From the NCBI RefSeq assembly GCF_028281565.1, contig NZ_JANQJQ010000004.1, forward strand, positions 62,001-126,000: a stretch of DNA of 64,000 nt, written 5' to 3'. Positions 1 to 64,000 of this stretch are shown piece after piece. Below the pieces are notes generated by a model that was not told where the DNA came from, made no database searches, and saw nothing but the letters and a program-made list of their open reading frames with translations. The stretch's first letter is position 1, and each line of letters begins with the position of its first letter. A program made the position numbers and the translations under genes. Source of the DNA: Seonamhaeicola sp. Its GTDB lineage: Bacteria; Bacteroidota; Bacteroidia; Flavobacteriales; Flavobacteriaceae.

Positions 1-2196
1 GAAGTAGTTAAAAATTCGACGGTTGAGGCTTCTGTTACATTACAAATGCGAAATCCTAAAACGGTTTTCTACGGATTCAATACCACCCGGAATTATGAAA
101 ATGCCAAATATGTCTTAAAATATGATTCGGAAACAATTGCCGAAAACACGATTCAAATAAACCCCGCTAAACCATTTACCACTACCTACAAATCAAAAAA
201 GCCATTGGACGAGTATAAATTGTTTGTTCAATTAACAGATAATAAGGGTAATGAACTTGTATCATACAAACCATACAAACCCCTTAAGCCAGAATTACCT
301 GAAACACAGAAAAGCGTTCCAAAACCAGTGGAAATAGAAACGGTAGAGGATTTATACCTTGCAGGTAGATTTGTAGAGCAATTCAATCGTCCGGGAAAGA
401 ATCCTGATGATTATTACCTGGCGGCTCTTGAAAAATCTCCAACTGATTATCGCACTAATATTGCTTTGGGTATTAGAAGAGTTAATCAAACCAGATATGA
501 AGAAGCCTTAAAATATTTGCAAATAGCCTCTGACAAACTCAATATCAAGTATTATCAGCCTAAAGAAGGAGAAATTTATTATTATAAAGGTCTCGCATAC
601 CGAGCTTTAGGCAAGATAGAGGAAGCTTACAAAAATTTTGCGAGAGCAACCTGGTATTATCAATGGTTTGCTGCCGGTAATTATCAGTTAGCACAAATTG
701 AAAGTACCCATGGCAATTACCAAAAAGCCTTAGAATACATTCAAGACGCGTATTCAACAAATACCCGGGATGGAAGAATTAATGTGCTTTACAGTGCCCT
801 CCTCAGAAAAACCGGGAACCCGGATAAAGCACTTCAAATTATTGACGATTTAATTGCTTATGACCCACTAAACTTTTCAGCCTTATATGAAAAGGGCCTA
901 GTTGAAGGCAATGCCTCTTTAAACCATTGGCATAAAAACATGCAGGACTTAAGCAACAACTATATAGAGGTGGCATCTAATTATATGAATGCCGGTTTAT
1001 ATGAAGACGGTATTAAATTATTGTCATCTATTGACAAACCAAGCAGCCCTTTGGTGTATTATTATATGGCTTGGTTTTACAGCCAGACCCAAAATTCAAC
1101 TAAACTAAACTATTGCTTACAAAGCACCAAAGGGCTTTCATTAGATTACTGTTTTCCATATCGCAATGAGACGGAAACGGTTTTAAAACACGCTATAAAG
1201 AATGACCCAAACAGTGCCACTGCTTATTATCTGCTGGGAAATTTACTTTACGACAACCGAAAAGAAGAAGCCATTGAAGCATGGGAAATGGCAGGTAAAT
1301 TAGACGGTAGTATGGCAATGGTTTGGAGAAATCTGGCTTTTAGTTCCTATTACCATCATAAAGATATGGAACAAGCTATAGACTATATAAGCAAAGCCAT
1401 TTCATTGGATAATTCCAGTCCGCTTTGGTTCGCTGAATTATCAAAATACTATGATGTTTCCAAAAGTGATCATAAAAAATGTTTAGCCATTTTGGAAAAC
1501 AATATAGAGACTGTTAAAAAAGACGTTCAGGCACCTAAAACGCTTGTTGCATTGTATAACATTGATGGGGATTACGATAAGGCTTTAGACTTTTTAAAAA
1601 CGCATCGCTTTAGAACCTGGGAAGGTGGTAGAGAAACCTATTGGAGTTATGTTGACGCTAATATTTTAAAGGCTTTGCAATTGGCTGAAACTAAAAATTA
1701 CAAAGAAGCGATCGCACATTTAGATGCAGCCATGCTATACCCTGAGAATTTGGAAGTAGGAAAACCAACGCATGATGAAAAAAATGCCATGATCCACTAT
1801 TTCAAAGGTAATGTTTACAGCCAAATGAAGCATTCAAAAAAAGCCAGGGAGAGTTATCTAAAAAGTACAACATCGGTAAATACCTGGCGTATGTATGACC
1901 TGTTATACTTCCAGGCCGAATCTTATAAAAAACTCGGAAAAACAGAAAAAGCCAACGCTATTTTTAGTGATTTAATTGAAAAAGCAAAAGCCTATAGAGA
2001 AAATGGTTTGAGCAATACTTTAATTGCTGTTGAAGAAGCTTCTGCCACCAATAATAAAGCTATTTCAAGATCTTACTATCTTGAAGGTTTAGGCAACAAA
2101 GGCTTAGGTAATATAACCGAAGCCGATAAATTATTTCAATTAGCCTTAAATGAATATCAAAACAATTTGTGGGCTAAAGTAATGAGTGAACATTAG
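1..2196 (+). CDS. C-terminal part of a TPR-rich protein (DUF5107-like); 5' end lies outside the window
   Basis: Reading frame is open from base 1 (EVVKNSTVEASVTLQMRNPK...); many TPR-like helices (YYYKGLAYRALGKIEEAYKNFARA, AIDYISKAISLDNSSPLWFAELSKYY). Confidence 0.75.
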   Translation, partial: EVVKNSTVEASVTLQMRNPKTVFYGFNTTRNYENAKYVLKYDSETIAENTIQINPAKPFTTTYKSKKPLDEYKLFVQLTDNKGNELVSYKPYKPLKPELPETQKSVPKPVEIETVEDLYLAGRFVEQFNRPGKNPDDYYLAALEKSPTDYRTNIALGIRRVNQTRYEEALKYLQIASDKLNIKYYQPKEGEIYYYKGLAYRALGKIEEAYKNFARATWYYQWFAAGNYQLAQIESTHGNYQKALEYIQDAYSTNTRDGRINVLYSALLRKTGNPDKALQIIDDLIAYDPLNFSALYEKGLVEGNASLNHWHKNMQDLSNNYIEVASNYMNAGLYEDGIKLLSSIDKPSSPLVYYYMAWFYSQTQNSTKLNYCLQSTKGLSLDYCFPYRNETETVLKHAIKNDPNSATAYYLLGNLLYDNRKEEAIEAWEMAGKLDGSMAMVWRNLAFSSYYHHKDMEQAIDYISKAISLDNSSPLWFAELSKYYDVSKSDHKKCLAILENNIETVKKDVQAPKTLVALYNIDGDYDKALDFLKTHRFRTWEGGRETYWSYVDANILKALQLAETKNYKEAIAHLDAAMLYPENLEVGKPTHDEKNAMIHYFKGNVYSQMKHSKKARESYLKSTTSVNTWRMYDLLYFQAESYKKLGKTEKANAIFSDLIEKAKAYRENGLSNTLIAVEEASATNNKAISRSYYLEGLGNKGLGNITEADKLFQLALNEYQNNLWAKVMSEH

Positions 2197-2225
2197 TTTG
2201 TTATTATTATATTTTTAGTTAGTTA

Positions 2226-2254
2226 AAAAAAGCAGCTGTAATGGCTGCTTTTTT
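2226..2254 (+). terminator. Rho-independent terminator after the TPR gene
   Basis: AAAAAAGCAGC-loop-GCTGCTTTTTT inverted repeat with T-run, 30 nt after the stop codon. Confidence 0.8.
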
Positions 2255-2290
2255 AGTCTATTTTTAAGCTTCCACCTCATATTATAACCA

Positions 2291-3832
2291 TTAATTAGTT
2301 GTATTTCTTAAAATAGAAATTGCACCACCTTGTTCCATCCATTGTTCGCTAATTAAAGTTTTTCTTTCTCCTGAAAAAATACTTAAGTTACTTCCTAAAA
2401 GAATATCCATATCACCATCGGCATCAATATCCCTGGCCCTAACTAACATGAAACAATTATTTAATGTCTTTAAAGGAGAAAAGGCCTTAAACTGCCATGG
2501 CTGTTCCTGGCTACTTACATTTTCAAAGTAAAGAAAAACTTCATTGTCTTTGTTTTCAAGTGAGGCATAGTAGCCTATAGAAGCGATATCTATATCACCG
2601 TCACCATCGTAATCCGCACAAGCGGTACCATAAGCTCCTTCCTGTTTATGAAACCAAACTTGCTCAAAACTATGGTTCCCTTTATTTTCAAAGATCCTTA
2701 TGCCGTGGTATGGCTTTAAGGCACTAATAAAATCATCACTGTCGCCACTGGAACAGATGATATCATCGTCTCCATCCCCATCAAAATCCATTAACTCAAA
2801 ATGGGTCGTACCATAATAAGGCGGCAATGAAATTAATTGTTGTTTTTCGAATTTAAGACCGCCTTTATTTAAAAACAGATAAACACTTTCATCTTCCTGC
2901 GAAATCAGTACATAAAAATCTTTAAGTCCATCTTTATTTACATCTTTTAAAACAAAATTGATCGCCCCTGATTTAGCATGTATTGTGGTCTTATCAATTT
3001 TTCCTTTATTAGTATAAATGTTAATCCCTCCCAAATATTTACCAAATTCGGAAATCATAATATCCATGGCGCCGTCTTTATCTAAATCGTCAACAATAAA
3101 ATCTACCGGCCTTTCCAAATTATTAATAAAAGTATTCGGTTTGTCTATGAGCACCGACAAACTTCCTGTAGGTTCATCTATATTAAACATGCGTCCCATA
3201 CTTAACAAAAGTTCTGTGGCACCACTATGCTTTACCTGAACTAGCGGAGATTTTATGCTGTAGCTTTCTAATTCATTGCCAGAAGCATCCATTTTGGAAT
3301 AAAAGGAAGCCCCATCTTCTTTATTATAACCGACCAAAAATTGGTCTTCCCTAAAATTTAGAAAGGTGAGTCCATCACCGGAAGCTTTCCACGGAAAAAC
3401 TTCATGCTCAAACAAACCCAATTCGGGAATAAACATTGGTTTTTCGGAATCAGGTAAATTTTCAGGTGAATTGTTGTCGTAATATTGAACAATGGCTTCC
3501 CATTCTTTATTGGAAACTAAACTTTCTGAAGGAAATAAGCCGGAGGCTGTTAAACGTTCTTTAGCTACTTTATTCTTAAAATCATCCAGAGTCTTTCCTT
3601 CAGGCACTTGCCCTAAATGAAGCCCCATTATGGGCAGTACTTCTTGCCAATAACGCTTGGGCATTACCTGTGGCTCAGGAAATTCGTGACAACGCGCACA
3701 ATGCATTTGTGCTAATGCTTCTCCATCTATAATATTTGTGCTATCAATTTCAGTACTTTTTAAGGCCTTCTTATCAGATTTACAATTGAAACAGAGCAAT
3801 ATAATCAAAACGAATACCTTGCCAGTTTTCAT
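2291..3832 (-). CDS. Lipoprotein with one c-type haem motif and FG-GAP/VCBS-like repeats
   Basis: CARCH haem motif; repeated DxDGDGDxD calcium-type motifs (DFDGDGDDD, DYDGDGDID, DIDADGDMD). ORF extends to 3883, but the start at 3832 (MKTGKVFVLIILLCFNCKS) gives a clean lipoprotein signal. Confidence 0.75.
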   Translation of the reverse strand: MKTGKVFVLIILLCFNCKSDKKALKSTEIDSTNIIDGEALAQMHCARCHEFPEPQVMPKRYWQEVLPIMGLHLGQVPEGKTLDDFKNKVAKERLTASGLFPSESLVSNKEWEAIVQYYDNNSPENLPDSEKPMFIPELGLFEHEVFPWKASGDGLTFLNFREDQFLVGYNKEDGASFYSKMDASGNELESYSIKSPLVQVKHSGATELLLSMGRMFNIDEPTGSLSVLIDKPNTFINNLERPVDFIVDDLDKDGAMDIMISEFGKYLGGINIYTNKGKIDKTTIHAKSGAINFVLKDVNKDGLKDFYVLISQEDESVYLFLNKGGLKFEKQQLISLPPYYGTTHFELMDFDGDGDDDIICSSGDSDDFISALKPYHGIRIFENKGNHSFEQVWFHKQEGAYGTACADYDGDGDIDIASIGYYASLENKDNEVFLYFENVSSQEQPWQFKAFSPLKTLNNCFMLVRARDIDADGDMDILLGSNLSIFSGERKTLISEQWMEQGGAISILRNTTN

Positions 3833-3875
3833 ATTTTTAGTTGTCTGTTTCAAATTTGTAATGGCCATAAAGGAT

Positions 3876-3918
3876 AAAAGCACTTATTTTAAATTTAGCT
3901 CTAAAATAAGTGCTTTTT
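3876..3918 (-). terminator. Strong hairpin between mutarotase gene and VCBS/cytochrome gene; likely terminator of the sugar-acid operon
   Basis: AAAAGCACTTATTTTA...TAAAATAAGTGCTTTT, near-perfect stem, located just after the mutarotase stop on the minus strand. Confidence 0.75.
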
Positions 3919-3936
3919 ATTAACAAACAGCTTTGT

Positions 3937-4281
3937 TTATACTAATTGAAAAACTTTTTCAAGTTCAATCCATTTTTCACCATCCTTAGCCCAGGGCAGT
4001 TCTTGCTGATAGTTCCACATTAAATTTTCCCACTCCTGAACCTTTGGGTTATTGGCATCCATTTCGGCTTTCTTCACGGGATCAAACGTCTCATCTACTC
4101 CCATGATCATGAACATGCGGTTTCCGGTTAAGTAGATTTGCATATCTACTATACCGGCATCCTTAATGCTTTTGGTGATCTCAGGCCATGCATTACCGGC
4201 TGCATGGTATTCCTTATATTCTGCTATTAATTTTGGGTTATCCTTTAAATCACAGGAATAACAATATCTTTTTGTACTCAT
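3937..4281 (-). CDS. L-rhamnose/L-fucose mutarotase family protein (RhaM-like)
   Basis: Small RhaM-type protein (MQIYLTGNRMFMIMGVDETFD...VQEWENLMWNYQQELPWAKDGEKWIELEKVFQL); overlaps the fucP-like gene by one base. Confidence 0.8.
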   Translation of the reverse strand: MSTKRYCYSCDLKDNPKLIAEYKEYHAAGNAWPEITKSIKDAGIVDMQIYLTGNRMFMIMGVDETFDPVKKAEMDANNPKVQEWENLMWNYQQELPWAKDGEKWIELEKVFQLV

Positions 4282-5612
4282 TAACTTTGCCTTTTTAAAT
4301 TTCTTTTGTTACTACTGAATCCATAAAATGCCACAACGGCCAAGCATATTAATGGTAAAATGAATGAAAAATTCACTTCCGGAATAAACCCTAATACCTT
4401 CACATCAGAGAAACCATCACCTCCCCAATCTAAAATAGCGCCCTGGGCAACCGGCATTAAAGCACCTCCTACAATGGCCATCACCAATCCGGCAGAACCA
4501 ATTTTAGCCTCATCACCCATGTCTTTCAGAGCAATTCCGTAAATAGTGGGGAACATGATAGACATGAAAACGGAAATTCCAACCAATGAAAGCAATCCAG
4601 CTAACCCCGGTAAAAGGATGGCTCCTGCACTCATTATAACGCCTCCTATTCCAAACAACATCAATAATCTTGATGGATTTACCTTTTTCATTAAAGCAGT
4701 ACCAATCCAACGACCTGTTAAGAACGAAATCATAGCAGCGATATTAAAATAGGTAGCCGTATATTCTGTTCCGGTTGTGTCATTTAAATTATCGACATAT
4801 TGGAAAATATAGGTCCAACACATAATCTGAGCACCCACATAAAATGCCTGACTTACAACTCCTTGCAAATAATTTCCGTTAGCAAATAGTTTCTTGAACG
4901 ATACAGATAATGACATCTTATCCTCCTCGGCTGTTTTGGGCATTTTAGTAGCAATAATAATGGCCATAATTACAAGAACTAACACCCCTAAAGCGATGTA
5001 TGGTACACTAATAATTCCTAAATCATTTTCACGAATGGCCGCGAGCTCTGCTGAGGATAAAGCGTTGTAAGCCTCTTCAGTATAATCATCGGAACGCAAG
5101 GCACCTATCACAAAAACCTGTGCTATTACCATCCCTGTTAAAGAACCAATAGGGTTAAATGCTTGCGCTAAATTTAAACGTTGCGTCGCCGTTTCCTTAT
5201 CACCCATTATTAAGATAAGTGGGTTAGATGTGGTTTCTAAAAATGCCAATCCACAGGTAATGACCCAAAGTGAAATCAAGAAGTAATTAAACTGTTCATT
5301 GGCGGCTGCCGGATAGAATAAAAATGCACCTACAGCATAGAAACATAATCCTAAGATAATTCCCGATTTGTAACTGTACTTTCTAATGAAAAGTGCCGCC
5401 GGTAACGCCATAAAAAAGTATCCAAAATAGAATGCAAATTGTACTAATGATGCTTGCACGTTTGATAATTCCGGCATGACTTTTTTGAATGCTGACACCA
5501 TTGGATTTGTTAAGTCATTCGCAATGCCCCATAAGGCAAATAATGACGTAATAATTATAAAAGGAAATAACAATTCCTTTCTAACAACCGGTATACTTTT
5601 TAGTTTATCCAT
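4281..5612 (-). CDS. fucP: L-fucose:H+ symporter family permease (MFS)
   Basis: 12-TM MFS with FucP-type signatures (SLFALWGIANDLTNPMVSAF, FLETTSNPLILIMGDKETATQRLNLAQAFNPIGS). Confidence 0.85.
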   Translation of the reverse strand: MDKLKSIPVVRKELLFPFIIITSLFALWGIANDLTNPMVSAFKKVMPELSNVQASLVQFAFYFGYFFMALPAALFIRKYSYKSGIILGLCFYAVGAFLFYPAAANEQFNYFLISLWVITCGLAFLETTSNPLILIMGDKETATQRLNLAQAFNPIGSLTGMVIAQVFVIGALRSDDYTEEAYNALSSAELAAIRENDLGIISVPYIALGVLVLVIMAIIIATKMPKTAEEDKMSLSVSFKKLFANGNYLQGVVSQAFYVGAQIMCWTYIFQYVDNLNDTTGTEYTATYFNIAAMISFLTGRWIGTALMKKVNPSRLLMLFGIGGVIMSAGAILLPGLAGLLSLVGISVFMSIMFPTIYGIALKDMGDEAKIGSAGLVMAIVGGALMPVAQGAILDWGGDGFSDVKVLGFIPEVNFSFILPLICLAVVAFYGFSSNKRNLKRQS

Positions 5613-5652
5613 AATCTTATTTTATTGGTATTTAGTTAGGACTGCAAAATAA

Positions 5653-5670
5653 AAAAGCCAAAAGGCTTTT
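5653..5670 (-). terminator. Hairpin with T-run between SDR gene and fucP; internal terminator/attenuator candidate
   Basis: AAAAGCC-AAAA-GGCTTTT; minus strand reads ...GGCTTTTTTATTTTG, in the leader of fucP. Confidence 0.5.
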
Positions 5671-5705
5671 CTTGGCTTCTTTGTCTTTTATTATGCAACA
5701 AATGT

Positions 5706-6497
5706 TTATTCTGTTAATAAAGATCGGTCTAAATGAACATAACCACCATCTACGGTAATAAACTGCCCGGTAGTATGCGATGATTTCTCTGAAATAGCAA
5801 ATAAACATTGGTCTGCGATTTCCTGTGGTGTGGTCATTCTATTTTCCAAAGGAATCTTTTTAACAATAGATTTTAGTTTTTCTTCACCATTCTCCAGGGT
5901 TTTTATCCAGCTATCGTAAGCAGGCGTCCAGCTTTCTGCAATAATGATGGCATTTGAACGAATCCCTTCTTTAATTAAATCAACGGCCCACTCCCTGGTT
6001 AATCCTAACACACCGCCTTTAGAAGCAGCATAACCGGAAGTTCCTCCTTGACCGGTTAATGCTACTTTAGAACCTATATTTAAAATATTTCCTTTTACTT
6101 TTTTGATCATAGGCAAGCAGTACTTGGTCATCGCAAAAAAGCTTACCATGTTCAATTTTAAGGAGTACATAAAATCGTCAATGGAAGCATCCAATCCGGC
6201 ACCATCATTAACCCCTACATTATTGATCAAGGCATCTACTCTACCGTACTTGTCCTCAATAACTTTGGCAGCAGCTTCAATCTGTTTATAATCAGATAAA
6301 TCGGTTTTTATAAAAATAGTATCCACGCCTTTCTTTTGAAGCGCTTCGGCATAACCATACCCTCTATCATTTCTATCTACAATCACAGGAATGGCTCCTT
6401 CATTGGCTACAGTCTGAACGATAGTCTCTCCAATACTGCCTTTAATTCCAGCTGCGCCTGTTACCACAACAACTTTGTCTTTTAATCCTAAATCCAT
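5706..6497 (-). CDS. SDR family oxidoreductase (sugar or keto-deoxy acid dehydrogenase, L-fucose pathway type)
   Basis: Rossmann motif VVVTGAAGIKGSIG, active-site YAASKGG, C-terminal GQFITVDGGYVHLDR. Confidence 0.8.
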   Translation of the reverse strand: MDLGLKDKVVVVTGAAGIKGSIGETIVQTVANEGAIPVIVDRNDRGYGYAEALQKKGVDTIFIKTDLSDYKQIEAAAKVIEDKYGRVDALINNVGVNDGAGLDASIDDFMYSLKLNMVSFFAMTKYCLPMIKKVKGNILNIGSKVALTGQGGTSGYAASKGGVLGLTREWAVDLIKEGIRSNAIIIAESWTPAYDSWIKTLENGEEKLKSIVKKIPLENRMTTPQEIADQCLFAISEKSSHTTGQFITVDGGYVHLDRSLLTE

Positions 6498-6499
6498 AT

Positions 6500-7327
6500 T
6501 TATAAATTATAAAATTTCACAGCGTTAAGCCCCATGATCCTGGCTTGTTCATCAGGACTTAATCCCGCTATAAAATCAGTAGTTAATTGTTTTACTTTAC
6601 TATAATTCCCTGCTACCAAACACACCGGCCAATCGGATCCGAACATAATCCTATCGGTTCCAAAAGCTTCTAGAACCACATCCATATAAGGACGGATTTG
6701 TTCTGGAGTCCATGTATTAAAATCAGCCTCGGTAATCATGCCAGACAGTTTACAGTATACATTTTCCTGTTTGGCTATTTCTTTCATTAGCAAGGCCCAT
6801 CCATCTATAAATCCATCCTTTATATAAGGCTTGGCTATATGATCAATCACAAATTTTTGATTTCCAAAACGTCTCACCAATTCTAAAACGGCTCCTAACT
6901 GATGGGGGAAAACCAAAATATCGTAGGTAAAATTGTATCTGTGCAAAGCGAAAATCCCTTTTGTAAAATCTGGCCTTAGCACAAAATTGTGATCAGGCTC
7001 TCCCTGAACCACATGCCTAAACCCTTTTACACTTTTGAAATGCGTATATCTTTCAAGGTCTTCCTCAACAGCATAACTCCTTAAATCTACCCAGCCGACG
7101 ACACCTTTTATAAAGTCATAGTCTTCGGAAAGTTGAATTAAAAAGTTGGTTTCCTCCAGTGTTTGATCCGCTTGCACGGCAACACAACCATCAACGTTAT
7201 TGTCTTGATAGACCTGTTTTAAATCTTCTGGCGAAAAATCGCGACGGATCACCTTCATAGAGTCGTCAATCCATTCGTGTTTTTTAGGCTCGTAATTCCA
7301 GAAATGCTGATGCGAATCTATGATCAT
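6500..7327 (-). CDS. Amidohydrolase family protein, L-fucono-1,5-lactonase/sugar lactonase type
   Basis: N-terminal MIIDSHQHFWNYEPKKHEWID and C-terminal RIMFGSDWPVCLVAG are typical of this family; operonic with fucP. Confidence 0.8.
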   Translation of the reverse strand: MIIDSHQHFWNYEPKKHEWIDDSMKVIRRDFSPEDLKQVYQDNNVDGCVAVQADQTLEETNFLIQLSEDYDFIKGVVGWVDLRSYAVEEDLERYTHFKSVKGFRHVVQGEPDHNFVLRPDFTKGIFALHRYNFTYDILVFPHQLGAVLELVRRFGNQKFVIDHIAKPYIKDGFIDGWALLMKEIAKQENVYCKLSGMITEADFNTWTPEQIRPYMDVVLEAFGTDRIMFGSDWPVCLVAGNYSKVKQLTTDFIAGLSPDEQARIMGLNAVKFYNL

Positions 7328-7330
7328 GCC

Positions 7331-8788
7331 TTACTTTGTAAAATTTTGTAATGTTGCCTGCATACCGTTGTTAACTATACTTTCCAAGTTATTAGTTACG
7401 GCATCCAATACTCCTTCGTATTTAGTTAAATCCTCACCCCAGAAATTGGTGTTCTCAAGCGTCGCTTTTGCTGCGGCTGAAATATCGCCGGTGGCCCAGT
7501 GTGTTTTAAAGAAATCCAGGGCTGATTGATCATCTTTTAAAGGAATAGCCTCACCGTTTCTATCGCCTTTATAAAAGGCTATCAATGCCGCCAAAGAGAA
7601 TAATAAGCGCTGTGGCAAGTCCCCTTTTCTTTTAATGTATTCTAAAACGGAAGGCAAGACCCTTGTTTTGTATTTAGAAGTGGAATTCAACGAAATACTA
7701 ATTAAAGCATGCTCTAAATAAGGGTTTCTAAATCTGTCTATAACATCGTTGGCGAATTGGTTTAACTCGGCTTCCGGTAAATCCAGGGTTGGACAAATCT
7801 CTTCAAAAATGGTATCTCTTAGGAATCCTCCAACCACATCATCTTCCAAAGATTCACGTACTCTGTCAATGCCGTATAAGTAACCAACCGGCACCAATGA
7901 GGTATGTGCCCCGTTAAGGATTCTAACCTTACGCGTTCTGTAAGGCTCCATATTATCAGTAAATACAATATTCAATCCGCAAGCTTCTGCCGGAATTTCT
8001 TCCTTCACAGCTTCCGGGCCTTCGATTACCCATAAATGGAACTGCTCACCCTCCACCACTAAATTATCTTTATAACCTAATTCTGCGGTGATGGCATCCA
8101 TTTTATCACGTGGATATCCCGGTACAATTCTATCTACCAAGGTATTACAGAAGATGTTGTCATCCTCGATCCATTCTTTAAAATCGGTTCCTAAATTCCA
8201 ATCATCTGCATATTGTAAAATGATTCTTTTCAGGTTATCACCGTTTCTATCTATTAGTTCACAAGGAATGATGATTAGACCTTTATCTGAAGTACCTCCA
8301 AACGTTTCGAAACGCTTATGTAAAAGGGCCGTTAATTTTCCCGGAAAACTCGATTGTGGTGCATCATCCAATTTATCATCGGCATTATATGCAATTCCTG
8401 CTTCAGTTGTATTCGAAATCACGAAACGTAAATCCGGATTTTCTCCAATGGCCAAATAATCCGATGGATTTTCGTAAGGATTGATTCCCCTTTGAATACA
8501 ATCGATTATTTGATGCTCGCTGATAGCTTCGCCGTTTTTTATCCCGTTTAGATAAAGCGTGTACAAACCATCCTGATCGTTTAACATTTTGATTAATCCT
8601 TGATCAATAGGTTGTACCACTGTGACACCAGCATCAAAACCTGCCTGTTTGTTCATTTCATGAATCATCCAATTGGCAAATGCCCTTAAAAAGTTACCTT
8701 CTCCAAACTGAACTATTCTCTCAGTATACGTGTTTACGCATGCTGTATTTCTGTTTAATGAATCCATTCTTTTTTTCTTTTCCTGCAA
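7331..8788 (-). CDS. uxaB: Tagaturonate reductase/altronate oxidoreductase (mannitol-dehydrogenase superfamily)
   Basis: RIVQFGEGNFLRAFANWMIHEMN, RKVRILNGAHTSLVPVGYLYG, UxaB-type length and motifs. Start probably at internal MDSLNRNTA. Confidence 0.85.
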   Translation of the reverse strand: MQEKKKRMDSLNRNTACVNTYTERIVQFGEGNFLRAFANWMIHEMNKQAGFDAGVTVVQPIDQGLIKMLNDQDGLYTLYLNGIKNGEAISEHQIIDCIQRGINPYENPSDYLAIGENPDLRFVISNTTEAGIAYNADDKLDDAPQSSFPGKLTALLHKRFETFGGTSDKGLIIIPCELIDRNGDNLKRIILQYADDWNLGTDFKEWIEDDNIFCNTLVDRIVPGYPRDKMDAITAELGYKDNLVVEGEQFHLWVIEGPEAVKEEIPAEACGLNIVFTDNMEPYRTRKVRILNGAHTSLVPVGYLYGIDRVRESLEDDVVGGFLRDTIFEEICPTLDLPEAELNQFANDVIDRFRNPYLEHALISISLNSTSKYKTRVLPSVLEYIKRKGDLPQRLLFSLAALIAFYKGDRNGEAIPLKDDQSALDFFKTHWATGDISAAAKATLENTNFWGEDLTKYEGVLDAVTNNLESIVNNGMQATLQNFTK

Positions 8789-8919
8789 GGTCTCCGGACC
8801 TTGCAGGTATTGTTTAACTTATTTTTTAAGACTTACAAGGTTTCAAAAACCTTGCAAGTCGATTTGCTTTTTTGTTTGTTGTTTTTTAAACCTACAAGGT
8901 TTTAGAAACCTTGCAGGTT
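8782..8919. repeat. Three tandem long hairpins sharing the CAAGGT..ACCTTG core
   Basis: 8782-8807 CCTGCAAGGTC-TCCG-GACCTTGCAGG; 8830-8860 GACTTACAAGGTTTCAAAAACCTTGCAAGTC; 8889-8919 AACCTACAAGGTTTTAGAAACCTTGCAGGTT. Confidence 0.9.
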
Positions 8920-8940
8920 CATGTTGATTTATTTCTTTAA

Positions 8941-10593
8941 TTAAAGTGAAACGCCTCTTTTCCAGGGAATAAAATCATTATTACCGTGAAGCACCGCTTT
9001 TGAAGGCACTTCTCCACTGGCCACTTTTATAATATGATCTAATATCTTTTCGCCCATAGATTCTATGGTATCCTCTCCGGTAATAACCGTTCCGGCATTG
9101 ATATCAATAATATCATTCATACGTTCGTATAAATTGGTGTTACTGGACATCTTTAAAACTGGCGCTACAGGATTCCCCGTTGGTGTTCCAAGGCCTGTTG
9201 TAAATACAACCACATTGCATCCTGAACCTACCAAACCGGTAGTAGACTCCACGTCATTACCAGGGGTACATAATAAATTTAAACCGGGATCGGTAACCTG
9301 CTCTGTATAATCCAACACCTTAACCACTGGCGACGTACCCCCTTTTTTAGCGGCTCCTGCCGATTTCATAGCATCGGTAATTAAACCATCTTTAATATTT
9401 CCCGGAGACGGATTGTTTTCAAAGCCTGAACCAACAGCTACAGCAGCAGCGGAATAGGCGCGCATTAATCCTGAGAATTTTTTAGCATCTTCTTCCGTTT
9501 CACAGCGATTGATCAACTCCTGTTCAACCCCATTTAATTCAGGAAACTCTGCTAACACTGGTGAACCTCCAAGTCTAACCAATAAGTCGGAAGCATACCC
9601 CAAAGCAGGATTTGCTGAAATTCCGGAAAAACCATCGGAACCACCACACTCCAAGCCAAGTACCAACTTACTTAATGGAGCTGGTTTACGTCCAAGCTTA
9701 TTGGCTTCTGCCAATCCGATAAACGTATGTTTAACAGCTTCTTCAATAAGTTGTCTTTCACTGGCACTTTTTTGTTGCTCCAGGTAATATACCGGCTTGG
9801 TGTTTTCCGGATCTATAGCTGAAATAGCCTCCTGTAACATACTGATTTGTGCATTCTGACAACCTAAACTAAAAATGGTTGCCCCGGCCACATTCGGATT
9901 GGATATATACCCGGCCAACAGATTACACAATACAATAGCATCTTCCCTGGTACCACCACAGCCTCCATCGTGTTTTAAAAACTTAATACCATCCACATTC
10001 GGGAAGACCCTGTTTTTGGTCATTTCCTCTTTAGTGGTAATAATGGGGGTATTCAATATAACTTCGTTTGAAGCTCCTGATTTGTATTGTTCAATAAGCG
10101 CATCGGTATTAACCGCAAAATCCTTTTTGGTCTCATAACCTAACTTTTCGGAAAGGGCACCTTCCAGAACATCTACATTTCTGTTTTCACAAAAGGTCAA
10201 AGGGATCACCAACCAGTAATTGGCGGTTCCAACCTTACCATCTTTTCTATGGTACCCATTAAAGGTTCTTCCTTCAAAATTTGAAACGTCCGGGGCAGAC
10301 CAATGATACACTTCCTTGGTATCCTGGAATTCTGCCGATGCATGCTTAACATTATCAATGGTAATGGCACAACCTTCCTGGATGGGGTCGGTAGCCTTAC
10401 CAATTAGCACCCCATACATATAAATTTGGTCTCCTACATTGAAATCGTTTAAAGCAAACTTGTGCTTTTGCTTGATATCTTCTTTTAACACCACTTCTTT
10501 TCCTGCAACCACTGTTTTTAACCCTTTTTCCAAAGGGGTAATAGCAACAATAATGTTGTCTTTCGGGTCTATTTGAACGTAACTCGCTGACAT
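8941..10593 (-). CDS. uxaA: Altronate dehydratase family protein (UxaA-type)
   Basis: SAF-like N-terminus and UxaA motifs (FNGYHRKDGKVGTANYWLVIPLTFCENRNV, HDGGCGGTREDA, LGLECGGSDGFSGISANPALG). Confidence 0.85.
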   Translation of the reverse strand: MSASYVQIDPKDNIIVAITPLEKGLKTVVAGKEVVLKEDIKQKHKFALNDFNVGDQIYMYGVLIGKATDPIQEGCAITIDNVKHASAEFQDTKEVYHWSAPDVSNFEGRTFNGYHRKDGKVGTANYWLVIPLTFCENRNVDVLEGALSEKLGYETKKDFAVNTDALIEQYKSGASNEVILNTPIITTKEEMTKNRVFPNVDGIKFLKHDGGCGGTREDAIVLCNLLAGYISNPNVAGATIFSLGCQNAQISMLQEAISAIDPENTKPVYYLEQQKSASERQLIEEAVKHTFIGLAEANKLGRKPAPLSKLVLGLECGGSDGFSGISANPALGYASDLLVRLGGSPVLAEFPELNGVEQELINRCETEEDAKKFSGLMRAYSAAAVAVGSGFENNPSPGNIKDGLITDAMKSAGAAKKGGTSPVVKVLDYTEQVTDPGLNLLCTPGNDVESTTGLVGSGCNVVVFTTGLGTPTGNPVAPVLKMSSNTNLYERMNDIIDINAGTVITGEDTIESMGEKILDHIIKVASGEVPSKAVLHGNNDFIPWKRGVSL

Positions 10594-10600
10594 GTTTCTC

Positions 10601-11611
10601 TTAATTAAAGTTTACAGTTGCTTTCATAACGCCTGTTTCCGGTTTTAACCAGCTATCAAAATGTTCTATCATTTCTGTAAATGGCACATTGTGCGTAATG
10701 AAAGACGCTGTCGGGAATTGATTTAAAACACTGATTACATGCTCAAAATCTTCCGTAGTGGCGTTTCTGCTGCACATTAAAGTCATTTCTTTGGCGTGTA
10801 CCTTTGGGTGCGTATAGGTCAATTCCCCCTTTGATAAACCAACCAAAATAAAACGTCCGCCATGAGACATATAATCCGGACAAGACTCTAAAGCATATTT
10901 ATTTCCTGAAGCATCAAATACGGCAGTACATAAATCACCATTGGTGATTTCGGACACTTCATTTACAGCATTTTCTCCAGCTTTCACAATGTAGTCCACA
11001 CCAATTTTTTCTTTAGCATATTGTAAGCGCTGCTCGTTCATATCAATGGCAATCACTTTGGCTCCTGCTATCTGAGCCAATTTCATGATACCAATACCAA
11101 TGGGTCCACAGCCTACAACCGCAACAGTTTCTCCAGGCTTGATATCAGCTCTTCTAATAGAATGCGCTCCAATGGCCAATGGCTCCACAATAGCCATTTC
11201 ATCATCACTTAAATTGTTTGCAGGCAATAAAATATCTGCAGGAACCGAAATTTGTTCTTGCATGCCGCCATCACCATGCACTCCTAATACTGTAATATTG
11301 GTACAACAGTTGGTTTTTCCATTTCTACAGGCAATACACTTACCACAGCTAACGTAAGGCATCACGACCACCTTATCTCCGGCTTTAATCCCTCTGTCAT
11401 TTTCGTCAATCTCTAAAACTACAGAAGCCAATTCATGACCTAAAATTCTAGGATAGGTAAAAAATGCCTGATTTCCTGCATAGGCATGTAAATCCGTTCC
11501 GCAAATCCCCACTTTATTAATTTGCAATAAGGCTTCGCCTTCTTTTCTTACCGGTGCTTCTTTTTCTTTCAAAAGAAATTCTCCCGGTTTTTCACAAACT
11601 ATGTACTTCAT
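10601..11611 (-). CDS. Zinc-dependent medium-chain alcohol/polyol dehydrogenase
   Basis: GICGTDLHAYAGN, GHELASVV, CGKCIACRNGKTNCC, VVGCGPIGIGIMKLAQ. ORF extends to 11683; start MKYIVCEKPGEF at 11611 is preferred. Confidence 0.8.
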   Translation of the reverse strand: MKYIVCEKPGEFLLKEKEAPVRKEGEALLQINKVGICGTDLHAYAGNQAFFTYPRILGHELASVVLEIDENDRGIKAGDKVVVMPYVSCGKCIACRNGKTNCCTNITVLGVHGDGGMQEQISVPADILLPANNLSDDEMAIVEPLAIGAHSIRRADIKPGETVAVVGCGPIGIGIMKLAQIAGAKVIAIDMNEQRLQYAKEKIGVDYIVKAGENAVNEVSEITNGDLCTAVFDASGNKYALESCPDYMSHGGRFILVGLSKGELTYTHPKVHAKEMTLMCSRNATTEDFEHVISVLNQFPTASFITHNVPFTEMIEHFDSWLKPETGVMKATVNFN

Positions 11612-11639
11612 TTTTATATTTATGTAAAATTTTATTATC

Positions 11640-11657
11640 TGTTCCAACGATTGAACA
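11640..11657. promoter_or_regulatory. Imperfect second LacI operator candidate upstream of the ADH-led operon
   Basis: TGTTCCAACGATTGAACA differs at 2 of 18 positions from the core of the perfect palindrome at 11762-11791. Confidence 0.5.
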
Positions 11658-11761
11658 ATATGTCTTAAAAAATAACCAAACACACGAAAACCCTTGTCCT
11701 ATCTAAGTTTTTAAATAAAAAACAGAACGCAATAGTATTTTGATTTTTGGTTAAAAGTCAC

Positions 11762-11791
11762 TACTTTTGTTCAATCGATTGAACAAAAGTA
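11762..11791. promoter_or_regulatory. 30-bp perfect palindromic operator overlapping a Bacteroidetes-type -7 element
   Basis: TACTTTTGTTCAATCGATTGAACAAAAGTA is identical to its reverse complement; TACTTTTG fits TAnnTTTG and a TTTG lies 19 nt upstream. Confidence 0.75.
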
Positions 11792-11806
11792 TAAAAATAT
11801 TTTAAA

Positions 11807-12829
11807 ATCAAGAAAAAAACAACCATAAAAGATATTGCCGAGGCATTGGGCTTAACACCTTCTGGTGTTTCAAAAGCCATGAATGACCATCCCAGGATTA
11901 GTGATAAGACTAAGGAGGATGTTAAAAAAATGGCTAAAAAAATGAACTATCAGCCCAATCATCTTGCCAGTGCCCTGCGCAAAGGCAAGAGTAATTTGAT
12001 TGGTGTCATCATTCCAAGGAATAATAGTAATTTCTTTTCTTCTGTGGTTGAAAATATTGAAGGGGTTTTAAATGAAAAAGGCTATAACGTCATCATTGCC
12101 CAATCCAATGAATCCCATGAAAAAGAATGTGATTGTATTGATGCCCTGCTAAGTGCCCAGGTAGATGGGATCATAGCTTCCATGGCCAATGAAACCACCA
12201 ATTTAAAGTACTATCAAAAAATAAAAGAGAAAGGAACACCTTTAGTGCTTTTTGACAGAGGGGAAAACGATTTGAATGTAGACTATATCTGTATTGATGA
12301 TTATAACAGTAGTCATAAAGTAGTGGAGCATTTGGTAGATCAGGGTTGTAAACGCATAGCCCATATAGCAGGTTCCAGCCATATTAGAATTTACAAGGAA
12401 CGTGAAATTGGTTACAGGGATGCTTTGGAAAAATATAATCTCCCCATAGAAGACGAACTTATTGTTGAATGTAATTTGAGACTTGCTGATGGCAGACGTA
12501 TCATGCGGCAACTTCTGGAACTGGATGAAAGACCCGATGCCGTTTATGCCTCAGGCGATTATGCAGCCTTAGGAGCACTGCAGGTACTTCAGGAAAGCAA
12601 TATTAAAGTTCCTGAAGAGATAGCTTTAATTGGTTTTAGTAACGAACCTTTTACCTCTTTTGTTTCGCCATCTATTTCAACGGTAAACCAGCACAGTGAA
12701 GCCATGGGAAAGTTGGCGGCTGAAACTTTTTTAAACCGAATTGAAAACCCCTCAGAAAAAGTTTCTTTAAATAAGATTACCCTTAATACCGAGTTGATTA
12801 TCAGGGAATCCTCAAATAAGACTACTTAA
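11807..12829 (+). CDS. LacI family transcriptional regulator; start codon uncertain (ORF track starts at internal TTG 11846)
   Basis: Reading upstream of TTG gives IKKKTTIKDIAEALGLTPSGVSKAMNDHPRIS, the complete LacI HTH; hinge NHLASALRKGK and periplasmic-binding-type effector domain follow. Confidence 0.8.
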   Translation: MKKKTTIKDIAEALGLTPSGVSKAMNDHPRISDKTKEDVKKMAKKMNYQPNHLASALRKGKSNLIGVIIPRNNSNFFSSVVENIEGVLNEKGYNVIIAQSNESHEKECDCIDALLSAQVDGIIASMANETTNLKYYQKIKEKGTPLVLFDRGENDLNVDYICIDDYNSSHKVVEHLVDQGCKRIAHIAGSSHIRIYKEREIGYRDALEKYNLPIEDELIVECNLRLADGRRIMRQLLELDERPDAVYASGDYAALGALQVLQESNIKVPEEIALIGFSNEPFTSFVSPSISTVNQHSEAMGKLAAETFLNRIENPSEKVSLNKITLNTELIIRESSNKTT

Positions 12830-13991
12830 CTAACTCCATTTTTAAGGGAGTCCTTAGCTTTTTAGCAAAAGCACTTAGGTACTGCTCCCAGGCATATTGG
12901 TTCTTAAATTGGTTGCTTTTGCTCCAGGTAAATCCTGAATAATAAATCACCTTGCCGTTTAGCACTTTTAAGTGCATAAAACCGTTACTAAGGTCTTTCT
13001 CTTCTGTTTCGTACTTCTCGCTACCCAGGTAATATTCCGGTGAAGCAACAATAGCTGTTCCCAACTCAGCCTCGGCATGTGGTTGCCAGTAGTTTAACCA
13101 GGTTTCATTTTTGTGTGAGGTCACCACACCGTCTTTTTCATGAAGTGTTAATCCCGCCGAAATGGTATCAACACCTTCAAGAGTTACTTCGAACTTTGAA
13201 AGGTTGCTGCCGTAATCCAAACTAATGACCCTGGATTCTTTAATCAGGTTGCCTTCCGGCCCCCAAAGGTCATATTCAACCCAAAAACTCGTTCTTATGG
13301 GCCCTGTAGTAATAGCTTTATGTTTGGTAAAATTTTTAGAAATATAATAGGTACTGTCCTTTTTGTAAGCCAGACCACCCACACCTCTACTTCTGCCTAC
13401 GTGGAAATTATCCAGTCCTTCACCATCGTCTTCATGATAGGTCCCGGTTTTTTCAGTATACTTCTTATACCACTTATTGATAATTGAATATTCCACTTTT
13501 TTCAACCAGGCATCCACACCACTGGATAAAGTGCCTTCTTTAAGTTTGTTTTCAAACCTGTACTGGGCATCCGGACCAAAAATTCTAAATGCTACCCTAT
13601 TATTTTCCCACGCATAATCATCAGTTCGCTCCGGAACAAATCTTGAATAACATACAACGTCAGCACTATCACTTTCAGTAGTATTTACAATTTCAAATGT
13701 TTTAGTGGCATTGGCCTTGATGGCAGGCTGAAATAACAAAACATCATGAACTCCATCTCCGTCGTTATCCACTAATTGCGACGTCAAAACCTCGTTTGTT
13801 TCTAAATCTTTGATACCCAAACCTTCAAGACTTTCAACACTCAAAAAAGATCTTGAAAGTTCTACGGTTTCATAAGTTCTTTCCAAATCCAGTGCATTTG
13901 TCACCTGAAATTTCAAACCTTCATTTTTCTCATTACAAGAAAAGAACACACATAAAAATGATACTGTAAAAGCTAACCTCAGAACTTTCAT
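12822..13991 (-). CDS. DUF4861-like lipoprotein
   Basis: Lipoprotein signal MKVLRLAFTVSFLCVFFSC; family recalled from overall sequence (RVAFRIFGPDAQYRFENKL, ITTGPIRTSFWVEYD). ORF extends to 14054. Confidence 0.6.
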   Translation of the reverse strand: MKVLRLAFTVSFLCVFFSCNEKNEGLKFQVTNALDLERTYETVELSRSFLSVESLEGLGIKDLETNEVLTSQLVDNDGDGVHDVLLFQPAIKANATKTFEIVNTTESDSADVVCYSRFVPERTDDYAWENNRVAFRIFGPDAQYRFENKLKEGTLSSGVDAWLKKVEYSIINKWYKKYTEKTGTYHEDDGEGLDNFHVGRSRGVGGLAYKKDSTYYISKNFTKHKAITTGPIRTSFWVEYDLWGPEGNLIKESRVISLDYGSNLSKFEVTLEGVDTISAGLTLHEKDGVVTSHKNETWLNYWQPHAEAELGTAIVASPEYYLGSEKYETEEKDLSNGFMHLKVLNGKVIYYSGFTWSKSNQFKNQYAWEQYLSAFAKKLRTPLKMELVK

Positions 13992-14187
13992 ATCTTTTCG
14001 TTTTATATAATTAGCATTATTTCCACTTAACTGTTTACCCCAATAGCATAACAAAGTACAATCCTTCTAAGACACCCTCCTCAATCCTCCCTCAAGGGAG
14101 GAATCCTTACCAGCAAAACTGTCCCCTTAAGGGGACCATAGGGGTGTTTTTAATCCAATTCGAAAGAACCAATATCTCCTAAAACAA

Positions 14188-15027
14188 TTATCTTAAATCC
14201 GGAATGTTTGCCACATCCATATCTGAGTAATCCAGGTTCTCTCCTGCCATGCCCCAAATAAATGTATAGTTGCTGGTTCCGGAGCCCGAGTGGATAGACC
14301 ATGGTGGCGATATAACAGCCTGTTCATTTTGCATCCAGATATGTCTGGTTTCATCAGTTTGCCCCATAAAATGGCAAACGGCCTGACCCTCCGGAACATC
14401 TATATAGAAATACACTTCCATACGTCTGTCATGCACATGCGCCGGCATCGTATTCCAAACACTTCCTGTTTTTAAAGATGTCATTCCCATTTGTAACTGA
14501 CAAACATCAACCACACTGTTTACAATATATTTTCTTAGGGTACGGGCATTCGCGGTTTCAGGAGCACCAAGTTCTACAACTTCAACGTCATCAACACCAA
14601 TTTTCTTTGTTGGAAACGCTTTGTGTGCCGGTGTTGAATTCAAATAAAATTTAGCAGGTGCCGTAGCATCTTCGCTGGAAAAAACCACTTCTTTATTACC
14701 TTGTCCGATATATAGGGCTTCTTTATTATCAAGCTCGTAAACCGTGTCATCAACTGTGACCGCTCCTTTGCCTCCTATATTAATAATTCCTATTTCTCTT
14801 CTTTCCAGAAAGTACTCAGATTTTAATTCATCCACCGTATCCAGGGTGACATTATTAACAGGCACAACCCCTGCAACCATGAATCTATCGTAATGTGAAT
14901 ACACCCATTTTATTTCATCAATTGTCATGACTTCGGCTACTAAAAACTCATCTCTAAGTTCCTGAGTATCCATTCTTTTTACCTCTCTCGGAGAAGCTGC
15001 GTAACGCACTTCGCTATTTTTAATCAT
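14188..15027 (-). CDS. kduI: 5-dehydro-4-deoxy-D-glucuronate isomerase
   Basis: RYAASPREVKRMDTQELRDEFLV, TMPAHVHDRRMEVYFYIDVPEGQAVCHFMGQTDETRHIW: strong KduI signatures. Confidence 0.95.
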   Translation of the reverse strand: MIKNSEVRYAASPREVKRMDTQELRDEFLVAEVMTIDEIKWVYSHYDRFMVAGVVPVNNVTLDTVDELKSEYFLERREIGIINIGGKGAVTVDDTVYELDNKEALYIGQGNKEVVFSSEDATAPAKFYLNSTPAHKAFPTKKIGVDDVEVVELGAPETANARTLRKYIVNSVVDVCQLQMGMTSLKTGSVWNTMPAHVHDRRMEVYFYIDVPEGQAVCHFMGQTDETRHIWMQNEQAVISPPWSIHSGSGTSNYTFIWGMAGENLDYSDMDVANIPDLR

Positions 15028-15069
15028 ATCGATATTTAAATTTTAATGACTGTAAAAGTAGTAAATAAT

Positions 15070-15099
15070 TTTAAAAATACAATCGATTGTATTTTTAAA
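15070..15099. promoter_or_regulatory. 30-bp perfect palindromic operator in the kduI/GH2 divergent intergenic region
   Basis: TTTAAAAATACAATCGATTGTATTTTTAAA is identical to its reverse complement; shares CAATCGATTG core with 11762-11791. Confidence 0.75.
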
Positions 15100-15181
15100 T
15101 ATTTCCCTATCTTTGGTAAGATTCTATGAATTGAAGTTTGTAAATTCACATTTTCAAACAAACAACTAAACTAAAACTAAA

Positions 15182-17755
15182 ATGAATAGGAAAAACATGA
15201 ATGGTTTAAGTCTGATTCTCGTCGGCCTTATTCTGTTTTTAACGACAGCTTGCACAGAAAGCTCCAGGGAAACTCCAAGAGTTATTGAAGACTTTAATTA
15301 TGACTGGAAATTTAATTTAGGTGAACTGGAAAATGCTCAAAAAAATGAGTTCGACGACTCTGGCTGGGAAACTTTAAGACTCCCTCACGACTGGAGTATT
15401 GAAAACGGTTATACACAGGAAGCATCTGCTGCCAGTACCGGTTTTGTTCAGGGCGGTATAGGTTGGTACAGAAAGTCATTCAACCTAAGCGAAGCAGATA
15501 AAGGAAAGGTGATCTCTGTAGTTTTTGACGGTGTTTATAACAATTCCAGCGTATGGATCAATGGCCATTTCTTAGGGACACGCCCTTACGGCTATAGTAC
15601 ATTTTCATATAACTTAACCGACCATTTAAACTACGATACACCAAATATCATTGCTGTTAAAGTAGACAGAAAGGCTTATGCCGATTCCAGGTGGTACACG
15701 GGTTCCGGCATCTATAGAAAAGTGCAGCTTGTAAAAACAAATCCGTTACATGTTGCGCAATGGGGCGTTCAAATCACAACTCCAGAGGTATCAGAAAGCC
15801 GGGCCACGGTGCATATAAAAACCATATTGGAAAACGCCGGTGAAACATCCGATGACAATTTAAAGTTACAATTATCGATAGTTGACAAAACTAATGCTCT
15901 TGTCGCTCAAAAATTAATTAATGTTTCAGGTATAAATGAGGAGACTTCCGCAGATATTCTAATTGAAAACCCACAGTTATGGCATTTAGATTCGCCTAAT
16001 TTATACACACTTAAAGTCAATGTATTACAAAACGAAAACATCATTGATCACGTTTCTGAAGTATTTGGCATTCGTTCCTTTGAGTTTGATGCCAACAAAG
16101 GGTTCTTTCTAAATGAAAAGAATGTAAAAATCAAAGGTGTCAATCTGCATCATGATGCCGGTACGGTAGGTGCCGCGGTTCCAAAAGCCATTTGGGAATA
16201 CCGTTTGGATCAATTAAAATCAATAGGTGTCAATGCCATCAGAATGGCCCATAATCCGCATGCGGTAGAACTTATGGAAGTTTGTGATGAAAAAGGCATT
16301 TTAGTCATGGCCGAGGCTTTTGACGAGTGGTTCAACCCTAAAGGTAAGAGCAAAGCTTACTTAGGTGATAATGCGGCTAAAGGTGAAATAGCCAGGTCTT
16401 ATCCTGAATCCTTTAACGAATGGGCGGAACGTGATCTCAAAGATTTGATTCGTCGTGATTTCAATCATCCCTCGGTAATTATGTGGAGTATTGGAAATGA
16501 AATTGAATGGACCTTCCCGCATTATTCCCAAACATTCGCTGAAGTAAATAAAGAATCCAGTGAACAAGGTTATGAACTGGTTCCTGATTACAACCCTGAG
16601 AAAATTGCAAGAATCCTAAAAGACTTCCATGAAGGCGAAGAACCTTTAGCTAAAATGGCCGCACAATTGGTGAGATGGACTAAAGAAGTTGATACCACCA
16701 GAGCTGTTACTTGTGGAAGCGTCTTGCCTTCAGTTGGGCTGGTAACTGGCTATGGCAAAGTGGTGGATGTTTTTGGCTTCAACTACAGAGCCACAGAGTA
16801 TGATGTTGCTCACAAAGCGTATCCTGATTTAAAAATATTAGGCTCCGAAAATTGGGGTGCTTATAGTGAATGGAAAGCTGTTAAAGACCGTGATTTCATT
16901 CCCGGGATATTTGTCTGGACTGGATTTGCCTATTTAGGAGAAGCCGGCCCCTGGCCTCGTAAAGGCTTAAATATTTCGTTTTTTGATTTTGTCGGTTTTA
17001 AAACGCCCCGAGGACATTTCTACGAATGTCTTTGGAAAGAAACTCCTAAAATATACATGGTAACAACACCGGCCGATGCCTCTGAATTTTCTTTTACAGA
17101 AAGAGAAGGCTGGAAATTTGATATGCAGTACACTGCTCCACCGGTATGGAAAATGCTACGCAAATGGGAATGGTATAACGTGTATCCTAAATGGAAGTAC
17201 AATGACAATGACCCTATTGTGGTTCAAACCTATACTAACTGTGAAGAAGCCGAATTATTCTTAAATGGTTCATCTTTAGGCAAACAAAAACTATCGGATT
17301 TTAGTGAAGCGGATAATATTATAAAATGGTTAGTACCCTATAAAGCCGGTGAACTAAAAGTCATTGGTTATAATAAAGGCGAAAAGGTAGATGAATATAC
17401 CCTTAACACCACCGAAAATAAAGTAGCTAAAATAGAGTTAGAATCTAATAAAGATACTTTATCTGCTGATGATTACGATGCCCTTGTAGTTACGGCTAAA
17501 CTATTTGACGAAAACGGCAATTTATTAACCGATTTAGATAAAGACATCACGTTTAACCTTTCCGATAATTGTAAAAACTTAGGTGTTGATAATGGTTGGG
17601 AATACAATGTACAACCTCATAAGACCAATACCGTTACAAGTCACAACGGGAAAGCAATAGTTATTGTTCAATCTACTAAAGAAGCTGGAACTATTGAAGT
17701 TTCAGCATCCAGTAGTGGTGTTAGTTCTGAGGCTTTAAAAATTGAAGTAAAATAA
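15182..17755 (+). CDS. Glycoside hydrolase family 2 lipoprotein (beta-galactosidase/beta-glucuronidase type)
   Basis: WKFNLGE...LPHDWSIE, GGIGWYRKSF, VWINGHFLGTRPYGYSTF, IRMAHNPH, MWSIGNEIEW. Confidence 0.9.
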   Translation: MNRKNMNGLSLILVGLILFLTTACTESSRETPRVIEDFNYDWKFNLGELENAQKNEFDDSGWETLRLPHDWSIENGYTQEASAASTGFVQGGIGWYRKSFNLSEADKGKVISVVFDGVYNNSSVWINGHFLGTRPYGYSTFSYNLTDHLNYDTPNIIAVKVDRKAYADSRWYTGSGIYRKVQLVKTNPLHVAQWGVQITTPEVSESRATVHIKTILENAGETSDDNLKLQLSIVDKTNALVAQKLINVSGINEETSADILIENPQLWHLDSPNLYTLKVNVLQNENIIDHVSEVFGIRSFEFDANKGFFLNEKNVKIKGVNLHHDAGTVGAAVPKAIWEYRLDQLKSIGVNAIRMAHNPHAVELMEVCDEKGILVMAEAFDEWFNPKGKSKAYLGDNAAKGEIARSYPESFNEWAERDLKDLIRRDFNHPSVIMWSIGNEIEWTFPHYSQTFAEVNKESSEQGYELVPDYNPEKIARILKDFHEGEEPLAKMAAQLVRWTKEVDTTRAVTCGSVLPSVGLVTGYGKVVDVFGFNYRATEYDVAHKAYPDLKILGSENWGAYSEWKAVKDRDFIPGIFVWTGFAYLGEAGPWPRKGLNISFFDFVGFKTPRGHFYECLWKETPKIYMVTTPADASEFSFTEREGWKFDMQYTAPPVWKMLRKWEWYNVYPKWKYNDNDPIVVQTYTNCEEAELFLNGSSLGKQKLSDFSEADNIIKWLVPYKAGELKVIGYNKGEKVDEYTLNTTENKVAKIELESNKDTLSADDYDALVVTAKLFDENGNLLTDLDKDITFNLSDNCKNLGVDNGWEYNVQPHKTNTVTSHNGKAIVIVQSTKEAGTIEVSASSSGVSSEALKIEVK

Positions 17756-17756
17756 T

Positions 17757-18581
17757 ATGCGGTATTTCAAACTTTGGTGCTTTCTTTTAACTATGGGTTT
17801 TGTTGCTCAATCATATGCACAAGACACAATAATAACATCATGGAAAGATTTTGAACGTCATGACCTTAAGTTTGAAAATAGGGAAACAAGAGTAGTAATT
17901 CCAAAGAAAGCTCTTGAAGGAACCCCCTGGGTCTGGAGAGCCAGATTCCCGGAATATCATGCTGGAATTGATAGTGCTTTAGTAGCACAAGGATTTCATG
18001 TGGTTTATATAAATACAGATCATATGTTCGGCAGTCCGGAAGCGGTTCAAGTAAGAAATAGATTTTACGATTTTATTGTTTCGAAATACAAGTTTCAAAA
18101 AAAAGTGGCTCTTCACGGACATAGCAGAGGCGGTTTGTTTACCTATAACTGGGCCAAGAAAAACCCTAAAAAAGTAGCCTGTATTTATGTGGATGCCCCG
18201 GTTTGCGATTTTAAAAGTTGGCCTGCCGGTTTTGGAAAAAGCGATGGGAGTAAAAAAGATTGGGAACAATTAAAAAAAGCTTATGGTTTTAATTCTAACG
18301 AAGAAGCCAAAGCGTATACGGATAACCCTATTAATAATTTAGAATTGTTAGTTAAGGCTAAAGTCCCTATTTTGCATACCATCGGATTAAATGATGACGT
18401 CGTTCCCCCTGCTGAGAATTCTATTTTGTTGGTGAATAATTATATTCGTTTAGGAGGTATGGCAACCGTATATCCATGTATTGAAGGCATTCAAAAATCA
18501 AAAGGGCATCATTACGCCATCGATAATCCTCAAATCGTTATAGATTTTATAAAAAAATATTCCATTTCAAATTCAAATTAA
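17757..18581 (+). CDS. Secreted alpha/beta hydrolase (possible carbohydrate esterase)
   Basis: Signal peptide; nucleophile elbow GHSRGG; late-acid region LNDDVVPPAENS and catalytic-type His in GHHYAID. Confidence 0.7.
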   Translation: MRYFKLWCFLLTMGFVAQSYAQDTIITSWKDFERHDLKFENRETRVVIPKKALEGTPWVWRARFPEYHAGIDSALVAQGFHVVYINTDHMFGSPEAVQVRNRFYDFIVSKYKFQKKVALHGHSRGGLFTYNWAKKNPKKVACIYVDAPVCDFKSWPAGFGKSDGSKKDWEQLKKAYGFNSNEEAKAYTDNPINNLELLVKAKVPILHTIGLNDDVVPPAENSILLVNNYIRLGGMATVYPCIEGIQKSKGHHYAIDNPQIVIDFIKKYSISNSN

Positions 18582-19603
18582 TGAGCATCAAGAAGACCGA
18601 ACAGATTACCATTCATGATATTGCAAGAGCTTTGAACATAGATAGTTCCACAGTGTCCAGGGCACTTAATGATAGTCCGCGCGTGTCTTCTAAAACCAAA
18701 CAACGTATCCTTGAAAAAGCTACGGAACTTGGGTATCAACGCAACAGTTTAGCATCAAATTTACGTACCAACAAAACCAATACCATAGGCGTTATTGTTC
18801 CCAGAATTTCGCGTAATTTCTTTTCCAGTGTTATTTCCGGTATTGAAGATACTGCCCAGGAAGCCGGTTATAATGTTATCATTTGCCAGTCTTTTGAAAG
18901 CCTGGAAAGAGAAAAAAAGATCATGGAGACCTTAATGGCCAATAGGGTGGATGGTATTTTGATTTCCATTTCTATGCACACTGTCAATTATGATCACCTA
19001 AAGCCGTATTTAAATCTTGGCGGTTCTATCGTATTCTATGACAGACCCTGCCATTTTGAGAACTGTTCAAGCATCAGTATTAACGATTATAAAGCGAGCT
19101 TTCAGGCTACGGAGCATTTAATACAGAACGGCTGTAAAAACATTGTTCATTTCTCCGGCCCGCAACTCATTGACTTATATAAAAACAGAAAACAGGGGTA
19201 TGTGGATGCCTTAAAAAAGTACGGACTTGAATTTAACGAAGCTTACTGTTTAGAATCAAAACTTTCGGAAGAAGACGGTGTTATTTTCGCCAAAAAAATT
19301 CTGGAAATGGGACATATTGACGGTATCTATTCTTCTAATGATACCGCTGCCATTAGTGCCGTACAGTACCTGAAAAGTCAGGGTGTAAATATCCCAAAAG
19401 ATATTGCCGTAGTTGGATTTAACAATGACCCTATCTCTTCAGTTATTGAACCCGGATTGACCACTATAAACCAACCTGATTTTGAAATGGGTAAAATGGC
19501 ATCAACTTTACTCATCAATCACATTGAAAACAAAAAGACCAAACCGGAATCGAAGGTTTTAGATATAGAACTCGTTATCAGGAATTCTTCTAAACACAAC
19601 TAA
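18581..19603 (+). CDS. LacI family transcriptional regulator
   Basis: ITIHDIARALNIDSSTVSRALNDSPRVS HTH, hinge NSLASNLRTNK. Confidence 0.9.
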   Translation: MSIKKTEQITIHDIARALNIDSSTVSRALNDSPRVSSKTKQRILEKATELGYQRNSLASNLRTNKTNTIGVIVPRISRNFFSSVISGIEDTAQEAGYNVIICQSFESLEREKKIMETLMANRVDGILISISMHTVNYDHLKPYLNLGGSIVFYDRPCHFENCSSISINDYKASFQATEHLIQNGCKNIVHFSGPQLIDLYKNRKQGYVDALKKYGLEFNEAYCLESKLSEEDGVIFAKKILEMGHIDGIYSSNDTAAISAVQYLKSQGVNIPKDIAVVGFNNDPISSVIEPGLTTINQPDFEMGKMASTLLINHIENKKTKPESKVLDIELVIRNSSKHN

Positions 19604-19614
19604 ACTCTTACCAG

Positions 19615-20802
19615 ATGAAAATCACTAATGCCCTTTTATTTTGTCTTGCTATACTCTGCTTTTCCTGTAAAGGGGAGAAAAAAGCAACACAAAATAATGA
19701 AACACCGCTTTTAAAGGCTGAAAAGCAATTAGCCCTCTTATTGCAGGATGCAGAAAAAGCAAATAGAATTCCCAGAACCTTAGATGAGGAAGGCAATATA
19801 CACTGGACCAATCCAAAATTTGATTGGACCGAAGGTTTTTTCCCCGGAAGCTGCTGGTATTTATATGAAGCAACCCAAGATGACCAATGGAAATTGGCTG
19901 CCGAAAAATTTCAGGCTTTTTATGAAGCCCACAAATACAAAACCTCTAACCATGACCTGGGGTTTATCTTTAATTGTTCTTATGGAAACGGCTATAGGCT
20001 TACCAAAAATGAAGCTTTTAAAGATATCATGACCACTGCTGCCGATTCTTTACTGACCAGGTTTAATCCGAATGTGGGCTGTATTAAAAGCTGGGATGTT
20101 GACAGTGGTTGGCAAGCTGAACGCGGATGGAAATTCCCGGTAATTGTAGATAATATGATGAATTTGGAACTCCTTTTTAAGGTAAGTGAATTTACGAGTG
20201 ATCCTAAATATAAAGAAGCCGCTATTACTCATGCCAATACTACTATAAAAAACCATTTTAGAGATGATAATAGTTCCGTTCACGTTGTTGATTATGATCC
20301 TGATACCGGAGCGGTAAGAGGGAAATATACGGCACAAGGATATGCTAATGAAAGTTCCTGGGCTCGTGGACAAGCCTGGGGGCTATATGGTTTCACAGTT
20401 TGTTACAGGTTTACAAAAGATAAAACTTATTTAGAGCAAGCTGAGAAAATCGCCGCATATATTTTAAATTTTGAAGGGACTCCCAAAGACGGTATTCCTT
20501 ATTGGGATTATCATGCTCCCAATATCCCCAACGAACCCAGGGATGTATCGGCTGCAACTATCACTGTATCGGCTTTATTAGAATTAAACACCTATTCTGA
20601 TCGAGATTACATGCCTGCCATTGATAACATAATGACCTCACTGGCCTCAGATGATTATACTGCTAAAATTGGTGAAAACAAACACTTTGTTTTAAAACAC
20701 AGTGTGGGAAGTATTCCACACGGAAATGAAATTGACGTGCCTCTTAATTATGCCGATTACTATTATTTGGAGGCATTAAACAGATATAAAAACTTAAAAT
20801 AA
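19615..20802 (+). CDS. GH88 unsaturated uronyl hydrolase lipoprotein
   Basis: DWTEGFFPGSCWYLYEAT, SNHDLGFIFNCSYGNGYRL, ESSWARGQAWGLYGF: GH88 motifs; lipobox LCFSC. Confidence 0.9.
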   Translation: MKITNALLFCLAILCFSCKGEKKATQNNETPLLKAEKQLALLLQDAEKANRIPRTLDEEGNIHWTNPKFDWTEGFFPGSCWYLYEATQDDQWKLAAEKFQAFYEAHKYKTSNHDLGFIFNCSYGNGYRLTKNEAFKDIMTTAADSLLTRFNPNVGCIKSWDVDSGWQAERGWKFPVIVDNMMNLELLFKVSEFTSDPKYKEAAITHANTTIKNHFRDDNSSVHVVDYDPDTGAVRGKYTAQGYANESSWARGQAWGLYGFTVCYRFTKDKTYLEQAEKIAAYILNFEGTPKDGIPYWDYHAPNIPNEPRDVSAATITVSALLELNTYSDRDYMPAIDNIMTSLASDDYTAKIGENKHFVLKHSVGSIPHGNEIDVPLNYADYYYLEALNRYKNLK

Positions 20803-20808
20803 CACGTC

Positions 20809-22359
20809 ATGCAAAAAATATGGATTCTAAGTTTGTTCTCAATGTTGGCCTTAAACTCTCAGGAACAGCCTAAAACGGTTTGGGAAGATTTTGTTTATGC
20901 CAAAAAAAATGGAACAACACCTATTTTACCCGATTTCTCATATGTCGGTTATAAATATAGTGAAGTCCCAATCCCTGATGTAGACTATAAGACATTTGAT
21001 GTAACTGAATTTGGTGCTGTTCCTAATGATACGCTTTCGGATAAAAATGCAATCAAAAAAGCTCTTGAAGCTGCCGAGAAAAATGGTGAAGGTGTCGTTT
21101 ATTTTCCAAAAGGGAAATACTATATAAACACATACGATGACGACTACAGCATCATAAATATCACATCCTCACGAATTGTATTCAGAGGCGAAGGCTCCGG
21201 AGAACATGGAACTATCTTGTTTTTCCAGAGAGATTTTCCTCCGGCAGACCCCAATAAACTGTGGACATGTCCTTCCGCAATAAAAGTGGCTTGTAACAAG
21301 AAAGATGAGGAAATCACAAAAGTTATTTCGGACTCTAAAAGAGAAACTTTTAAAGTAGAAGTTAAAGATGCTTCAAAAATAAAAAAAGGTGATTGGGTCA
21401 TTCTAGAAGTGCAAAACAACAGTAAAGATTTGATTGAATATGACCTTCAACCGCTTACTCCGGAGCCCATATGGACATCTATCTTAAATAAGGGCGTTCA
21501 AGTTAATGAAAGACACCAGGTGGCAAATGTTAGTGGTAATACAATAACGTTTATGGAACCCATTCATTATGATGTACAAGCCAAACACAACTGGAGTTTA
21601 ACGACTTTTGAACACTTAGACCACGTGGGGTTTGAAAATATAGCGTTTGAAGGCAATTGGCTCAAGGAGTTTGTTCACCACAGGTCTGCTCAGGACGATG
21701 GGGGTTGGAGTATATTACATATTTCAGATGTTATAAATTCCTGGATTAAGGATTGCTCCTTTAAGAATGTAAACAATTGTGCCAGTTTTGCATCCTCAGC
21801 GGCCAGTACTGCCCTTAACGTGACCATAGATGGCAAAATTGGACATAGTGCCATACACGCTCAAGGTTCTACGGGAATCCTTCTGGCTAAGATTTATGAC
21901 AATGCTGGCATGCATCACTCTGTGGGTGTTGCCGGCGGCAGTAATATTGGAAGCGTTATCTGGCGATCTAAATATCCGCCACACACTTGTTTTGAATCGC
22001 ATTCATCCCAACCCCGTTGTACCTTATTTGATAATGTAGAAGGTGGCTTTATGACCGGACGAGGTGGAGGTGCTAAATTTAACCTGCCAACTCATGGACG
22101 CTATCTGGTCCTTTGGAATTATAAGGAAACTGATGGACCGGAGTCTAATTTTGATTTTGTGGCAAAAGATTCCGATTACTGGAGGTTTGTCCCACCAATA
22201 ATTGTTGGCTTCCACGGTACAGGAACAACCTTTAATAAAGACGAGGTACAGGTTTTAGAAAGTTTGGGTACTCCCGTAAAACCGGAATCGTTGTTTGAAG
22301 AGCAGTTAAAACTACGTTTAGGTAAATTGCCGGAATGGTTAGATAATATCAACGATTGA
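20809..22359 (+). CDS. Pectate-lyase-superfamily-like beta-helix protein (DUF4955-like)
   Basis: DVTEFGAVPNDTLSDKNAIKKALEAAEKNGEGVVYFPKGKYYI N-terminal beta-helix start; remaining sequence Asn/Gly-rich helix repeats. Confidence 0.7.
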   Translation: MQKIWILSLFSMLALNSQEQPKTVWEDFVYAKKNGTTPILPDFSYVGYKYSEVPIPDVDYKTFDVTEFGAVPNDTLSDKNAIKKALEAAEKNGEGVVYFPKGKYYINTYDDDYSIINITSSRIVFRGEGSGEHGTILFFQRDFPPADPNKLWTCPSAIKVACNKKDEEITKVISDSKRETFKVEVKDASKIKKGDWVILEVQNNSKDLIEYDLQPLTPEPIWTSILNKGVQVNERHQVANVSGNTITFMEPIHYDVQAKHNWSLTTFEHLDHVGFENIAFEGNWLKEFVHHRSAQDDGGWSILHISDVINSWIKDCSFKNVNNCASFASSAASTALNVTIDGKIGHSAIHAQGSTGILLAKIYDNAGMHHSVGVAGGSNIGSVIWRSKYPPHTCFESHSSQPRCTLFDNVEGGFMTGRGGGAKFNLPTHGRYLVLWNYKETDGPESNFDFVAKDSDYWRFVPPIIVGFHGTGTTFNKDEVQVLESLGTPVKPESLFEEQLKLRLGKLPEWLDNIND

Positions 22360-22363
22360 GATT

Positions 22364-23926
22364 ATGCAACTTAGAATTTTCTTTTTGCTGACCCTAGTTT
22401 TTTCTTTTTTAAACTGTAAAAACGAAAAAGCAGTCATTAGAATTGAAGAAAGAAAACCAAATGTACTCATCGTTTTCCCTGATCAATTACGACGCTATAG
22501 CGCCGGTTTTTGGTCCGAAGTGCCTTATAAAGATTTAGCACAGGGCAAAGGTGATCCGGTTGTAACACCCACCATGGACAGGTTGGCAAAAAATGGGATT
22601 GTTTTTACTAACGCGGTTAGTAATTTCCCTTTATGTAGTCCCTACAGAGGTATGATGTTGTCGGGAAGATACCCTGAACAAAATGGTATTTGGAATAATT
22701 GCAAAGTTGGGCGTAATGAAAGTTTAAGAGATGATATTGAAACCATTCCTGACTTATTCTTCAAAGCAGGTTATAGTACGTCTTATTTTGGAAAATGTCA
22801 TTGGTTAAGAAATGACCCCTTATTTGATAAAGACGGGAATTATGTAGGTTCCACAGAATCTCCCGGTGGTCATCATGTGAATCAGTACGATACCTATGTG
22901 CCCCCGGGGAAATCACGGCATAACATTGAGTATTTTTATCAGGCTTTAAAAGATGAACATTTTAACCCAAGAGTGTATTCCAATGACCCCGGTGCTATAG
23001 AAGGCAAAAAAGATGGTGAATTACACTTACCAAAAATATTTTCGGCTAAAAACGAAGCTGAAAAAATAATTGATTATTTAAGAAATGAACGGGGACAACG
23101 TGATGCTAACAAACCATTCTGTATGATCTGGTCCATGAATCCACCTCATAATCCCTGGGATGACGAGAACACCGATTTGGAATCGCTTCGCAAATACTAT
23201 GACACGGACAAATTCCCTGAAATTGATAACCAATTGGTGGTTAGAGAAAACGCCGATTTAAAAGTTGCCCATTATGCACGTCATTATTATGCCAACGTCA
23301 CGAGTGCCGATAAATATATTGGTCAGGTTATCAATGAGCTTGACGATATGGGCGCGTTGGATAACACCATTATTTTGTTTAGTTCAGATCATGGTGAAAT
23401 GATGGGAAGCCATTCAAAAACGGGGAAGAATACTTTTGAAACAGAATCACTTGGCATCCCTTTTATTGCACACTGGCCTAAGGGCATTAAACCGGGAACG
23501 GAAGATGTTTTATTTAGTGTTCCCGATGTATTACCAACGGTTATGGGGTTGGCCGGATTACATGATAAAATACCATCGGACATTGAAGGCACTGATTTTT
23601 CGTCTTTATTGACCTCAGATAATGCAACTATTGAAAAGCCGAAAGCTGTGTTATTAATGTTAGGGAATTCTCGTGGTGTTTTAACCGACAGATATACATT
23701 ATGCTTAAAAGAAAGTAAAAAATCCTGGGATAAACACGAGGTTAACACCATTGATGAAGCCTATTTTTATGATAATCAGGCAGACCCTTACCAAAAAAAT
23801 AAGATCAAATTAGAAGATAACCCTGAGGTTTCAAAAACTTTATTAAACCATTTGGCAGTGCTTCTTAAACAAACCAATGATCCCTGGTTTCAGCAAAAAA
23901 AGCACAGCGATTTAATACCATACTAA
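22364..23926 (+). CDS. S1-type sulfatase
   Basis: Formylglycine motif CSPYRGMMLSGRYPEQNG; metal motif SSDHGEMMGSHSKTGK. Confidence 0.9.
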   Translation: MQLRIFFLLTLVFSFLNCKNEKAVIRIEERKPNVLIVFPDQLRRYSAGFWSEVPYKDLAQGKGDPVVTPTMDRLAKNGIVFTNAVSNFPLCSPYRGMMLSGRYPEQNGIWNNCKVGRNESLRDDIETIPDLFFKAGYSTSYFGKCHWLRNDPLFDKDGNYVGSTESPGGHHVNQYDTYVPPGKSRHNIEYFYQALKDEHFNPRVYSNDPGAIEGKKDGELHLPKIFSAKNEAEKIIDYLRNERGQRDANKPFCMIWSMNPPHNPWDDENTDLESLRKYYDTDKFPEIDNQLVVRENADLKVAHYARHYYANVTSADKYIGQVINELDDMGALDNTIILFSSDHGEMMGSHSKTGKNTFETESLGIPFIAHWPKGIKPGTEDVLFSVPDVLPTVMGLAGLHDKIPSDIEGTDFSSLLTSDNATIEKPKAVLLMLGNSRGVLTDRYTLCLKESKKSWDKHEVNTIDEAYFYDNQADPYQKNKIKLEDNPEVSKTLLNHLAVLLKQTNDPWFQQKKHSDLIPY

Positions 23927-23944
23927 TAAGTCATGTCAACCTGT

Positions 23945-24030
23945 CCCGATAGCTATCGGGATTCAGGTTCTAATAACACCGCATAAGTAATTGGGCATGA
24001 TTCTGAAGACACTTCGACTGCGCTCAGTGT
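23945..24030. repeat. Flavobacterial-type intergenic repeats at convergent gene ends
   Basis: CCCGATAGCTATCGGG (23945-23960, perfect palindrome) and ACACTTCGACTGCGCTCAGTGT (24009-24030, imperfect hairpin). Confidence 0.6.
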
Positions 24031-24085
24031 GATATAGGAATTACTTTTTTAAATACTTCCTGAGTTTCTATTTATTTACACAAGT

Positions 24086-24793
24086 CTAATCTGTTGTAAA
24101 ACTCCAAACCTGCCCAATGGCCTGTCCGCCTTTATCATCTTTTACAACTACCTTCCAATAGTAGGTTGTAGCGGCACTTAAATTAACGCTTAACGTTTTA
24201 TCTGATTGATTATCTCCAACCTTAGTTGTCGGGTCACTATTGGTATCAAAATACACATCGTAGGTTAACGGATCGTTATCCACATCAGAAGCATCCCATT
24301 CTAAAGTAGTAGAAGCCGTATTTAAAGCTGCATCCAGTTGTGGAGCAACCAATTCCGGTGAAAAAGGCAAATGATTGGTTTCGCCTTCGCCCTCCGTATA
24401 AAATTGATAGGTTGACGAATACGCACTACTCGCATTTTTACTATCCACCGCTTTAACACGCCAATAATAAGCAACACCTTTTTCTAAAGTGACCGTTCTG
24501 GATGTTCCTGAAACCGTAATCGATTCTTCTATGGCGGAAAAATCATTCTTTTTTGATATCTCCAGAACATAAGAAACAGCGTCTCCGTCGGGATCCGTGG
24601 CTGCAGCCCATTTAAACTCTAAAACATTTGTGGTGCACAACAAATTATTAGTTGGATAAGTTAAGGACTCTACGGCTGAAGGGGGTTGATTTTCCTTTGG
24701 TGGGTCAACAGGATCATCATCACCGCCGCCTCCACCACTGGAACATGATGCTATTAAAATCCCTAATATAACCAGTAAACTTATTCTTTTCAT
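24086..24793 (-). CDS. 235-aa FnIII-like surface lipoprotein, cassette copy 1
   Basis: Lipobox IASCSSGGGGGDDDP; two FnIII-like units ending YYWRVKAVDS and YYWKVVVKDDKGG. Confidence 0.75.
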   Translation of the reverse strand: MKRISLLVILGILIASCSSGGGGGDDDPVDPPKENQPPSAVESLTYPTNNLLCTTNVLEFKWAAATDPDGDAVSYVLEISKKNDFSAIEESITVSGTSRTVTLEKGVAYYWRVKAVDSKNASSAYSSTYQFYTEGEGETNHLPFSPELVAPQLDAALNTASTTLEWDASDVDNDPLTYDVYFDTNSDPTTKVGDNQSDKTLSVNLSAATTYYWKVVVKDDKGGQAIGQVWSFTTD

Positions 24794-24934
24794 ACGTTTA
24801 AATTTTAGTAATTATCTATTAATAAATTAATTATAAAATTGAGAACGTATGTAACCACTCCGTTCTCACATTAAAATTTTTAAACATTCTCTTTTATGAA
24901 ATAATGTTTAAAATTTATTAATGTTCGTTTCATC

Positions 24935-27544
24935 TTATTTATTCTTTATAATTTTAACAATAGTAGTAGGATCTTTACTTATCACTTTAGCAAAATAGAT
25001 GCCCGGCGGACTATCTGCCAAACTAAGGTTGATGCTTCCATTCTCAATAACATACCATTTAGAGGATATTAGTTGCGAATGAATATTATATAGTTCTATC
25101 TCAATAGTCCCTTCATTAACAGGTAACAAAAATTGAAAATCTCCGGGCGTTGGATTGGGATAAGCAACAATACTTTTATAAAAATCGATGGTCTCCATGA
25201 TTTCGCCTTCACAATCCTTAGAAGATTTTACGCTAACTATGTCACCCTGATTTACAGTTAAGGAAAGCTCCGAAGCCGATGTTTGGTATAAAAACTCACC
25301 ATTCACCGAAACATTAAACGGTGGCGTTCCTTCAGTAATACTAACGGAATACGATTCTGCTTTTAAAGACGATTTCCCTGTGATATGAGTACCTTCTTTT
25401 ATTTCAACACTAAAACACTGACTTTCACTTCCTCCATCTATTGAAATACATAGATCATAGGTTCCCGGATCTATATTTTCTAAAGTCTTTTCATTAGTGA
25501 ACATGTAATCTGTTCCGTCAAAACTAACGATATAATCCTCTGCAAAATTAGCAGCAATAGTAACTTTTCCATTATTCTTATCCGGACAGGTCTCTGAGGT
25601 TACCGCAATGGTAAACTGTGTATCCAGAACAGACCACGGATCGCCTTCACCGGTATCTTCAATAGCATTAACACCTGCCGTCCAGCGCGTACCTCCCACT
25701 TCGTAAGCACCAATATCAGGAGCACTTCCTTTATAAGGTTTATCAAAACCCGAAATAACCTGTGCCTGATCCATTACAGAGCTTCCAACTTTCGGCATGA
25801 AGTTTTGGTTATCGGCATCTTCAAAAGGCGATTCTGAAGTAATTAAGTTATCCTGAATATCAAAGTCATTAGCAGTTTCACTAAACCAATCTCCTTTGTT
25901 AGAGAAGTTGTTATATATTTTGTTATTCTCTTGTACCCGACCATTCACCCAGGAATCCATAGCACGTTCCGCATTCCAAATGGTATTATGGTAAAAATCA
26001 AGATGTGTATTGTTCCAGTTTACCTGGTAACCGCTCCAGGACACATTCCAAACCACATTGTGATGCACCGTGTAGCCTTTGCTATCATTATCCAGGTAAA
26101 TTCCAGCAGCTTTAGCTGGATCACTTGGGTTGTGGGAATAAGCAGGTGCCGTAGCATCATGAAACCAATTGTGGTGAATTTCGTTATTCTTTAAACTAGT
26201 GTTCCCTACCGTATAAAACACCCCGGAATCGCTGTTTATTCTTTGGGAAGCAGACACATCATTATAAGCTATTTCACAATTTTGACCTGCCACGTACATA
26301 CCATCCCGGCCGGTATTAAAAATGGTGTTTTTTAATATTTTCATATTATCACCGCTTGATCTTATAGGAGATGCATGTATACCTACATAATCCGTGTTAC
26401 TAATAATATTCCCTTCAAGCGTACAATCATCAGCAGCCCAACCGGCAATTAATATACCACTTACGGAACTGTGATTTACGGTACAACCTTTAATGATCGT
26501 ATTATCTCCTAAAACCTCTATGGCAGCCTCACCCACCTGAGCGGATGTATTTGTAAGGGAATCATGGCCTTCGCTACCATGTGTTATTTTACAATTAAGA
26601 ATTTCATTATTATCGGCATTATTGTGAATTTTTATACTTCCACCGAAAAAATTAATCCCTTCAATCCTGATATAGTCTCCCTGGATTTGAGCAGCAAACT
26701 TACGTGTGGCGTATTCAACTGTATTATCCGCCGGCATGCTACCATCTGCCGTTTGAAAATAAAGCACTTTTGCAGAGGCATCATAATACCATTCCCTGGC
26801 ATGATCTAATGCTTCCAATTTATTGAACAGGAATAATTGCCCACGGTTATTCCCGGGATAATTTCTCCACGTTTGCGGATTATGGGTACTAAACGGCCAT
26901 TTTGTAGTGTCAACAGATGTAAAATCTATCCTTGTTGATGTACTGGATGTTATGGTTCTGGTCCAACTGGCCCCGGAGTGAGCACCTAAATAATACACCA
27001 AGCCACCGGTCCAGTCTATATTTTGAATACCGCTTACTATAAAATGACTGCCATCCCCATCATCGACAGGATGACAATCTACAGTCCAACGATTATTATC
27101 CGCGTTATTTGGCCACCTGGCCAGGTCCATGTAGTTCTCATTATGGTAAACCGCTCTAAAACGACTTTCAATACCCATATCTACACTTACCTTATAAATG
27201 TTTCCACTATGTACCTGCCAACCATTTAACTTAGCCGTTGCCCTAATTTCTACATCTTCGCCATCAGCTGCTTTAAAGGTTAAATAGTTTCCAGACGTTC
27301 CGTTCTTGTTTATTATTAGTTCTTCTTCATATATGCCACCTTTAATGATACAAACATCGCCGGCAGACATCACTGATACCGCTTTACTGAAGGTTTTAAA
27401 AGGACTTGCCTCAGTTCCTGAATTGGAATCATCACCATCTGTTGCAACATAAATATTTTGCGCAGAAACAAATGAACCGATGAAAAAAAGTATAAAAAAG
27501 AGTAACCGTGTAGCTTTTTTCATATTTGCAATTTTAAGTTTCAC
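24935..27544 (-). CDS. T9SS-exported right-handed beta-helix protein, cassette copy 1
   Basis: IYVATDGDDSNSGTEASPFKTFSKAVSVMSAGDVCIIKGGIYEE; NNEIHHNWFHD, GYTVHHNVVWN repeats; C-terminal T9SS-type sorting region AYPNPTPGDFQF...GIYFAKVISKDPTTIVKIIKNK. Confidence 0.85.
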   Translation of the reverse strand: MKLKIANMKKATRLLFFILFFIGSFVSAQNIYVATDGDDSNSGTEASPFKTFSKAVSVMSAGDVCIIKGGIYEEELIINKNGTSGNYLTFKAADGEDVEIRATAKLNGWQVHSGNIYKVSVDMGIESRFRAVYHNENYMDLARWPNNADNNRWTVDCHPVDDGDGSHFIVSGIQNIDWTGGLVYYLGAHSGASWTRTITSSTSTRIDFTSVDTTKWPFSTHNPQTWRNYPGNNRGQLFLFNKLEALDHAREWYYDASAKVLYFQTADGSMPADNTVEYATRKFAAQIQGDYIRIEGINFFGGSIKIHNNADNNEILNCKITHGSEGHDSLTNTSAQVGEAAIEVLGDNTIIKGCTVNHSSVSGILIAGWAADDCTLEGNIISNTDYVGIHASPIRSSGDNMKILKNTIFNTGRDGMYVAGQNCEIAYNDVSASQRINSDSGVFYTVGNTSLKNNEIHHNWFHDATAPAYSHNPSDPAKAAGIYLDNDSKGYTVHHNVVWNVSWSGYQVNWNNTHLDFYHNTIWNAERAMDSWVNGRVQENNKIYNNFSNKGDWFSETANDFDIQDNLITSESPFEDADNQNFMPKVGSSVMDQAQVISGFDKPYKGSAPDIGAYEVGGTRWTAGVNAIEDTGEGDPWSVLDTQFTIAVTSETCPDKNNGKVTIAANFAEDYIVSFDGTDYMFTNEKTLENIDPGTYDLCISIDGGSESQCFSVEIKEGTHITGKSSLKAESYSVSITEGTPPFNVSVNGEFLYQTSASELSLTVNQGDIVSVKSSKDCEGEIMETIDFYKSIVAYPNPTPGDFQFLLPVNEGTIEIELYNIHSQLISSKWYVIENGSINLSLADSPPGIYFAKVISKDPTTIVKIIKNK

Positions 27545-27734
27545 AAAGTTAAGTCAGAAACAAACCACACTAAAATCAATCAGTACAACATATAGCTGAT
27601 AATGGGTAACAAATGTTCTTTGAAAAGTTCTCTACAACGTTTAAATCCCGGTTATTTATGTTTTATTTATTAAATTCCCGCTTCAATTTTTACCTTAAGA
27701 ACACCTAAAGCGACAAGTGGTTTAGCATACAACA

Positions 27735-28847
27735 ATGAACCAACAATTTTCAGACATATTAAACCATTTCCACATTTTTGGATTATTGAATATATTTCTA
27801 TTGTATATTCTCATACTGGCCTATTCAGACAAGAAAATATTACTATGGTATGGCGCTTTCGTTTTGTCTGTGGCATTGGATCTTTTTAATTATATAGGAC
27901 TTTACTATCTCTATAATTATTCACCCAATTTCACCCTGGCTTATTTGCCATGGATAGGTTTTGCTCCCATAGCACTTTATAAATACACTTTGTTAAACTT
28001 GGATATTGACGGCCCTATTCATAAAAGAAATTTGCGTATAATGTTAGTAGGCTTCTTTATAATATTTGGGTATTTTATGGTCAAGTCATATTATGTACTC
28101 CTGGGTGATTTGAGCTTAAGGGAACATTTTTTCTTAACCGAATATGCTTACCCGAAAATGGAATACTTGCTTAACAACGGCATTATTATTACCATGGAAC
28201 TAATAGGAATATGGCTTACGTTTTTACTTGTAAAACCTTATAAGGCGAACTTTAGAAACGACATCTATATACTATTGGTTTTTCTTCTAGTCATCACTTC
28301 ATTCCATATGCTCTTTTTTATAGATGCTTTAATTTCGGAACCAACGTCCCTTATTTCGTCTCCTAACCATTTTTACCTAACCGTACTTACGGTTTTGGGC
28401 ATGACCATCTCTTACAGAAAAATACTTGGTCTTAATTACAAACCGGAAATGCCAAGACAAAAAATCACCCAAGCAATCAAATCTGATAATGCCCAATTAA
28501 AAACCATTGAAGAAAAGATTTTAGCGGTTATGGAAACGCAGGAGCTTTATAAAAATCCAAAATTGCAATTAAAAGATCTAAGTAAAGCTGTTAAAATCTC
28601 TGATAATTATATTTCTGAAGTATTCACCAGGTGTCTGGAAACCAACTACTATGATTTTATAAACAGCTACAGGGTTGAAGAGGTGATCCGACTTATGAAA
28701 TTAGAAACACACATGGACTACAAACTCATGGCTATAGCCGAAGAAGCTGGATTCAACTCTAAAACTACTTTTAATACGGCCTTTAAAAAAACTACCGGAC
28801 TAACCCCTTCTGAATACAGGAAACAGCTTGCCAAACCTGTACAATAA
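27735..28847 (+). CDS. AraC-family regulator with N-terminal membrane domain
   Basis: About 6-7 hydrophobic segments then AraC HTH (LKDLSKAVKISDNYISEVFTRCLETNYYDFINSYRVEEVIRLM...FNSKTTFNTAFKKTTGLTPSEYRKQ). Confidence 0.85.
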   Translation: MNQQFSDILNHFHIFGLLNIFLLYILILAYSDKKILLWYGAFVLSVALDLFNYIGLYYLYNYSPNFTLAYLPWIGFAPIALYKYTLLNLDIDGPIHKRNLRIMLVGFFIIFGYFMVKSYYVLLGDLSLREHFFLTEYAYPKMEYLLNNGIIITMELIGIWLTFLLVKPYKANFRNDIYILLVFLLVITSFHMLFFIDALISEPTSLISSPNHFYLTVLTVLGMTISYRKILGLNYKPEMPRQKITQAIKSDNAQLKTIEEKILAVMETQELYKNPKLQLKDLSKAVKISDNYISEVFTRCLETNYYDFINSYRVEEVIRLMKLETHMDYKLMAIAEEAGFNSKTTFNTAFKKTTGLTPSEYRKQLAKPVQ

Positions 28848-29147
28848 AAGAATTTCTTGAAACCAGCTATCCTCGCGGGCATTTCACTTTTTTCTCTTCT
28901 GCACTAAGTGCTTCGCATTTTGACCTCAGGACCAAAAACCGAAATTCTGTTATTTAGATTCCCATTTTCTCGGGAATGACAAGTTCAACGGAAACCCGAT
29001 GCAAGCATACGGGAAGTTCTTTTCAATTAAACGTTCGTTTAAGCTTAAGCGAACCTCTTTTTTTCTGAGCCAAACCCCTTCAAGCTTAAATTGTTCCTTA
29101 AACCGGCCCCAGCTCAAGTATTTTTGGCCAAACCAATTATACTAAAC

Positions 29148-30884
29148 ATGCTTTTATCAAATCTGGACCTTGTCATTCTATTCGTTTACTTATTAGGAAT
29201 CATGGCTTACGGCCTTTGGATGTCCCGAGCCAAAAACAAAAATGTTTCCGATTATTTCCTGGCAAGCAAATCCTTGCCATGGTGGATTGTTGGAGGTTCT
29301 TTAATAGCTTCCAATATATCCGCCGAGCAGATATTAGGAACCAATGGCTCAGGTTATGCCATTGGACTGGCCATTGGCGGTTACGAATTAATGTCAGCTC
29401 TCACACTAATCCTGGTGGCCAAGTTTTTGCTTCCTGTATTTCTTGATAAAGGTATTTACTCCATTCCACAGTTTCTTCAGGATAGATTTGATAACCGGGT
29501 TAGAATCTGCTTCAGTTTTATTTTGGTGGTGCTCTATGTATTTGTAAATATTTCTTCGATCTTTTATTTAGGTGGATTGGCTATTTCTAACCTTACAGGT
29601 ATCCCTATGTTGGCCGGTATCCTGGGACTGGTTATCTATTCAGCCAGTTTCTCCATTTTTGGAGGACTTAAAGCCGTGGTTTGGACAGATGTTATTCAAG
29701 CGTTAGTTCTATTAATTGGAGGATTGATCGCTGCAGGTGTGGCTTTAGCAGCTCTTGGTGATGGGAGCATAGTTAACGGAGCCATTAACTTATACGAATT
29801 TGCTCCTGAAAAATTTGAGATGATATTGGGCAAAGACCATGAACATTTTGATAGTGTTCCCGGCATTAGTGTTTTGGTAGGCGGCATGTGGATTGCCAAC
29901 CTATATTATTGGGGCGGTAACCAGTTTATTATTCAACGGGCCTTGGCTTCTAAAAACATCAGGGAAGCCCAAAAAGGGGTTGCTTCCGCAGCTTTGCTTA
30001 AATTATTAATGCCTTTGATTGCTGTTATTCCCGGTATGGCGGCCTTTGCTTTACAGGCCGATATTGCTAAACCGGATGCGGCTTTCCCCTGGGTGTTAAG
30101 TGAATTGGTTCCCATTGGTATCAAAGGACTTGTATTTGCCGCTCTGGTAGCTGCTATTGGGAGTTCCATAAGCTCTTTGGTTAATAGTGTATCGACTATT
30201 TCCACCCTGGACCTTTACAAACCGCTAATCAAAAAGAATGCTTCCGAAAAGCATTTGGTCAAAGTTGGTAAAATTACTGCCACAGGAGCTTTAGTTATTG
30301 GTATGCTCACGGCACCGTTTTTGGGCATGTTGGATCTGGATCAGGCTTTTCAATTCATCCAGGAGTTTTCCGGGTTCATCAGTCCCGGGATTTTTGTCAC
30401 CATAGTATTTGGTTTATTCTGGAAACGTACCAGTGCAAAACCGGCGCTTTGGGTAGCGCTTTTATGCGTACCGTTGTCGGTGGGACTGTTTGTTCTAACC
30501 GAATTGCCGTTCTTTTATCGTATGACTATTTCTTTTGTGGCGCTATCCACACTTATTATCATTCTTTCCTATTTCGATAGGGTAAACATTAAGGACAATA
30601 TTTTAGACATCAAACCGGGTATGGTTATCCTGGGAAGTATGTTATTAATATCCATCCCTTTTTCTATTAGGGTTTTAACAGGTGATATTACACTACCCTT
30701 GTGGTTAGGCGGCACGGTGCTTTTCCTGAACTTATGTTCTTTGTATTTTATATTTAGCAACACAAGAAGCAACCCCAAAGCTATTCAAATCAATACCATG
30801 TTGTTTAAAACGGAACGATCGTTTAATGTTATGGGAATTCTGGTATTCCTAGTGCTTGCGGTTATTTACGGATTCCTTAACTAA
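29148..30884 (+). CDS. Sodium/solute symporter (SSS/SGLT family)
   Basis: SKSLPWWIVGGSLIASNISAEQILGTNGSGYAIGLAIGGYE; multi-TM. Start at 29148 preferred over ORF start 29091. Confidence 0.85.
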   Translation: MLLSNLDLVILFVYLLGIMAYGLWMSRAKNKNVSDYFLASKSLPWWIVGGSLIASNISAEQILGTNGSGYAIGLAIGGYELMSALTLILVAKFLLPVFLDKGIYSIPQFLQDRFDNRVRICFSFILVVLYVFVNISSIFYLGGLAISNLTGIPMLAGILGLVIYSASFSIFGGLKAVVWTDVIQALVLLIGGLIAAGVALAALGDGSIVNGAINLYEFAPEKFEMILGKDHEHFDSVPGISVLVGGMWIANLYYWGGNQFIIQRALASKNIREAQKGVASAALLKLLMPLIAVIPGMAAFALQADIAKPDAAFPWVLSELVPIGIKGLVFAALVAAIGSSISSLVNSVSTISTLDLYKPLIKKNASEKHLVKVGKITATGALVIGMLTAPFLGMLDLDQAFQFIQEFSGFISPGIFVTIVFGLFWKRTSAKPALWVALLCVPLSVGLFVLTELPFFYRMTISFVALSTLIIILSYFDRVNIKDNILDIKPGMVILGSMLLISIPFSIRVLTGDITLPLWLGGTVLFLNLCSLYFIFSNTRSNPKAIQINTMLFKTERSFNVMGILVFLVLAVIYGFLN

Positions 30885-30887
30885 ATG

Positions 30888-32222
30888 TTATCTCTGATCG
30901 GCTTTGGCATATTTGGTATACACTTTTCTTCCATAAATAGCCACAATTAAAAGACATAAAAATGACAAGAAGAAAGAGTACCTCATTTCGGAAACCCCTA
31001 AAAATAACGTGTCTTCGTAACCAGGTCCTCCAAAATCTAAAATAGAACCTTGAACCAAAGGCATCAAGGCGCCTCCAACAATGGACATCACCAGAAAGGA
31101 AGACCCAAATTTGGCATCTTCTCCTTGTCCATCCAAAGCAATTCCATAAATAGTTGGGAACATAATAGAGAAAAACAAAGAGGTAGCAACTAATGAATAA
31201 ATTCCCATCATACCCGGTAAAAAGATAGCTCCCAGCACTGTTGTCATACCACATAACCCAAATATCATTAATAATTTACCTGAATTTATTCTGGAAAGCA
31301 ACACCGTTCCTGTTGCTCTTCCAATAAGAGAAAAAACATAGCCGGCCAATCCATATAACACAGCCGTTTGACTATCTATCCCCAGGGTTTCAGCATATTG
31401 ATATACATAAGTCCAACACATAATTTGTGCTCCTACATATACCCCTTGTGAAATAACTCCAAAAGAAAATTTTGGTTGCTTCCATAAGCGTTTTACGGAA
31501 TCCAAAAACTTAACCTTAGCACCGTGATGTTTACTTTTAGGCATTTTTACAACGGCAATCAAAACAAAAAATACAGCTACAACCAGTCCTAAAACCACAT
31601 AAGGATTACGAATGACTTGTAAATCTGATGTTCTCACAGCCGCTTTAGCTGTTTCCGACAAGGTATCATAAATAGGTGTGACCCCGTCTTCGGCAAGGTT
31701 GTCCGACTGCAAAGATCCCAACACAAAGTTTTGCGCAATTAAAAGCCCTGCAATAGACCCCATAGGGTTAAACATCTGGGCAAATGTTAATCGCTGTGTA
31801 GCCGTTTCTTCGGCCCCCATTGCCAGGATATATGGATTGGCCGTGGTTTCTAAAAATGCCAATCCGAAGGTTAAAATATAAAGTGCCGCCAAAAAGAATC
31901 CGTAACTCTCCCAGGAAGCCGCTGGATAAAACAATAAGGCCCCAACGGAATATAAAGCCAGTCCAATCAATACCCCACTTTTATAAGAGTATTTATTAAC
32001 AAATAATGCGGCTGGAATGGCCATGGTGAAGTAGCCTCCATAAAAGGCCAATTGGACCAAGGACGCTTGTTTATTTGTAAGTTCCAATACTTTTTGAAAT
32101 CCCCTTACCATAGGATTGGTCATGTCGTTAGCAAATCCCCATAGGGCAAATAACGACGTGATCAAAATAAAAGGTATCAATAATTGCATACCGACTACCG
32201 GTATCTTTTTTTGCTCACTCAT
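30888..32222 (-). CDS. fucP: Second L-fucose:H+ symporter family permease (MFS)
   Basis: SLFALWGFANDMTNPMVRGFQ, FLETTANPYILAMGAEETATQRLTFAQMFNPMGS; paralogous to 4281-5612. Confidence 0.85.
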   Translation of the reverse strand: MSEQKKIPVVGMQLLIPFILITSLFALWGFANDMTNPMVRGFQKVLELTNKQASLVQLAFYGGYFTMAIPAALFVNKYSYKSGVLIGLALYSVGALLFYPAASWESYGFFLAALYILTFGLAFLETTANPYILAMGAEETATQRLTFAQMFNPMGSIAGLLIAQNFVLGSLQSDNLAEDGVTPIYDTLSETAKAAVRTSDLQVIRNPYVVLGLVVAVFFVLIAVVKMPKSKHHGAKVKFLDSVKRLWKQPKFSFGVISQGVYVGAQIMCWTYVYQYAETLGIDSQTAVLYGLAGYVFSLIGRATGTVLLSRINSGKLLMIFGLCGMTTVLGAIFLPGMMGIYSLVATSLFFSIMFPTIYGIALDGQGEDAKFGSSFLVMSIVGGALMPLVQGSILDFGGPGYEDTLFLGVSEMRYSFFLSFLCLLIVAIYGRKVYTKYAKADQR

Positions 32223-32526
32223 TTAATTTTGGTTTTTAGTGTTTGTCGGTTTTTGATTTTTTGACATAATACCATCTCTAATGCTTAATTACCCAATTAA
32301 AATGCGCCTTTTTGCGCTATACTTCAAAATAAAAATGACTCGTAGCTAAGGCTATGACTAATTTTTCTTTTTCATCTAACACAAAAAATCATCATTTTTA
32401 TAAGTATAATTTAACATCAGAAATGGTATAAAAAAATACAATGCTAATTTCAAGACATTAAAATCAACATTGTATGTAATGTATGTTTAGATATTTATTT
32501 TTTTAACTTTCCGCAACGCTCAAATT

Positions 32527-33876
32527 TTAATTAAAAACAGCAGGCAATGCTCCCGTACTATCGGCAAAGGTCTCCACCTCAACGCCAACAGCATTCAGCA
32601 TACTTACAAATAAATTGGACATATGAATGTGTTTGGCATCAAATACTTCATAGGAACCGTGTTTTAATCCCATGTTCTTACCTCCTGCTAATATCAATGG
32701 TAAATTATTGGCATTATGGGTAGAGCTACAGGCACTACCGTAAAGCACTAAGGTATTATCCAATAAGGAGCCATGCGCATCGCGGGTGTTTTTCATTCTA
32801 TCCATAAAATAAGCGAACTGCTTACTCAACCACCGGTCATATTTACCTAAGCGTTCCTGGTAACCCGCTTTTTTATCATGGGTCATCCCGTGATGCCCAC
32901 TTAGGTTTAAGGCTAATTTCGGGAAAGCATCACCCAAGCCCAGACCATCTTCACGTGCCATCATGTAGGTCATAACCCGGGTTAAATCGGTTTCAAAACC
33001 TAATATCATTAAATCCAGGGTGGAACGTAAATAAGCTTCTGGATCTACTGTAGCATCGGTATCTAAATTCAAACGGGACGCATCAAAATCCTTCATGGGA
33101 ACGTCTAACCACTTCTCGTTGCGCTTTACCTGTTCTTCTACCTGGTTTAGCGTGGTCATATACTCATCCAGCTTGGACTTGTCATTATATCCCAAACGTT
33201 TTTTTAAGCTTTTGCTATCCTCTAATACCAGATCTACAATCTTTTTATCTTGCTGCAAGCTTTTCCGTCTTTCCTTGGTTGTGGCTCCGTTGTTAGGCGA
33301 AAAATAACGTTCAAAAATTTCACGTTGCCTATGCTCTGACGGAATGGCTCTTCCGTTAGCATCAAAGGATAAGGTAGAGGCCCTGGACTTGTATCCTACA
33401 CCACCATCAGTAGATAAGGTCAAGTAAGGAATTCTGGTATGCTTACTCAATTTTTGCGCGGCCAGCTGGTCTATGGAAATGGAGTTGTTATACGTATTTC
33501 CTCTTAAATCGCCTCCTGTTAGCCATGTATCCCCTGCAATATGACCCAAAACATATCTACTATTGGGGTGACTTAAACCTCCTAAAATGGTCATGTCTTT
33601 TTTAAATGGCGATAAAGGAGCTATAGAATCAGTAAACTCATAATCCGATCCGGTCTTGTGTGGAAACCAATTCCACTGACTATACAGTTTATGGTCAGCC
33701 CCAGGCACACTAACGCCATTGGGGAAGTACACAAAACACATACGTTTGGGTTTGGCAGGGGCCTCGGCAAACTGACTTAATTTACCCATACCCATACACT
33801 CCATATAAGGTAGTAACACGGCTGCTCCAACCCCTTTTATAAAAGTTCTACGGTTTAGATGCCACGATTTTTGCAT
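32527..33876 (-). CDS. DUF1552-type protein with Tat signal
   Basis: Twin-arginine N-terminus LNRRTFIKGVGAAVLLPYMECMG, PKRMCFVYFPNGV; partner gene is DUF1592-type. Confidence 0.8.
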   Translation of the reverse strand: MQKSWHLNRRTFIKGVGAAVLLPYMECMGMGKLSQFAEAPAKPKRMCFVYFPNGVSVPGADHKLYSQWNWFPHKTGSDYEFTDSIAPLSPFKKDMTILGGLSHPNSRYVLGHIAGDTWLTGGDLRGNTYNNSISIDQLAAQKLSKHTRIPYLTLSTDGGVGYKSRASTLSFDANGRAIPSEHRQREIFERYFSPNNGATTKERRKSLQQDKKIVDLVLEDSKSLKKRLGYNDKSKLDEYMTTLNQVEEQVKRNEKWLDVPMKDFDASRLNLDTDATVDPEAYLRSTLDLMILGFETDLTRVMTYMMAREDGLGLGDAFPKLALNLSGHHGMTHDKKAGYQERLGKYDRWLSKQFAYFMDRMKNTRDAHGSLLDNTLVLYGSACSSTHNANNLPLILAGGKNMGLKHGSYEVFDAKHIHMSNLFVSMLNAVGVEVETFADSTGALPAVFN

Positions 33877-36800
33877 AATCCAAGTGTTTTGAAAACGATT
33901 TACTTAATATGATTTGTTCCAGAACCGATTGAAATTTATAATCGTCCTTTTTTACTGCTTCTACGATCCTGTCAATTTCTTTATCATCGGTAAAATTGAC
34001 ATCCCTTCCCAAGGCATAGGCATACAAGTGTTCTACTACGGACCTTGTAAAGTCATCTCTTTTCAAAGATAATATATATTCTTTAATTCCCTGAATACCA
34101 TCTACTTCCGTTCCGTCAGGTAATTTTGATTTTGAATCTATGGGCCTGCCTTTAGCCTCTGTTATATATCTGCCAACGGCATCATAATTTTCAAAGGCTA
34201 CACCGTAGGGATCAATTTTTAAGTGACAATCAACGCAAGAAGCTTTATTACGGTGCAATTCTAATTGTTCTTTTAAAGTTAGCTTCTCAAACCCCGGAGT
34301 TTCGGGATCTAATTCCGGGACATTTGGTGGTGGCGGAGGTGGTGGATCTCCCAAAATCTTCTCCTTTAACCAAACGGCCCTTTTAATGGGGTGCGCCTGA
34401 ACCCCATCGGAATGCCCTGTTAAAAAGGCGCCTTGCGATAAGAGTCCGCCACGGTTCTTTTCCCTATTAATAACTACTGGCCTAAACTGAGTTCCCTTAA
34501 CGCCTTCAACTCCATAAAACTCTGCTAAATTCTGATTGAGCATGGCAAAATCGGAGTCCACAAAGTTCATAATGCTCATGTTTTCTTTAAGCACATGATG
34601 TATAAAACTATAGGTCTCATTAGCCATATCTTCTTTTACAAAACGTGTAAAATCCGGATACAATTTGGCACTGGCGGTCATGTTTTCCAATCGGTCTACC
34701 CTAAGCCACTCGTAAGCGAAAGCTTCAATCATTCTTTTGATCTTCGGGCTTTCTACCATACGTTCTATTTGCTGTCCTATGTTGGCTTTTAATTTTCCTT
34801 GGGACGATAGTTCCGAAAGCGTTTCGTCCGGCGGTGAATTCCAAAGGAAATAAGCCATTTTAGATGCCAACAGGAACTCATCGGCTTTTATCTCGGGGCT
34901 TACCTTTTCAGGCTCTAACATATATAAAAAGTTAGGTGAGCATAATACGGCTACTAACACTTCCTTGATACTTTCTTCAAAAGTTTCAAAACCGGCTCGG
35001 GAAGCCTTCCAAAAATTAAAATACTTGTCCAATTCGCCATCAACCAAAGGCCTTCTGTATGCGCGCTCAATAAAGTTTTCCAGGACTTCGGCAGCATATA
35101 GTTCTTCATTATTCTTTTTATCGGAATCAAAGAATATAGCCGTATGGCTTTCAGGTGGCCACACGGGATAATAGGGCACTTCCAATTCTATGGATTTCAC
35201 ATTTAAAGGTGGGCCGTTTTCACCTTTTTGCTTAACCAAATGATTGTTCCAAAGCCCTACCATTAAAGTATTTGAAAGCTCCGTATTTTCTCCCGGATCA
35301 TAAACTGGCACCGGCAAGTTTTCCAATTGCCCATAAAACTCATAAGTTTTTAAATCACCCGCTTCATTAGTGACTTCCCTGGTCACATCAAAGGTTCGGT
35401 AGTCCATACCATCATCTGTTCTAGTGGCGACAAAGGTCCTAATCGATGGGGTTAAATGGGCGTATTTCTTCTCGTTCTTTTCTGCTTCGGCCTTGAGTTC
35501 TTCGGTTAAGGTGCTTTGTCCCTCCTGAAGGGGTGTTACACGCAATTCCTTAAATCCGACAAAAAACTTCCCTCCCAAAAAGGTTTTATATGTTCCTTTT
35601 TTCAAATAGGCCAAAGACACCGGTGTTACAATTTCGGAACTATCTTTTAAGGTTTCATCCAGCTGTAGGCGTTCCTGAATTTTATTGAACTTCCCTATTC
35701 TTAAAACGAAAGATGGCATATCTTCATTTGGCACGTAAGGATGTACCAAATCTATTTGATAGAACCCGTCTTTCGGAATCTTAATATCTATATTAGCCGT
35801 TGAAAATCCGTCCACTTTCACAGGCGTCAATAAACTATCTTTTTCTACCAGATTATTATTTCCATAGGTATCATTTACAGCTGTTAAATGGATCATCTTA
35901 CCTGACACCTCAGCGGGCTTATCTTCGCGCAGTTCAATTAAGCCTTCACGAAGTGCGATAGCATGTCCTTTGGAAGCTTCCACACGCAAGGCGAAAGGCC
36001 CTGATCTTGGATAGTTATTCTTAATGAGCATTTTTACATTAGGCGAAGGTCCTTGCCAGGAACGAGCGGGAACTTCTTTATGCGGTAAGGCCGAGTACAA
36101 AATCATTCCATCTTCTTCAACAGAGTACCTGTCTGATGATGACCCTCGCATACCTATCCCTATCATTTCTTTTATACTATCAGTACTATCAATATTAATT
36201 CCATTACCGTCAATCACGTCGATAATAAAATTATCACTTTTAACAGGAGCTGATTGATATCCTCCAAACTCAGCTGAAGGTTTGTCGACCCCTATATTTT
36301 TTCCGAAGGTCACCTTGTACTTTTTTGAAACGGGTTTATCCCTTTCTACAATGGCCATATCCAGGGCTTCCCTGGCAATCTTCTGATAGTAATCTAAATG
36401 CAGAGTGGACATTTGAAGTACTTCACCGTTGTTGGTAAAGCCCATTTTAGATTTCCCATCATCGGGTAAAACGTCTCCAAAATTAACTGGTAAATGCAAT
36501 AACTGACTTAGTGTATTGGTGTATTGCGCTTTGGTCAATCTTCTAATGGTGGTTTCGGTTTGGCCTTCCTTTGCTTTGACAGCTTCTTCCAGGGAATTAG
36601 TAATCCAATCTACCACCATTCTACGTTCTACATCAGTTAACTGAGGTTTCTTCTTTGGTGGCATTTCACCGGAATTGATCATATCCAAAGCCGCATGCCA
36701 GCTCTCGGCATCATGGCCGTTAACCATATCCCAGTTTAAACGATCTAAACGCACATCGCCCTTTTGTTTTTTGGGACCATGACAACTAACACAGTACTTT

Positions 36801-37828
36801 TTTATGACGGGTTTAATATTATTAACGTAATGCAAGCCTTCTTCCGAAAGGGCTTCTTTCTCAATGGCCTCTTGCTTTAAAGCCAATGCCAGTTCCTTTT
36901 TCTCAGCTTCTTCTTCGGCTTTTTCAACTGCAGCTACTTCTTGTTTTAAATCGGGGTTCGCAGCATCCAAAGACGTAGAAATCCACTTTAAAATACTGTT
37001 TCGTTGTGCTTCGGTAAGAGGATCTTTTTCTTCAGGCGGCATGTTGCCTTCTTCAATTTCAGTGTAAACCGACTTCCACTTCTTAACATCTTCCACATTG
37101 GTAAACTTCCAACCTATATTATCCAATCTTAAATCCCCTTTTTGCTTATTATCGTTATGACACTCAAAACAATTGTTGTCCATGATGGGGTGAATGGTAT
37201 CAGCAAATACCAAAGCACTGCTAACTTCTTCGGTTTTGGCCAGTTCCTTTATTTCTGAAATGATAGACTCGCTTTCTGTTTCCTTGATTCCGAAGAAGGC
37301 CTTCATGTTTTTAGGCATGTCCTTGGTTAGATAATTGGATCCGTGTGTCAGGGTACCGCCGTAATGTCCGGCTACCGATAATAAGATCACATTGACCAAA
37401 AGCACACCTCTATATACCTGAACATATAATTTTGATTGCCCATAAGCCCAAAGTCTGTACACTAACAACCAAACACATATGAAAGCGGTTATCCAGCCCA
37501 ACCATTTGTGATAGGACAAAATTTGATCATTATAACCTCCGCTTGATGCCAAAAAGAACCCAAAAACAGCTGCCGGAATAAAACTAATGGCCGTAAACCA
37601 AAGCAACACTTTACCGGCGCTTTCTAAATCTAATTTAGGGGAAACAAGACTCACTATTTCCAATACCAAAACCCCTATCAAGGCCCCAATAGGCACATGC
37701 AGGATTAAGGGATGGAAATTACCAAAGTATGAAATGAGTTCATTGGTATGACCTTCACTTATTGGAAACACCAATAGGCTCACCAAAATAAGCGTAAAAG
37801 CTGCTGCAATGGAAATGGTTACTCTCAT
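33848..37828 (-). CDS. Planctomycete-type cytochrome protein (DUF1587/1592/1588/1595/1585-like) with N-terminal TM region
   Basis: Three CxxCH motifs (CFECH, CVSCH, CVDCH); LHRNKASCVDCHLKIDPYGVAFENYDAVGRY, LYAYALGRDVNFTDDKEID; overlaps the DUF1552 gene by 29 nt. Confidence 0.85.
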   Translation of the reverse strand: MRVTISIAAAFTLILVSLLVFPISEGHTNELISYFGNFHPLILHVPIGALIGVLVLEIVSLVSPKLDLESAGKVLLWFTAISFIPAAVFGFFLASSGGYNDQILSYHKWLGWITAFICVWLLVYRLWAYGQSKLYVQVYRGVLLVNVILLSVAGHYGGTLTHGSNYLTKDMPKNMKAFFGIKETESESIISEIKELAKTEEVSSALVFADTIHPIMDNNCFECHNDNKQKGDLRLDNIGWKFTNVEDVKKWKSVYTEIEEGNMPPEEKDPLTEAQRNSILKWISTSLDAANPDLKQEVAAVEKAEEEAEKKELALALKQEAIEKEALSEEGLHYVNNIKPVIKKYCVSCHGPKKQKGDVRLDRLNWDMVNGHDAESWHAALDMINSGEMPPKKKPQLTDVERRMVVDWITNSLEEAVKAKEGQTETTIRRLTKAQYTNTLSQLLHLPVNFGDVLPDDGKSKMGFTNNGEVLQMSTLHLDYYQKIAREALDMAIVERDKPVSKKYKVTFGKNIGVDKPSAEFGGYQSAPVKSDNFIIDVIDGNGINIDSTDSIKEMIGIGMRGSSSDRYSVEEDGMILYSALPHKEVPARSWQGPSPNVKMLIKNNYPRSGPFALRVEASKGHAIALREGLIELREDKPAEVSGKMIHLTAVNDTYGNNNLVEKDSLLTPVKVDGFSTANIDIKIPKDGFYQIDLVHPYVPNEDMPSFVLRIGKFNKIQERLQLDETLKDSSEIVTPVSLAYLKKGTYKTFLGGKFFVGFKELRVTPLQEGQSTLTEELKAEAEKNEKKYAHLTPSIRTFVATRTDDGMDYRTFDVTREVTNEAGDLKTYEFYGQLENLPVPVYDPGENTELSNTLMVGLWNNHLVKQKGENGPPLNVKSIELEVPYYPVWPPESHTAIFFDSDKKNNEELYAAEVLENFIERAYRRPLVDGELDKYFNFWKASRAGFETFEESIKEVLVAVLCSPNFLYMLEPEKVSPEIKADEFLLASKMAYFLWNSPPDETLSELSSQGKLKANIGQQIERMVESPKIKRMIEAFAYEWLRVDRLENMTASAKLYPDFTRFVKEDMANETYSFIHHVLKENMSIMNFVDSDFAMLNQNLAEFYGVEGVKGTQFRPVVINREKNRGGLLSQGAFLTGHSDGVQAHPIKRAVWLKEKILGDPPPPPPPNVPELDPETPGFEKLTLKEQLELHRNKASCVDCHLKIDPYGVAFENYDAVGRYITEAKGRPIDSKSKLPDGTEVDGIQGIKEYILSLKRDDFTRSVVEHLYAYALGRDVNFTDDKEIDRIVEAVKKDDYKFQSVLEQIILSKSFSKHLDYAKIVASKP

Positions 37829-38106
37829 AAATTTTTCTGACTCCCAAAAAGCACATTTCTAAAAAAAGCAAGTCCCTGCCGGTTAAGAATATGTGCCTGA
37901 GCATAAAATTACTTAAAAATGCAGATGAATACCATCACATATTGTTCAATTTTTATCAATTATGATTCAAATTAAAAGTTGTTACTTTATATAAATCAAG
38001 CATTTAATCTGTAGCATTGCTCATTTGCTAACAAGTAAATCTATTGAAAAAATCCATCAATATTTTTTTTGCAAAGGTTTTGCACAACTTTTGCACAACT
38101 ATATTT

Positions 38107-39771
38107 TTACTGTTTGGGCTTTAAATTTTTGATTATGAAAATAACATCGGCCTCGTGCCTCCAGGGGCGTTCATCCCAGAATCCATATTTATGCTTAAAG
38201 ACTAACTTTTCTTCTTTTGAGAATTCTCCCGTAAGGGTATTAAACCACTGTCGAGTCGCATTCGAGTAATCAAACTCGGCATCCAGTTGTCGTTTTATAT
38301 CATCAGAATGCACTTCTTTAGGAATGTATTGCATCACGACGCCTTCCTTATAATTGGTTAGGTTATATGACCTAACATTATATTTGGTTACAGGTTCAAA
38401 GTTTTCAAAGTTTACGGTTTTAAATAAATCCCGCATGTATTTGAAATATTCGAACTTGGGTTTGTAGACATCGTCCGGTTGCTCAAAAGGATTATGGATA
38501 ATAGCGTTCCAGGAGGTTCCCTGCCAATAATAGGTAGTATAAGTTCCGGCAAATAAACACAGATAGTTTCTTCTTAAACAGGCTTCGGCATTGCTATAAC
38601 CTCCGGGAAAGATCTCATAGGGTGATTCTTCATACCCGCCATGTTCAATGTTGAAAATGGGCTTATCAGGAAACTGTTTATAAGCACTTAGCATACTTTC
38701 ATGTAGCGATAATTTCCAATCCTGAGTAGAAATAAAATCTACTTCATCTTTATATTTTCTACAAAAACTATAAGCATGAACAGATAACAAACGATCATAA
38801 CTATCTAATTCACGTGTACGTTTAGTTCGCTCTAAAATATGTTCAACAACATTTTTATTTTGAGCAACCGCTATCTTGTTGGTTGCTTCTTTTGATACAT
38901 CCCAAACTATATTAGGAAATGCCTGATATCTTTTAATTACATGATCGTAGTACATATTATCTGCTTCAGACCTAGCTTCCGGCCAGGCTACACGCTTATT
39001 CCATACGTAAATCATTAAATGGCTTATGATTTCATGTTCGTGCATTTGAGCGACTACCTGATCGAAATGTTTAAAGAAACCCATATTCAAGGCACTATAA
39101 TCCGGATTACTGTTAGAACCTAGAAACGGAAAAATATCTTCTCGTTCGCCATAATTATGCTCCGGATGTTTCAGCAAGTTTTTATCCCTTACCCAATCAA
39201 AATCCAAACCATAGGCATATACGTTCATCACAATTTGATTGAAACCGTTCTTGTTTAACAGGCCTAGTAAATGTTTGGTTTTGGGCAAATCTTTATTACC
39301 ATAATCCAGGGCGTATAACCAATCGCACTCAAAGGCTAAATTGAAGTAATGGGTCCCATCCTCATAAAAGAAATGTCTTTTATTATCGTCGCTTAGAACA
39401 ATGCCTCCATGCCGATCTTTTTTCTGATTTTGAGTGATATTAATTGCCCCCTTCTTCCCTTTGAGACCTTTAATATCCGACTGAATCACAAAAGACTTTT
39501 TTCCGGTATTTGAACTGGAATACCGGAACACCCACTCGTTACCACCGTTATAAAAGAGCGGGACTTTTTGCTCACCTTCTTCTGATCTAACCATAGCATA
39601 AACCTCCTGTTGGAATGGTTTTTCAACCTTTTGTTTTGCTATATACACCAAATCATTGACCTGCCATTGTTGGGAGGTAATGGTTCCCGGAGCCTTCCAG
39701 ACTTTAATTTGGGCAAATCCCAATGGCCCCAATAACAGGGCCCATACTAAAAACCGAGTCATTCTGTTCAT
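38107..39771 (-). CDS. DUF5060/DUF4038-type putative glycoside hydrolase
   Basis: N-terminal beta domain then GTHYFNLAFECDWLYAL, FNQIVMNVYAYG, IVWDVSKEATN, PIFNIEHGGYEESP. Confidence 0.7.
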   Translation of the reverse strand: MNRMTRFLVWALLLGPLGFAQIKVWKAPGTITSQQWQVNDLVYIAKQKVEKPFQQEVYAMVRSEEGEQKVPLFYNGGNEWVFRYSSSNTGKKSFVIQSDIKGLKGKKGAINITQNQKKDRHGGIVLSDDNKRHFFYEDGTHYFNLAFECDWLYALDYGNKDLPKTKHLLGLLNKNGFNQIVMNVYAYGLDFDWVRDKNLLKHPEHNYGEREDIFPFLGSNSNPDYSALNMGFFKHFDQVVAQMHEHEIISHLMIYVWNKRVAWPEARSEADNMYYDHVIKRYQAFPNIVWDVSKEATNKIAVAQNKNVVEHILERTKRTRELDSYDRLLSVHAYSFCRKYKDEVDFISTQDWKLSLHESMLSAYKQFPDKPIFNIEHGGYEESPYEIFPGGYSNAEACLRRNYLCLFAGTYTTYYWQGTSWNAIIHNPFEQPDDVYKPKFEYFKYMRDLFKTVNFENFEPVTKYNVRSYNLTNYKEGVVMQYIPKEVHSDDIKRQLDAEFDYSNATRQWFNTLTGEFSKEEKLVFKHKYGFWDERPWRHEADVIFIIKNLKPKQ

Positions 39772-39778
39772 AATAGTT

Positions 39779-41551
39779 CTAATCTAAATATTTGACATAG
39801 GTATAATAGACACCGTATTTTTTTTTGCCTTCTATAAAATCGGTAACCAAAAGTGTTTTCCCCTTTTGAAGATACACCTTAAAGGTCACAGCCTCATCTT
39901 TTGATTGAATGTCTTTTTCAATCATTTGATTGGCAATACGGATCCTGACTTTATGGGGGTTGATTGTTTTATAATCGTATAAATTTTTCGGATTCTCTTT
40001 TGGAATGCCAAGGATGGGTCCCGGACATTCTTTAGGCCATCGCATGCATGAAATTAGATACTCCCCGCTTTGTTCGATTTTTAAAGCATAGGTATTATTG
40101 GTATTTTTCATACCGGCTGAGACCTGTTCCGGTTTCCAAATACCACCATCTTCACCAATGGCGTGTTGAATGGTTAACTTGATTTCTTTTTGAGCGGCAT
40201 TACCAACTCCATGTATAGGCAGTTCGTGGTACTCCGGATTCTTTTTGGTCTCCTTTAAAAACCTCATATTGTCCTTTAAGAGTTGTCTTACCAACTCCGG
40301 ATATTCATTGACCACATTGTTCTTTTGTTTGGGATCCGCCACAATATCGTAAAGTGCCTTTCCATTTATCAAGCGCCACTGGTCTTTCATGATGCAGGTT
40401 TCGGAAACATCCTTTGGCTGTCGCCAATCTTGCCTATGATGCACAAAAACGGACCGTTCCGGCAAATTGGCATTCACATTGGTCAATACCGGTGAAAAAT
40501 CGATACCATCAAGTTTTGCTTTTCTGGGTAAATTAAGATTACACATTGATGCCAACGTAGGTAACAAGTCTACATGAGCAGCCAAATTATGTATATCCTT
40601 TCCACCCTGTACATTACCGTTAGGCCATCTGATAAAAAATGGTACAATATGCCCACCTTCCAATTTAGAACCTTTGATACCTTCAAAACCTTTATTATAG
40701 CCTAGTTTCCCATCCGGGCTGTACCCGAACCTAGTACCATTATCGCTCATAAAAATGAGGATAGTATTATCCAATAAGTTCTTTTTCTTTAGAAACTTAT
40801 AGAACCTGCCAAAATTCTCATCAATGTTGGCGATCATGCCATAAAGATTGGCATCAATGATCTTATCGCTTTCCAAATGTTTATAGGGCTCAGCATACTT
40901 CGGGTCTACAATCAAGGGATCGTGTGGTGCATTAGTTGGCAAGTACACAAAGAAAGGCTCCTCTGCGTTTTTATCAATGAATTTCATGGTTTCATTAAAC
41001 CAGACATCCGTGCAATAGCCTTCAAATTGTTTGGGTTCGTTATTTACATAAAACACATCATCAAAATAACTGTTCCCCCAGTAATCGGATAGTTCGCCTA
41101 CACCACCTGCCAAATGATGAACAGCCACATCAAAACCACAATCCGTTGGCCTGGTTGGATAATTATCCCCTAAATGCCATTTTCCAAAAAGTCCTGTTTT
41201 ATAACCGTTTTGTTTAAACACTTCAGCCATGGTAATGGCATTTTCAGATAAAGCATCACGCCCCTTAAAGGTGGCCCAGGCACCGTTATTGATTGGATAT
41301 TGCCCCGTCATAATAGCTGCCCTGGTGGGTGTACAAAGCGGACTTACATGAAAGTCAGCCATTCTTACGGACGCTTTGTAAAATGCATCCAGATTAGGTG
41401 TTTTTAACCAGGGATTCCCATAACAGGACAAATCCCCTATACCCTGATCATCTGTTAAAATTAAAATGACATTTGGACGCGTTTTGGTTTGGGCAAACAT
41501 CCAATTGTTTACGGCCAACACCAATAGCAATAACAAAACCTTTATTTTCAT
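39779..41551 (-). CDS. S1-type arylsulfatase
   Basis: LILTDDQGIGDLSCYGNPWLKTPNLD; CTPTRAAIMTGQYP formylglycine motif; FMSDNGTRFGY. Confidence 0.92.
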   Translation of the reverse strand: MKIKVLLLLLVLAVNNWMFAQTKTRPNVILILTDDQGIGDLSCYGNPWLKTPNLDAFYKASVRMADFHVSPLCTPTRAAIMTGQYPINNGAWATFKGRDALSENAITMAEVFKQNGYKTGLFGKWHLGDNYPTRPTDCGFDVAVHHLAGGVGELSDYWGNSYFDDVFYVNNEPKQFEGYCTDVWFNETMKFIDKNAEEPFFVYLPTNAPHDPLIVDPKYAEPYKHLESDKIIDANLYGMIANIDENFGRFYKFLKKKNLLDNTILIFMSDNGTRFGYSPDGKLGYNKGFEGIKGSKLEGGHIVPFFIRWPNGNVQGGKDIHNLAAHVDLLPTLASMCNLNLPRKAKLDGIDFSPVLTNVNANLPERSVFVHHRQDWRQPKDVSETCIMKDQWRLINGKALYDIVADPKQKNNVVNEYPELVRQLLKDNMRFLKETKKNPEYHELPIHGVGNAAQKEIKLTIQHAIGEDGGIWKPEQVSAGMKNTNNTYALKIEQSGEYLISCMRWPKECPGPILGIPKENPKNLYDYKTINPHKVRIRIANQMIEKDIQSKDEAVTFKVYLQKGKTLLVTDFIEGKKKYGVYYTYVKYLD

Positions 41552-41729
41552 TAACTCGTAGCTTTTAAGAATTCACAAATTAGTCATAAAACCTGTACAA
41601 ATCCATTATATATGGCCTTAAAACTACAACTTATGACAAAGTCTTTTGAAGATTGAAACTATACAAAGCTTATACCTGAATTTTAATATAATGGGATTGT
41701 TATTATTTTTTATCAAACCCCATATTGCC

Positions 41730-41973
41730 TTATTTGTCCTTTAGCCGTTGTTTTAAAAACATGGCATGAAGTTTTTTAAGCATTTTTGGATGTTGTGATG
41801 CTATGTTTTTAGACTCTTTGGGGTCATCATTTAAATTAAACAATTCCCACTCTTTAATTTGAGGTTCTCCGGTACCGTATTTCACAATTTTCCAGATAAT
41901 CATTTTTTGTTTTAACCGCCAAACAAGAAACTACCGCTAACGCAAGAACAAGTGGTAAAGCATTTAATCTCAT
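41730..41973 (-). pseudogene. Collapsed sulfatase: signal peptide plus C-terminal tail only, out of frame
   Basis: Minus strand from 41973: MRLNALPLVLALAVVSCLAVKTKN..., then in another frame MIIWKIVKYGTGEPQIKEWELFNLNDDPKESKNIASQHPKMLKKLHAMFLKQRLKDK-stop (sulfatase C-terminal pattern). Confidence 0.7.
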
Positions 41974-41982
41974 ACCTTTGCT

Positions 41983-43374
41983 TTAAAGATCTCTACCGTA
42001 ATCCCACCCTTTGCGTGGTACCGGCCCACTAACATATTTATTCAGCTCCGGCCTGTTGGTAATTCCTTTTTCAGGGTCCCATTCTATTCTCCCGCCAACT
42101 TTAGCCGCCAGGACACCTAATAACATCATTACCGTAAACGGTGATGCGAAATCAAAATTCGCCCCTGGCTCCGGTCCTTCTCCTTTAATGGCTCTTATCC
42201 ATTCGGCAAACGGCCCACCCTTAACACGAGGATATTTCTCGGTCGGGAATCCTTTGGCTTCAAAAGCCAACATTTCCTCTTTATTAGCTAACCTTGGATT
42301 GTTCGATCTTACATCGGTATACCCTACCGTTTTATCCCCATAATAGAGAGTTCCTCCACCGGGAAGTTTTTCATCCCATGTCCACGCTTCAGGCTTTTCT
42401 GGTCGAAACGCTTTGCCTCCCGGACCATTATACCAATAGAAAACGCAGGGTGCTTTACTTCCACGTTCCTTAAATTCCCAACGAACCCGATTTCCATCAG
42501 GGCACATCCATGCATTGCCCCCAACTTTTTCTTCTAATTCAACAACCACAGGTTCATAGAGGTCTAAAATAAACACCGGTGCATCTGAAATATGCGGCAT
42601 CCAGTCGCCAAAAATGCCGTTACCAAATTGATTATACGCTCTCCAACTTTTTGGGTGATAGAACTTGTGAAAGGGGGTGTCTGCAGGCCTTGGCCCCAAC
42701 CAAAGATCCCAATTTAAATTATCGGGTATTGGGTGTACTTCAGGGGGGAAGGTTTTCATTTTATGCCAGTACCCGGCTTTTCCCGGATATTCCTTTTCAA
42801 AATTTGGTCCCGGTCTCCAGGAGTGTACTTCTCTAATTTGTCCAAATACATCGGCTTCATACCATTCTTTCATTTGCCGAATACCATCAAAGGTATGCCC
42901 TTGAACTGCCATATTAGTAACTACGCCGTATTTTGCCTTAGCTTTCTGAAGTGTTTGCGCTTCCCATATACTATAAGTCAGGGGTTTTTGGGTACAAACA
43001 TGCTTACCCATTTCCATAGCGTGCATAGTTGCCACAAAATGCGTATGGTCCGGCGTATTAATACACACCGCATCAATCTCTTTATCCATTTTATCCAACA
43101 TCTCACGAAAATCTTCAAACTTCTTTGCTTTGGCAATTTCAGGATGCTTATCTAAATGTTGACCGAACATATTGGAGTCAACATCTGCAATGGCCACAAT
43201 ATTCTCGCCTTTACAGCCCGCATAGGCCATTCCTGCAATATTACCTGCACCAATCATGGCAATATTAAGTTTACTATTTGCGCTGGTTCCGAGCTTTCCA
43301 ATGCTATACGAAGGCAAGATCACCGCTCCTGCTCCTGCTGCCGCAGCGTTTCTTATAAATTGTCTTCTTTTCAT
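41983..43374 (-). CDS. Gfo/Idh/MocA family oxidoreductase with Tat signal
   Basis: [69 protein letters not shown]. Confidence 0.9.
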
Positions 43375-43391
43375 CTTATTAATTTTAATAT

Positions 43392-44834
43392 CTAGTTAGG
43401 TAAGAACCCTTTATTTACTTTTTTAAGTGCTTTTTCAAACCGGGCCACTACATTGGGATTTTCATTTGCGACATTAATAGTCTCATTGGGATCTTTATTA
43501 TGGTCAAATAACATGACTTCCTGTTTGTCTTCTTTTTTAAAAACGGCCATACGGTAACGATCATCACGCATACTAATAATATTGCGCCAATAGCTATGTA
43601 CCATATCTTTTCCCTTGGCTTTTGGATTATCAAGGATTGTAACCATGCTTTGACCGTCCAGGCCTTTGGGTTTTTCTACACCCGCTAATTCACAAATGGT
43701 TGGATAAATATCCACCGATGCCACCAATGCATTGGTTGCTATTCCCGGTTTTTTCATGTCTGGAGTTTTAACAAGAAAGGTACTTTTAAGAGCACGCTCA
43801 AAAGTGCTATGCTTCCCCCAAATGGTATGCTCTCCCAGATGCCAGCCATGGTCGCCCCAAACTACAATGATAGTATTTTTGTCCAATCCTAAGTCTTTTA
43901 GCTTTGTCAATACTTTACCCACCTGGGCATCTGTATAGGTTACCGACGCGTAATAGGCACGTCTTACATTTTTGGCGTATGCATCAGTTAACCGTTTACC
44001 TGCGCCTCCCGCTTCCGGATGTTCATACTGTCCGAAAAACTCTGAACTATCGTGTAAAAATGCATTGCTCACGCCTTGTGGTACATCTGGATTTGGGGAT
44101 AATTTTATATCATCTTCATTGTACATATCCCAGTATTTTTTAGGGGCACAGAACGGTAAATGGGGTTTAAAGAACCCTACTGCCATAAAGAAGGGTTTAT
44201 CTTTTTTAGCAACTTCCTCTAAAGTTTCTACGGCCTGATTTGCCAACATGCCATCTGGATAGTTTTCATCGGGAACATCTAAAAATTCATACGCCAATCT
44301 TTCCCCTTTCCCTCTCGTTCGCCCATTGGCATAAGCATGCAACAGCCCATGGTTCCATGGGTTATTTGGATCGAAAACAAACTTATCCCAACTATGAGGC
44401 AGTTCTAAACCACCTTTGTATTGTCCACTGGCCTGATGGCTTATTTTACCCATACCAACAGTGTAATAGCCATTTCTTTTCAGATGATGAATAAATGTTT
44501 CGGGGTATTCCGGCTCCGGTTTACCTGCCAATTGTTTTGCCAGGCGCGGATGGGATATGTCACTAATGACCGTCAGGTTTTTACCTGTTAGCATACAGGC
44601 CCGGGAAGGTCCGCAAGTAGGCACCTGCACATAGTGACGATTGAACAACCTACCCTGAGATGCCAGTCCGTCTAAATTGGGGGTTATCATTTGCTCATGA
44701 CCATAGGCTCCTAGCTGAGCCCTCAAATCGTCAATACTTATAAATAAAATATTAGGCTTTTTGGCTTCCTGACTAAATGTTAATTGTCCTGCTAATAAAA
44801 CAACACCAAGAATAATTGATCTATTCATATTCAA
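43392..44834 (-). CDS. S1-type sulfatase (iduronate-2-sulfatase-like)
   Basis: [51 protein letters not shown]. Confidence 0.92.
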
Positions 44835-44865
44835 TTTTTAAATTTTAAATTTTAAACAACTGAAA

Positions 44866-46380
44866 CTATTTTTTATGCTTCTTTGATTCGGCTTTCTTTT
44901 TTACAGTTTCTACAAGCTCCAGATAACTCTTATTTCGTCTTTCAAGGTCGTAATTATCGAAAACGTCTCCATTGCCGAACATACGGGGGTCATGCTGTTG
45001 TTTCAGTTTGGCAAAAAGTTCTCTTTTAAGTGCTTCTTTTTGTTTCGAATGCCCTTTCTCTTCTGCCAGGTTATTGAGGCATTCCGGATCTTGAACAATA
45101 TTGTACAATTCTTCCTGAGGGCGTTTCCCATAACATAAATCGAAAATCAGAGTTCCCGGTTTTTCTTCCAGGGTAACCGATTTGGTCGGACTCCAATCGG
45201 TATCCCTATAGCCCGTTTCCGGTTCTCCACAGGGCCAACGGTCCGGTTTAAAATTGTACATATACACAAAATCACCCCTATGAATGCTGCGTACGGGGTA
45301 GCCCCAACCGTTCTGCCTTACACAATCGTTCCGCTCCCGGCCGGTAAGTACATAATCTCGCTTCCCGGATTTATTTTGAAAAATATCGAATAGGCTTTTA
45401 CCTTCTATTTCCTGCATATTAAATTTTCCCCGTGGAATATCGGCGATTTCTAAAAGTGTTGGTGCTATGTCAGCAAAACTTGCAAACTCATTTACGTCCC
45501 TTCCGGGTTTAACAATGCTTTCAGGCCAATTAACCACGAATGGAACCCTGGTCGCAAATTCATGAGGGTGCCCTTTATATCTGGGAAAAGGCATGGCATT
45601 ATCTGAAGTAACAATAATAATAGTATTCTCGAGCTCCCCAATGTCACGGAGATGTTCAATGATATTTCCCAAATGACGATCGAAGTATTCCACCTCAATA
45701 GCATAATCAAGAATATCATGTTTAATGGCTTCGGACGCTCCCCAAAATGTTGGCAGGAAATCCAAATCTGAGAATTCCTTACCGTGTTTCACTCCCGATT
45801 TAAATTCATAGCCACGATGGGGCTCTTTGCATCCATACCAAAAAAAGAAAGGTTCATCTTTCGGTTTTTCTTCCATAAACTGTTTGAAGTTACCTGTATA
45901 ATCGAACTTATGGATGCCCTTAGCCGGCACCGACTCAACTTCCAGTTGGTTATAAGGTTTTCCAGTTAGATTCCTGCCTTTAGGATGAATACCGGGGTTC
46001 CATCCCTTACCCGTAAAACCGGTAAAATAGCCGTTATCTGTTAGCACTTCCACCACACTTTTAAACTTAACAGGCCAGGTTGGCTGGTGATTGGCAGCTT
46101 CTTCCAGTTGCCAGGGGTTTCGTCCTGTTAATATAACAGCACGGGAAGGCGCACACTTACTACTTGGTGTATACATCCTGTTGAACTTTAACCCCGTATC
46201 CGCCAACTTATCTAAATTAGGTGTGTTCAAAAACTTAAAACCGTAAGCACTTGCGTGGGACATATCATCAGCGATGGCAAAAAGAATGTTCGGTCTTTTT
46301 TGAGCGTTAGAAAAAAACGTTAAACCTAAACAAACGACTAAAAAAGTGCATTTAACATGTTTCATATTACATCCAGGCAT
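44866..46380 (-). CDS. S1-type sulfatase (heparan N-sulfatase-like)
   Basis: [64 protein letters not shown]. Confidence 0.92.
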
Positions 46381-47898
46381 CTAATGTCTTTCCACTTTTA
46401 ACACATAGGCAAAATCGCATGGCTTTTCTTTAGGGAACACAATAGTCAAGCTTTCGGCATTTTGGGTCCATTCCAATTCGGCATTGCTTCCCAACAGGCT
46501 TATCTTTTTTATTTCTCCGGGATACAATTTACCGTTGTAACCTAAGGCTTTGATATCCAATACTGCTTCCGGCCAATCTAATACAATAGCATATACATCG
46601 CCGTCCTTTTGCGTGTATCGGATATCTTCCGATGTATATTTAGGAATTTCGGTTCCTTTATTTTTACCCTGACCGTGGTGCCCTTCATTCTTGATAAAGG
46701 CCGGTCCTTCGCCGTAAATAGTCCATGACGTGGTACCATAGATGGCTTCGCCGTTCAGTTTTAACCAATCCCCTATTTTATAGAGTTCTTCTTTAACGTT
46801 TTCAGCAAAAGACCCATCGGCCTTAGGGGGTACATTTAATAAAATCCTACCGTTTTTTGAGGTGATATCGACCAACATATCCACTAATATATTGGCATCC
46901 TTGATGTAGTTTTCAGGATTGTAGAACCATACTGTGGGCCAGGTAATATGTTGTTGCATGTTGATATCTGCCATCCAGGGATCGAATTGCAAACCATCCA
47001 GATTGCCGTTCTCAATATCGCGCATGGCCACTCCCGGAGGAATATCGAAACTCTTGTATACAAATTCTACTTCTTTGCCCCAGTCTAATGCCGCATTAAA
47101 ATAGGAACTGATATATTCTTTTTGAATGTCTTCACGGATGCCATCAATAGCAAACTCGCGTTCGGTTTCAACCACTTTACCACCAACCAACTGCTTTCTC
47201 AGTTCAGGCCCAACGGTACCTCCAAAACCAACATCTACCCATACCATATCGGGCTGGTGTAATTCATAACCTTCTTTCATTCTCTCTAACCAACCATTTA
47301 AATATTCTGAATTATAACGGCCTTCTGGCGTATGCACTCCGGGCGTATTCCCCCTTCTTTTGTAATTCCCTGTGGGTTCCAAATAGATTTGGTTTGTTTT
47401 GCTCATAGGCCCCCAAAGAGTAGAACTATGAAAGGAGGCCATAAGCTTCATATCTGTTTTTCTTATCTCCCTGGCCAATTCGCCATATATATCAATTTCA
47501 GGGCCTTTTTTAGCCGTGTTCCAATCGGTTATTTTACTGTCCCAATTCAAACAACCATTCACATGCCATGCTACCGGCCCTGCAAATTGAGCCCCTGCTC
47601 TTTGAAATAAATCCACCCATTCCTTAGCATTAAACTTTTCACCCTTCCAATTCTGAATGGCTTCATGGTCCGGCATATCGTTTTGTCCGAGTTCAAGCTT
47701 TACCGACTGTGCTCCCCAGTGGGAATAAATACCAAATTTGGCATCTAACATCCATTGTGGGGTATCGTGCTTTTGCAGCGAATTCCAATCGGCTTCGTAG
47801 TATTCCTTAGATTCTTGTTTAACAACTTGATTCGTTTGTTTTTCTACACATCCGCAAGCAAGAATCATTACTAAAACTATAAATACTGCTTTTTTCAT
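46381..47898 (-). CDS. GH29 alpha-L-fucosidase lipoprotein
   Basis: WMLDAKFGIYSHWGAQSV; KLMASFHSSTLWG; PDMVWVDVGFGG; GRILLNVPPKADGSF; lipobox LACGC. Confidence 0.88.
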   Translation of the reverse strand: MKKAVFIVLVMILACGCVEKQTNQVVKQESKEYYEADWNSLQKHDTPQWMLDAKFGIYSHWGAQSVKLELGQNDMPDHEAIQNWKGEKFNAKEWVDLFQRAGAQFAGPVAWHVNGCLNWDSKITDWNTAKKGPEIDIYGELAREIRKTDMKLMASFHSSTLWGPMSKTNQIYLEPTGNYKRRGNTPGVHTPEGRYNSEYLNGWLERMKEGYELHQPDMVWVDVGFGGTVGPELRKQLVGGKVVETEREFAIDGIREDIQKEYISSYFNAALDWGKEVEFVYKSFDIPPGVAMRDIENGNLDGLQFDPWMADINMQQHITWPTVWFYNPENYIKDANILVDMLVDITSKNGRILLNVPPKADGSFAENVKEELYKIGDWLKLNGEAIYGTTSWTIYGEGPAFIKNEGHHGQGKNKGTEIPKYTSEDIRYTQKDGDVYAIVLDWPEAVLDIKALGYNGKLYPGEIKKISLLGSNAELEWTQNAESLTIVFPKEKPCDFAYVLKVERH

Positions 47899-47997
47899 CT
47901 GTTTATTTTTTATTGTTTTTTATTTGTCAGATGTAATTCGCCATTAAACATTTCGGTGGGTATTACCGTTTAGTTATTATGGCTCATTTCATATGTC

Positions 47998-49050
47998 TTA
48001 TTTTTTCAGTTTTGATAAATCAATTTTAAGTACAGCGCCATTGTTTTCTCTTCCTTCTCGCATTATGGCATTAAATAAATATTCGGGGTGTCCGTCCTTC
48101 CATAGAACTTGAACCCTTTCATATCGACATTTTTCACACACCGGAAAATAACGATCCCCTTTATGATGTCCGCGTTGATATGCGCCCCATTGTAATCCGT
48201 CTTCAGATTCTAAATAGAGTCCGCTATACCAATCAAAATTTCCCATATCCCTGATCAGACAGTGAAATTTTCCTTTGTAATAAAACATGTAAGGATCTTC
48301 TGTTTGTCCACCATATTCAGGGAAGTCAATTATGGGATTCCCCTCATATTTTACATAAGGACCTTCCAGAGTTTTTGACATAGCTACTCCTGTTTTTCGT
48401 CTATCATCATTACGCCTGTCCCATGCACGATAGTAAATCCAATAGTCTCCACCTGGGTGTTTCATAAAAGATGGATTAACTGTACAATACCCATCCCAGG
48501 CCATGGAGTCTTTGGCAACTTCTATTACCGGTTTATCAAATCGTTTCCAAGGACCATAAGGTGAATCTGAGATAGCCATTCCAACTCGCTGTGTATTAGC
48601 GGCTTTTGCTCTGGTTCTCCAATTATCTTGTTTTAGTGTATCATTTCCAATATATAAAAGCACATATTTACCATCCACTTTTGAGATATTGGGGTTATGA
48701 ATGGTATGCGCATCCCATTTCCCTTTTCTACCTTCCATGATAATACCTAATTTTTTATAAGGCCCTTCCGGATGGTCTGCTACAGCATGCCCAATTTTAC
48801 TATGGGTTAACCAATGCTCATCTTTGGCCCATGTTGAGTAAAATACATGCAGCTTACCTTCATCATCATAAATAGGAGCACAACCCCAAACCGTGCTGTC
48901 TTTAGTTTCTAATATAAATTCACCCCTATCGGCAAGACTTTTTGTTATCCAGGAGTCTTTTAGTATGTCTTTTTTTTGAGCATAACCTATAGTAGTTAAG
49001 CATAAAAAGGTTAAACTCAAACACCATATTTTGTGTTTGTCAGTAGTCAT
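47998..49050 (-). CDS. Five-bladed beta-propeller glycosidase (GH43/GH117-like)
   Basis: VWGCAPIYDDEGKLHVFYSTW, TIHNPNISKVDGKYVLLYIGND, TVNPSFMKHPGGDYWIYYRAW; overlaps next gene by 11 nt. Confidence 0.7.
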   Translation of the reverse strand: MTTDKHKIWCLSLTFLCLTTIGYAQKKDILKDSWITKSLADRGEFILETKDSTVWGCAPIYDDEGKLHVFYSTWAKDEHWLTHSKIGHAVADHPEGPYKKLGIIMEGRKGKWDAHTIHNPNISKVDGKYVLLYIGNDTLKQDNWRTRAKAANTQRVGMAISDSPYGPWKRFDKPVIEVAKDSMAWDGYCTVNPSFMKHPGGDYWIYYRAWDRRNDDRRKTGVAMSKTLEGPYVKYEGNPIIDFPEYGGQTEDPYMFYYKGKFHCLIRDMGNFDWYSGLYLESEDGLQWGAYQRGHHKGDRYFPVCEKCRYERVQVLWKDGHPEYLFNAIMREGRENNGAVLKIDLSKLKK

Positions 49051-50488
49051 TATTTTTTACAGGATTAATATTTTTTAGCTGAATGTTTTTAGTGTTTTTT
49101 GAAACTATTCCCGATTGAACTCCGGAAGAAATATCAAATTTTATATCTTCAAATTCACTATCCAAAACGTCGTCCATAACAATGGCCGGACGGTCATCGT
49201 GGTTTCTCAATTCCATAGTTATATTCTTGAGCTTAAGTCCTTTTACGTGGCGTAAATACATACCATAACTTGGTAAGACACCAAAGAACAGTTGTTCAGG
49301 GTAGCGGGCTTCATCTTCCGGAATGACACGATCCTGAACATTCAAATCGCCAAATCCGGTATAGGAGAAATGGATATTCTCCATAGTTATATCTTCAATG
49401 TAATGTCCCGGTAAACCGGTTAACATAATACCTTCGGTTGGTGGGTCAATACGTCCTGTTAGGCGGCCCTCGATATTTTTAAAAACCACGTTTCTGATCT
49501 TTCCCACGGGTCGTCCTTCCGGTTTGACATCTGTTTTATAAACCTGTTTTATGGATTTTGAATAGTCTCTTCCACGATTCCCTAAACGCAGAAAGATAGG
49601 CCCGCCACAGTTGAACATTTTCACATCTGATATCTCAACATTTTCAATGATAGCCCCATCTACTGCCAATAGTTTTATGGCGCCATGTCGGCTATCAAAA
49701 AACTGGCAATTTTTAACCGTGATATTTCTGAAGCCTGTTTTTGAAGCGGTTCCGAATTTTAGGGATGCCCAATAACTACTCACCGTGCAGTTTTCAACAT
49801 AGATGTTTTCGGTCACCTTATCTACACTACTCTTTAAGCAGATAGCATCGTCTTCCACCTGAAGGTTACAATCGGTGATCCTAATATTGGAGCAGCCGTC
49901 GTAATTCATACCGTCATTGTTTCTATTCTCTTTATTATAAACCGAAGTTTTATGAATAAAAACCGAATCACATTCCCTGAAATACATACACCAGGAACCT
50001 GAATTCTTGATGATGGCGTTCTCAAAACGTACATTTTTACACGCTTCAATCCTAAACAGTTTAGGACGCTCCGGGCTGTGTTTAAACATATAGCCCTTAC
50101 CATTTATTTCGGACCGTGGGTGTCCCAGGATAGTAATGTTTTCCTGACCATGTGCATAAAACAGGCATTTGGAAAAGTGTGGTTCTTCTGTGGCTACAGG
50201 TACTTCGGCATAATCCTTTAAATCAGAACTTCCAAACAACTCGGTATTGGCTTCCATTTTAAACGTCACATTGCTCCTTAAAAACAAAGTTCCGGTAACG
50301 TAAGTTCCTTTTGGTACGATCACCGTTCCGCCTCCATTTTTATGGGCAGCATCAATAGCTGCCTGAATGGCTTCAGTGCTTAGTTCTTTATGTGACTTTT
50401 TCGCTCCGTAATCCAGAATATTATACTCCTGAGCGCTAAGTGCCAAGAAAAAAAACAATGTTAATGCCGTTAACAGTTTTGCTTTCAT
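49040..50488 (-). CDS. GH28-like polygalacturonase-family beta-helix
   Basis: ILDYGAKKSHKELSTEAIQAAIDAAHKNGGGTVIVPKGTYVTGTLFLRSNVTF; NNDGMNYDGCSNIRITDCNLQVEDDAICLKS. Confidence 0.85.
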   Translation of the reverse strand: MKAKLLTALTLFFFLALSAQEYNILDYGAKKSHKELSTEAIQAAIDAAHKNGGGTVIVPKGTYVTGTLFLRSNVTFKMEANTELFGSSDLKDYAEVPVATEEPHFSKCLFYAHGQENITILGHPRSEINGKGYMFKHSPERPKLFRIEACKNVRFENAIIKNSGSWCMYFRECDSVFIHKTSVYNKENRNNDGMNYDGCSNIRITDCNLQVEDDAICLKSSVDKVTENIYVENCTVSSYWASLKFGTASKTGFRNITVKNCQFFDSRHGAIKLLAVDGAIIENVEISDVKMFNCGGPIFLRLGNRGRDYSKSIKQVYKTDVKPEGRPVGKIRNVVFKNIEGRLTGRIDPPTEGIMLTGLPGHYIEDITMENIHFSYTGFGDLNVQDRVIPEDEARYPEQLFFGVLPSYGMYLRHVKGLKLKNITMELRNHDDRPAIVMDDVLDSEFEDIKFDISSGVQSGIVSKNTKNIQLKNINPVKNNDY

Positions 50489-50490
50489 TC

Positions 50491-52071
50491 CTACCGGTTT
50501 GATAGATTATAGTATTTCCAGAAATCAACGTTAACCAATTCGTCATGTGACTTATCCTTTAATTCGATGGCCTTTTGCTTCATTCCTTTTCTCATTTCAG
50601 CTACCTTGTCGGCATACTCCGGAAAGTCCGCTAAATTGAAAGCTTCCCATGGGTCTTTGGTAACGTTAAACAATTGAGTTACTCTGGAACCAGAGATGAT
50701 GTCACCGCGCTTTCTGTCCTTATCAGGAGCTCGCACGTATTCTATCAGTTTATAATCTCCCTTTCGGTAGGCTCTCTGATGTTGACGGTAGGCATGATAG
50801 GTATAATCCCTAACCATTTCCGTTTCATTGTTTATGATGGGTAACAAGCTTTTACCTGTCACTGATTTTGGGGTCTTTAATCCAATCATATCACATAGAG
50901 TTGGCAGAATGTCGTAATTATAACAAAAAGCGTCCTCACGTCTGCCTTTATTAGCTTCTTCAATCAAGCCTCCGGAAAGAATGAACGGAATGTGTACGCC
51001 ATCTTCATCATAAATACTTTGTTTCCCCAGCAAACCATGGTTACCAACGGCCAGCCCGCTATCTCCGGCCATGACTATAATAGTGTTTTCATATTGCCCA
51101 CTTTCTTTCAGAGCCTTGATCACCCTTCCTATTTGCGCATCCAAATGGGAAATAATGGCATAATAATCAGACAAGTGCTGCTTGGCTATTTTAGTGGTTC
51201 TGGGCCATTCTGCCAACAATTCATCACGTAATACAATATGCCCATTATCAAATGGATGTTGTGGCATATACGAAGGCAACAGCGCTATGTCTTCTTCAGG
51301 GTACATATCCTTGTACTTTTTTGGAGCTTGACGGGGATCATGTGGTGTTGGAAATGCCAGATAATGAAAGAATGGTTTTTTCTTATCGTACTCCATTAGG
51401 AACTTAACGCTTTCATCTGCTAACACTTTGGATACATGGGGCCCTGTTTTTTCTGTGCCGGTTGGACCACGTTTATCATCTTTGGTTAACGGACGGCTCA
51501 CCACCTCGCCTTTATCGTTATATTCCAACAAATAACAATGCTCTCGTTTGTAATTACCATTAGGTTCCCAATCGTGATAAGGCATTCTGTATTGATCCGT
51601 CAGGTAGGCTGGTTTCCCGGAAACCTTAGCACCATCGTTGAAAGAACGTGCCAATGACTTCATATCCTGATGCCACTTACCAACATGATAAGCATAATAA
51701 CCGGCCTCCATGAATAGTTCTCCCATGGTAGTGTGATCCTCAGGAATGTCGAACCCCCTTCCTTTCAATTGAAACAAATTCCTCCCTGTGAGTAACATCG
51801 CCCTGCTGGGCACACAGGTAGCTCCGGAAAAGGAGCCTTGCATATAGGCATTAGTAAAGGCAATACCGGTATGTGCCAAATTATCTAAAGTGGGGGTTAC
51901 TACAGCCTGGCCTCCTAAAGCATGGACACCACTATACCTATGGTCATCAGTATAAATAACCAACACATTAGGCTTCCCTTCAACACCCCTCAGGGCAGGC
52001 TTTTTTCTCTGAGCTTGTAGTTGTAAGGTCATTAACCCTAACAAACAAAACGTAATCAATCTTATTGTCAT
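50491..52071 (-). CDS. S1-type sulfatase
   Basis: IYTDDHRYSGVHALGG; CVPSRAMLLTGRNLFQLKG; MAGDSGLAVGNHGLLGKQSIYDEDGVHIPF. Confidence 0.92.
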   Translation of the reverse strand: MTIRLITFCLLGLMTLQLQAQRKKPALRGVEGKPNVLVIYTDDHRYSGVHALGGQAVVTPTLDNLAHTGIAFTNAYMQGSFSGATCVPSRAMLLTGRNLFQLKGRGFDIPEDHTTMGELFMEAGYYAYHVGKWHQDMKSLARSFNDGAKVSGKPAYLTDQYRMPYHDWEPNGNYKREHCYLLEYNDKGEVVSRPLTKDDKRGPTGTEKTGPHVSKVLADESVKFLMEYDKKKPFFHYLAFPTPHDPRQAPKKYKDMYPEEDIALLPSYMPQHPFDNGHIVLRDELLAEWPRTTKIAKQHLSDYYAIISHLDAQIGRVIKALKESGQYENTIIVMAGDSGLAVGNHGLLGKQSIYDEDGVHIPFILSGGLIEEANKGRREDAFCYNYDILPTLCDMIGLKTPKSVTGKSLLPIINNETEMVRDYTYHAYRQHQRAYRKGDYKLIEYVRAPDKDRKRGDIISGSRVTQLFNVTKDPWEAFNLADFPEYADKVAEMRKGMKQKAIELKDKSHDELVNVDFWKYYNLSNR

Positions 52072-52337
52072 TCTATATAATTTTATATCTACCTGATAAA
52101 ATTAAAACTCAAACAGGTTTAAAGGGAAAAATCACTTACACAATAACTACACGCACAGAGGCTACAACTACATTTTAACTACATTTAACCCATTTCTAAT
52201 GTTGAAAAACCCATAACCATACCAGCCTTCCCTATGAAAATCAAACACTTAAGAACCTAGCCTATTCAAGCTGCCGAAGTACGGCACTACATTTTGTCCC
52301 TAACTATTCTAAACCACAGAGCGCATTTTAATTTTAG

Positions 52338-52715
52338 TTACCTAACAACTACCAATCCTTTTAAAACACTTGGTTCCTGACCTTGATGATTGATAATGAT
52401 TCTGAGGTTAACAGGATTATTCCTTTCTTGAATCTTCTTTCCCCAATAAGACCAAATATTGTCCTCCAATCCATTATTTATATGTCTGGGTTTTACGGCA
52501 TCAGCACCCCAAACATCAGATCTTAACTCCCCAACATCAGGCAATGGCAAAAACCTATCCATAAATCTACCTCCATAAACCAAACCGTCCCAATCTGTAG
52601 GTCTGGAACGTTTCACATCCTGGACCTGAAGCAACAATGCCAACGATATAAATCCTAAAGCCATGGTAAACAGAAAGTGCTTCTTAAGCTTGTATTTACT
52701 TGTTAAGTTTGTCAT
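52338..52715 (-). CDS. 125-aa protein with glycosidase-like N-terminus; possibly truncated
   Basis: N-terminal TM/signal; DWDGLVYGGRFMDRFLPLPD...DVWGADAVKPRHINNGLEDNIWSYWG resembles the start of a larger glycosidase-type protein. Confidence 0.45.
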   Translation of the reverse strand: MTNLTSKYKLKKHFLFTMALGFISLALLLQVQDVKRSRPTDWDGLVYGGRFMDRFLPLPDVGELRSDVWGADAVKPRHINNGLEDNIWSYWGKKIQERNNPVNLRIIINHQGQEPSVLKGLVVVR

Positions 52716-52731
52716 TTTTTATATTAATATG

Positions 52732-53739
52732 TTATTCCCAGGTAAGTTTATCTACACTCACTCCTCTATAAGGCCATTCCACGCTGGAAATGTACCAATC
52801 GCCATGTTCGTCCTGAAAAATTTCCGGAGCGTGGGACTTTAATGTGGTAATTTCCTTTTCATGGTCTGTTCCAAAGTGCAGGGTATCCTTGGAGTGGTAC
52901 ACATAGGTTTTATTCTGATAGGCTCCCTGAATATCCCGGCCATCCCAATTGCCGTCCCAGGAACAAACAAACAGGTAAAACGAATCATTATGAAAAATTA
53001 ACGAAGGCGACTCCGGATCAAATTTATTGGTTGTTAAAATGGTTTGAGATTCACTCCAATTCATTAAATCTTTAGACTGGCGCATTCTAACACTTTTTTC
53101 TGAACAGTATACTATGTAATAAATACCATCATGAAAGAGTAAATTAGGATCACGTGCGCCGCCTTCTTCATCGAACAATTCACCTTTTGGAATCCATTTA
53201 TGTAAATCTGACGACACGGCCAGACGAATGGGACTATGCCCATAGACCATGTTATATAAGCCGTCCTTTTTTACAATGTACGGTGCATGATTGGCTAACA
53301 CTTCTCCAGGCCGTTCTTTAGGAGCCAAAATTTTTGGTAAATCCTTATAATGAAACTTCGTTAGGGTCTCTTTAAAATTTGTATCTGATGATACGGCATG
53401 AAAGGATGCATACTCCCCTTCATGAATACTTCCCTTTAAAGGTTTTACATCAACTAAAGGATGCGTTATCCCAAACACATGCCATTTACCTGCCTCATCT
53501 TTTATAAAAGCATGGTCATTGGGCACCCATTCGTCGTACCATTTCCCTTCTTTTAAATGCTTGGTGTCCGGACCGAAAAAATAATCACCATCCGGTTTAT
53601 AGATCCAAACAAAATTATTGGACTGCTTAGGGATTAACACTTTTTCTTCCACTACATTCTCGCATTGAAAAAAAGAAAGGGAAACAGCTAAAAAAAGGCT
53701 AAGTCTTAAACTTCTCATATAAAAATTACTGGTTTTCAT
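52732..53739 (-). CDS. GH43-like five-bladed propeller lipoprotein
   Basis: WYDEWVPNDHAFIKDEAGKWHVFGITHP; ARDPNLLFHDGIYYIVYCS; HAPEIFQDEHGDWYISS; lipobox SFFQC. ORF extends to 53784; MRSLRLSL at 53718 is an alternative start. Confidence 0.7.
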   Translation of the reverse strand: MKTSNFYMRSLRLSLFLAVSLSFFQCENVVEEKVLIPKQSNNFVWIYKPDGDYFFGPDTKHLKEGKWYDEWVPNDHAFIKDEAGKWHVFGITHPLVDVKPLKGSIHEGEYASFHAVSSDTNFKETLTKFHYKDLPKILAPKERPGEVLANHAPYIVKKDGLYNMVYGHSPIRLAVSSDLHKWIPKGELFDEEGGARDPNLLFHDGIYYIVYCSEKSVRMRQSKDLMNWSESQTILTTNKFDPESPSLIFHNDSFYLFVCSWDGNWDGRDIQGAYQNKTYVYHSKDTLHFGTDHEKEITTLKSHAPEIFQDEHGDWYISSVEWPYRGVSVDKLTWE

Positions 53740-54302
53740 CTGTTTATTTATGTTGCTTTTTGATGGTCTGATGTCATTCCTCATTGAATATAAAGGTTAG
53801 TATCGACATCCTTTTATGACGCATTTCAAAATATAAATCTCCTGGTCGACTTTATTTAAAATAAAGCAACAGTTGCATTATACAACTCGAAATTAATAAC
53901 TTATCTAAGATTAATAAGACACATATCAATTGAAAAGCATAGGAAATGGTCAAAAGATTGTCCTTTGGGCAAAATTTAGATTAACTGATATTGAACATTA
54001 TCCTTCCAAACAACTAATTAATACCAAAAAAGACTCCAGTTACATCGAAGCCTATTGATATCATGTCATCCGACTTCATTAATTCTCACCTCTCTTATTG
54101 TTGTCATATTTCTCGCAGTATTATGTAGCTGTGTACATATATTCTAACCTTATAGACTTATGTTCTACAATAGAAACCAACTACATTTTAGTTTTGCTTA
54201 ACGATTGAACCTTATATCCGTAAAAATATTTGGTTTTCTAAAAAAACAAAGTGATGGGTTATCTGCAATGACACCAGTCACATGTGAAAAAGTAAATAAA
54301 CT

Positions 54303-57050
54303 ATGCTAGAAAAACTTAAAATTAATAAATCGATAATTTCAATACTCACCCTGTTTATATGCCTTGGCTCTTATGCAAAAGATATTTATGTTGCTAAAAA
54401 TGGTGATGATAATAACGATGGGACCATAGATAATCCCTATTTAACCATTTCTAAAGCAGCAAGTGTGGCCGTGGCAGGTGATGTGGTCTATATAAGGGAA
54501 GGCACCTATGAAGAAACTTTAGCTCCTGCAAATTCCGGAACTCCCGGAAATCCGATTATTTTCCAATCCTATCCGGGAGAAAAAGTCATTATTTCAGCTA
54601 TGCAAGCCTTATCCGGGTGGACCCAAGATAGCGGTTCCATTTATAAAACAACTATTCCCTTTACTGATTTAGGGCAGGATAACTTCGTTGTAAATGACAA
54701 AACAGCTTTAAATTTAGCCAGATGGCCTAATAAAACAAGTGACGACCCATTTGCGCTTAACTCCCTTAGAAATACCGGAGGAAGTAATGGCGATGTAATT
54801 AATGGTGCTTATTTAACAGAGTCTACAATTCCCGGAATAGACTGGACCGGAGGTGCCCTTTGGTTCTACGGAGACAGACCCGGTTCCGGTTGGTTGGCCT
54901 GGAAACGTACAATTACCAGCAGCTCTGCCGGAAGAGTTAATTTTAACTTTACCGCCACCGATACCTGGGTAAGAACCTTTCATCCACCGGCCGATTTGGG
55001 GGATTTCTATCTGGAAGGTGTAAAAGCTGCTTTGGATTATGAAAACGAATGGTACTATGACAACAATACTAATGAATTATTTGTTCAACTACCCGGAGGT
55101 GCTGCTCCGGAAGATGGTAAAGTACATATGCGCAGGCGTCGTGAAGCCATAAACATAAAAGATAAAAGTTATATCCAAATTAGAAATTTAGCTGTTTATG
55201 GCGGCAATATTAATATGGAAGATTCTTCTACATGGCAAGCTAATGGAAATAACCGCACCACTAACAATGTGCTTTACGGGGTTTCGGCATTTTATGCCAA
55301 CCATACGCAAGGAGTAACAGACGGATCCCGAACTGGAAAAGCATCTGTTAAGGTTCAGGGATCTAATAATACTGTTGAAAAATGTGAAATTGCCTTTAAT
55401 TCCGGAGCGGGATTAGACGTTAGAGGAAACGACCATACGATTAGAAATAATTACATCCATGATTTTGATTTTTTAGCAAGTTATGACGGCCCTTTGATTA
55501 TCAGAGGAATACGTAACACACTGGTAGAGCGTAATACAGTTTTTAATGGAGGTAGAGATGCCATTCAATATAACGGAGACAGTAATGAGATAGCTTACAA
55601 TGATGTTTACAAAAGTAATCGCTTAGCAGATGACTGTGCCTTATTTTATACGGTTGGCCCAAGAGAAGCACTGACAGAAATTCATCATAACTGGTTTCAT
55701 GATACAGATTCTCCGGGAACCAAATACAAAGCAGCAGGCATTTATTTAGATAATAGTGCTTCAAAATATTTAGTGCATCACAATGTAGTTTGGAACACGG
55801 AATGGACAAACATTCAAATAAACTGGGATGGAGCGGATATTGAAATCTATAATAATACGCTTTGGAACGGATCTGAAGTCATGGGTGCATGGCATAAAGA
55901 GGGTACGCAGTTCACCAACGTAAAAGTTTGGAATAACTTGTCTGACGACGATAATTGGGAGCCTCAGTCTGATAAACAAAATAATTTAACGGTTACAGCC
56001 GATGTTTTTGTTAATGCCTCCAATGGAAATTTCCAATTAAAAGCAGGAGCTTCACCTATTGACCAGGGTAGAGAGATAGCAGGTATTACCGATGGCTTTA
56101 ATGGTGCTAAACCAGACGTTGGCGCATATGAGAATGGAGGTAATAATTGGACCGCCGGAATTGATTGGGAGCCACTTTATAGCCCGACAGGGAATGGATG
56201 TTACGGATTACCGGGCGAAAATTGTATACCTTTTGATCCGAATGATGATGATAACGACGGTGTTGCTAATGCCGATGATTTATGTCCTGATACCCCATTA
56301 GGAAGAACCGTTGATGTTGATGGTTGCGAGATTTTTACCTTGGCTGCCGATAATTTCAGGGTCAAAGGCATGGGTGAATCGTGTAGAACCAGTGATGATG
56401 GTGCTATTTCAATTACTTCTATAGAAACAACGCTTCAGTTTACAGCTAAAATCACAGAAACCGGCGCAGAAAAGGATTTCACCACAAGCGTTGAGTTTAC
56501 AGATTTAAGTGCCGGTAATTATACAGTGTGCATTACTACTACAGCCGATGCCAATTACGAGCAATGCTTTTTTGTAACTATTGTAGAACCGGAAGATCTG
56601 GCGGTAGTTTCAAAAATTGATAACTCTAAGAATCAGGTGACTTTAAATTTAAGCGGAGGCTCTACCTATAGTATCAATTTAAATGGCGAAATAACCTATA
56701 CAAAGCGAAGCCAAATAACACTGAACTTATCAAAAGGTTTAAACAACCTTTCTGTAAAGGCAGATAAAGACTGTCAGGGGCAGTATGACGAAATGATACA
56801 GGTATTTGATGACATAACTATTTTCCCTAATGCAGTAAAAGATCATTTTACCATAGCATTTGCCAATGAGGTAAAATCATTGGTAAATGTTCAGGTAGTT
56901 TCAGCAACAGGAAAAGTAGTGATCAATAAAGCACAGCCAGTAACGGGTCAAAGCATAACCATAAATACACAGTATTTAAGTGCAGGTATGTATTTTGTAT
57001 CTATAAAAGGCCAAAACATTAACACCCAATCTAAAATTATAAAACAATGA
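54303..57050 (+). CDS. T9SS-exported right-handed beta-helix protein, cassette copy 2
   Basis: DIYVAKNGDDNNDGTIDNPYLTISKAASVAVAGDVVYIREGTYEE; EIHHNWFHDTDSPG, YLVHHNVVWN; Asp-rich DPNDDDNDGVANADDLCPDTP linker; C-terminal sorting region FPNAVKDHFTIAF...GMYFVSIKGQNINTQSKIIKQ. Confidence 0.85.
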   Translation: MLEKLKINKSIISILTLFICLGSYAKDIYVAKNGDDNNDGTIDNPYLTISKAASVAVAGDVVYIREGTYEETLAPANSGTPGNPIIFQSYPGEKVIISAMQALSGWTQDSGSIYKTTIPFTDLGQDNFVVNDKTALNLARWPNKTSDDPFALNSLRNTGGSNGDVINGAYLTESTIPGIDWTGGALWFYGDRPGSGWLAWKRTITSSSAGRVNFNFTATDTWVRTFHPPADLGDFYLEGVKAALDYENEWYYDNNTNELFVQLPGGAAPEDGKVHMRRRREAINIKDKSYIQIRNLAVYGGNINMEDSSTWQANGNNRTTNNVLYGVSAFYANHTQGVTDGSRTGKASVKVQGSNNTVEKCEIAFNSGAGLDVRGNDHTIRNNYIHDFDFLASYDGPLIIRGIRNTLVERNTVFNGGRDAIQYNGDSNEIAYNDVYKSNRLADDCALFYTVGPREALTEIHHNWFHDTDSPGTKYKAAGIYLDNSASKYLVHHNVVWNTEWTNIQINWDGADIEIYNNTLWNGSEVMGAWHKEGTQFTNVKVWNNLSDDDNWEPQSDKQNNLTVTADVFVNASNGNFQLKAGASPIDQGREIAGITDGFNGAKPDVGAYENGGNNWTAGIDWEPLYSPTGNGCYGLPGENCIPFDPNDDDNDGVANADDLCPDTPLGRTVDVDGCEIFTLAADNFRVKGMGESCRTSDDGAISITSIETTLQFTAKITETGAEKDFTTSVEFTDLSAGNYTVCITTTADANYEQCFFVTIVEPEDLAVVSKIDNSKNQVTLNLSGGSTYSINLNGEITYTKRSQITLNLSKGLNNLSVKADKDCQGQYDEMIQVFDDITIFPNAVKDHFTIAFANEVKSLVNVQVVSATGKVVINKAQPVTGQSITINTQYLSAGMYFVSIKGQNINTQSKIIKQ

Positions 57051-57754
57051 TATATAGTAAATATTTAAAAGGAAGTTTATTAATAATACTACTAGCCCTT
57101 TTTAGCTGCAGTGGCGGTGGTGGAAGTGATGATGGTGGAGAAACAAAGATTCTTCCTCCGGAAGCGGCAGTCTTAGTCTCTCCGGAAAAGGATGAAGAGT
57201 GTAACCAGGGGAATGTGGTCTCTGATACAGAAAGCAGAGTCACATTTCGATGGAATGCGTCTGCAAACACTAATAACTATACACATGTTTTAAAGAATTT
57301 AGATACTGATGTTACTACCGAACAAAGCACGGCCACTACATCAATAACCTTAACAATTGGAAGAAATGTGCCTTATTCCTGGCAGGTTATATCTAAATCT
57401 AATAAAACGACTACTACCGCAACCAGTGAAACGTGGAAGTTTTATAACGCCGGTGAAGGTGTAGAAAATTATGCCCCGTTTCCGGCAGATTTAGTAGAGC
57501 CGGCTATGGGATCCGAAGTGCCATCTCCGGTTACGTTGAGTTGGAGTGGTAGTGATATTGATGGTGATATAGCTTCTTTTGATGTGTATTTGGGTACGGC
57601 CAACCCACCAACTACCTTACATGCTAACACAACAAATATGAGTATAGCGGACATAGCATTAAATGCCGATACTGTTTATTACTGGCGTGTCATAACTACT
57701 GACGAGGGTGGTTCTAATTCGCAATCACCGGTTTTTGAATTCAGGACAGAATAG
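57047..57754 (+). CDS. 235-aa FnIII-like surface lipoprotein, cassette copy 2
   Basis: Lipobox LFSCSGGGGSDDGG; two FnIII-like units ending YSWQVISKSNK and YYWRVITTDEGG; ATGA-type overlap with upstream gene. Confidence 0.75.
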   Translation: MIYSKYLKGSLLIILLALFSCSGGGGSDDGGETKILPPEAAVLVSPEKDEECNQGNVVSDTESRVTFRWNASANTNNYTHVLKNLDTDVTTEQSTATTSITLTIGRNVPYSWQVISKSNKTTTTATSETWKFYNAGEGVENYAPFPADLVEPAMGSEVPSPVTLSWSGSDIDGDIASFDVYLGTANPPTTLHANTTNMSIADIALNADTVYYWRVITTDEGGSNSQSPVFEFRTE

Positions 57755-58407
57755 CTGTTTCAGTCAGTTTGCTTTGAGGGAACATTAGCATGGTAATGTC
57801 TTCTGTCCGGGCGGACGTTAACAATGACGAGATCAACGAACACCTTTTGGTTGGTGAATGGATGCCAATAATTGGAGCGAAGTTTAAGACCTAAGGCCTT
57901 TGCCAAAGGAAATATTGGAGACCTCATTGGGCCAAAAGGCAAATCCGATTTTGGAATACGAGGTGCAAGCATTTGCGAACATCCTTTTGGAGGCAAAAAC
58001 GAAAAACTCATCCCTAAGAATTTACCTGTTGACTATTCAGAAAGCTGTTATTTTGTTCCTTACATGGTAAAGGGCATTCAAAGTATTCAATTATCAAATC
58101 ACAAAAAGGATCTAATCACAACTTCCAACAATTAAGAATTCACATGGCAAATTGACTATCAGCACATCTTCCATATGTATTGAAGGCCCCAGCCAATTGC
58201 CTCTTTTCCTTACAAAATGTCGGCAATAACAATGTATAGCCTTGCGAAAGCACATTAGTACTAATAATTTAGACATTAGTTTTAGTAGCCAACTCCATTC
58301 ACTTTTAGCTTTGTTTAAAATCATTTTTTGAGCATTCCATTTTTGAAGGCTCCATCAATGAAAACAAAGTAATGAACAAAACACATAATTGTTGATCCTA
58401 TAAGGGC

Positions 58408-60069
58408 ATGCTAAAGCACATAATCACCATATTAATCCTAATACTTTTACTTGGTTCCTGCAGTAAAAAAGAAGCAGCGGTCATTAGCAAAAAGCCCAAC
58501 ATCCTGTTCATTATATCTGATGACCATACCACCAAAGCATTAGGCGTATACGGCGAGCGATTGGCCACTTTGAACCCAACCCCGTCTTTAGATAAACTGG
58601 CCAACGAAGGGATGGTATTCACCAATTGTTTTGTAAACAACTCCATATGCGTTCCCAGCAAAGCTTCCATTTTAACAGGTCAATACGGCCAAACCAACAA
58701 AATACTGGCCCCCGAAAACACCTTAAGTTCAGATAGGCAATATCTACCCATGGAAATGAAAAAATTAGGTTATGAAACAGCACTTATCGGCCATTACGAT
58801 TTTACCGCTACACCTAATTTTGATTATTATAACATCTTGGCGCATACCGGAAATCAGGAATCCAGTTTTAATCCCTGGTTAACCGAAAATAGCCCAAAGT
58901 ACAGTCCCGGAACCGATTATATGAAAAGGAAGCAATATAAGGGGCATAGTTCTGATGTTATAACGGATTTAGCTATAGATTGGTTAAAACATAAAAGAGA
59001 CCCCCATAAACCGTTTATACTATTTCATCAATTCAAAGCAGCGGAAAACAATTTTGATTTCGCCCCGCGCTACAAAGACTATTTGGACAATTCCTATGTT
59101 CCCGAACCAGCCAGTTTATATCACAATGGAAATAACGGTTCTATAGCCACCAGGGGCAAAAATGACTCCTTAGTGCACCTAATAGGCACCTCACTGTCCG
59201 GTAGAAATAAAGGAGATCTTATCTGGACCAGAACTCCAGATACCTCCCCTACCGCATCTAATACCAAAGTCCAATCCACCGACACTTTTATTGATAATGA
59301 ACACAGGCACCAAACTTACCAGGCATACACTAAAAATTATTTGCGGTATATCAAAGGCATTGATGATAACGTCGCCCGATTGTTATTATATTTAAAGGAA
59401 GCCGGTTTGGATGAAAACACCATAATCATTTACACCAGTGACCGGGGCATCATGCTTGGAGAGCACGATTATATTGATACGTCCTGGATGTATGAAGAAT
59501 CTATTAGAATTCCATTTTTCATAAAATACCCTGAAAAAATAAAACCGGGTCTTAAAACCGATGCCATCGTCAATAATACCGATTTTGCCCCAACCATAAT
59601 AGAGTTGGCAGGAGGCGCCACTCCCGAATACATGCAGGGGCATAGTTTCAAACACATTCTGGAAACAGGCGAAGAACCTAAAGGTTGGCAGCAATCCACT
59701 TATTATAGAAATTGGACGCATATGACTCCCAACCACAATAACCCTGCACATTTTGGCATAAGAACCAAAAAGCACAAACTCATTTTCTTCTACGGAAAAG
59801 ACAGGACCAATGGTAACAACCCAAAGCACCAACAACATAAGGATAGTTCAAAAAACAAAACAGTTGCGAATACGCCCGTAGCCTGGGAGCTCTATGACCT
59901 AAAAAAAGATCCCGAAGAAATGAATAACATATACTATAATCCGGAATACAAGGATATTATCAGCGATTTAAAAAAACAATTGATCGCAAAAAGAAAACAG
60001 TTAAATGAAGAGGATTTTGAGACTTTCCCCCACATTCAAAAGATAATTGATCAACATTGGAATGATTAA
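58408..60069 (+). CDS. S1-type sulfatase with non-canonical CVPSK motif
   Basis: FIISDDHTTKALGVYG; ICVPSKASILTGQYGQTNK; YTSDRGIMLGEHDYIDTSWMYEESIRIPFF. Confidence 0.88.
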   Translation: MLKHIITILILILLLGSCSKKEAAVISKKPNILFIISDDHTTKALGVYGERLATLNPTPSLDKLANEGMVFTNCFVNNSICVPSKASILTGQYGQTNKILAPENTLSSDRQYLPMEMKKLGYETALIGHYDFTATPNFDYYNILAHTGNQESSFNPWLTENSPKYSPGTDYMKRKQYKGHSSDVITDLAIDWLKHKRDPHKPFILFHQFKAAENNFDFAPRYKDYLDNSYVPEPASLYHNGNNGSIATRGKNDSLVHLIGTSLSGRNKGDLIWTRTPDTSPTASNTKVQSTDTFIDNEHRHQTYQAYTKNYLRYIKGIDDNVARLLLYLKEAGLDENTIIIYTSDRGIMLGEHDYIDTSWMYEESIRIPFFIKYPEKIKPGLKTDAIVNNTDFAPTIIELAGGATPEYMQGHSFKHILETGEEPKGWQQSTYYRNWTHMTPNHNNPAHFGIRTKKHKLIFFYGKDRTNGNNPKHQQHKDSSKNKTVANTPVAWELYDLKKDPEEMNNIYYNPEYKDIISDLKKQLIAKRKQLNEEDFETFPHIQKIIDQHWND

Positions 60070-60083
60070 AAGCCTCTAAAGAT

Positions 60084-63000
60084 TTACTCTTCCTTTAAGT
60101 CCTCTTTTAAATCCGGGACTGATTTTTGCGAATTTTTCCCCACATATTCACTAGGCACCACACCAAACTGTTTTTTAAAGCATTTAGAAAAATAGGACGC
60201 GGTATTAAAGCCCGTCATAAACATAATTTCCTTAACAGAGTAGTCACTTTGTTCAAAAAGCTGAACCGCTCTTTTCAATTTAATATTCCTTACAAACTCA
60301 CTTGGGGAAAGCCCTGTAATTTCTTTAAACTTAACGAACATACCACTTCGGCTATGCCCCATTTCTTTTACCAGCATTTCCACATTAAAATCAGGATTCA
60401 TCATGTTTTCTTCCACGATATTAATAGCTTTTTGAAGAAACTTTTCGTCCATGGTCGTTACGGTGACCTCTTTAGGCTGCAGGTTTATCTCCCTGTTAAA
60501 ACGTTTTCTTAAATCGTTTCGTTGCTTTACGATATTTGATAGTTTTAGCTCAAGCAGTTCTATGTCAAAAGGTTTGCGTATATAATCATCCGCACCAACT
60601 TTAGCGCCCTGGATTTCACTTTCCTGGGAGGACTTTGCCGTTAACATGATTACCGGTATATGGCTTGTATCAATCTGCGTTTTTAAAGTTTTACATAATT
60701 CATAACCATCCATGACCGGCATTAAAACATCTGTTAAAATGATACTTGGTTTTAGTTTATTGGCCAGTTCCAGCCCCATTTTACCATTATCTGCCTCAAA
60801 AACCTCATAGTCCCCGGATAGTGCATCCTTAATAAAACTTCTGATTTCGTCATTGTCATCAACAACCAATAAGACCGGGGACGATGATTTTCTATTTGAA
60901 AAATCCTGATCAATAAGTTCATCATTAAAGCTTATGGCTGCTATCTCAGATTCTGAGGACCGTACAAGAAAATCAACATCATCAGCTGTTTTAATTACAA
61001 TTTCAGGAATATCGGCATAAGCCTCTTTATTCATAGGTAGCTGTACTGTAAAAACAGTTTCTACATGGGGTTCACTTTTAACATCTATGGTCCCCTGGTG
61101 TAAAAGCACTAAATTTTTAGTAAACGAAAGTCCAATGCCGGCCCCTTGTTGTTTTTTCCTTTCGGTACTATTCTCCGTATGGAACCTGTCAAAAATGCTT
61201 GCGATCCTGTTTTCTGCAATACCACTGCCATTGTCCTTAACCTTAATGACCGCATAATCTTTATCGTCAATAGAAATATCTACCTCAACCTTACCTCTTT
61301 TCCCTGTAAATTTAAAGGCGTTCGATAATAAGTTAAACATGATTTTCTCCAGGGCATCATGATCAAACCAGGACGCTATGGTTTCCTCTTTGGAATACAC
61401 ATTGAATACAATGTCCTGTTTTTGTGCTAAAAACTGAAATGGCTCACAGATTTCCTTCACAAACCCCAGTAAATTGCTTTTCCTTAGAACCAATTTCATT
61501 TTCCCCTGATTAAGTTTTCTAAAGTCCAGCAATTGATTAACCAATCGCAACAGGTATTCTGTGTTTTTATACATCCGCGTGTATTGCTTTTGAACGGCTT
61601 CTTCATCCAGATTACGGCTGTTTTTACGCAAATACTTTAAGGGGCCCTTGATCAGCGTTAAAGGGGTTCTAAACTCATGGGAAATATTGGTAAAAAACTC
61701 GAGTTTCATTCGGTTCAACTCATCATTTTTTTCTTTCTCCATATGTTCCAATTCCAACTGGTGTTTCTTTGTAGTTTTGATAATGGTAAAGCGCCTGTAT
61801 ACTAACAATAAACCAATAATAAATAATGAGTAGAGGAGAAATGCGAAATTGGTTTGCCAAAAGGGCGGTTTGATACGTATTTTAATCTGTGATGGTGCTG
61901 TTCCCCAAACACCATCATTATTGGATGCCTTTACTTTTAAGGTATAATTACCGGAACTTAAATTGGTATATGTAGCAAAACGCTTACCCGCACCGGTATA
62001 AACCCAATCTTCATCAAACCCCTCCAGCATATAGGCAAACTTGTTCTTATTGGGTGCGGCAAAATGCAGCGCTGCAAATTCAAAAGAAAAGCTGTTTTCA
62101 TTATACTTTAGCGTTAGTTCTTGTGTTTTACTTATGACTTTGTCCAGTACAACCCTTCTATTAACGACCTCGCCTACCCCAATCTCTTTGTTCGAAATTG
62201 AAAAACTTGTTATTATAGGTTTGGCCTCAATATCATTATCAATAATATTTTCAGGAAAAAAGGCATTAAAACCGTTTACGCCACCAAATAGCATTTCACC
62301 ATTGGATTTTTTTAAACAGGCCAATTCCTGAAATTCATCACTCTGCAAACCATCATTTTCGTCATAATTTTTAAAGGTTTCTTCAATAGGATCAAACTTG
62401 GAAAGCCCTTTATTGGTTGACAACCAAAGGTTACCGTCTTTATCTTCCAAAATCCCCTTGATAACATTGTTTGGTAGGCCGTCAATATCTAAATAGACCA
62501 AAAATTTATCGGCTTCTCCGTTAACACCCGGAATGTATTTGTTAAGTCCACCACCAAAGGTCCCTATCCAGATGGTGCCATCTTTACTCTCATAAAGTGA
62601 CAGGATATAATTATGACTTATGCTATTCGGATCATTTGGTGCTTTTCTATAAACCTCAAATTTCGGATCTTTATTGAGCGCTTCATCCGGAATAAGTTTT
62701 GACAACCCATTACTGGTAGCAAACCAGATATTCCCATGGCTATCCTGTAAAATGTCCCGTATAATATTGCTGGAAATACTGTAAGGATTATTTCTATTGT
62801 TTACTAATAAGTCCTTTTTATAACTATTTGAATTTTGGTAATAAGCCCATCTGTGCAGGCCTTCATCATAAGTTCCTATCCACAAATTCTTATGACGGTC
62901 TTCCAATAACGAAAAAACGCTACTCCTAATTTCCTCGATCCCTATGATCCCTTCAGCATCCACCTTTAACGGATCCGTAATATCCAATTCAAAGAGCCCG

Positions 63001-64000
63001 GGAAAAGCTTCGGTCCCAAGTAACAATAGCTTTTTATTGTTCCGTTCTATTTCTATAATGTCAAAGGGCTTGGAGGGGCTGTTAAATTTTATAAAACTGT
63101 ATTCGGATGCGCCTTCCTTTTGCTTTGGAAGCATATTTAATCCGCCCCCTTCGGTACCAATCCATAACGTGCCATTGCTATCTTCGTACATGGACCTTAT
63201 TTTATCGTAGCTCAGACTCTCCTCGGCACTGGTCTTTTTTACATGTACAAACTGTTTTCTATTGGGATCCAATTTATTGACACCACCCCCGTTGGTTCCT
63301 ACCCATATGATACCTGTTCGATCTTTATATAAAGACTTTACGATATCCTTAGTAAGACTAAAAGGATTTTTCGGATTGTACCTATAGGCCTCGACCAAAA
63401 CCGGAAGGTCATTATTGGGAGCGTTATCAAAAAGCCGCAAACCTGAATTAGTACCAACCCATAATCTATTGTCATCCACTAACAAGGAACCACAAAAGGC
63501 ACTATTAACGAACCGAACCCTACCTGAAGGCTGATTTAAATTAAGCTTATACAGTCCAGACACTGTCCCCACAAATAAATTACCACGCCCGTCTTCCGCT
63601 ATACTTCTAACAGAAGTACTCGACATCCCAACGTCCTGATTCACCAGACGCAGATAGGTACTACCATCACTGCGCTCAGATAATTTATATAATCCATAGG
63701 CTCCTCCTACCCAAATATTATTTTTGCTGTCTTCAAAAACTGTATAAATAAAATTGGCTATATAATCCGTAGAATTTTCCTGGTCATTAAGGGCAAAGCG
63801 TTTAAAAACCACTTCCTCCTCATTATGAAAACCGGTTAAATCCAACAAATTCAGGCCATCCTTGGTACCAACCCATAACCTGTTCTTACTGTCTCTATAA
63901 ACATAGCTAACCTGATTGTTGCTAAGACTTTTCTTGTTACCGGATTCGTGCTTAAAATGGGAAAACCGCTCTAAAGATTGATTAAAACAATTTAAACCTT
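60084..64000 (-). CDS. Hybrid two-component system regulator (HTCS); 5' end beyond the window
   Basis: Repeated propeller units (IWVGTNGGGVNKLD, LWIGTEGGGLN), Y_Y_Y-like domain, HisKA ISHEFRTPLTLIKG, HATPase, REC LVVDDNDEIRSF...ILTDVLMPVMDG, C-terminal AraC HTH. Frame stays open to base 64000. Confidence 0.92.
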   Translation of the reverse strand, partial: GLNCFNQSLERFSHFKHESGNKKSLSNNQVSYVYRDSKNRLWVGTKDGLNLLDLTGFHNEEEVVFKRFALNDQENSTDYIANFIYTVFEDSKNNIWVGGAYGLYKLSERSDGSTYLRLVNQDVGMSSTSVRSIAEDGRGNLFVGTVSGLYKLNLNQPSGRVRFVNSAFCGSLLVDDNRLWVGTNSGLRLFDNAPNNDLPVLVEAYRYNPKNPFSLTKDIVKSLYKDRTGIIWVGTNGGGVNKLDPNRKQFVHVKKTSAEESLSYDKIRSMYEDSNGTLWIGTEGGGLNMLPKQKEGASEYSFIKFNSPSKPFDIIEIERNNKKLLLLGTEAFPGLFELDITDPLKVDAEGIIGIEEIRSSVFSLLEDRHKNLWIGTYDEGLHRWAYYQNSNSYKKDLLVNNRNNPYSISSNIIRDILQDSHGNIWFATSNGLSKLIPDEALNKDPKFEVYRKAPNDPNSISHNYILSLYESKDGTIWIGTFGGGLNKYIPGVNGEADKFLVYLDIDGLPNNVIKGILEDKDGNLWLSTNKGLSKFDPIEETFKNYDENDGLQSDEFQELACLKKSNGEMLFGGVNGFNAFFPENIIDNDIEAKPIITSFSISNKEIGVGEVVNRRVVLDKVISKTQELTLKYNENSFSFEFAALHFAAPNKNKFAYMLEGFDEDWVYTGAGKRFATYTNLSSGNYTLKVKASNNDGVWGTAPSQIKIRIKPPFWQTNFAFLLYSLFIIGLLLVYRRFTIIKTTKKHQLELEHMEKEKNDELNRMKLEFFTNISHEFRTPLTLIKGPLKYLRKNSRNLDEEAVQKQYTRMYKNTEYLLRLVNQLLDFRKLNQGKMKLVLRKSNLLGFVKEICEPFQFLAQKQDIVFNVYSKEETIASWFDHDALEKIMFNLLSNAFKFTGKRGKVEVDISIDDKDYAVIKVKDNGSGIAENRIASIFDRFHTENSTERKKQQGAGIGLSFTKNLVLLHQGTIDVKSEPHVETVFTVQLPMNKEAYADIPEIVIKTADDVDFLVRSSESEIAAISFNDELIDQDFSNRKSSSPVLLVVDDNDEIRSFIKDALSGDYEVFEADNGKMGLELANKLKPSIILTDVLMPVMDGYELCKTLKTQIDTSHIPVIMLTAKSSQESEIQGAKVGADDYIRKPFDIELLELKLSNIVKQRNDLRKRFNREINLQPKEVTVTTMDEKFLQKAINIVEENMMNPDFNVEMLVKEMGHSRSGMFVKFKEITGLSPSEFVRNIKLKRAVQLFEQSDYSVKEIMFMTGFNTASYFSKCFKKQFGVVPSEYVGKNSQKSVPDLKEDLKEE

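Follow-up and report, generated by a model that had tools for sequence, protein, structure and literature searches.

Two genes for secreted beta-helix proteins, each followed by a gene for a small lipoprotein, are found in a 64,000-nucleotide stretch of a Seonamhaeicola sp. genome (hereafter the window). Their analysis suggests that a portable docking module and a dedicated lipoprotein with two tandem FnIII domains probably tether type-A cargo of the type IX secretion system (T9SS) to the outer membrane. The phylogeny of the lipoprotein tracks a C-terminal module shared by the cargo proteins and hardly follows the catalytic cargo, and the pairing extends over at least 16 unrelated cargo groups, so it is cargo-independent.

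Gene pairs of the window and of the rest of the genome

A sequence-only reading of this DNA had reported the two beta-helix/lipoprotein gene pairs. Both were found, and the order of the genes is the same in the two copies. Their features are as follows.

24935..27544, (-) strand: copy 1 cargo, 869 aa; signal peptide, beta-helix (GH141/GH120-like), docking module, T9SS type-A sorting tail
25685..27475, (-) strand: copy 1 beta-helix part, approximately residues 24-620 (Pfam Beta_helix, AF2 model, Foldseek)
25175..25621, (-) strand: copy 1 docking module, residues 642-790; two beta-sandwich domains; Cys653, Cys699, Cys710, Cys778
24947..25162, (-) strand: copy 1 Por_Secre_tail (T9SS type-A C-terminal domain, CTD)
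24086..24793, (-) strand: copy 1 partner lipoprotein, 235 aa; lipobox Cys17, Gly/Asp tether, two FnIII domains
24635..24637, (-) strand: codon of the invariant Cys53, copy 1 lipoprotein
54303..57050, (+) strand: copy 2 cargo, 915 aa; beta-helix, TSP3-like linker, docking module, T9SS tail
56352..56807, (+) strand: copy 2 docking module, residues 684-835; its clade differs from that of the copy 1 module
56820..57041, (+) strand: copy 2 Por_Secre_tail
57047..57754, (+) strand: copy 2 partner lipoprotein, 235 aa; its start codon overlaps the cargo stop by 4 nt
57200..57202, (+) strand: codon of the invariant non-lipobox Cys (Cys52), copy 2 lipoprotein, from alignment

The 869 aa of the copy 1 cargo are counted from a GTG; translation more probably begins at an in-frame ATG, residue 8. 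Beta_helix and Por_Secre_tail exceed the Pfam cut-offs in both window cargos, each of which carries a type-A tail as defined by Por_Secre_tail / TIGR04183 at the curated cut-off; the T9SS-type C-terminus that had been read from the sequence is thereby confirmed. The same applies to the description of a small lipoprotein with a Gly/Asp-rich tether after the lipobox Cys: the copy 1 lipobox reads IASC-SSGGGGGDDD, and this protein matches Pfam fn3 above the cut-off and also SusE. The fn3 match of the copy 2 lipoprotein is under the cut-off. The gap of 141 nt between cargo and lipoprotein genes in copy 1 is an outlier among the pairs.

The identical length of the two lipoproteins, which had been pointed out, is real but carries little information. 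Given that the family has a mean length of 234 aa and that the two sequences, which fall in separate clades, are only ~32% identical, equal length is no sign of recent duplication. The two beta-helices are homologous and 37% identical. The surrounding locus is sulfatase-rich and of the polysaccharide type, with GH2, GH28, GH29, GH43, GH88 and DUF4955 genes.

The copy 1 cargo resembles proteins encoded on a different contig (C27) of this genome over its last ~240 residues only, and a third lipoprotein homolog lies immediately behind the gene for one of them. This third cargo is of the G8/CEMIP type and presents no similarity to the beta-helix protein before residue ~626; the part common to both is a module of ~150 residues just before the T9SS tail. 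The whole Seonamhaeicola genome yielded 71 T9SS-tail matches, seven modules and three lipoproteins, each lipoprotein directly after a module gene. Three modules, outside a tandem G8 operon, are without an adjacent lipoprotein, and more than 60 tail-bearing proteins are without module and lipoprotein.

Structure and cysteines of the module and the lipoprotein

The module matched no Pfam or NCBIfam family over the curated cut-off, and its similarity to the SprB repeat is marginal (E 0.015). Its AF2 model (copy 1) consists of two consecutive beta-sandwich domains, with block means mostly of 85-96 pLDDT. Cys653 and Cys778 are each kept in 155 of 156 distinct modules. Cys699 and Cys710 are either jointly present or jointly absent, a pattern expected of an internal disulfide, and they form the second strongest internal coupling in direct coupling analysis (DCA).

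The partner lipoprotein was modelled with a pLDDT of 92.6, and Foldseek matches it to tandem FnIII pairs. A non-lipobox cysteine (Cys53 in copy 1 numbering) occurs in all 142 lipoproteins, and in 227/227 of a larger pair set; in 131 of the 142 it is the sole one. Where an exported protein has a single invariant cysteine, a disulfide to a second molecule is suggested, which could be the module or another lipoprotein in a homodimer. The two invariant cysteines of the module might also be bonded to one another, in which case Cys53 would serve the homodimer.

A lipobox was recognized by rule in 140/142 lipoproteins, and 141/142 have an aligned Cys at the lipobox. The start of the mature protein is rich in Gly, Ser, Asp or Asn in 66% of the partner lipoproteins against 11% of the other candidate lipoproteins of the same loci, and at least two acidic residues at +2 to +9 are found in 70% against 55%. 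In C. canimorsus, B. fragilis and F. johnsoniae, acidic surface-export signals (LES) have been reported in which a polar start is followed by acidic residues between +2 and +6, as in QKDDE, SDDDD and SDDFE (PMC5080379). In the partner lipoproteins the acidic residues stand mostly at +5 to +8, i.e., slightly further from the lipobox than in these signals (PMC5080379). The likeness of the tether to them is suggestive of a surface location of the lipoprotein.

No intact natural fusion of module and lipoprotein, which would have served as proof of contact, was found: the one in Zobellia uliginosa (L279) is a decayed remnant, and a 1837-aa frame in another genome (G822) is a run of N. The domain preceding the CTD of CelAly GH5-PL31 (PMC13235733) was dropped as a lead, as it is not established as this module.

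Distribution and gene order

The lipoprotein profile matches 68 and the module profile 73 of 151 Flavobacteriaceae genomes; 66 genomes have both, two the lipoprotein only, seven the module only, and 76 neither (Fisher p=7e-32). The recurrence of the gene order that had been noticed in the sequence is not due to chance: besides the third pair on another contig, at least 117 of the 142 lipoprotein matches in these genomes lie on the same strand as, and directly downstream of, a module gene. A second collection, of named organisms, has 58 of 73 lipoprotein profile matches paired. Its 15 unpaired matches comprise approximately five FnIII stretches inside large proteins, four cases at a contig end or truncated, one start-codon artefact, one behind masked DNA, and four that are apparently truly solitary (three in Lutibacter and one other).

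A larger sample of 400 Flavobacteriaceae contains 196 carriers of the lipoprotein. Beyond this family only two strong cases were seen, one in another family of the same order (G152) and one in another family of the same class (G530). Named carriers include Zobellia uliginosa, Z. russellii, Maribacter, Polaribacter, Algibacter, Lutibacter, Arenibacter, Flavobacterium succinicans and Seonamhaeicola algicola.

When the sets were merged, the lipoprotein gene was directly behind 142 of 156 distinct modules. The commonest spacing is a 4-nt overlap (70 pairs), 57% of the gaps are of 0 nt or less, and 94% of at most 20 nt. The 14 modules without an adjacent lipoprotein gene suggest either that lipoproteins act in trans or that the module has another use. 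As for the divergent AraC gene beside copy 1, which had been proposed as a dedicated regulator, no relative of it was found beside any of the 141 remaining pairs within the DNA stretches examined, including the copy 1 ortholog (L077). It is therefore not a general regulator or a conserved part of the cassette.

Diversity of the cargo

The N-terminal cargo parts of the 142 distinct pairs were grouped by blastp into 28 groups, of which 16 have at least two members and some singletons are contig fragments. According to Pfam, the cargo includes M12B reprolysin-type proteases, GH13 amylase, GH42-like, GH86 porphyranase-type, BNR_4 and GH81 proteins, GH5 with CBM6, DUF4955 with F5/8C, VPS10 with TSP3, LRR, FG-GAP, and Glyco_hydro_cc with laminin-G; G8/CEMIP-type proteins are also among the module-bearing cargo.

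The beta-helix had been tentatively read as a polysaccharide lyase or a GH141-like hydrolase, and both profile and structure searches agree with a GH141-like beta-helix. A profile of 15 relatives matched XylC (E 1.7e-28) and BT_1002 (E 1e-19) in the PDB, which we take to be members of GH120 and GH141, respectively, as well as 9rx2, an unnamed 'parallel beta-helix repeat protein' (E 2.5e-26). The best Foldseek match of the beta-helix model is BT_1002 (E 1.5e-17), and XylC is matched by fold as well. Identity to GH141 and GH120 is 14-16% over the fold alignment, and on these matches 'GH141-like' appears to be a fair description. We know of no such module or lipoprotein partner in the GH141 and GH120 families. 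Two leads from the literature, the elastase FP0506 (PMC6414381) and the tandem genes pep25/lbp26 (PMC9950754), were dropped.

Co-evolution of the module and the lipoprotein

Pairwise distances among lipoproteins correlate with those among modules with r = 0.79, a value reached by none of 500 permutations. Given that physical linkage inflates tree correlations, the sorting tail, which lies between the module and the lipoprotein gene, was used as a control. The module correlates with the sorting tail of the same polypeptide with r of 0.36-0.38 only, and the two halves of the module correlate with each other with r of 0.60. Once corrected for noise by split-half reliability, the lipoprotein-module correlation is 0.94, against 0.62-0.63 for the tail with either module or lipoprotein. 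The strongest agreement between domains is that of FnIII domain 1 with module domain 2 (r 0.77).

The partial correlation of lipoprotein and module given the cargo is 0.78, and that of lipoprotein and cargo given the module is 0.13. The co-evolving cargo-lipoprotein pair of the sequence-only reading is thus recurrent and does co-evolve, yet what the lipoprotein evolves with is the C-terminal module rather than the beta-helix. When lipoproteins and modules were divided into three clades by average-linkage clustering, the two assignments agreed in 140 of 142 pairs. The beta-helix cargo group splits into five pairs of one module/lipoprotein clade and seven of another, with none mixed (12/12 match). 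Since the beta-helices of copies 1 and 2 are homologous and their module/lipoprotein clades differ, such a clade switch is visible within the window itself.

At the residue level, mean-field DCA of 142 pairs gave a top-10 mean of 1.00 against 0.71-0.84 for shuffled pairs. With 227 pairs and six shuffles the values were 0.99 against 0.80-0.97, which is not clearly above the null, and residue-level coupling was therefore not used as evidence.

Proposed mechanism and alternative explanations

In the cassette, the first gene encodes any extracellular domain, followed by the two-domain docking module of ~150 residues and the T9SS sorting tail; the second, usually translationally coupled, encodes the dedicated lipoprotein of the outer membrane, in which a Gly/Ser/Asp-rich tether precedes two FnIII domains. 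According to the proposed mechanism, the cargo would be exported by the T9SS and its sorting tail removed, after which the cognate lipoprotein would bind the module and hold the cargo at the surface of the cell. A disulfide may link the single invariant Cys of FnIII domain 1 to either invariant module cysteine. These parts differ in strength: module and lipoprotein very probably bind each other directly, retention of the cargo on the surface is rather likely, and the disulfide between lipoprotein and module is possible, if somewhat doubtful. The fuller model, in which docking throughout the Flavobacteriaceae proceeds by capture of the module on a surface lipoprotein through an intermolecular disulfide (Cys53-type with an invariant module Cys) and matched clades set the specificity, can be put forward more tentatively still.

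The lipoprotein could instead be a dedicated periplasmic chaperone or an export or maturation factor, which holds the folded module up to the point where the translocon takes over the cargo, or controls tail cleavage, without anchoring the exported protein. This would account equally for the translational coupling, the one-to-one pairing and the co-evolution with a module beside the sorting tail, the surface exposure of the lipoprotein being read from its motif only. However, most members bear Gly/Ser/Asp tethers typical of surface lipoproteins, and the more than 60 tail-bearing proteins of the genome without module and lipoprotein indicate that export as such needs neither. We consider this explanation unlikely, yet it is the one to be taken most seriously. 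Far less probable is a SusE-like lipoprotein that captures substrate or presents carbohydrate for the beta-helix polysaccharide enzyme. The FnIII and SusE-like Pfam matches of copy 1, the many polysaccharide enzymes among the cargo and the wealth of sulfatase and glycoside hydrolase genes in the window would fit such a role, but this lipoprotein family also has M12B proteases, LRR and VPS10/TSP3 proteins as partners, its tree scarcely follows the cargo, and inside one beta-helix family its clade switches along with the module. Of the roles initially offered for the lipoprotein, anchoring is hence retained, while substrate capture for the beta-helix does not suit a family that is also encoded behind genes for proteases, amylases, LRR and VPS10-type proteins.

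It is just as hard to credit that module, tail and lipoprotein gene merely spread together by recombination of this 3-prime cassette and do not interact functionally; this has about the lowest probability of all. N-terminal cargo parts are clearly exchanged, and correlated trees can arise from physical linkage alone, but the intervening tail correlates far less with either neighbour than they do with each other, an unpaired cysteine is invariant and translational coupling is maintained. Surface tethering through the module stands as the preferred reading.

Comparison with known systems

The pair, if it docks as proposed, is like the type-B pairs SprB-SprF and PG1035-PorP in that a T9SS substrate has a dedicated anchoring partner (PMC9143113, PMC12635249); SprF is the cognate carrier of SprB, a substrate with a type-B CTD (PMC9143113, PMC12635249). 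Here, however, the tail is of type A, the partner is a tandem-FnIII lipoprotein rather than a PorP/SprF-like beta-barrel, and what tracks the partner is a module of its own, placed before the tail. A functional disulfide to outer-membrane parts has a precedent in the phylum, in SprF-GldK (PMC12635249).

Attachment to A-LPS by the PorU sortase in Porphyromonas gingivalis fulfils the task proposed for the pair, keeping type-A cargo on the surface (PMC10202324), but it is general and without a cognate gene, whereas the pair has a cognate lipoprotein gene. A-LPS was not found in Flavobacterium according to a 2023 paper (PMC9950754).

SusE and SusF are likewise outer-membrane lipoproteins with beta-sandwich domains, and copy 1 has the SusE match. 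SusE (PF14292) belongs to SusC/SusD operons, however, whereas the neighbour here is a module-bearing T9SS cargo; the invariant single Cys and the cargo beyond glycan enzymes are further differences. Cohesin-dockerin pairs, in which a small portable module on diverse enzymes is recognized by a cell-bound partner, work like the docking proposed here, but no homology to them was seen, there is no multi-cohesin scaffold, and one lipoprotein is encoded per cargo. No description of the module or of the cargo-lipoprotein pair was found in a full-text collection that covers a minor part of the subscription journals and preprints, so their novelty is provisional.

Significance

Flavobacteria break down a large share of marine algal polysaccharide. 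If the proposed mechanism is true, it would give a general answer to how type-A T9SS proteins are retained on the surface without A-LPS of the P. gingivalis type, in about half of the sampled Flavobacteriaceae genomes and for enzymes, proteases and adhesin-like proteins alike. The module and lipoprotein together would offer a way to recognize tethered proteins in genomes, as well as an unnamed domain family for annotation, and may be usable as a genetic tag in surface display. Should the disulfide reading also hold, it would represent an undescribed route by which secreted proteins are covalently anchored to a lipid-anchored partner, in bacteria where A-LPS anchoring is unknown.

Cargo genes and partner lipoprotein genes outside the usual pair

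The compared loci (coordinates within each locus) and the window include the following features.

L014:9877-12762 (-), third beta-helix cargo with a complete docking module, on the window's own contig just beyond the window
L015:9566-19001 (-), three G8-domain T9SS proteins in tandem
L016:5161-7809 (+), GH86 beta-porphyranase-type enzyme with module
L279:1147-1932 (+), decayed module-lipoprotein remnant, Zobellia uliginosa
L118, L144, L154, L155, long lipoprotein variants, 618-624 aa
L162, L165, L167, long lipoprotein variants, about 615-640 aa
Window 15182-23926, 38107-53784, 58408-63848, sulfatase-rich polysaccharide locus

The module of the third beta-helix cargo retains all four cysteines, and no lipoprotein gene lies directly downstream; its neighbours are GH16, sulfatase and polysaccharide-lyase-like genes. 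This cargo may use a lipoprotein acting in trans. Given that the module is present in two of the three tandem G8 proteins (the third carries none) and that a single lipoprotein gene directly follows the last G8 gene, one lipoprotein may serve two cargos. The GH86 gene likewise has no adjoining lipoprotein gene, and its module lacks the Cys699/Cys710 pair (copy 1 numbering) while keeping the other two cysteines. The Zobellia remnant consists of a module start continuing into a truncated lipoprotein frame.

All seven long lipoproteins carry additional domains besides the FnIII pair, and those of L118, L144, L154 and L155 have a module gene upstream. The L162 protein has a C-terminus resembling the Fibrobacter succinogenes major paralogous domain. 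Three Lutibacter species (L178, L180, L189) encode a lipoprotein closely homologous to that of copy 1 but solitary, with no module gene found within about 900 nt upstream.

Genomic setting of the two pairs

The window's polysaccharide locus encodes GH2, GH28, GH29, GH43, GH88, apiosidase-like and DUF4955 proteins, together with a hybrid two-component regulator. Its target might be a sulfated glycan containing fucose and uronate.
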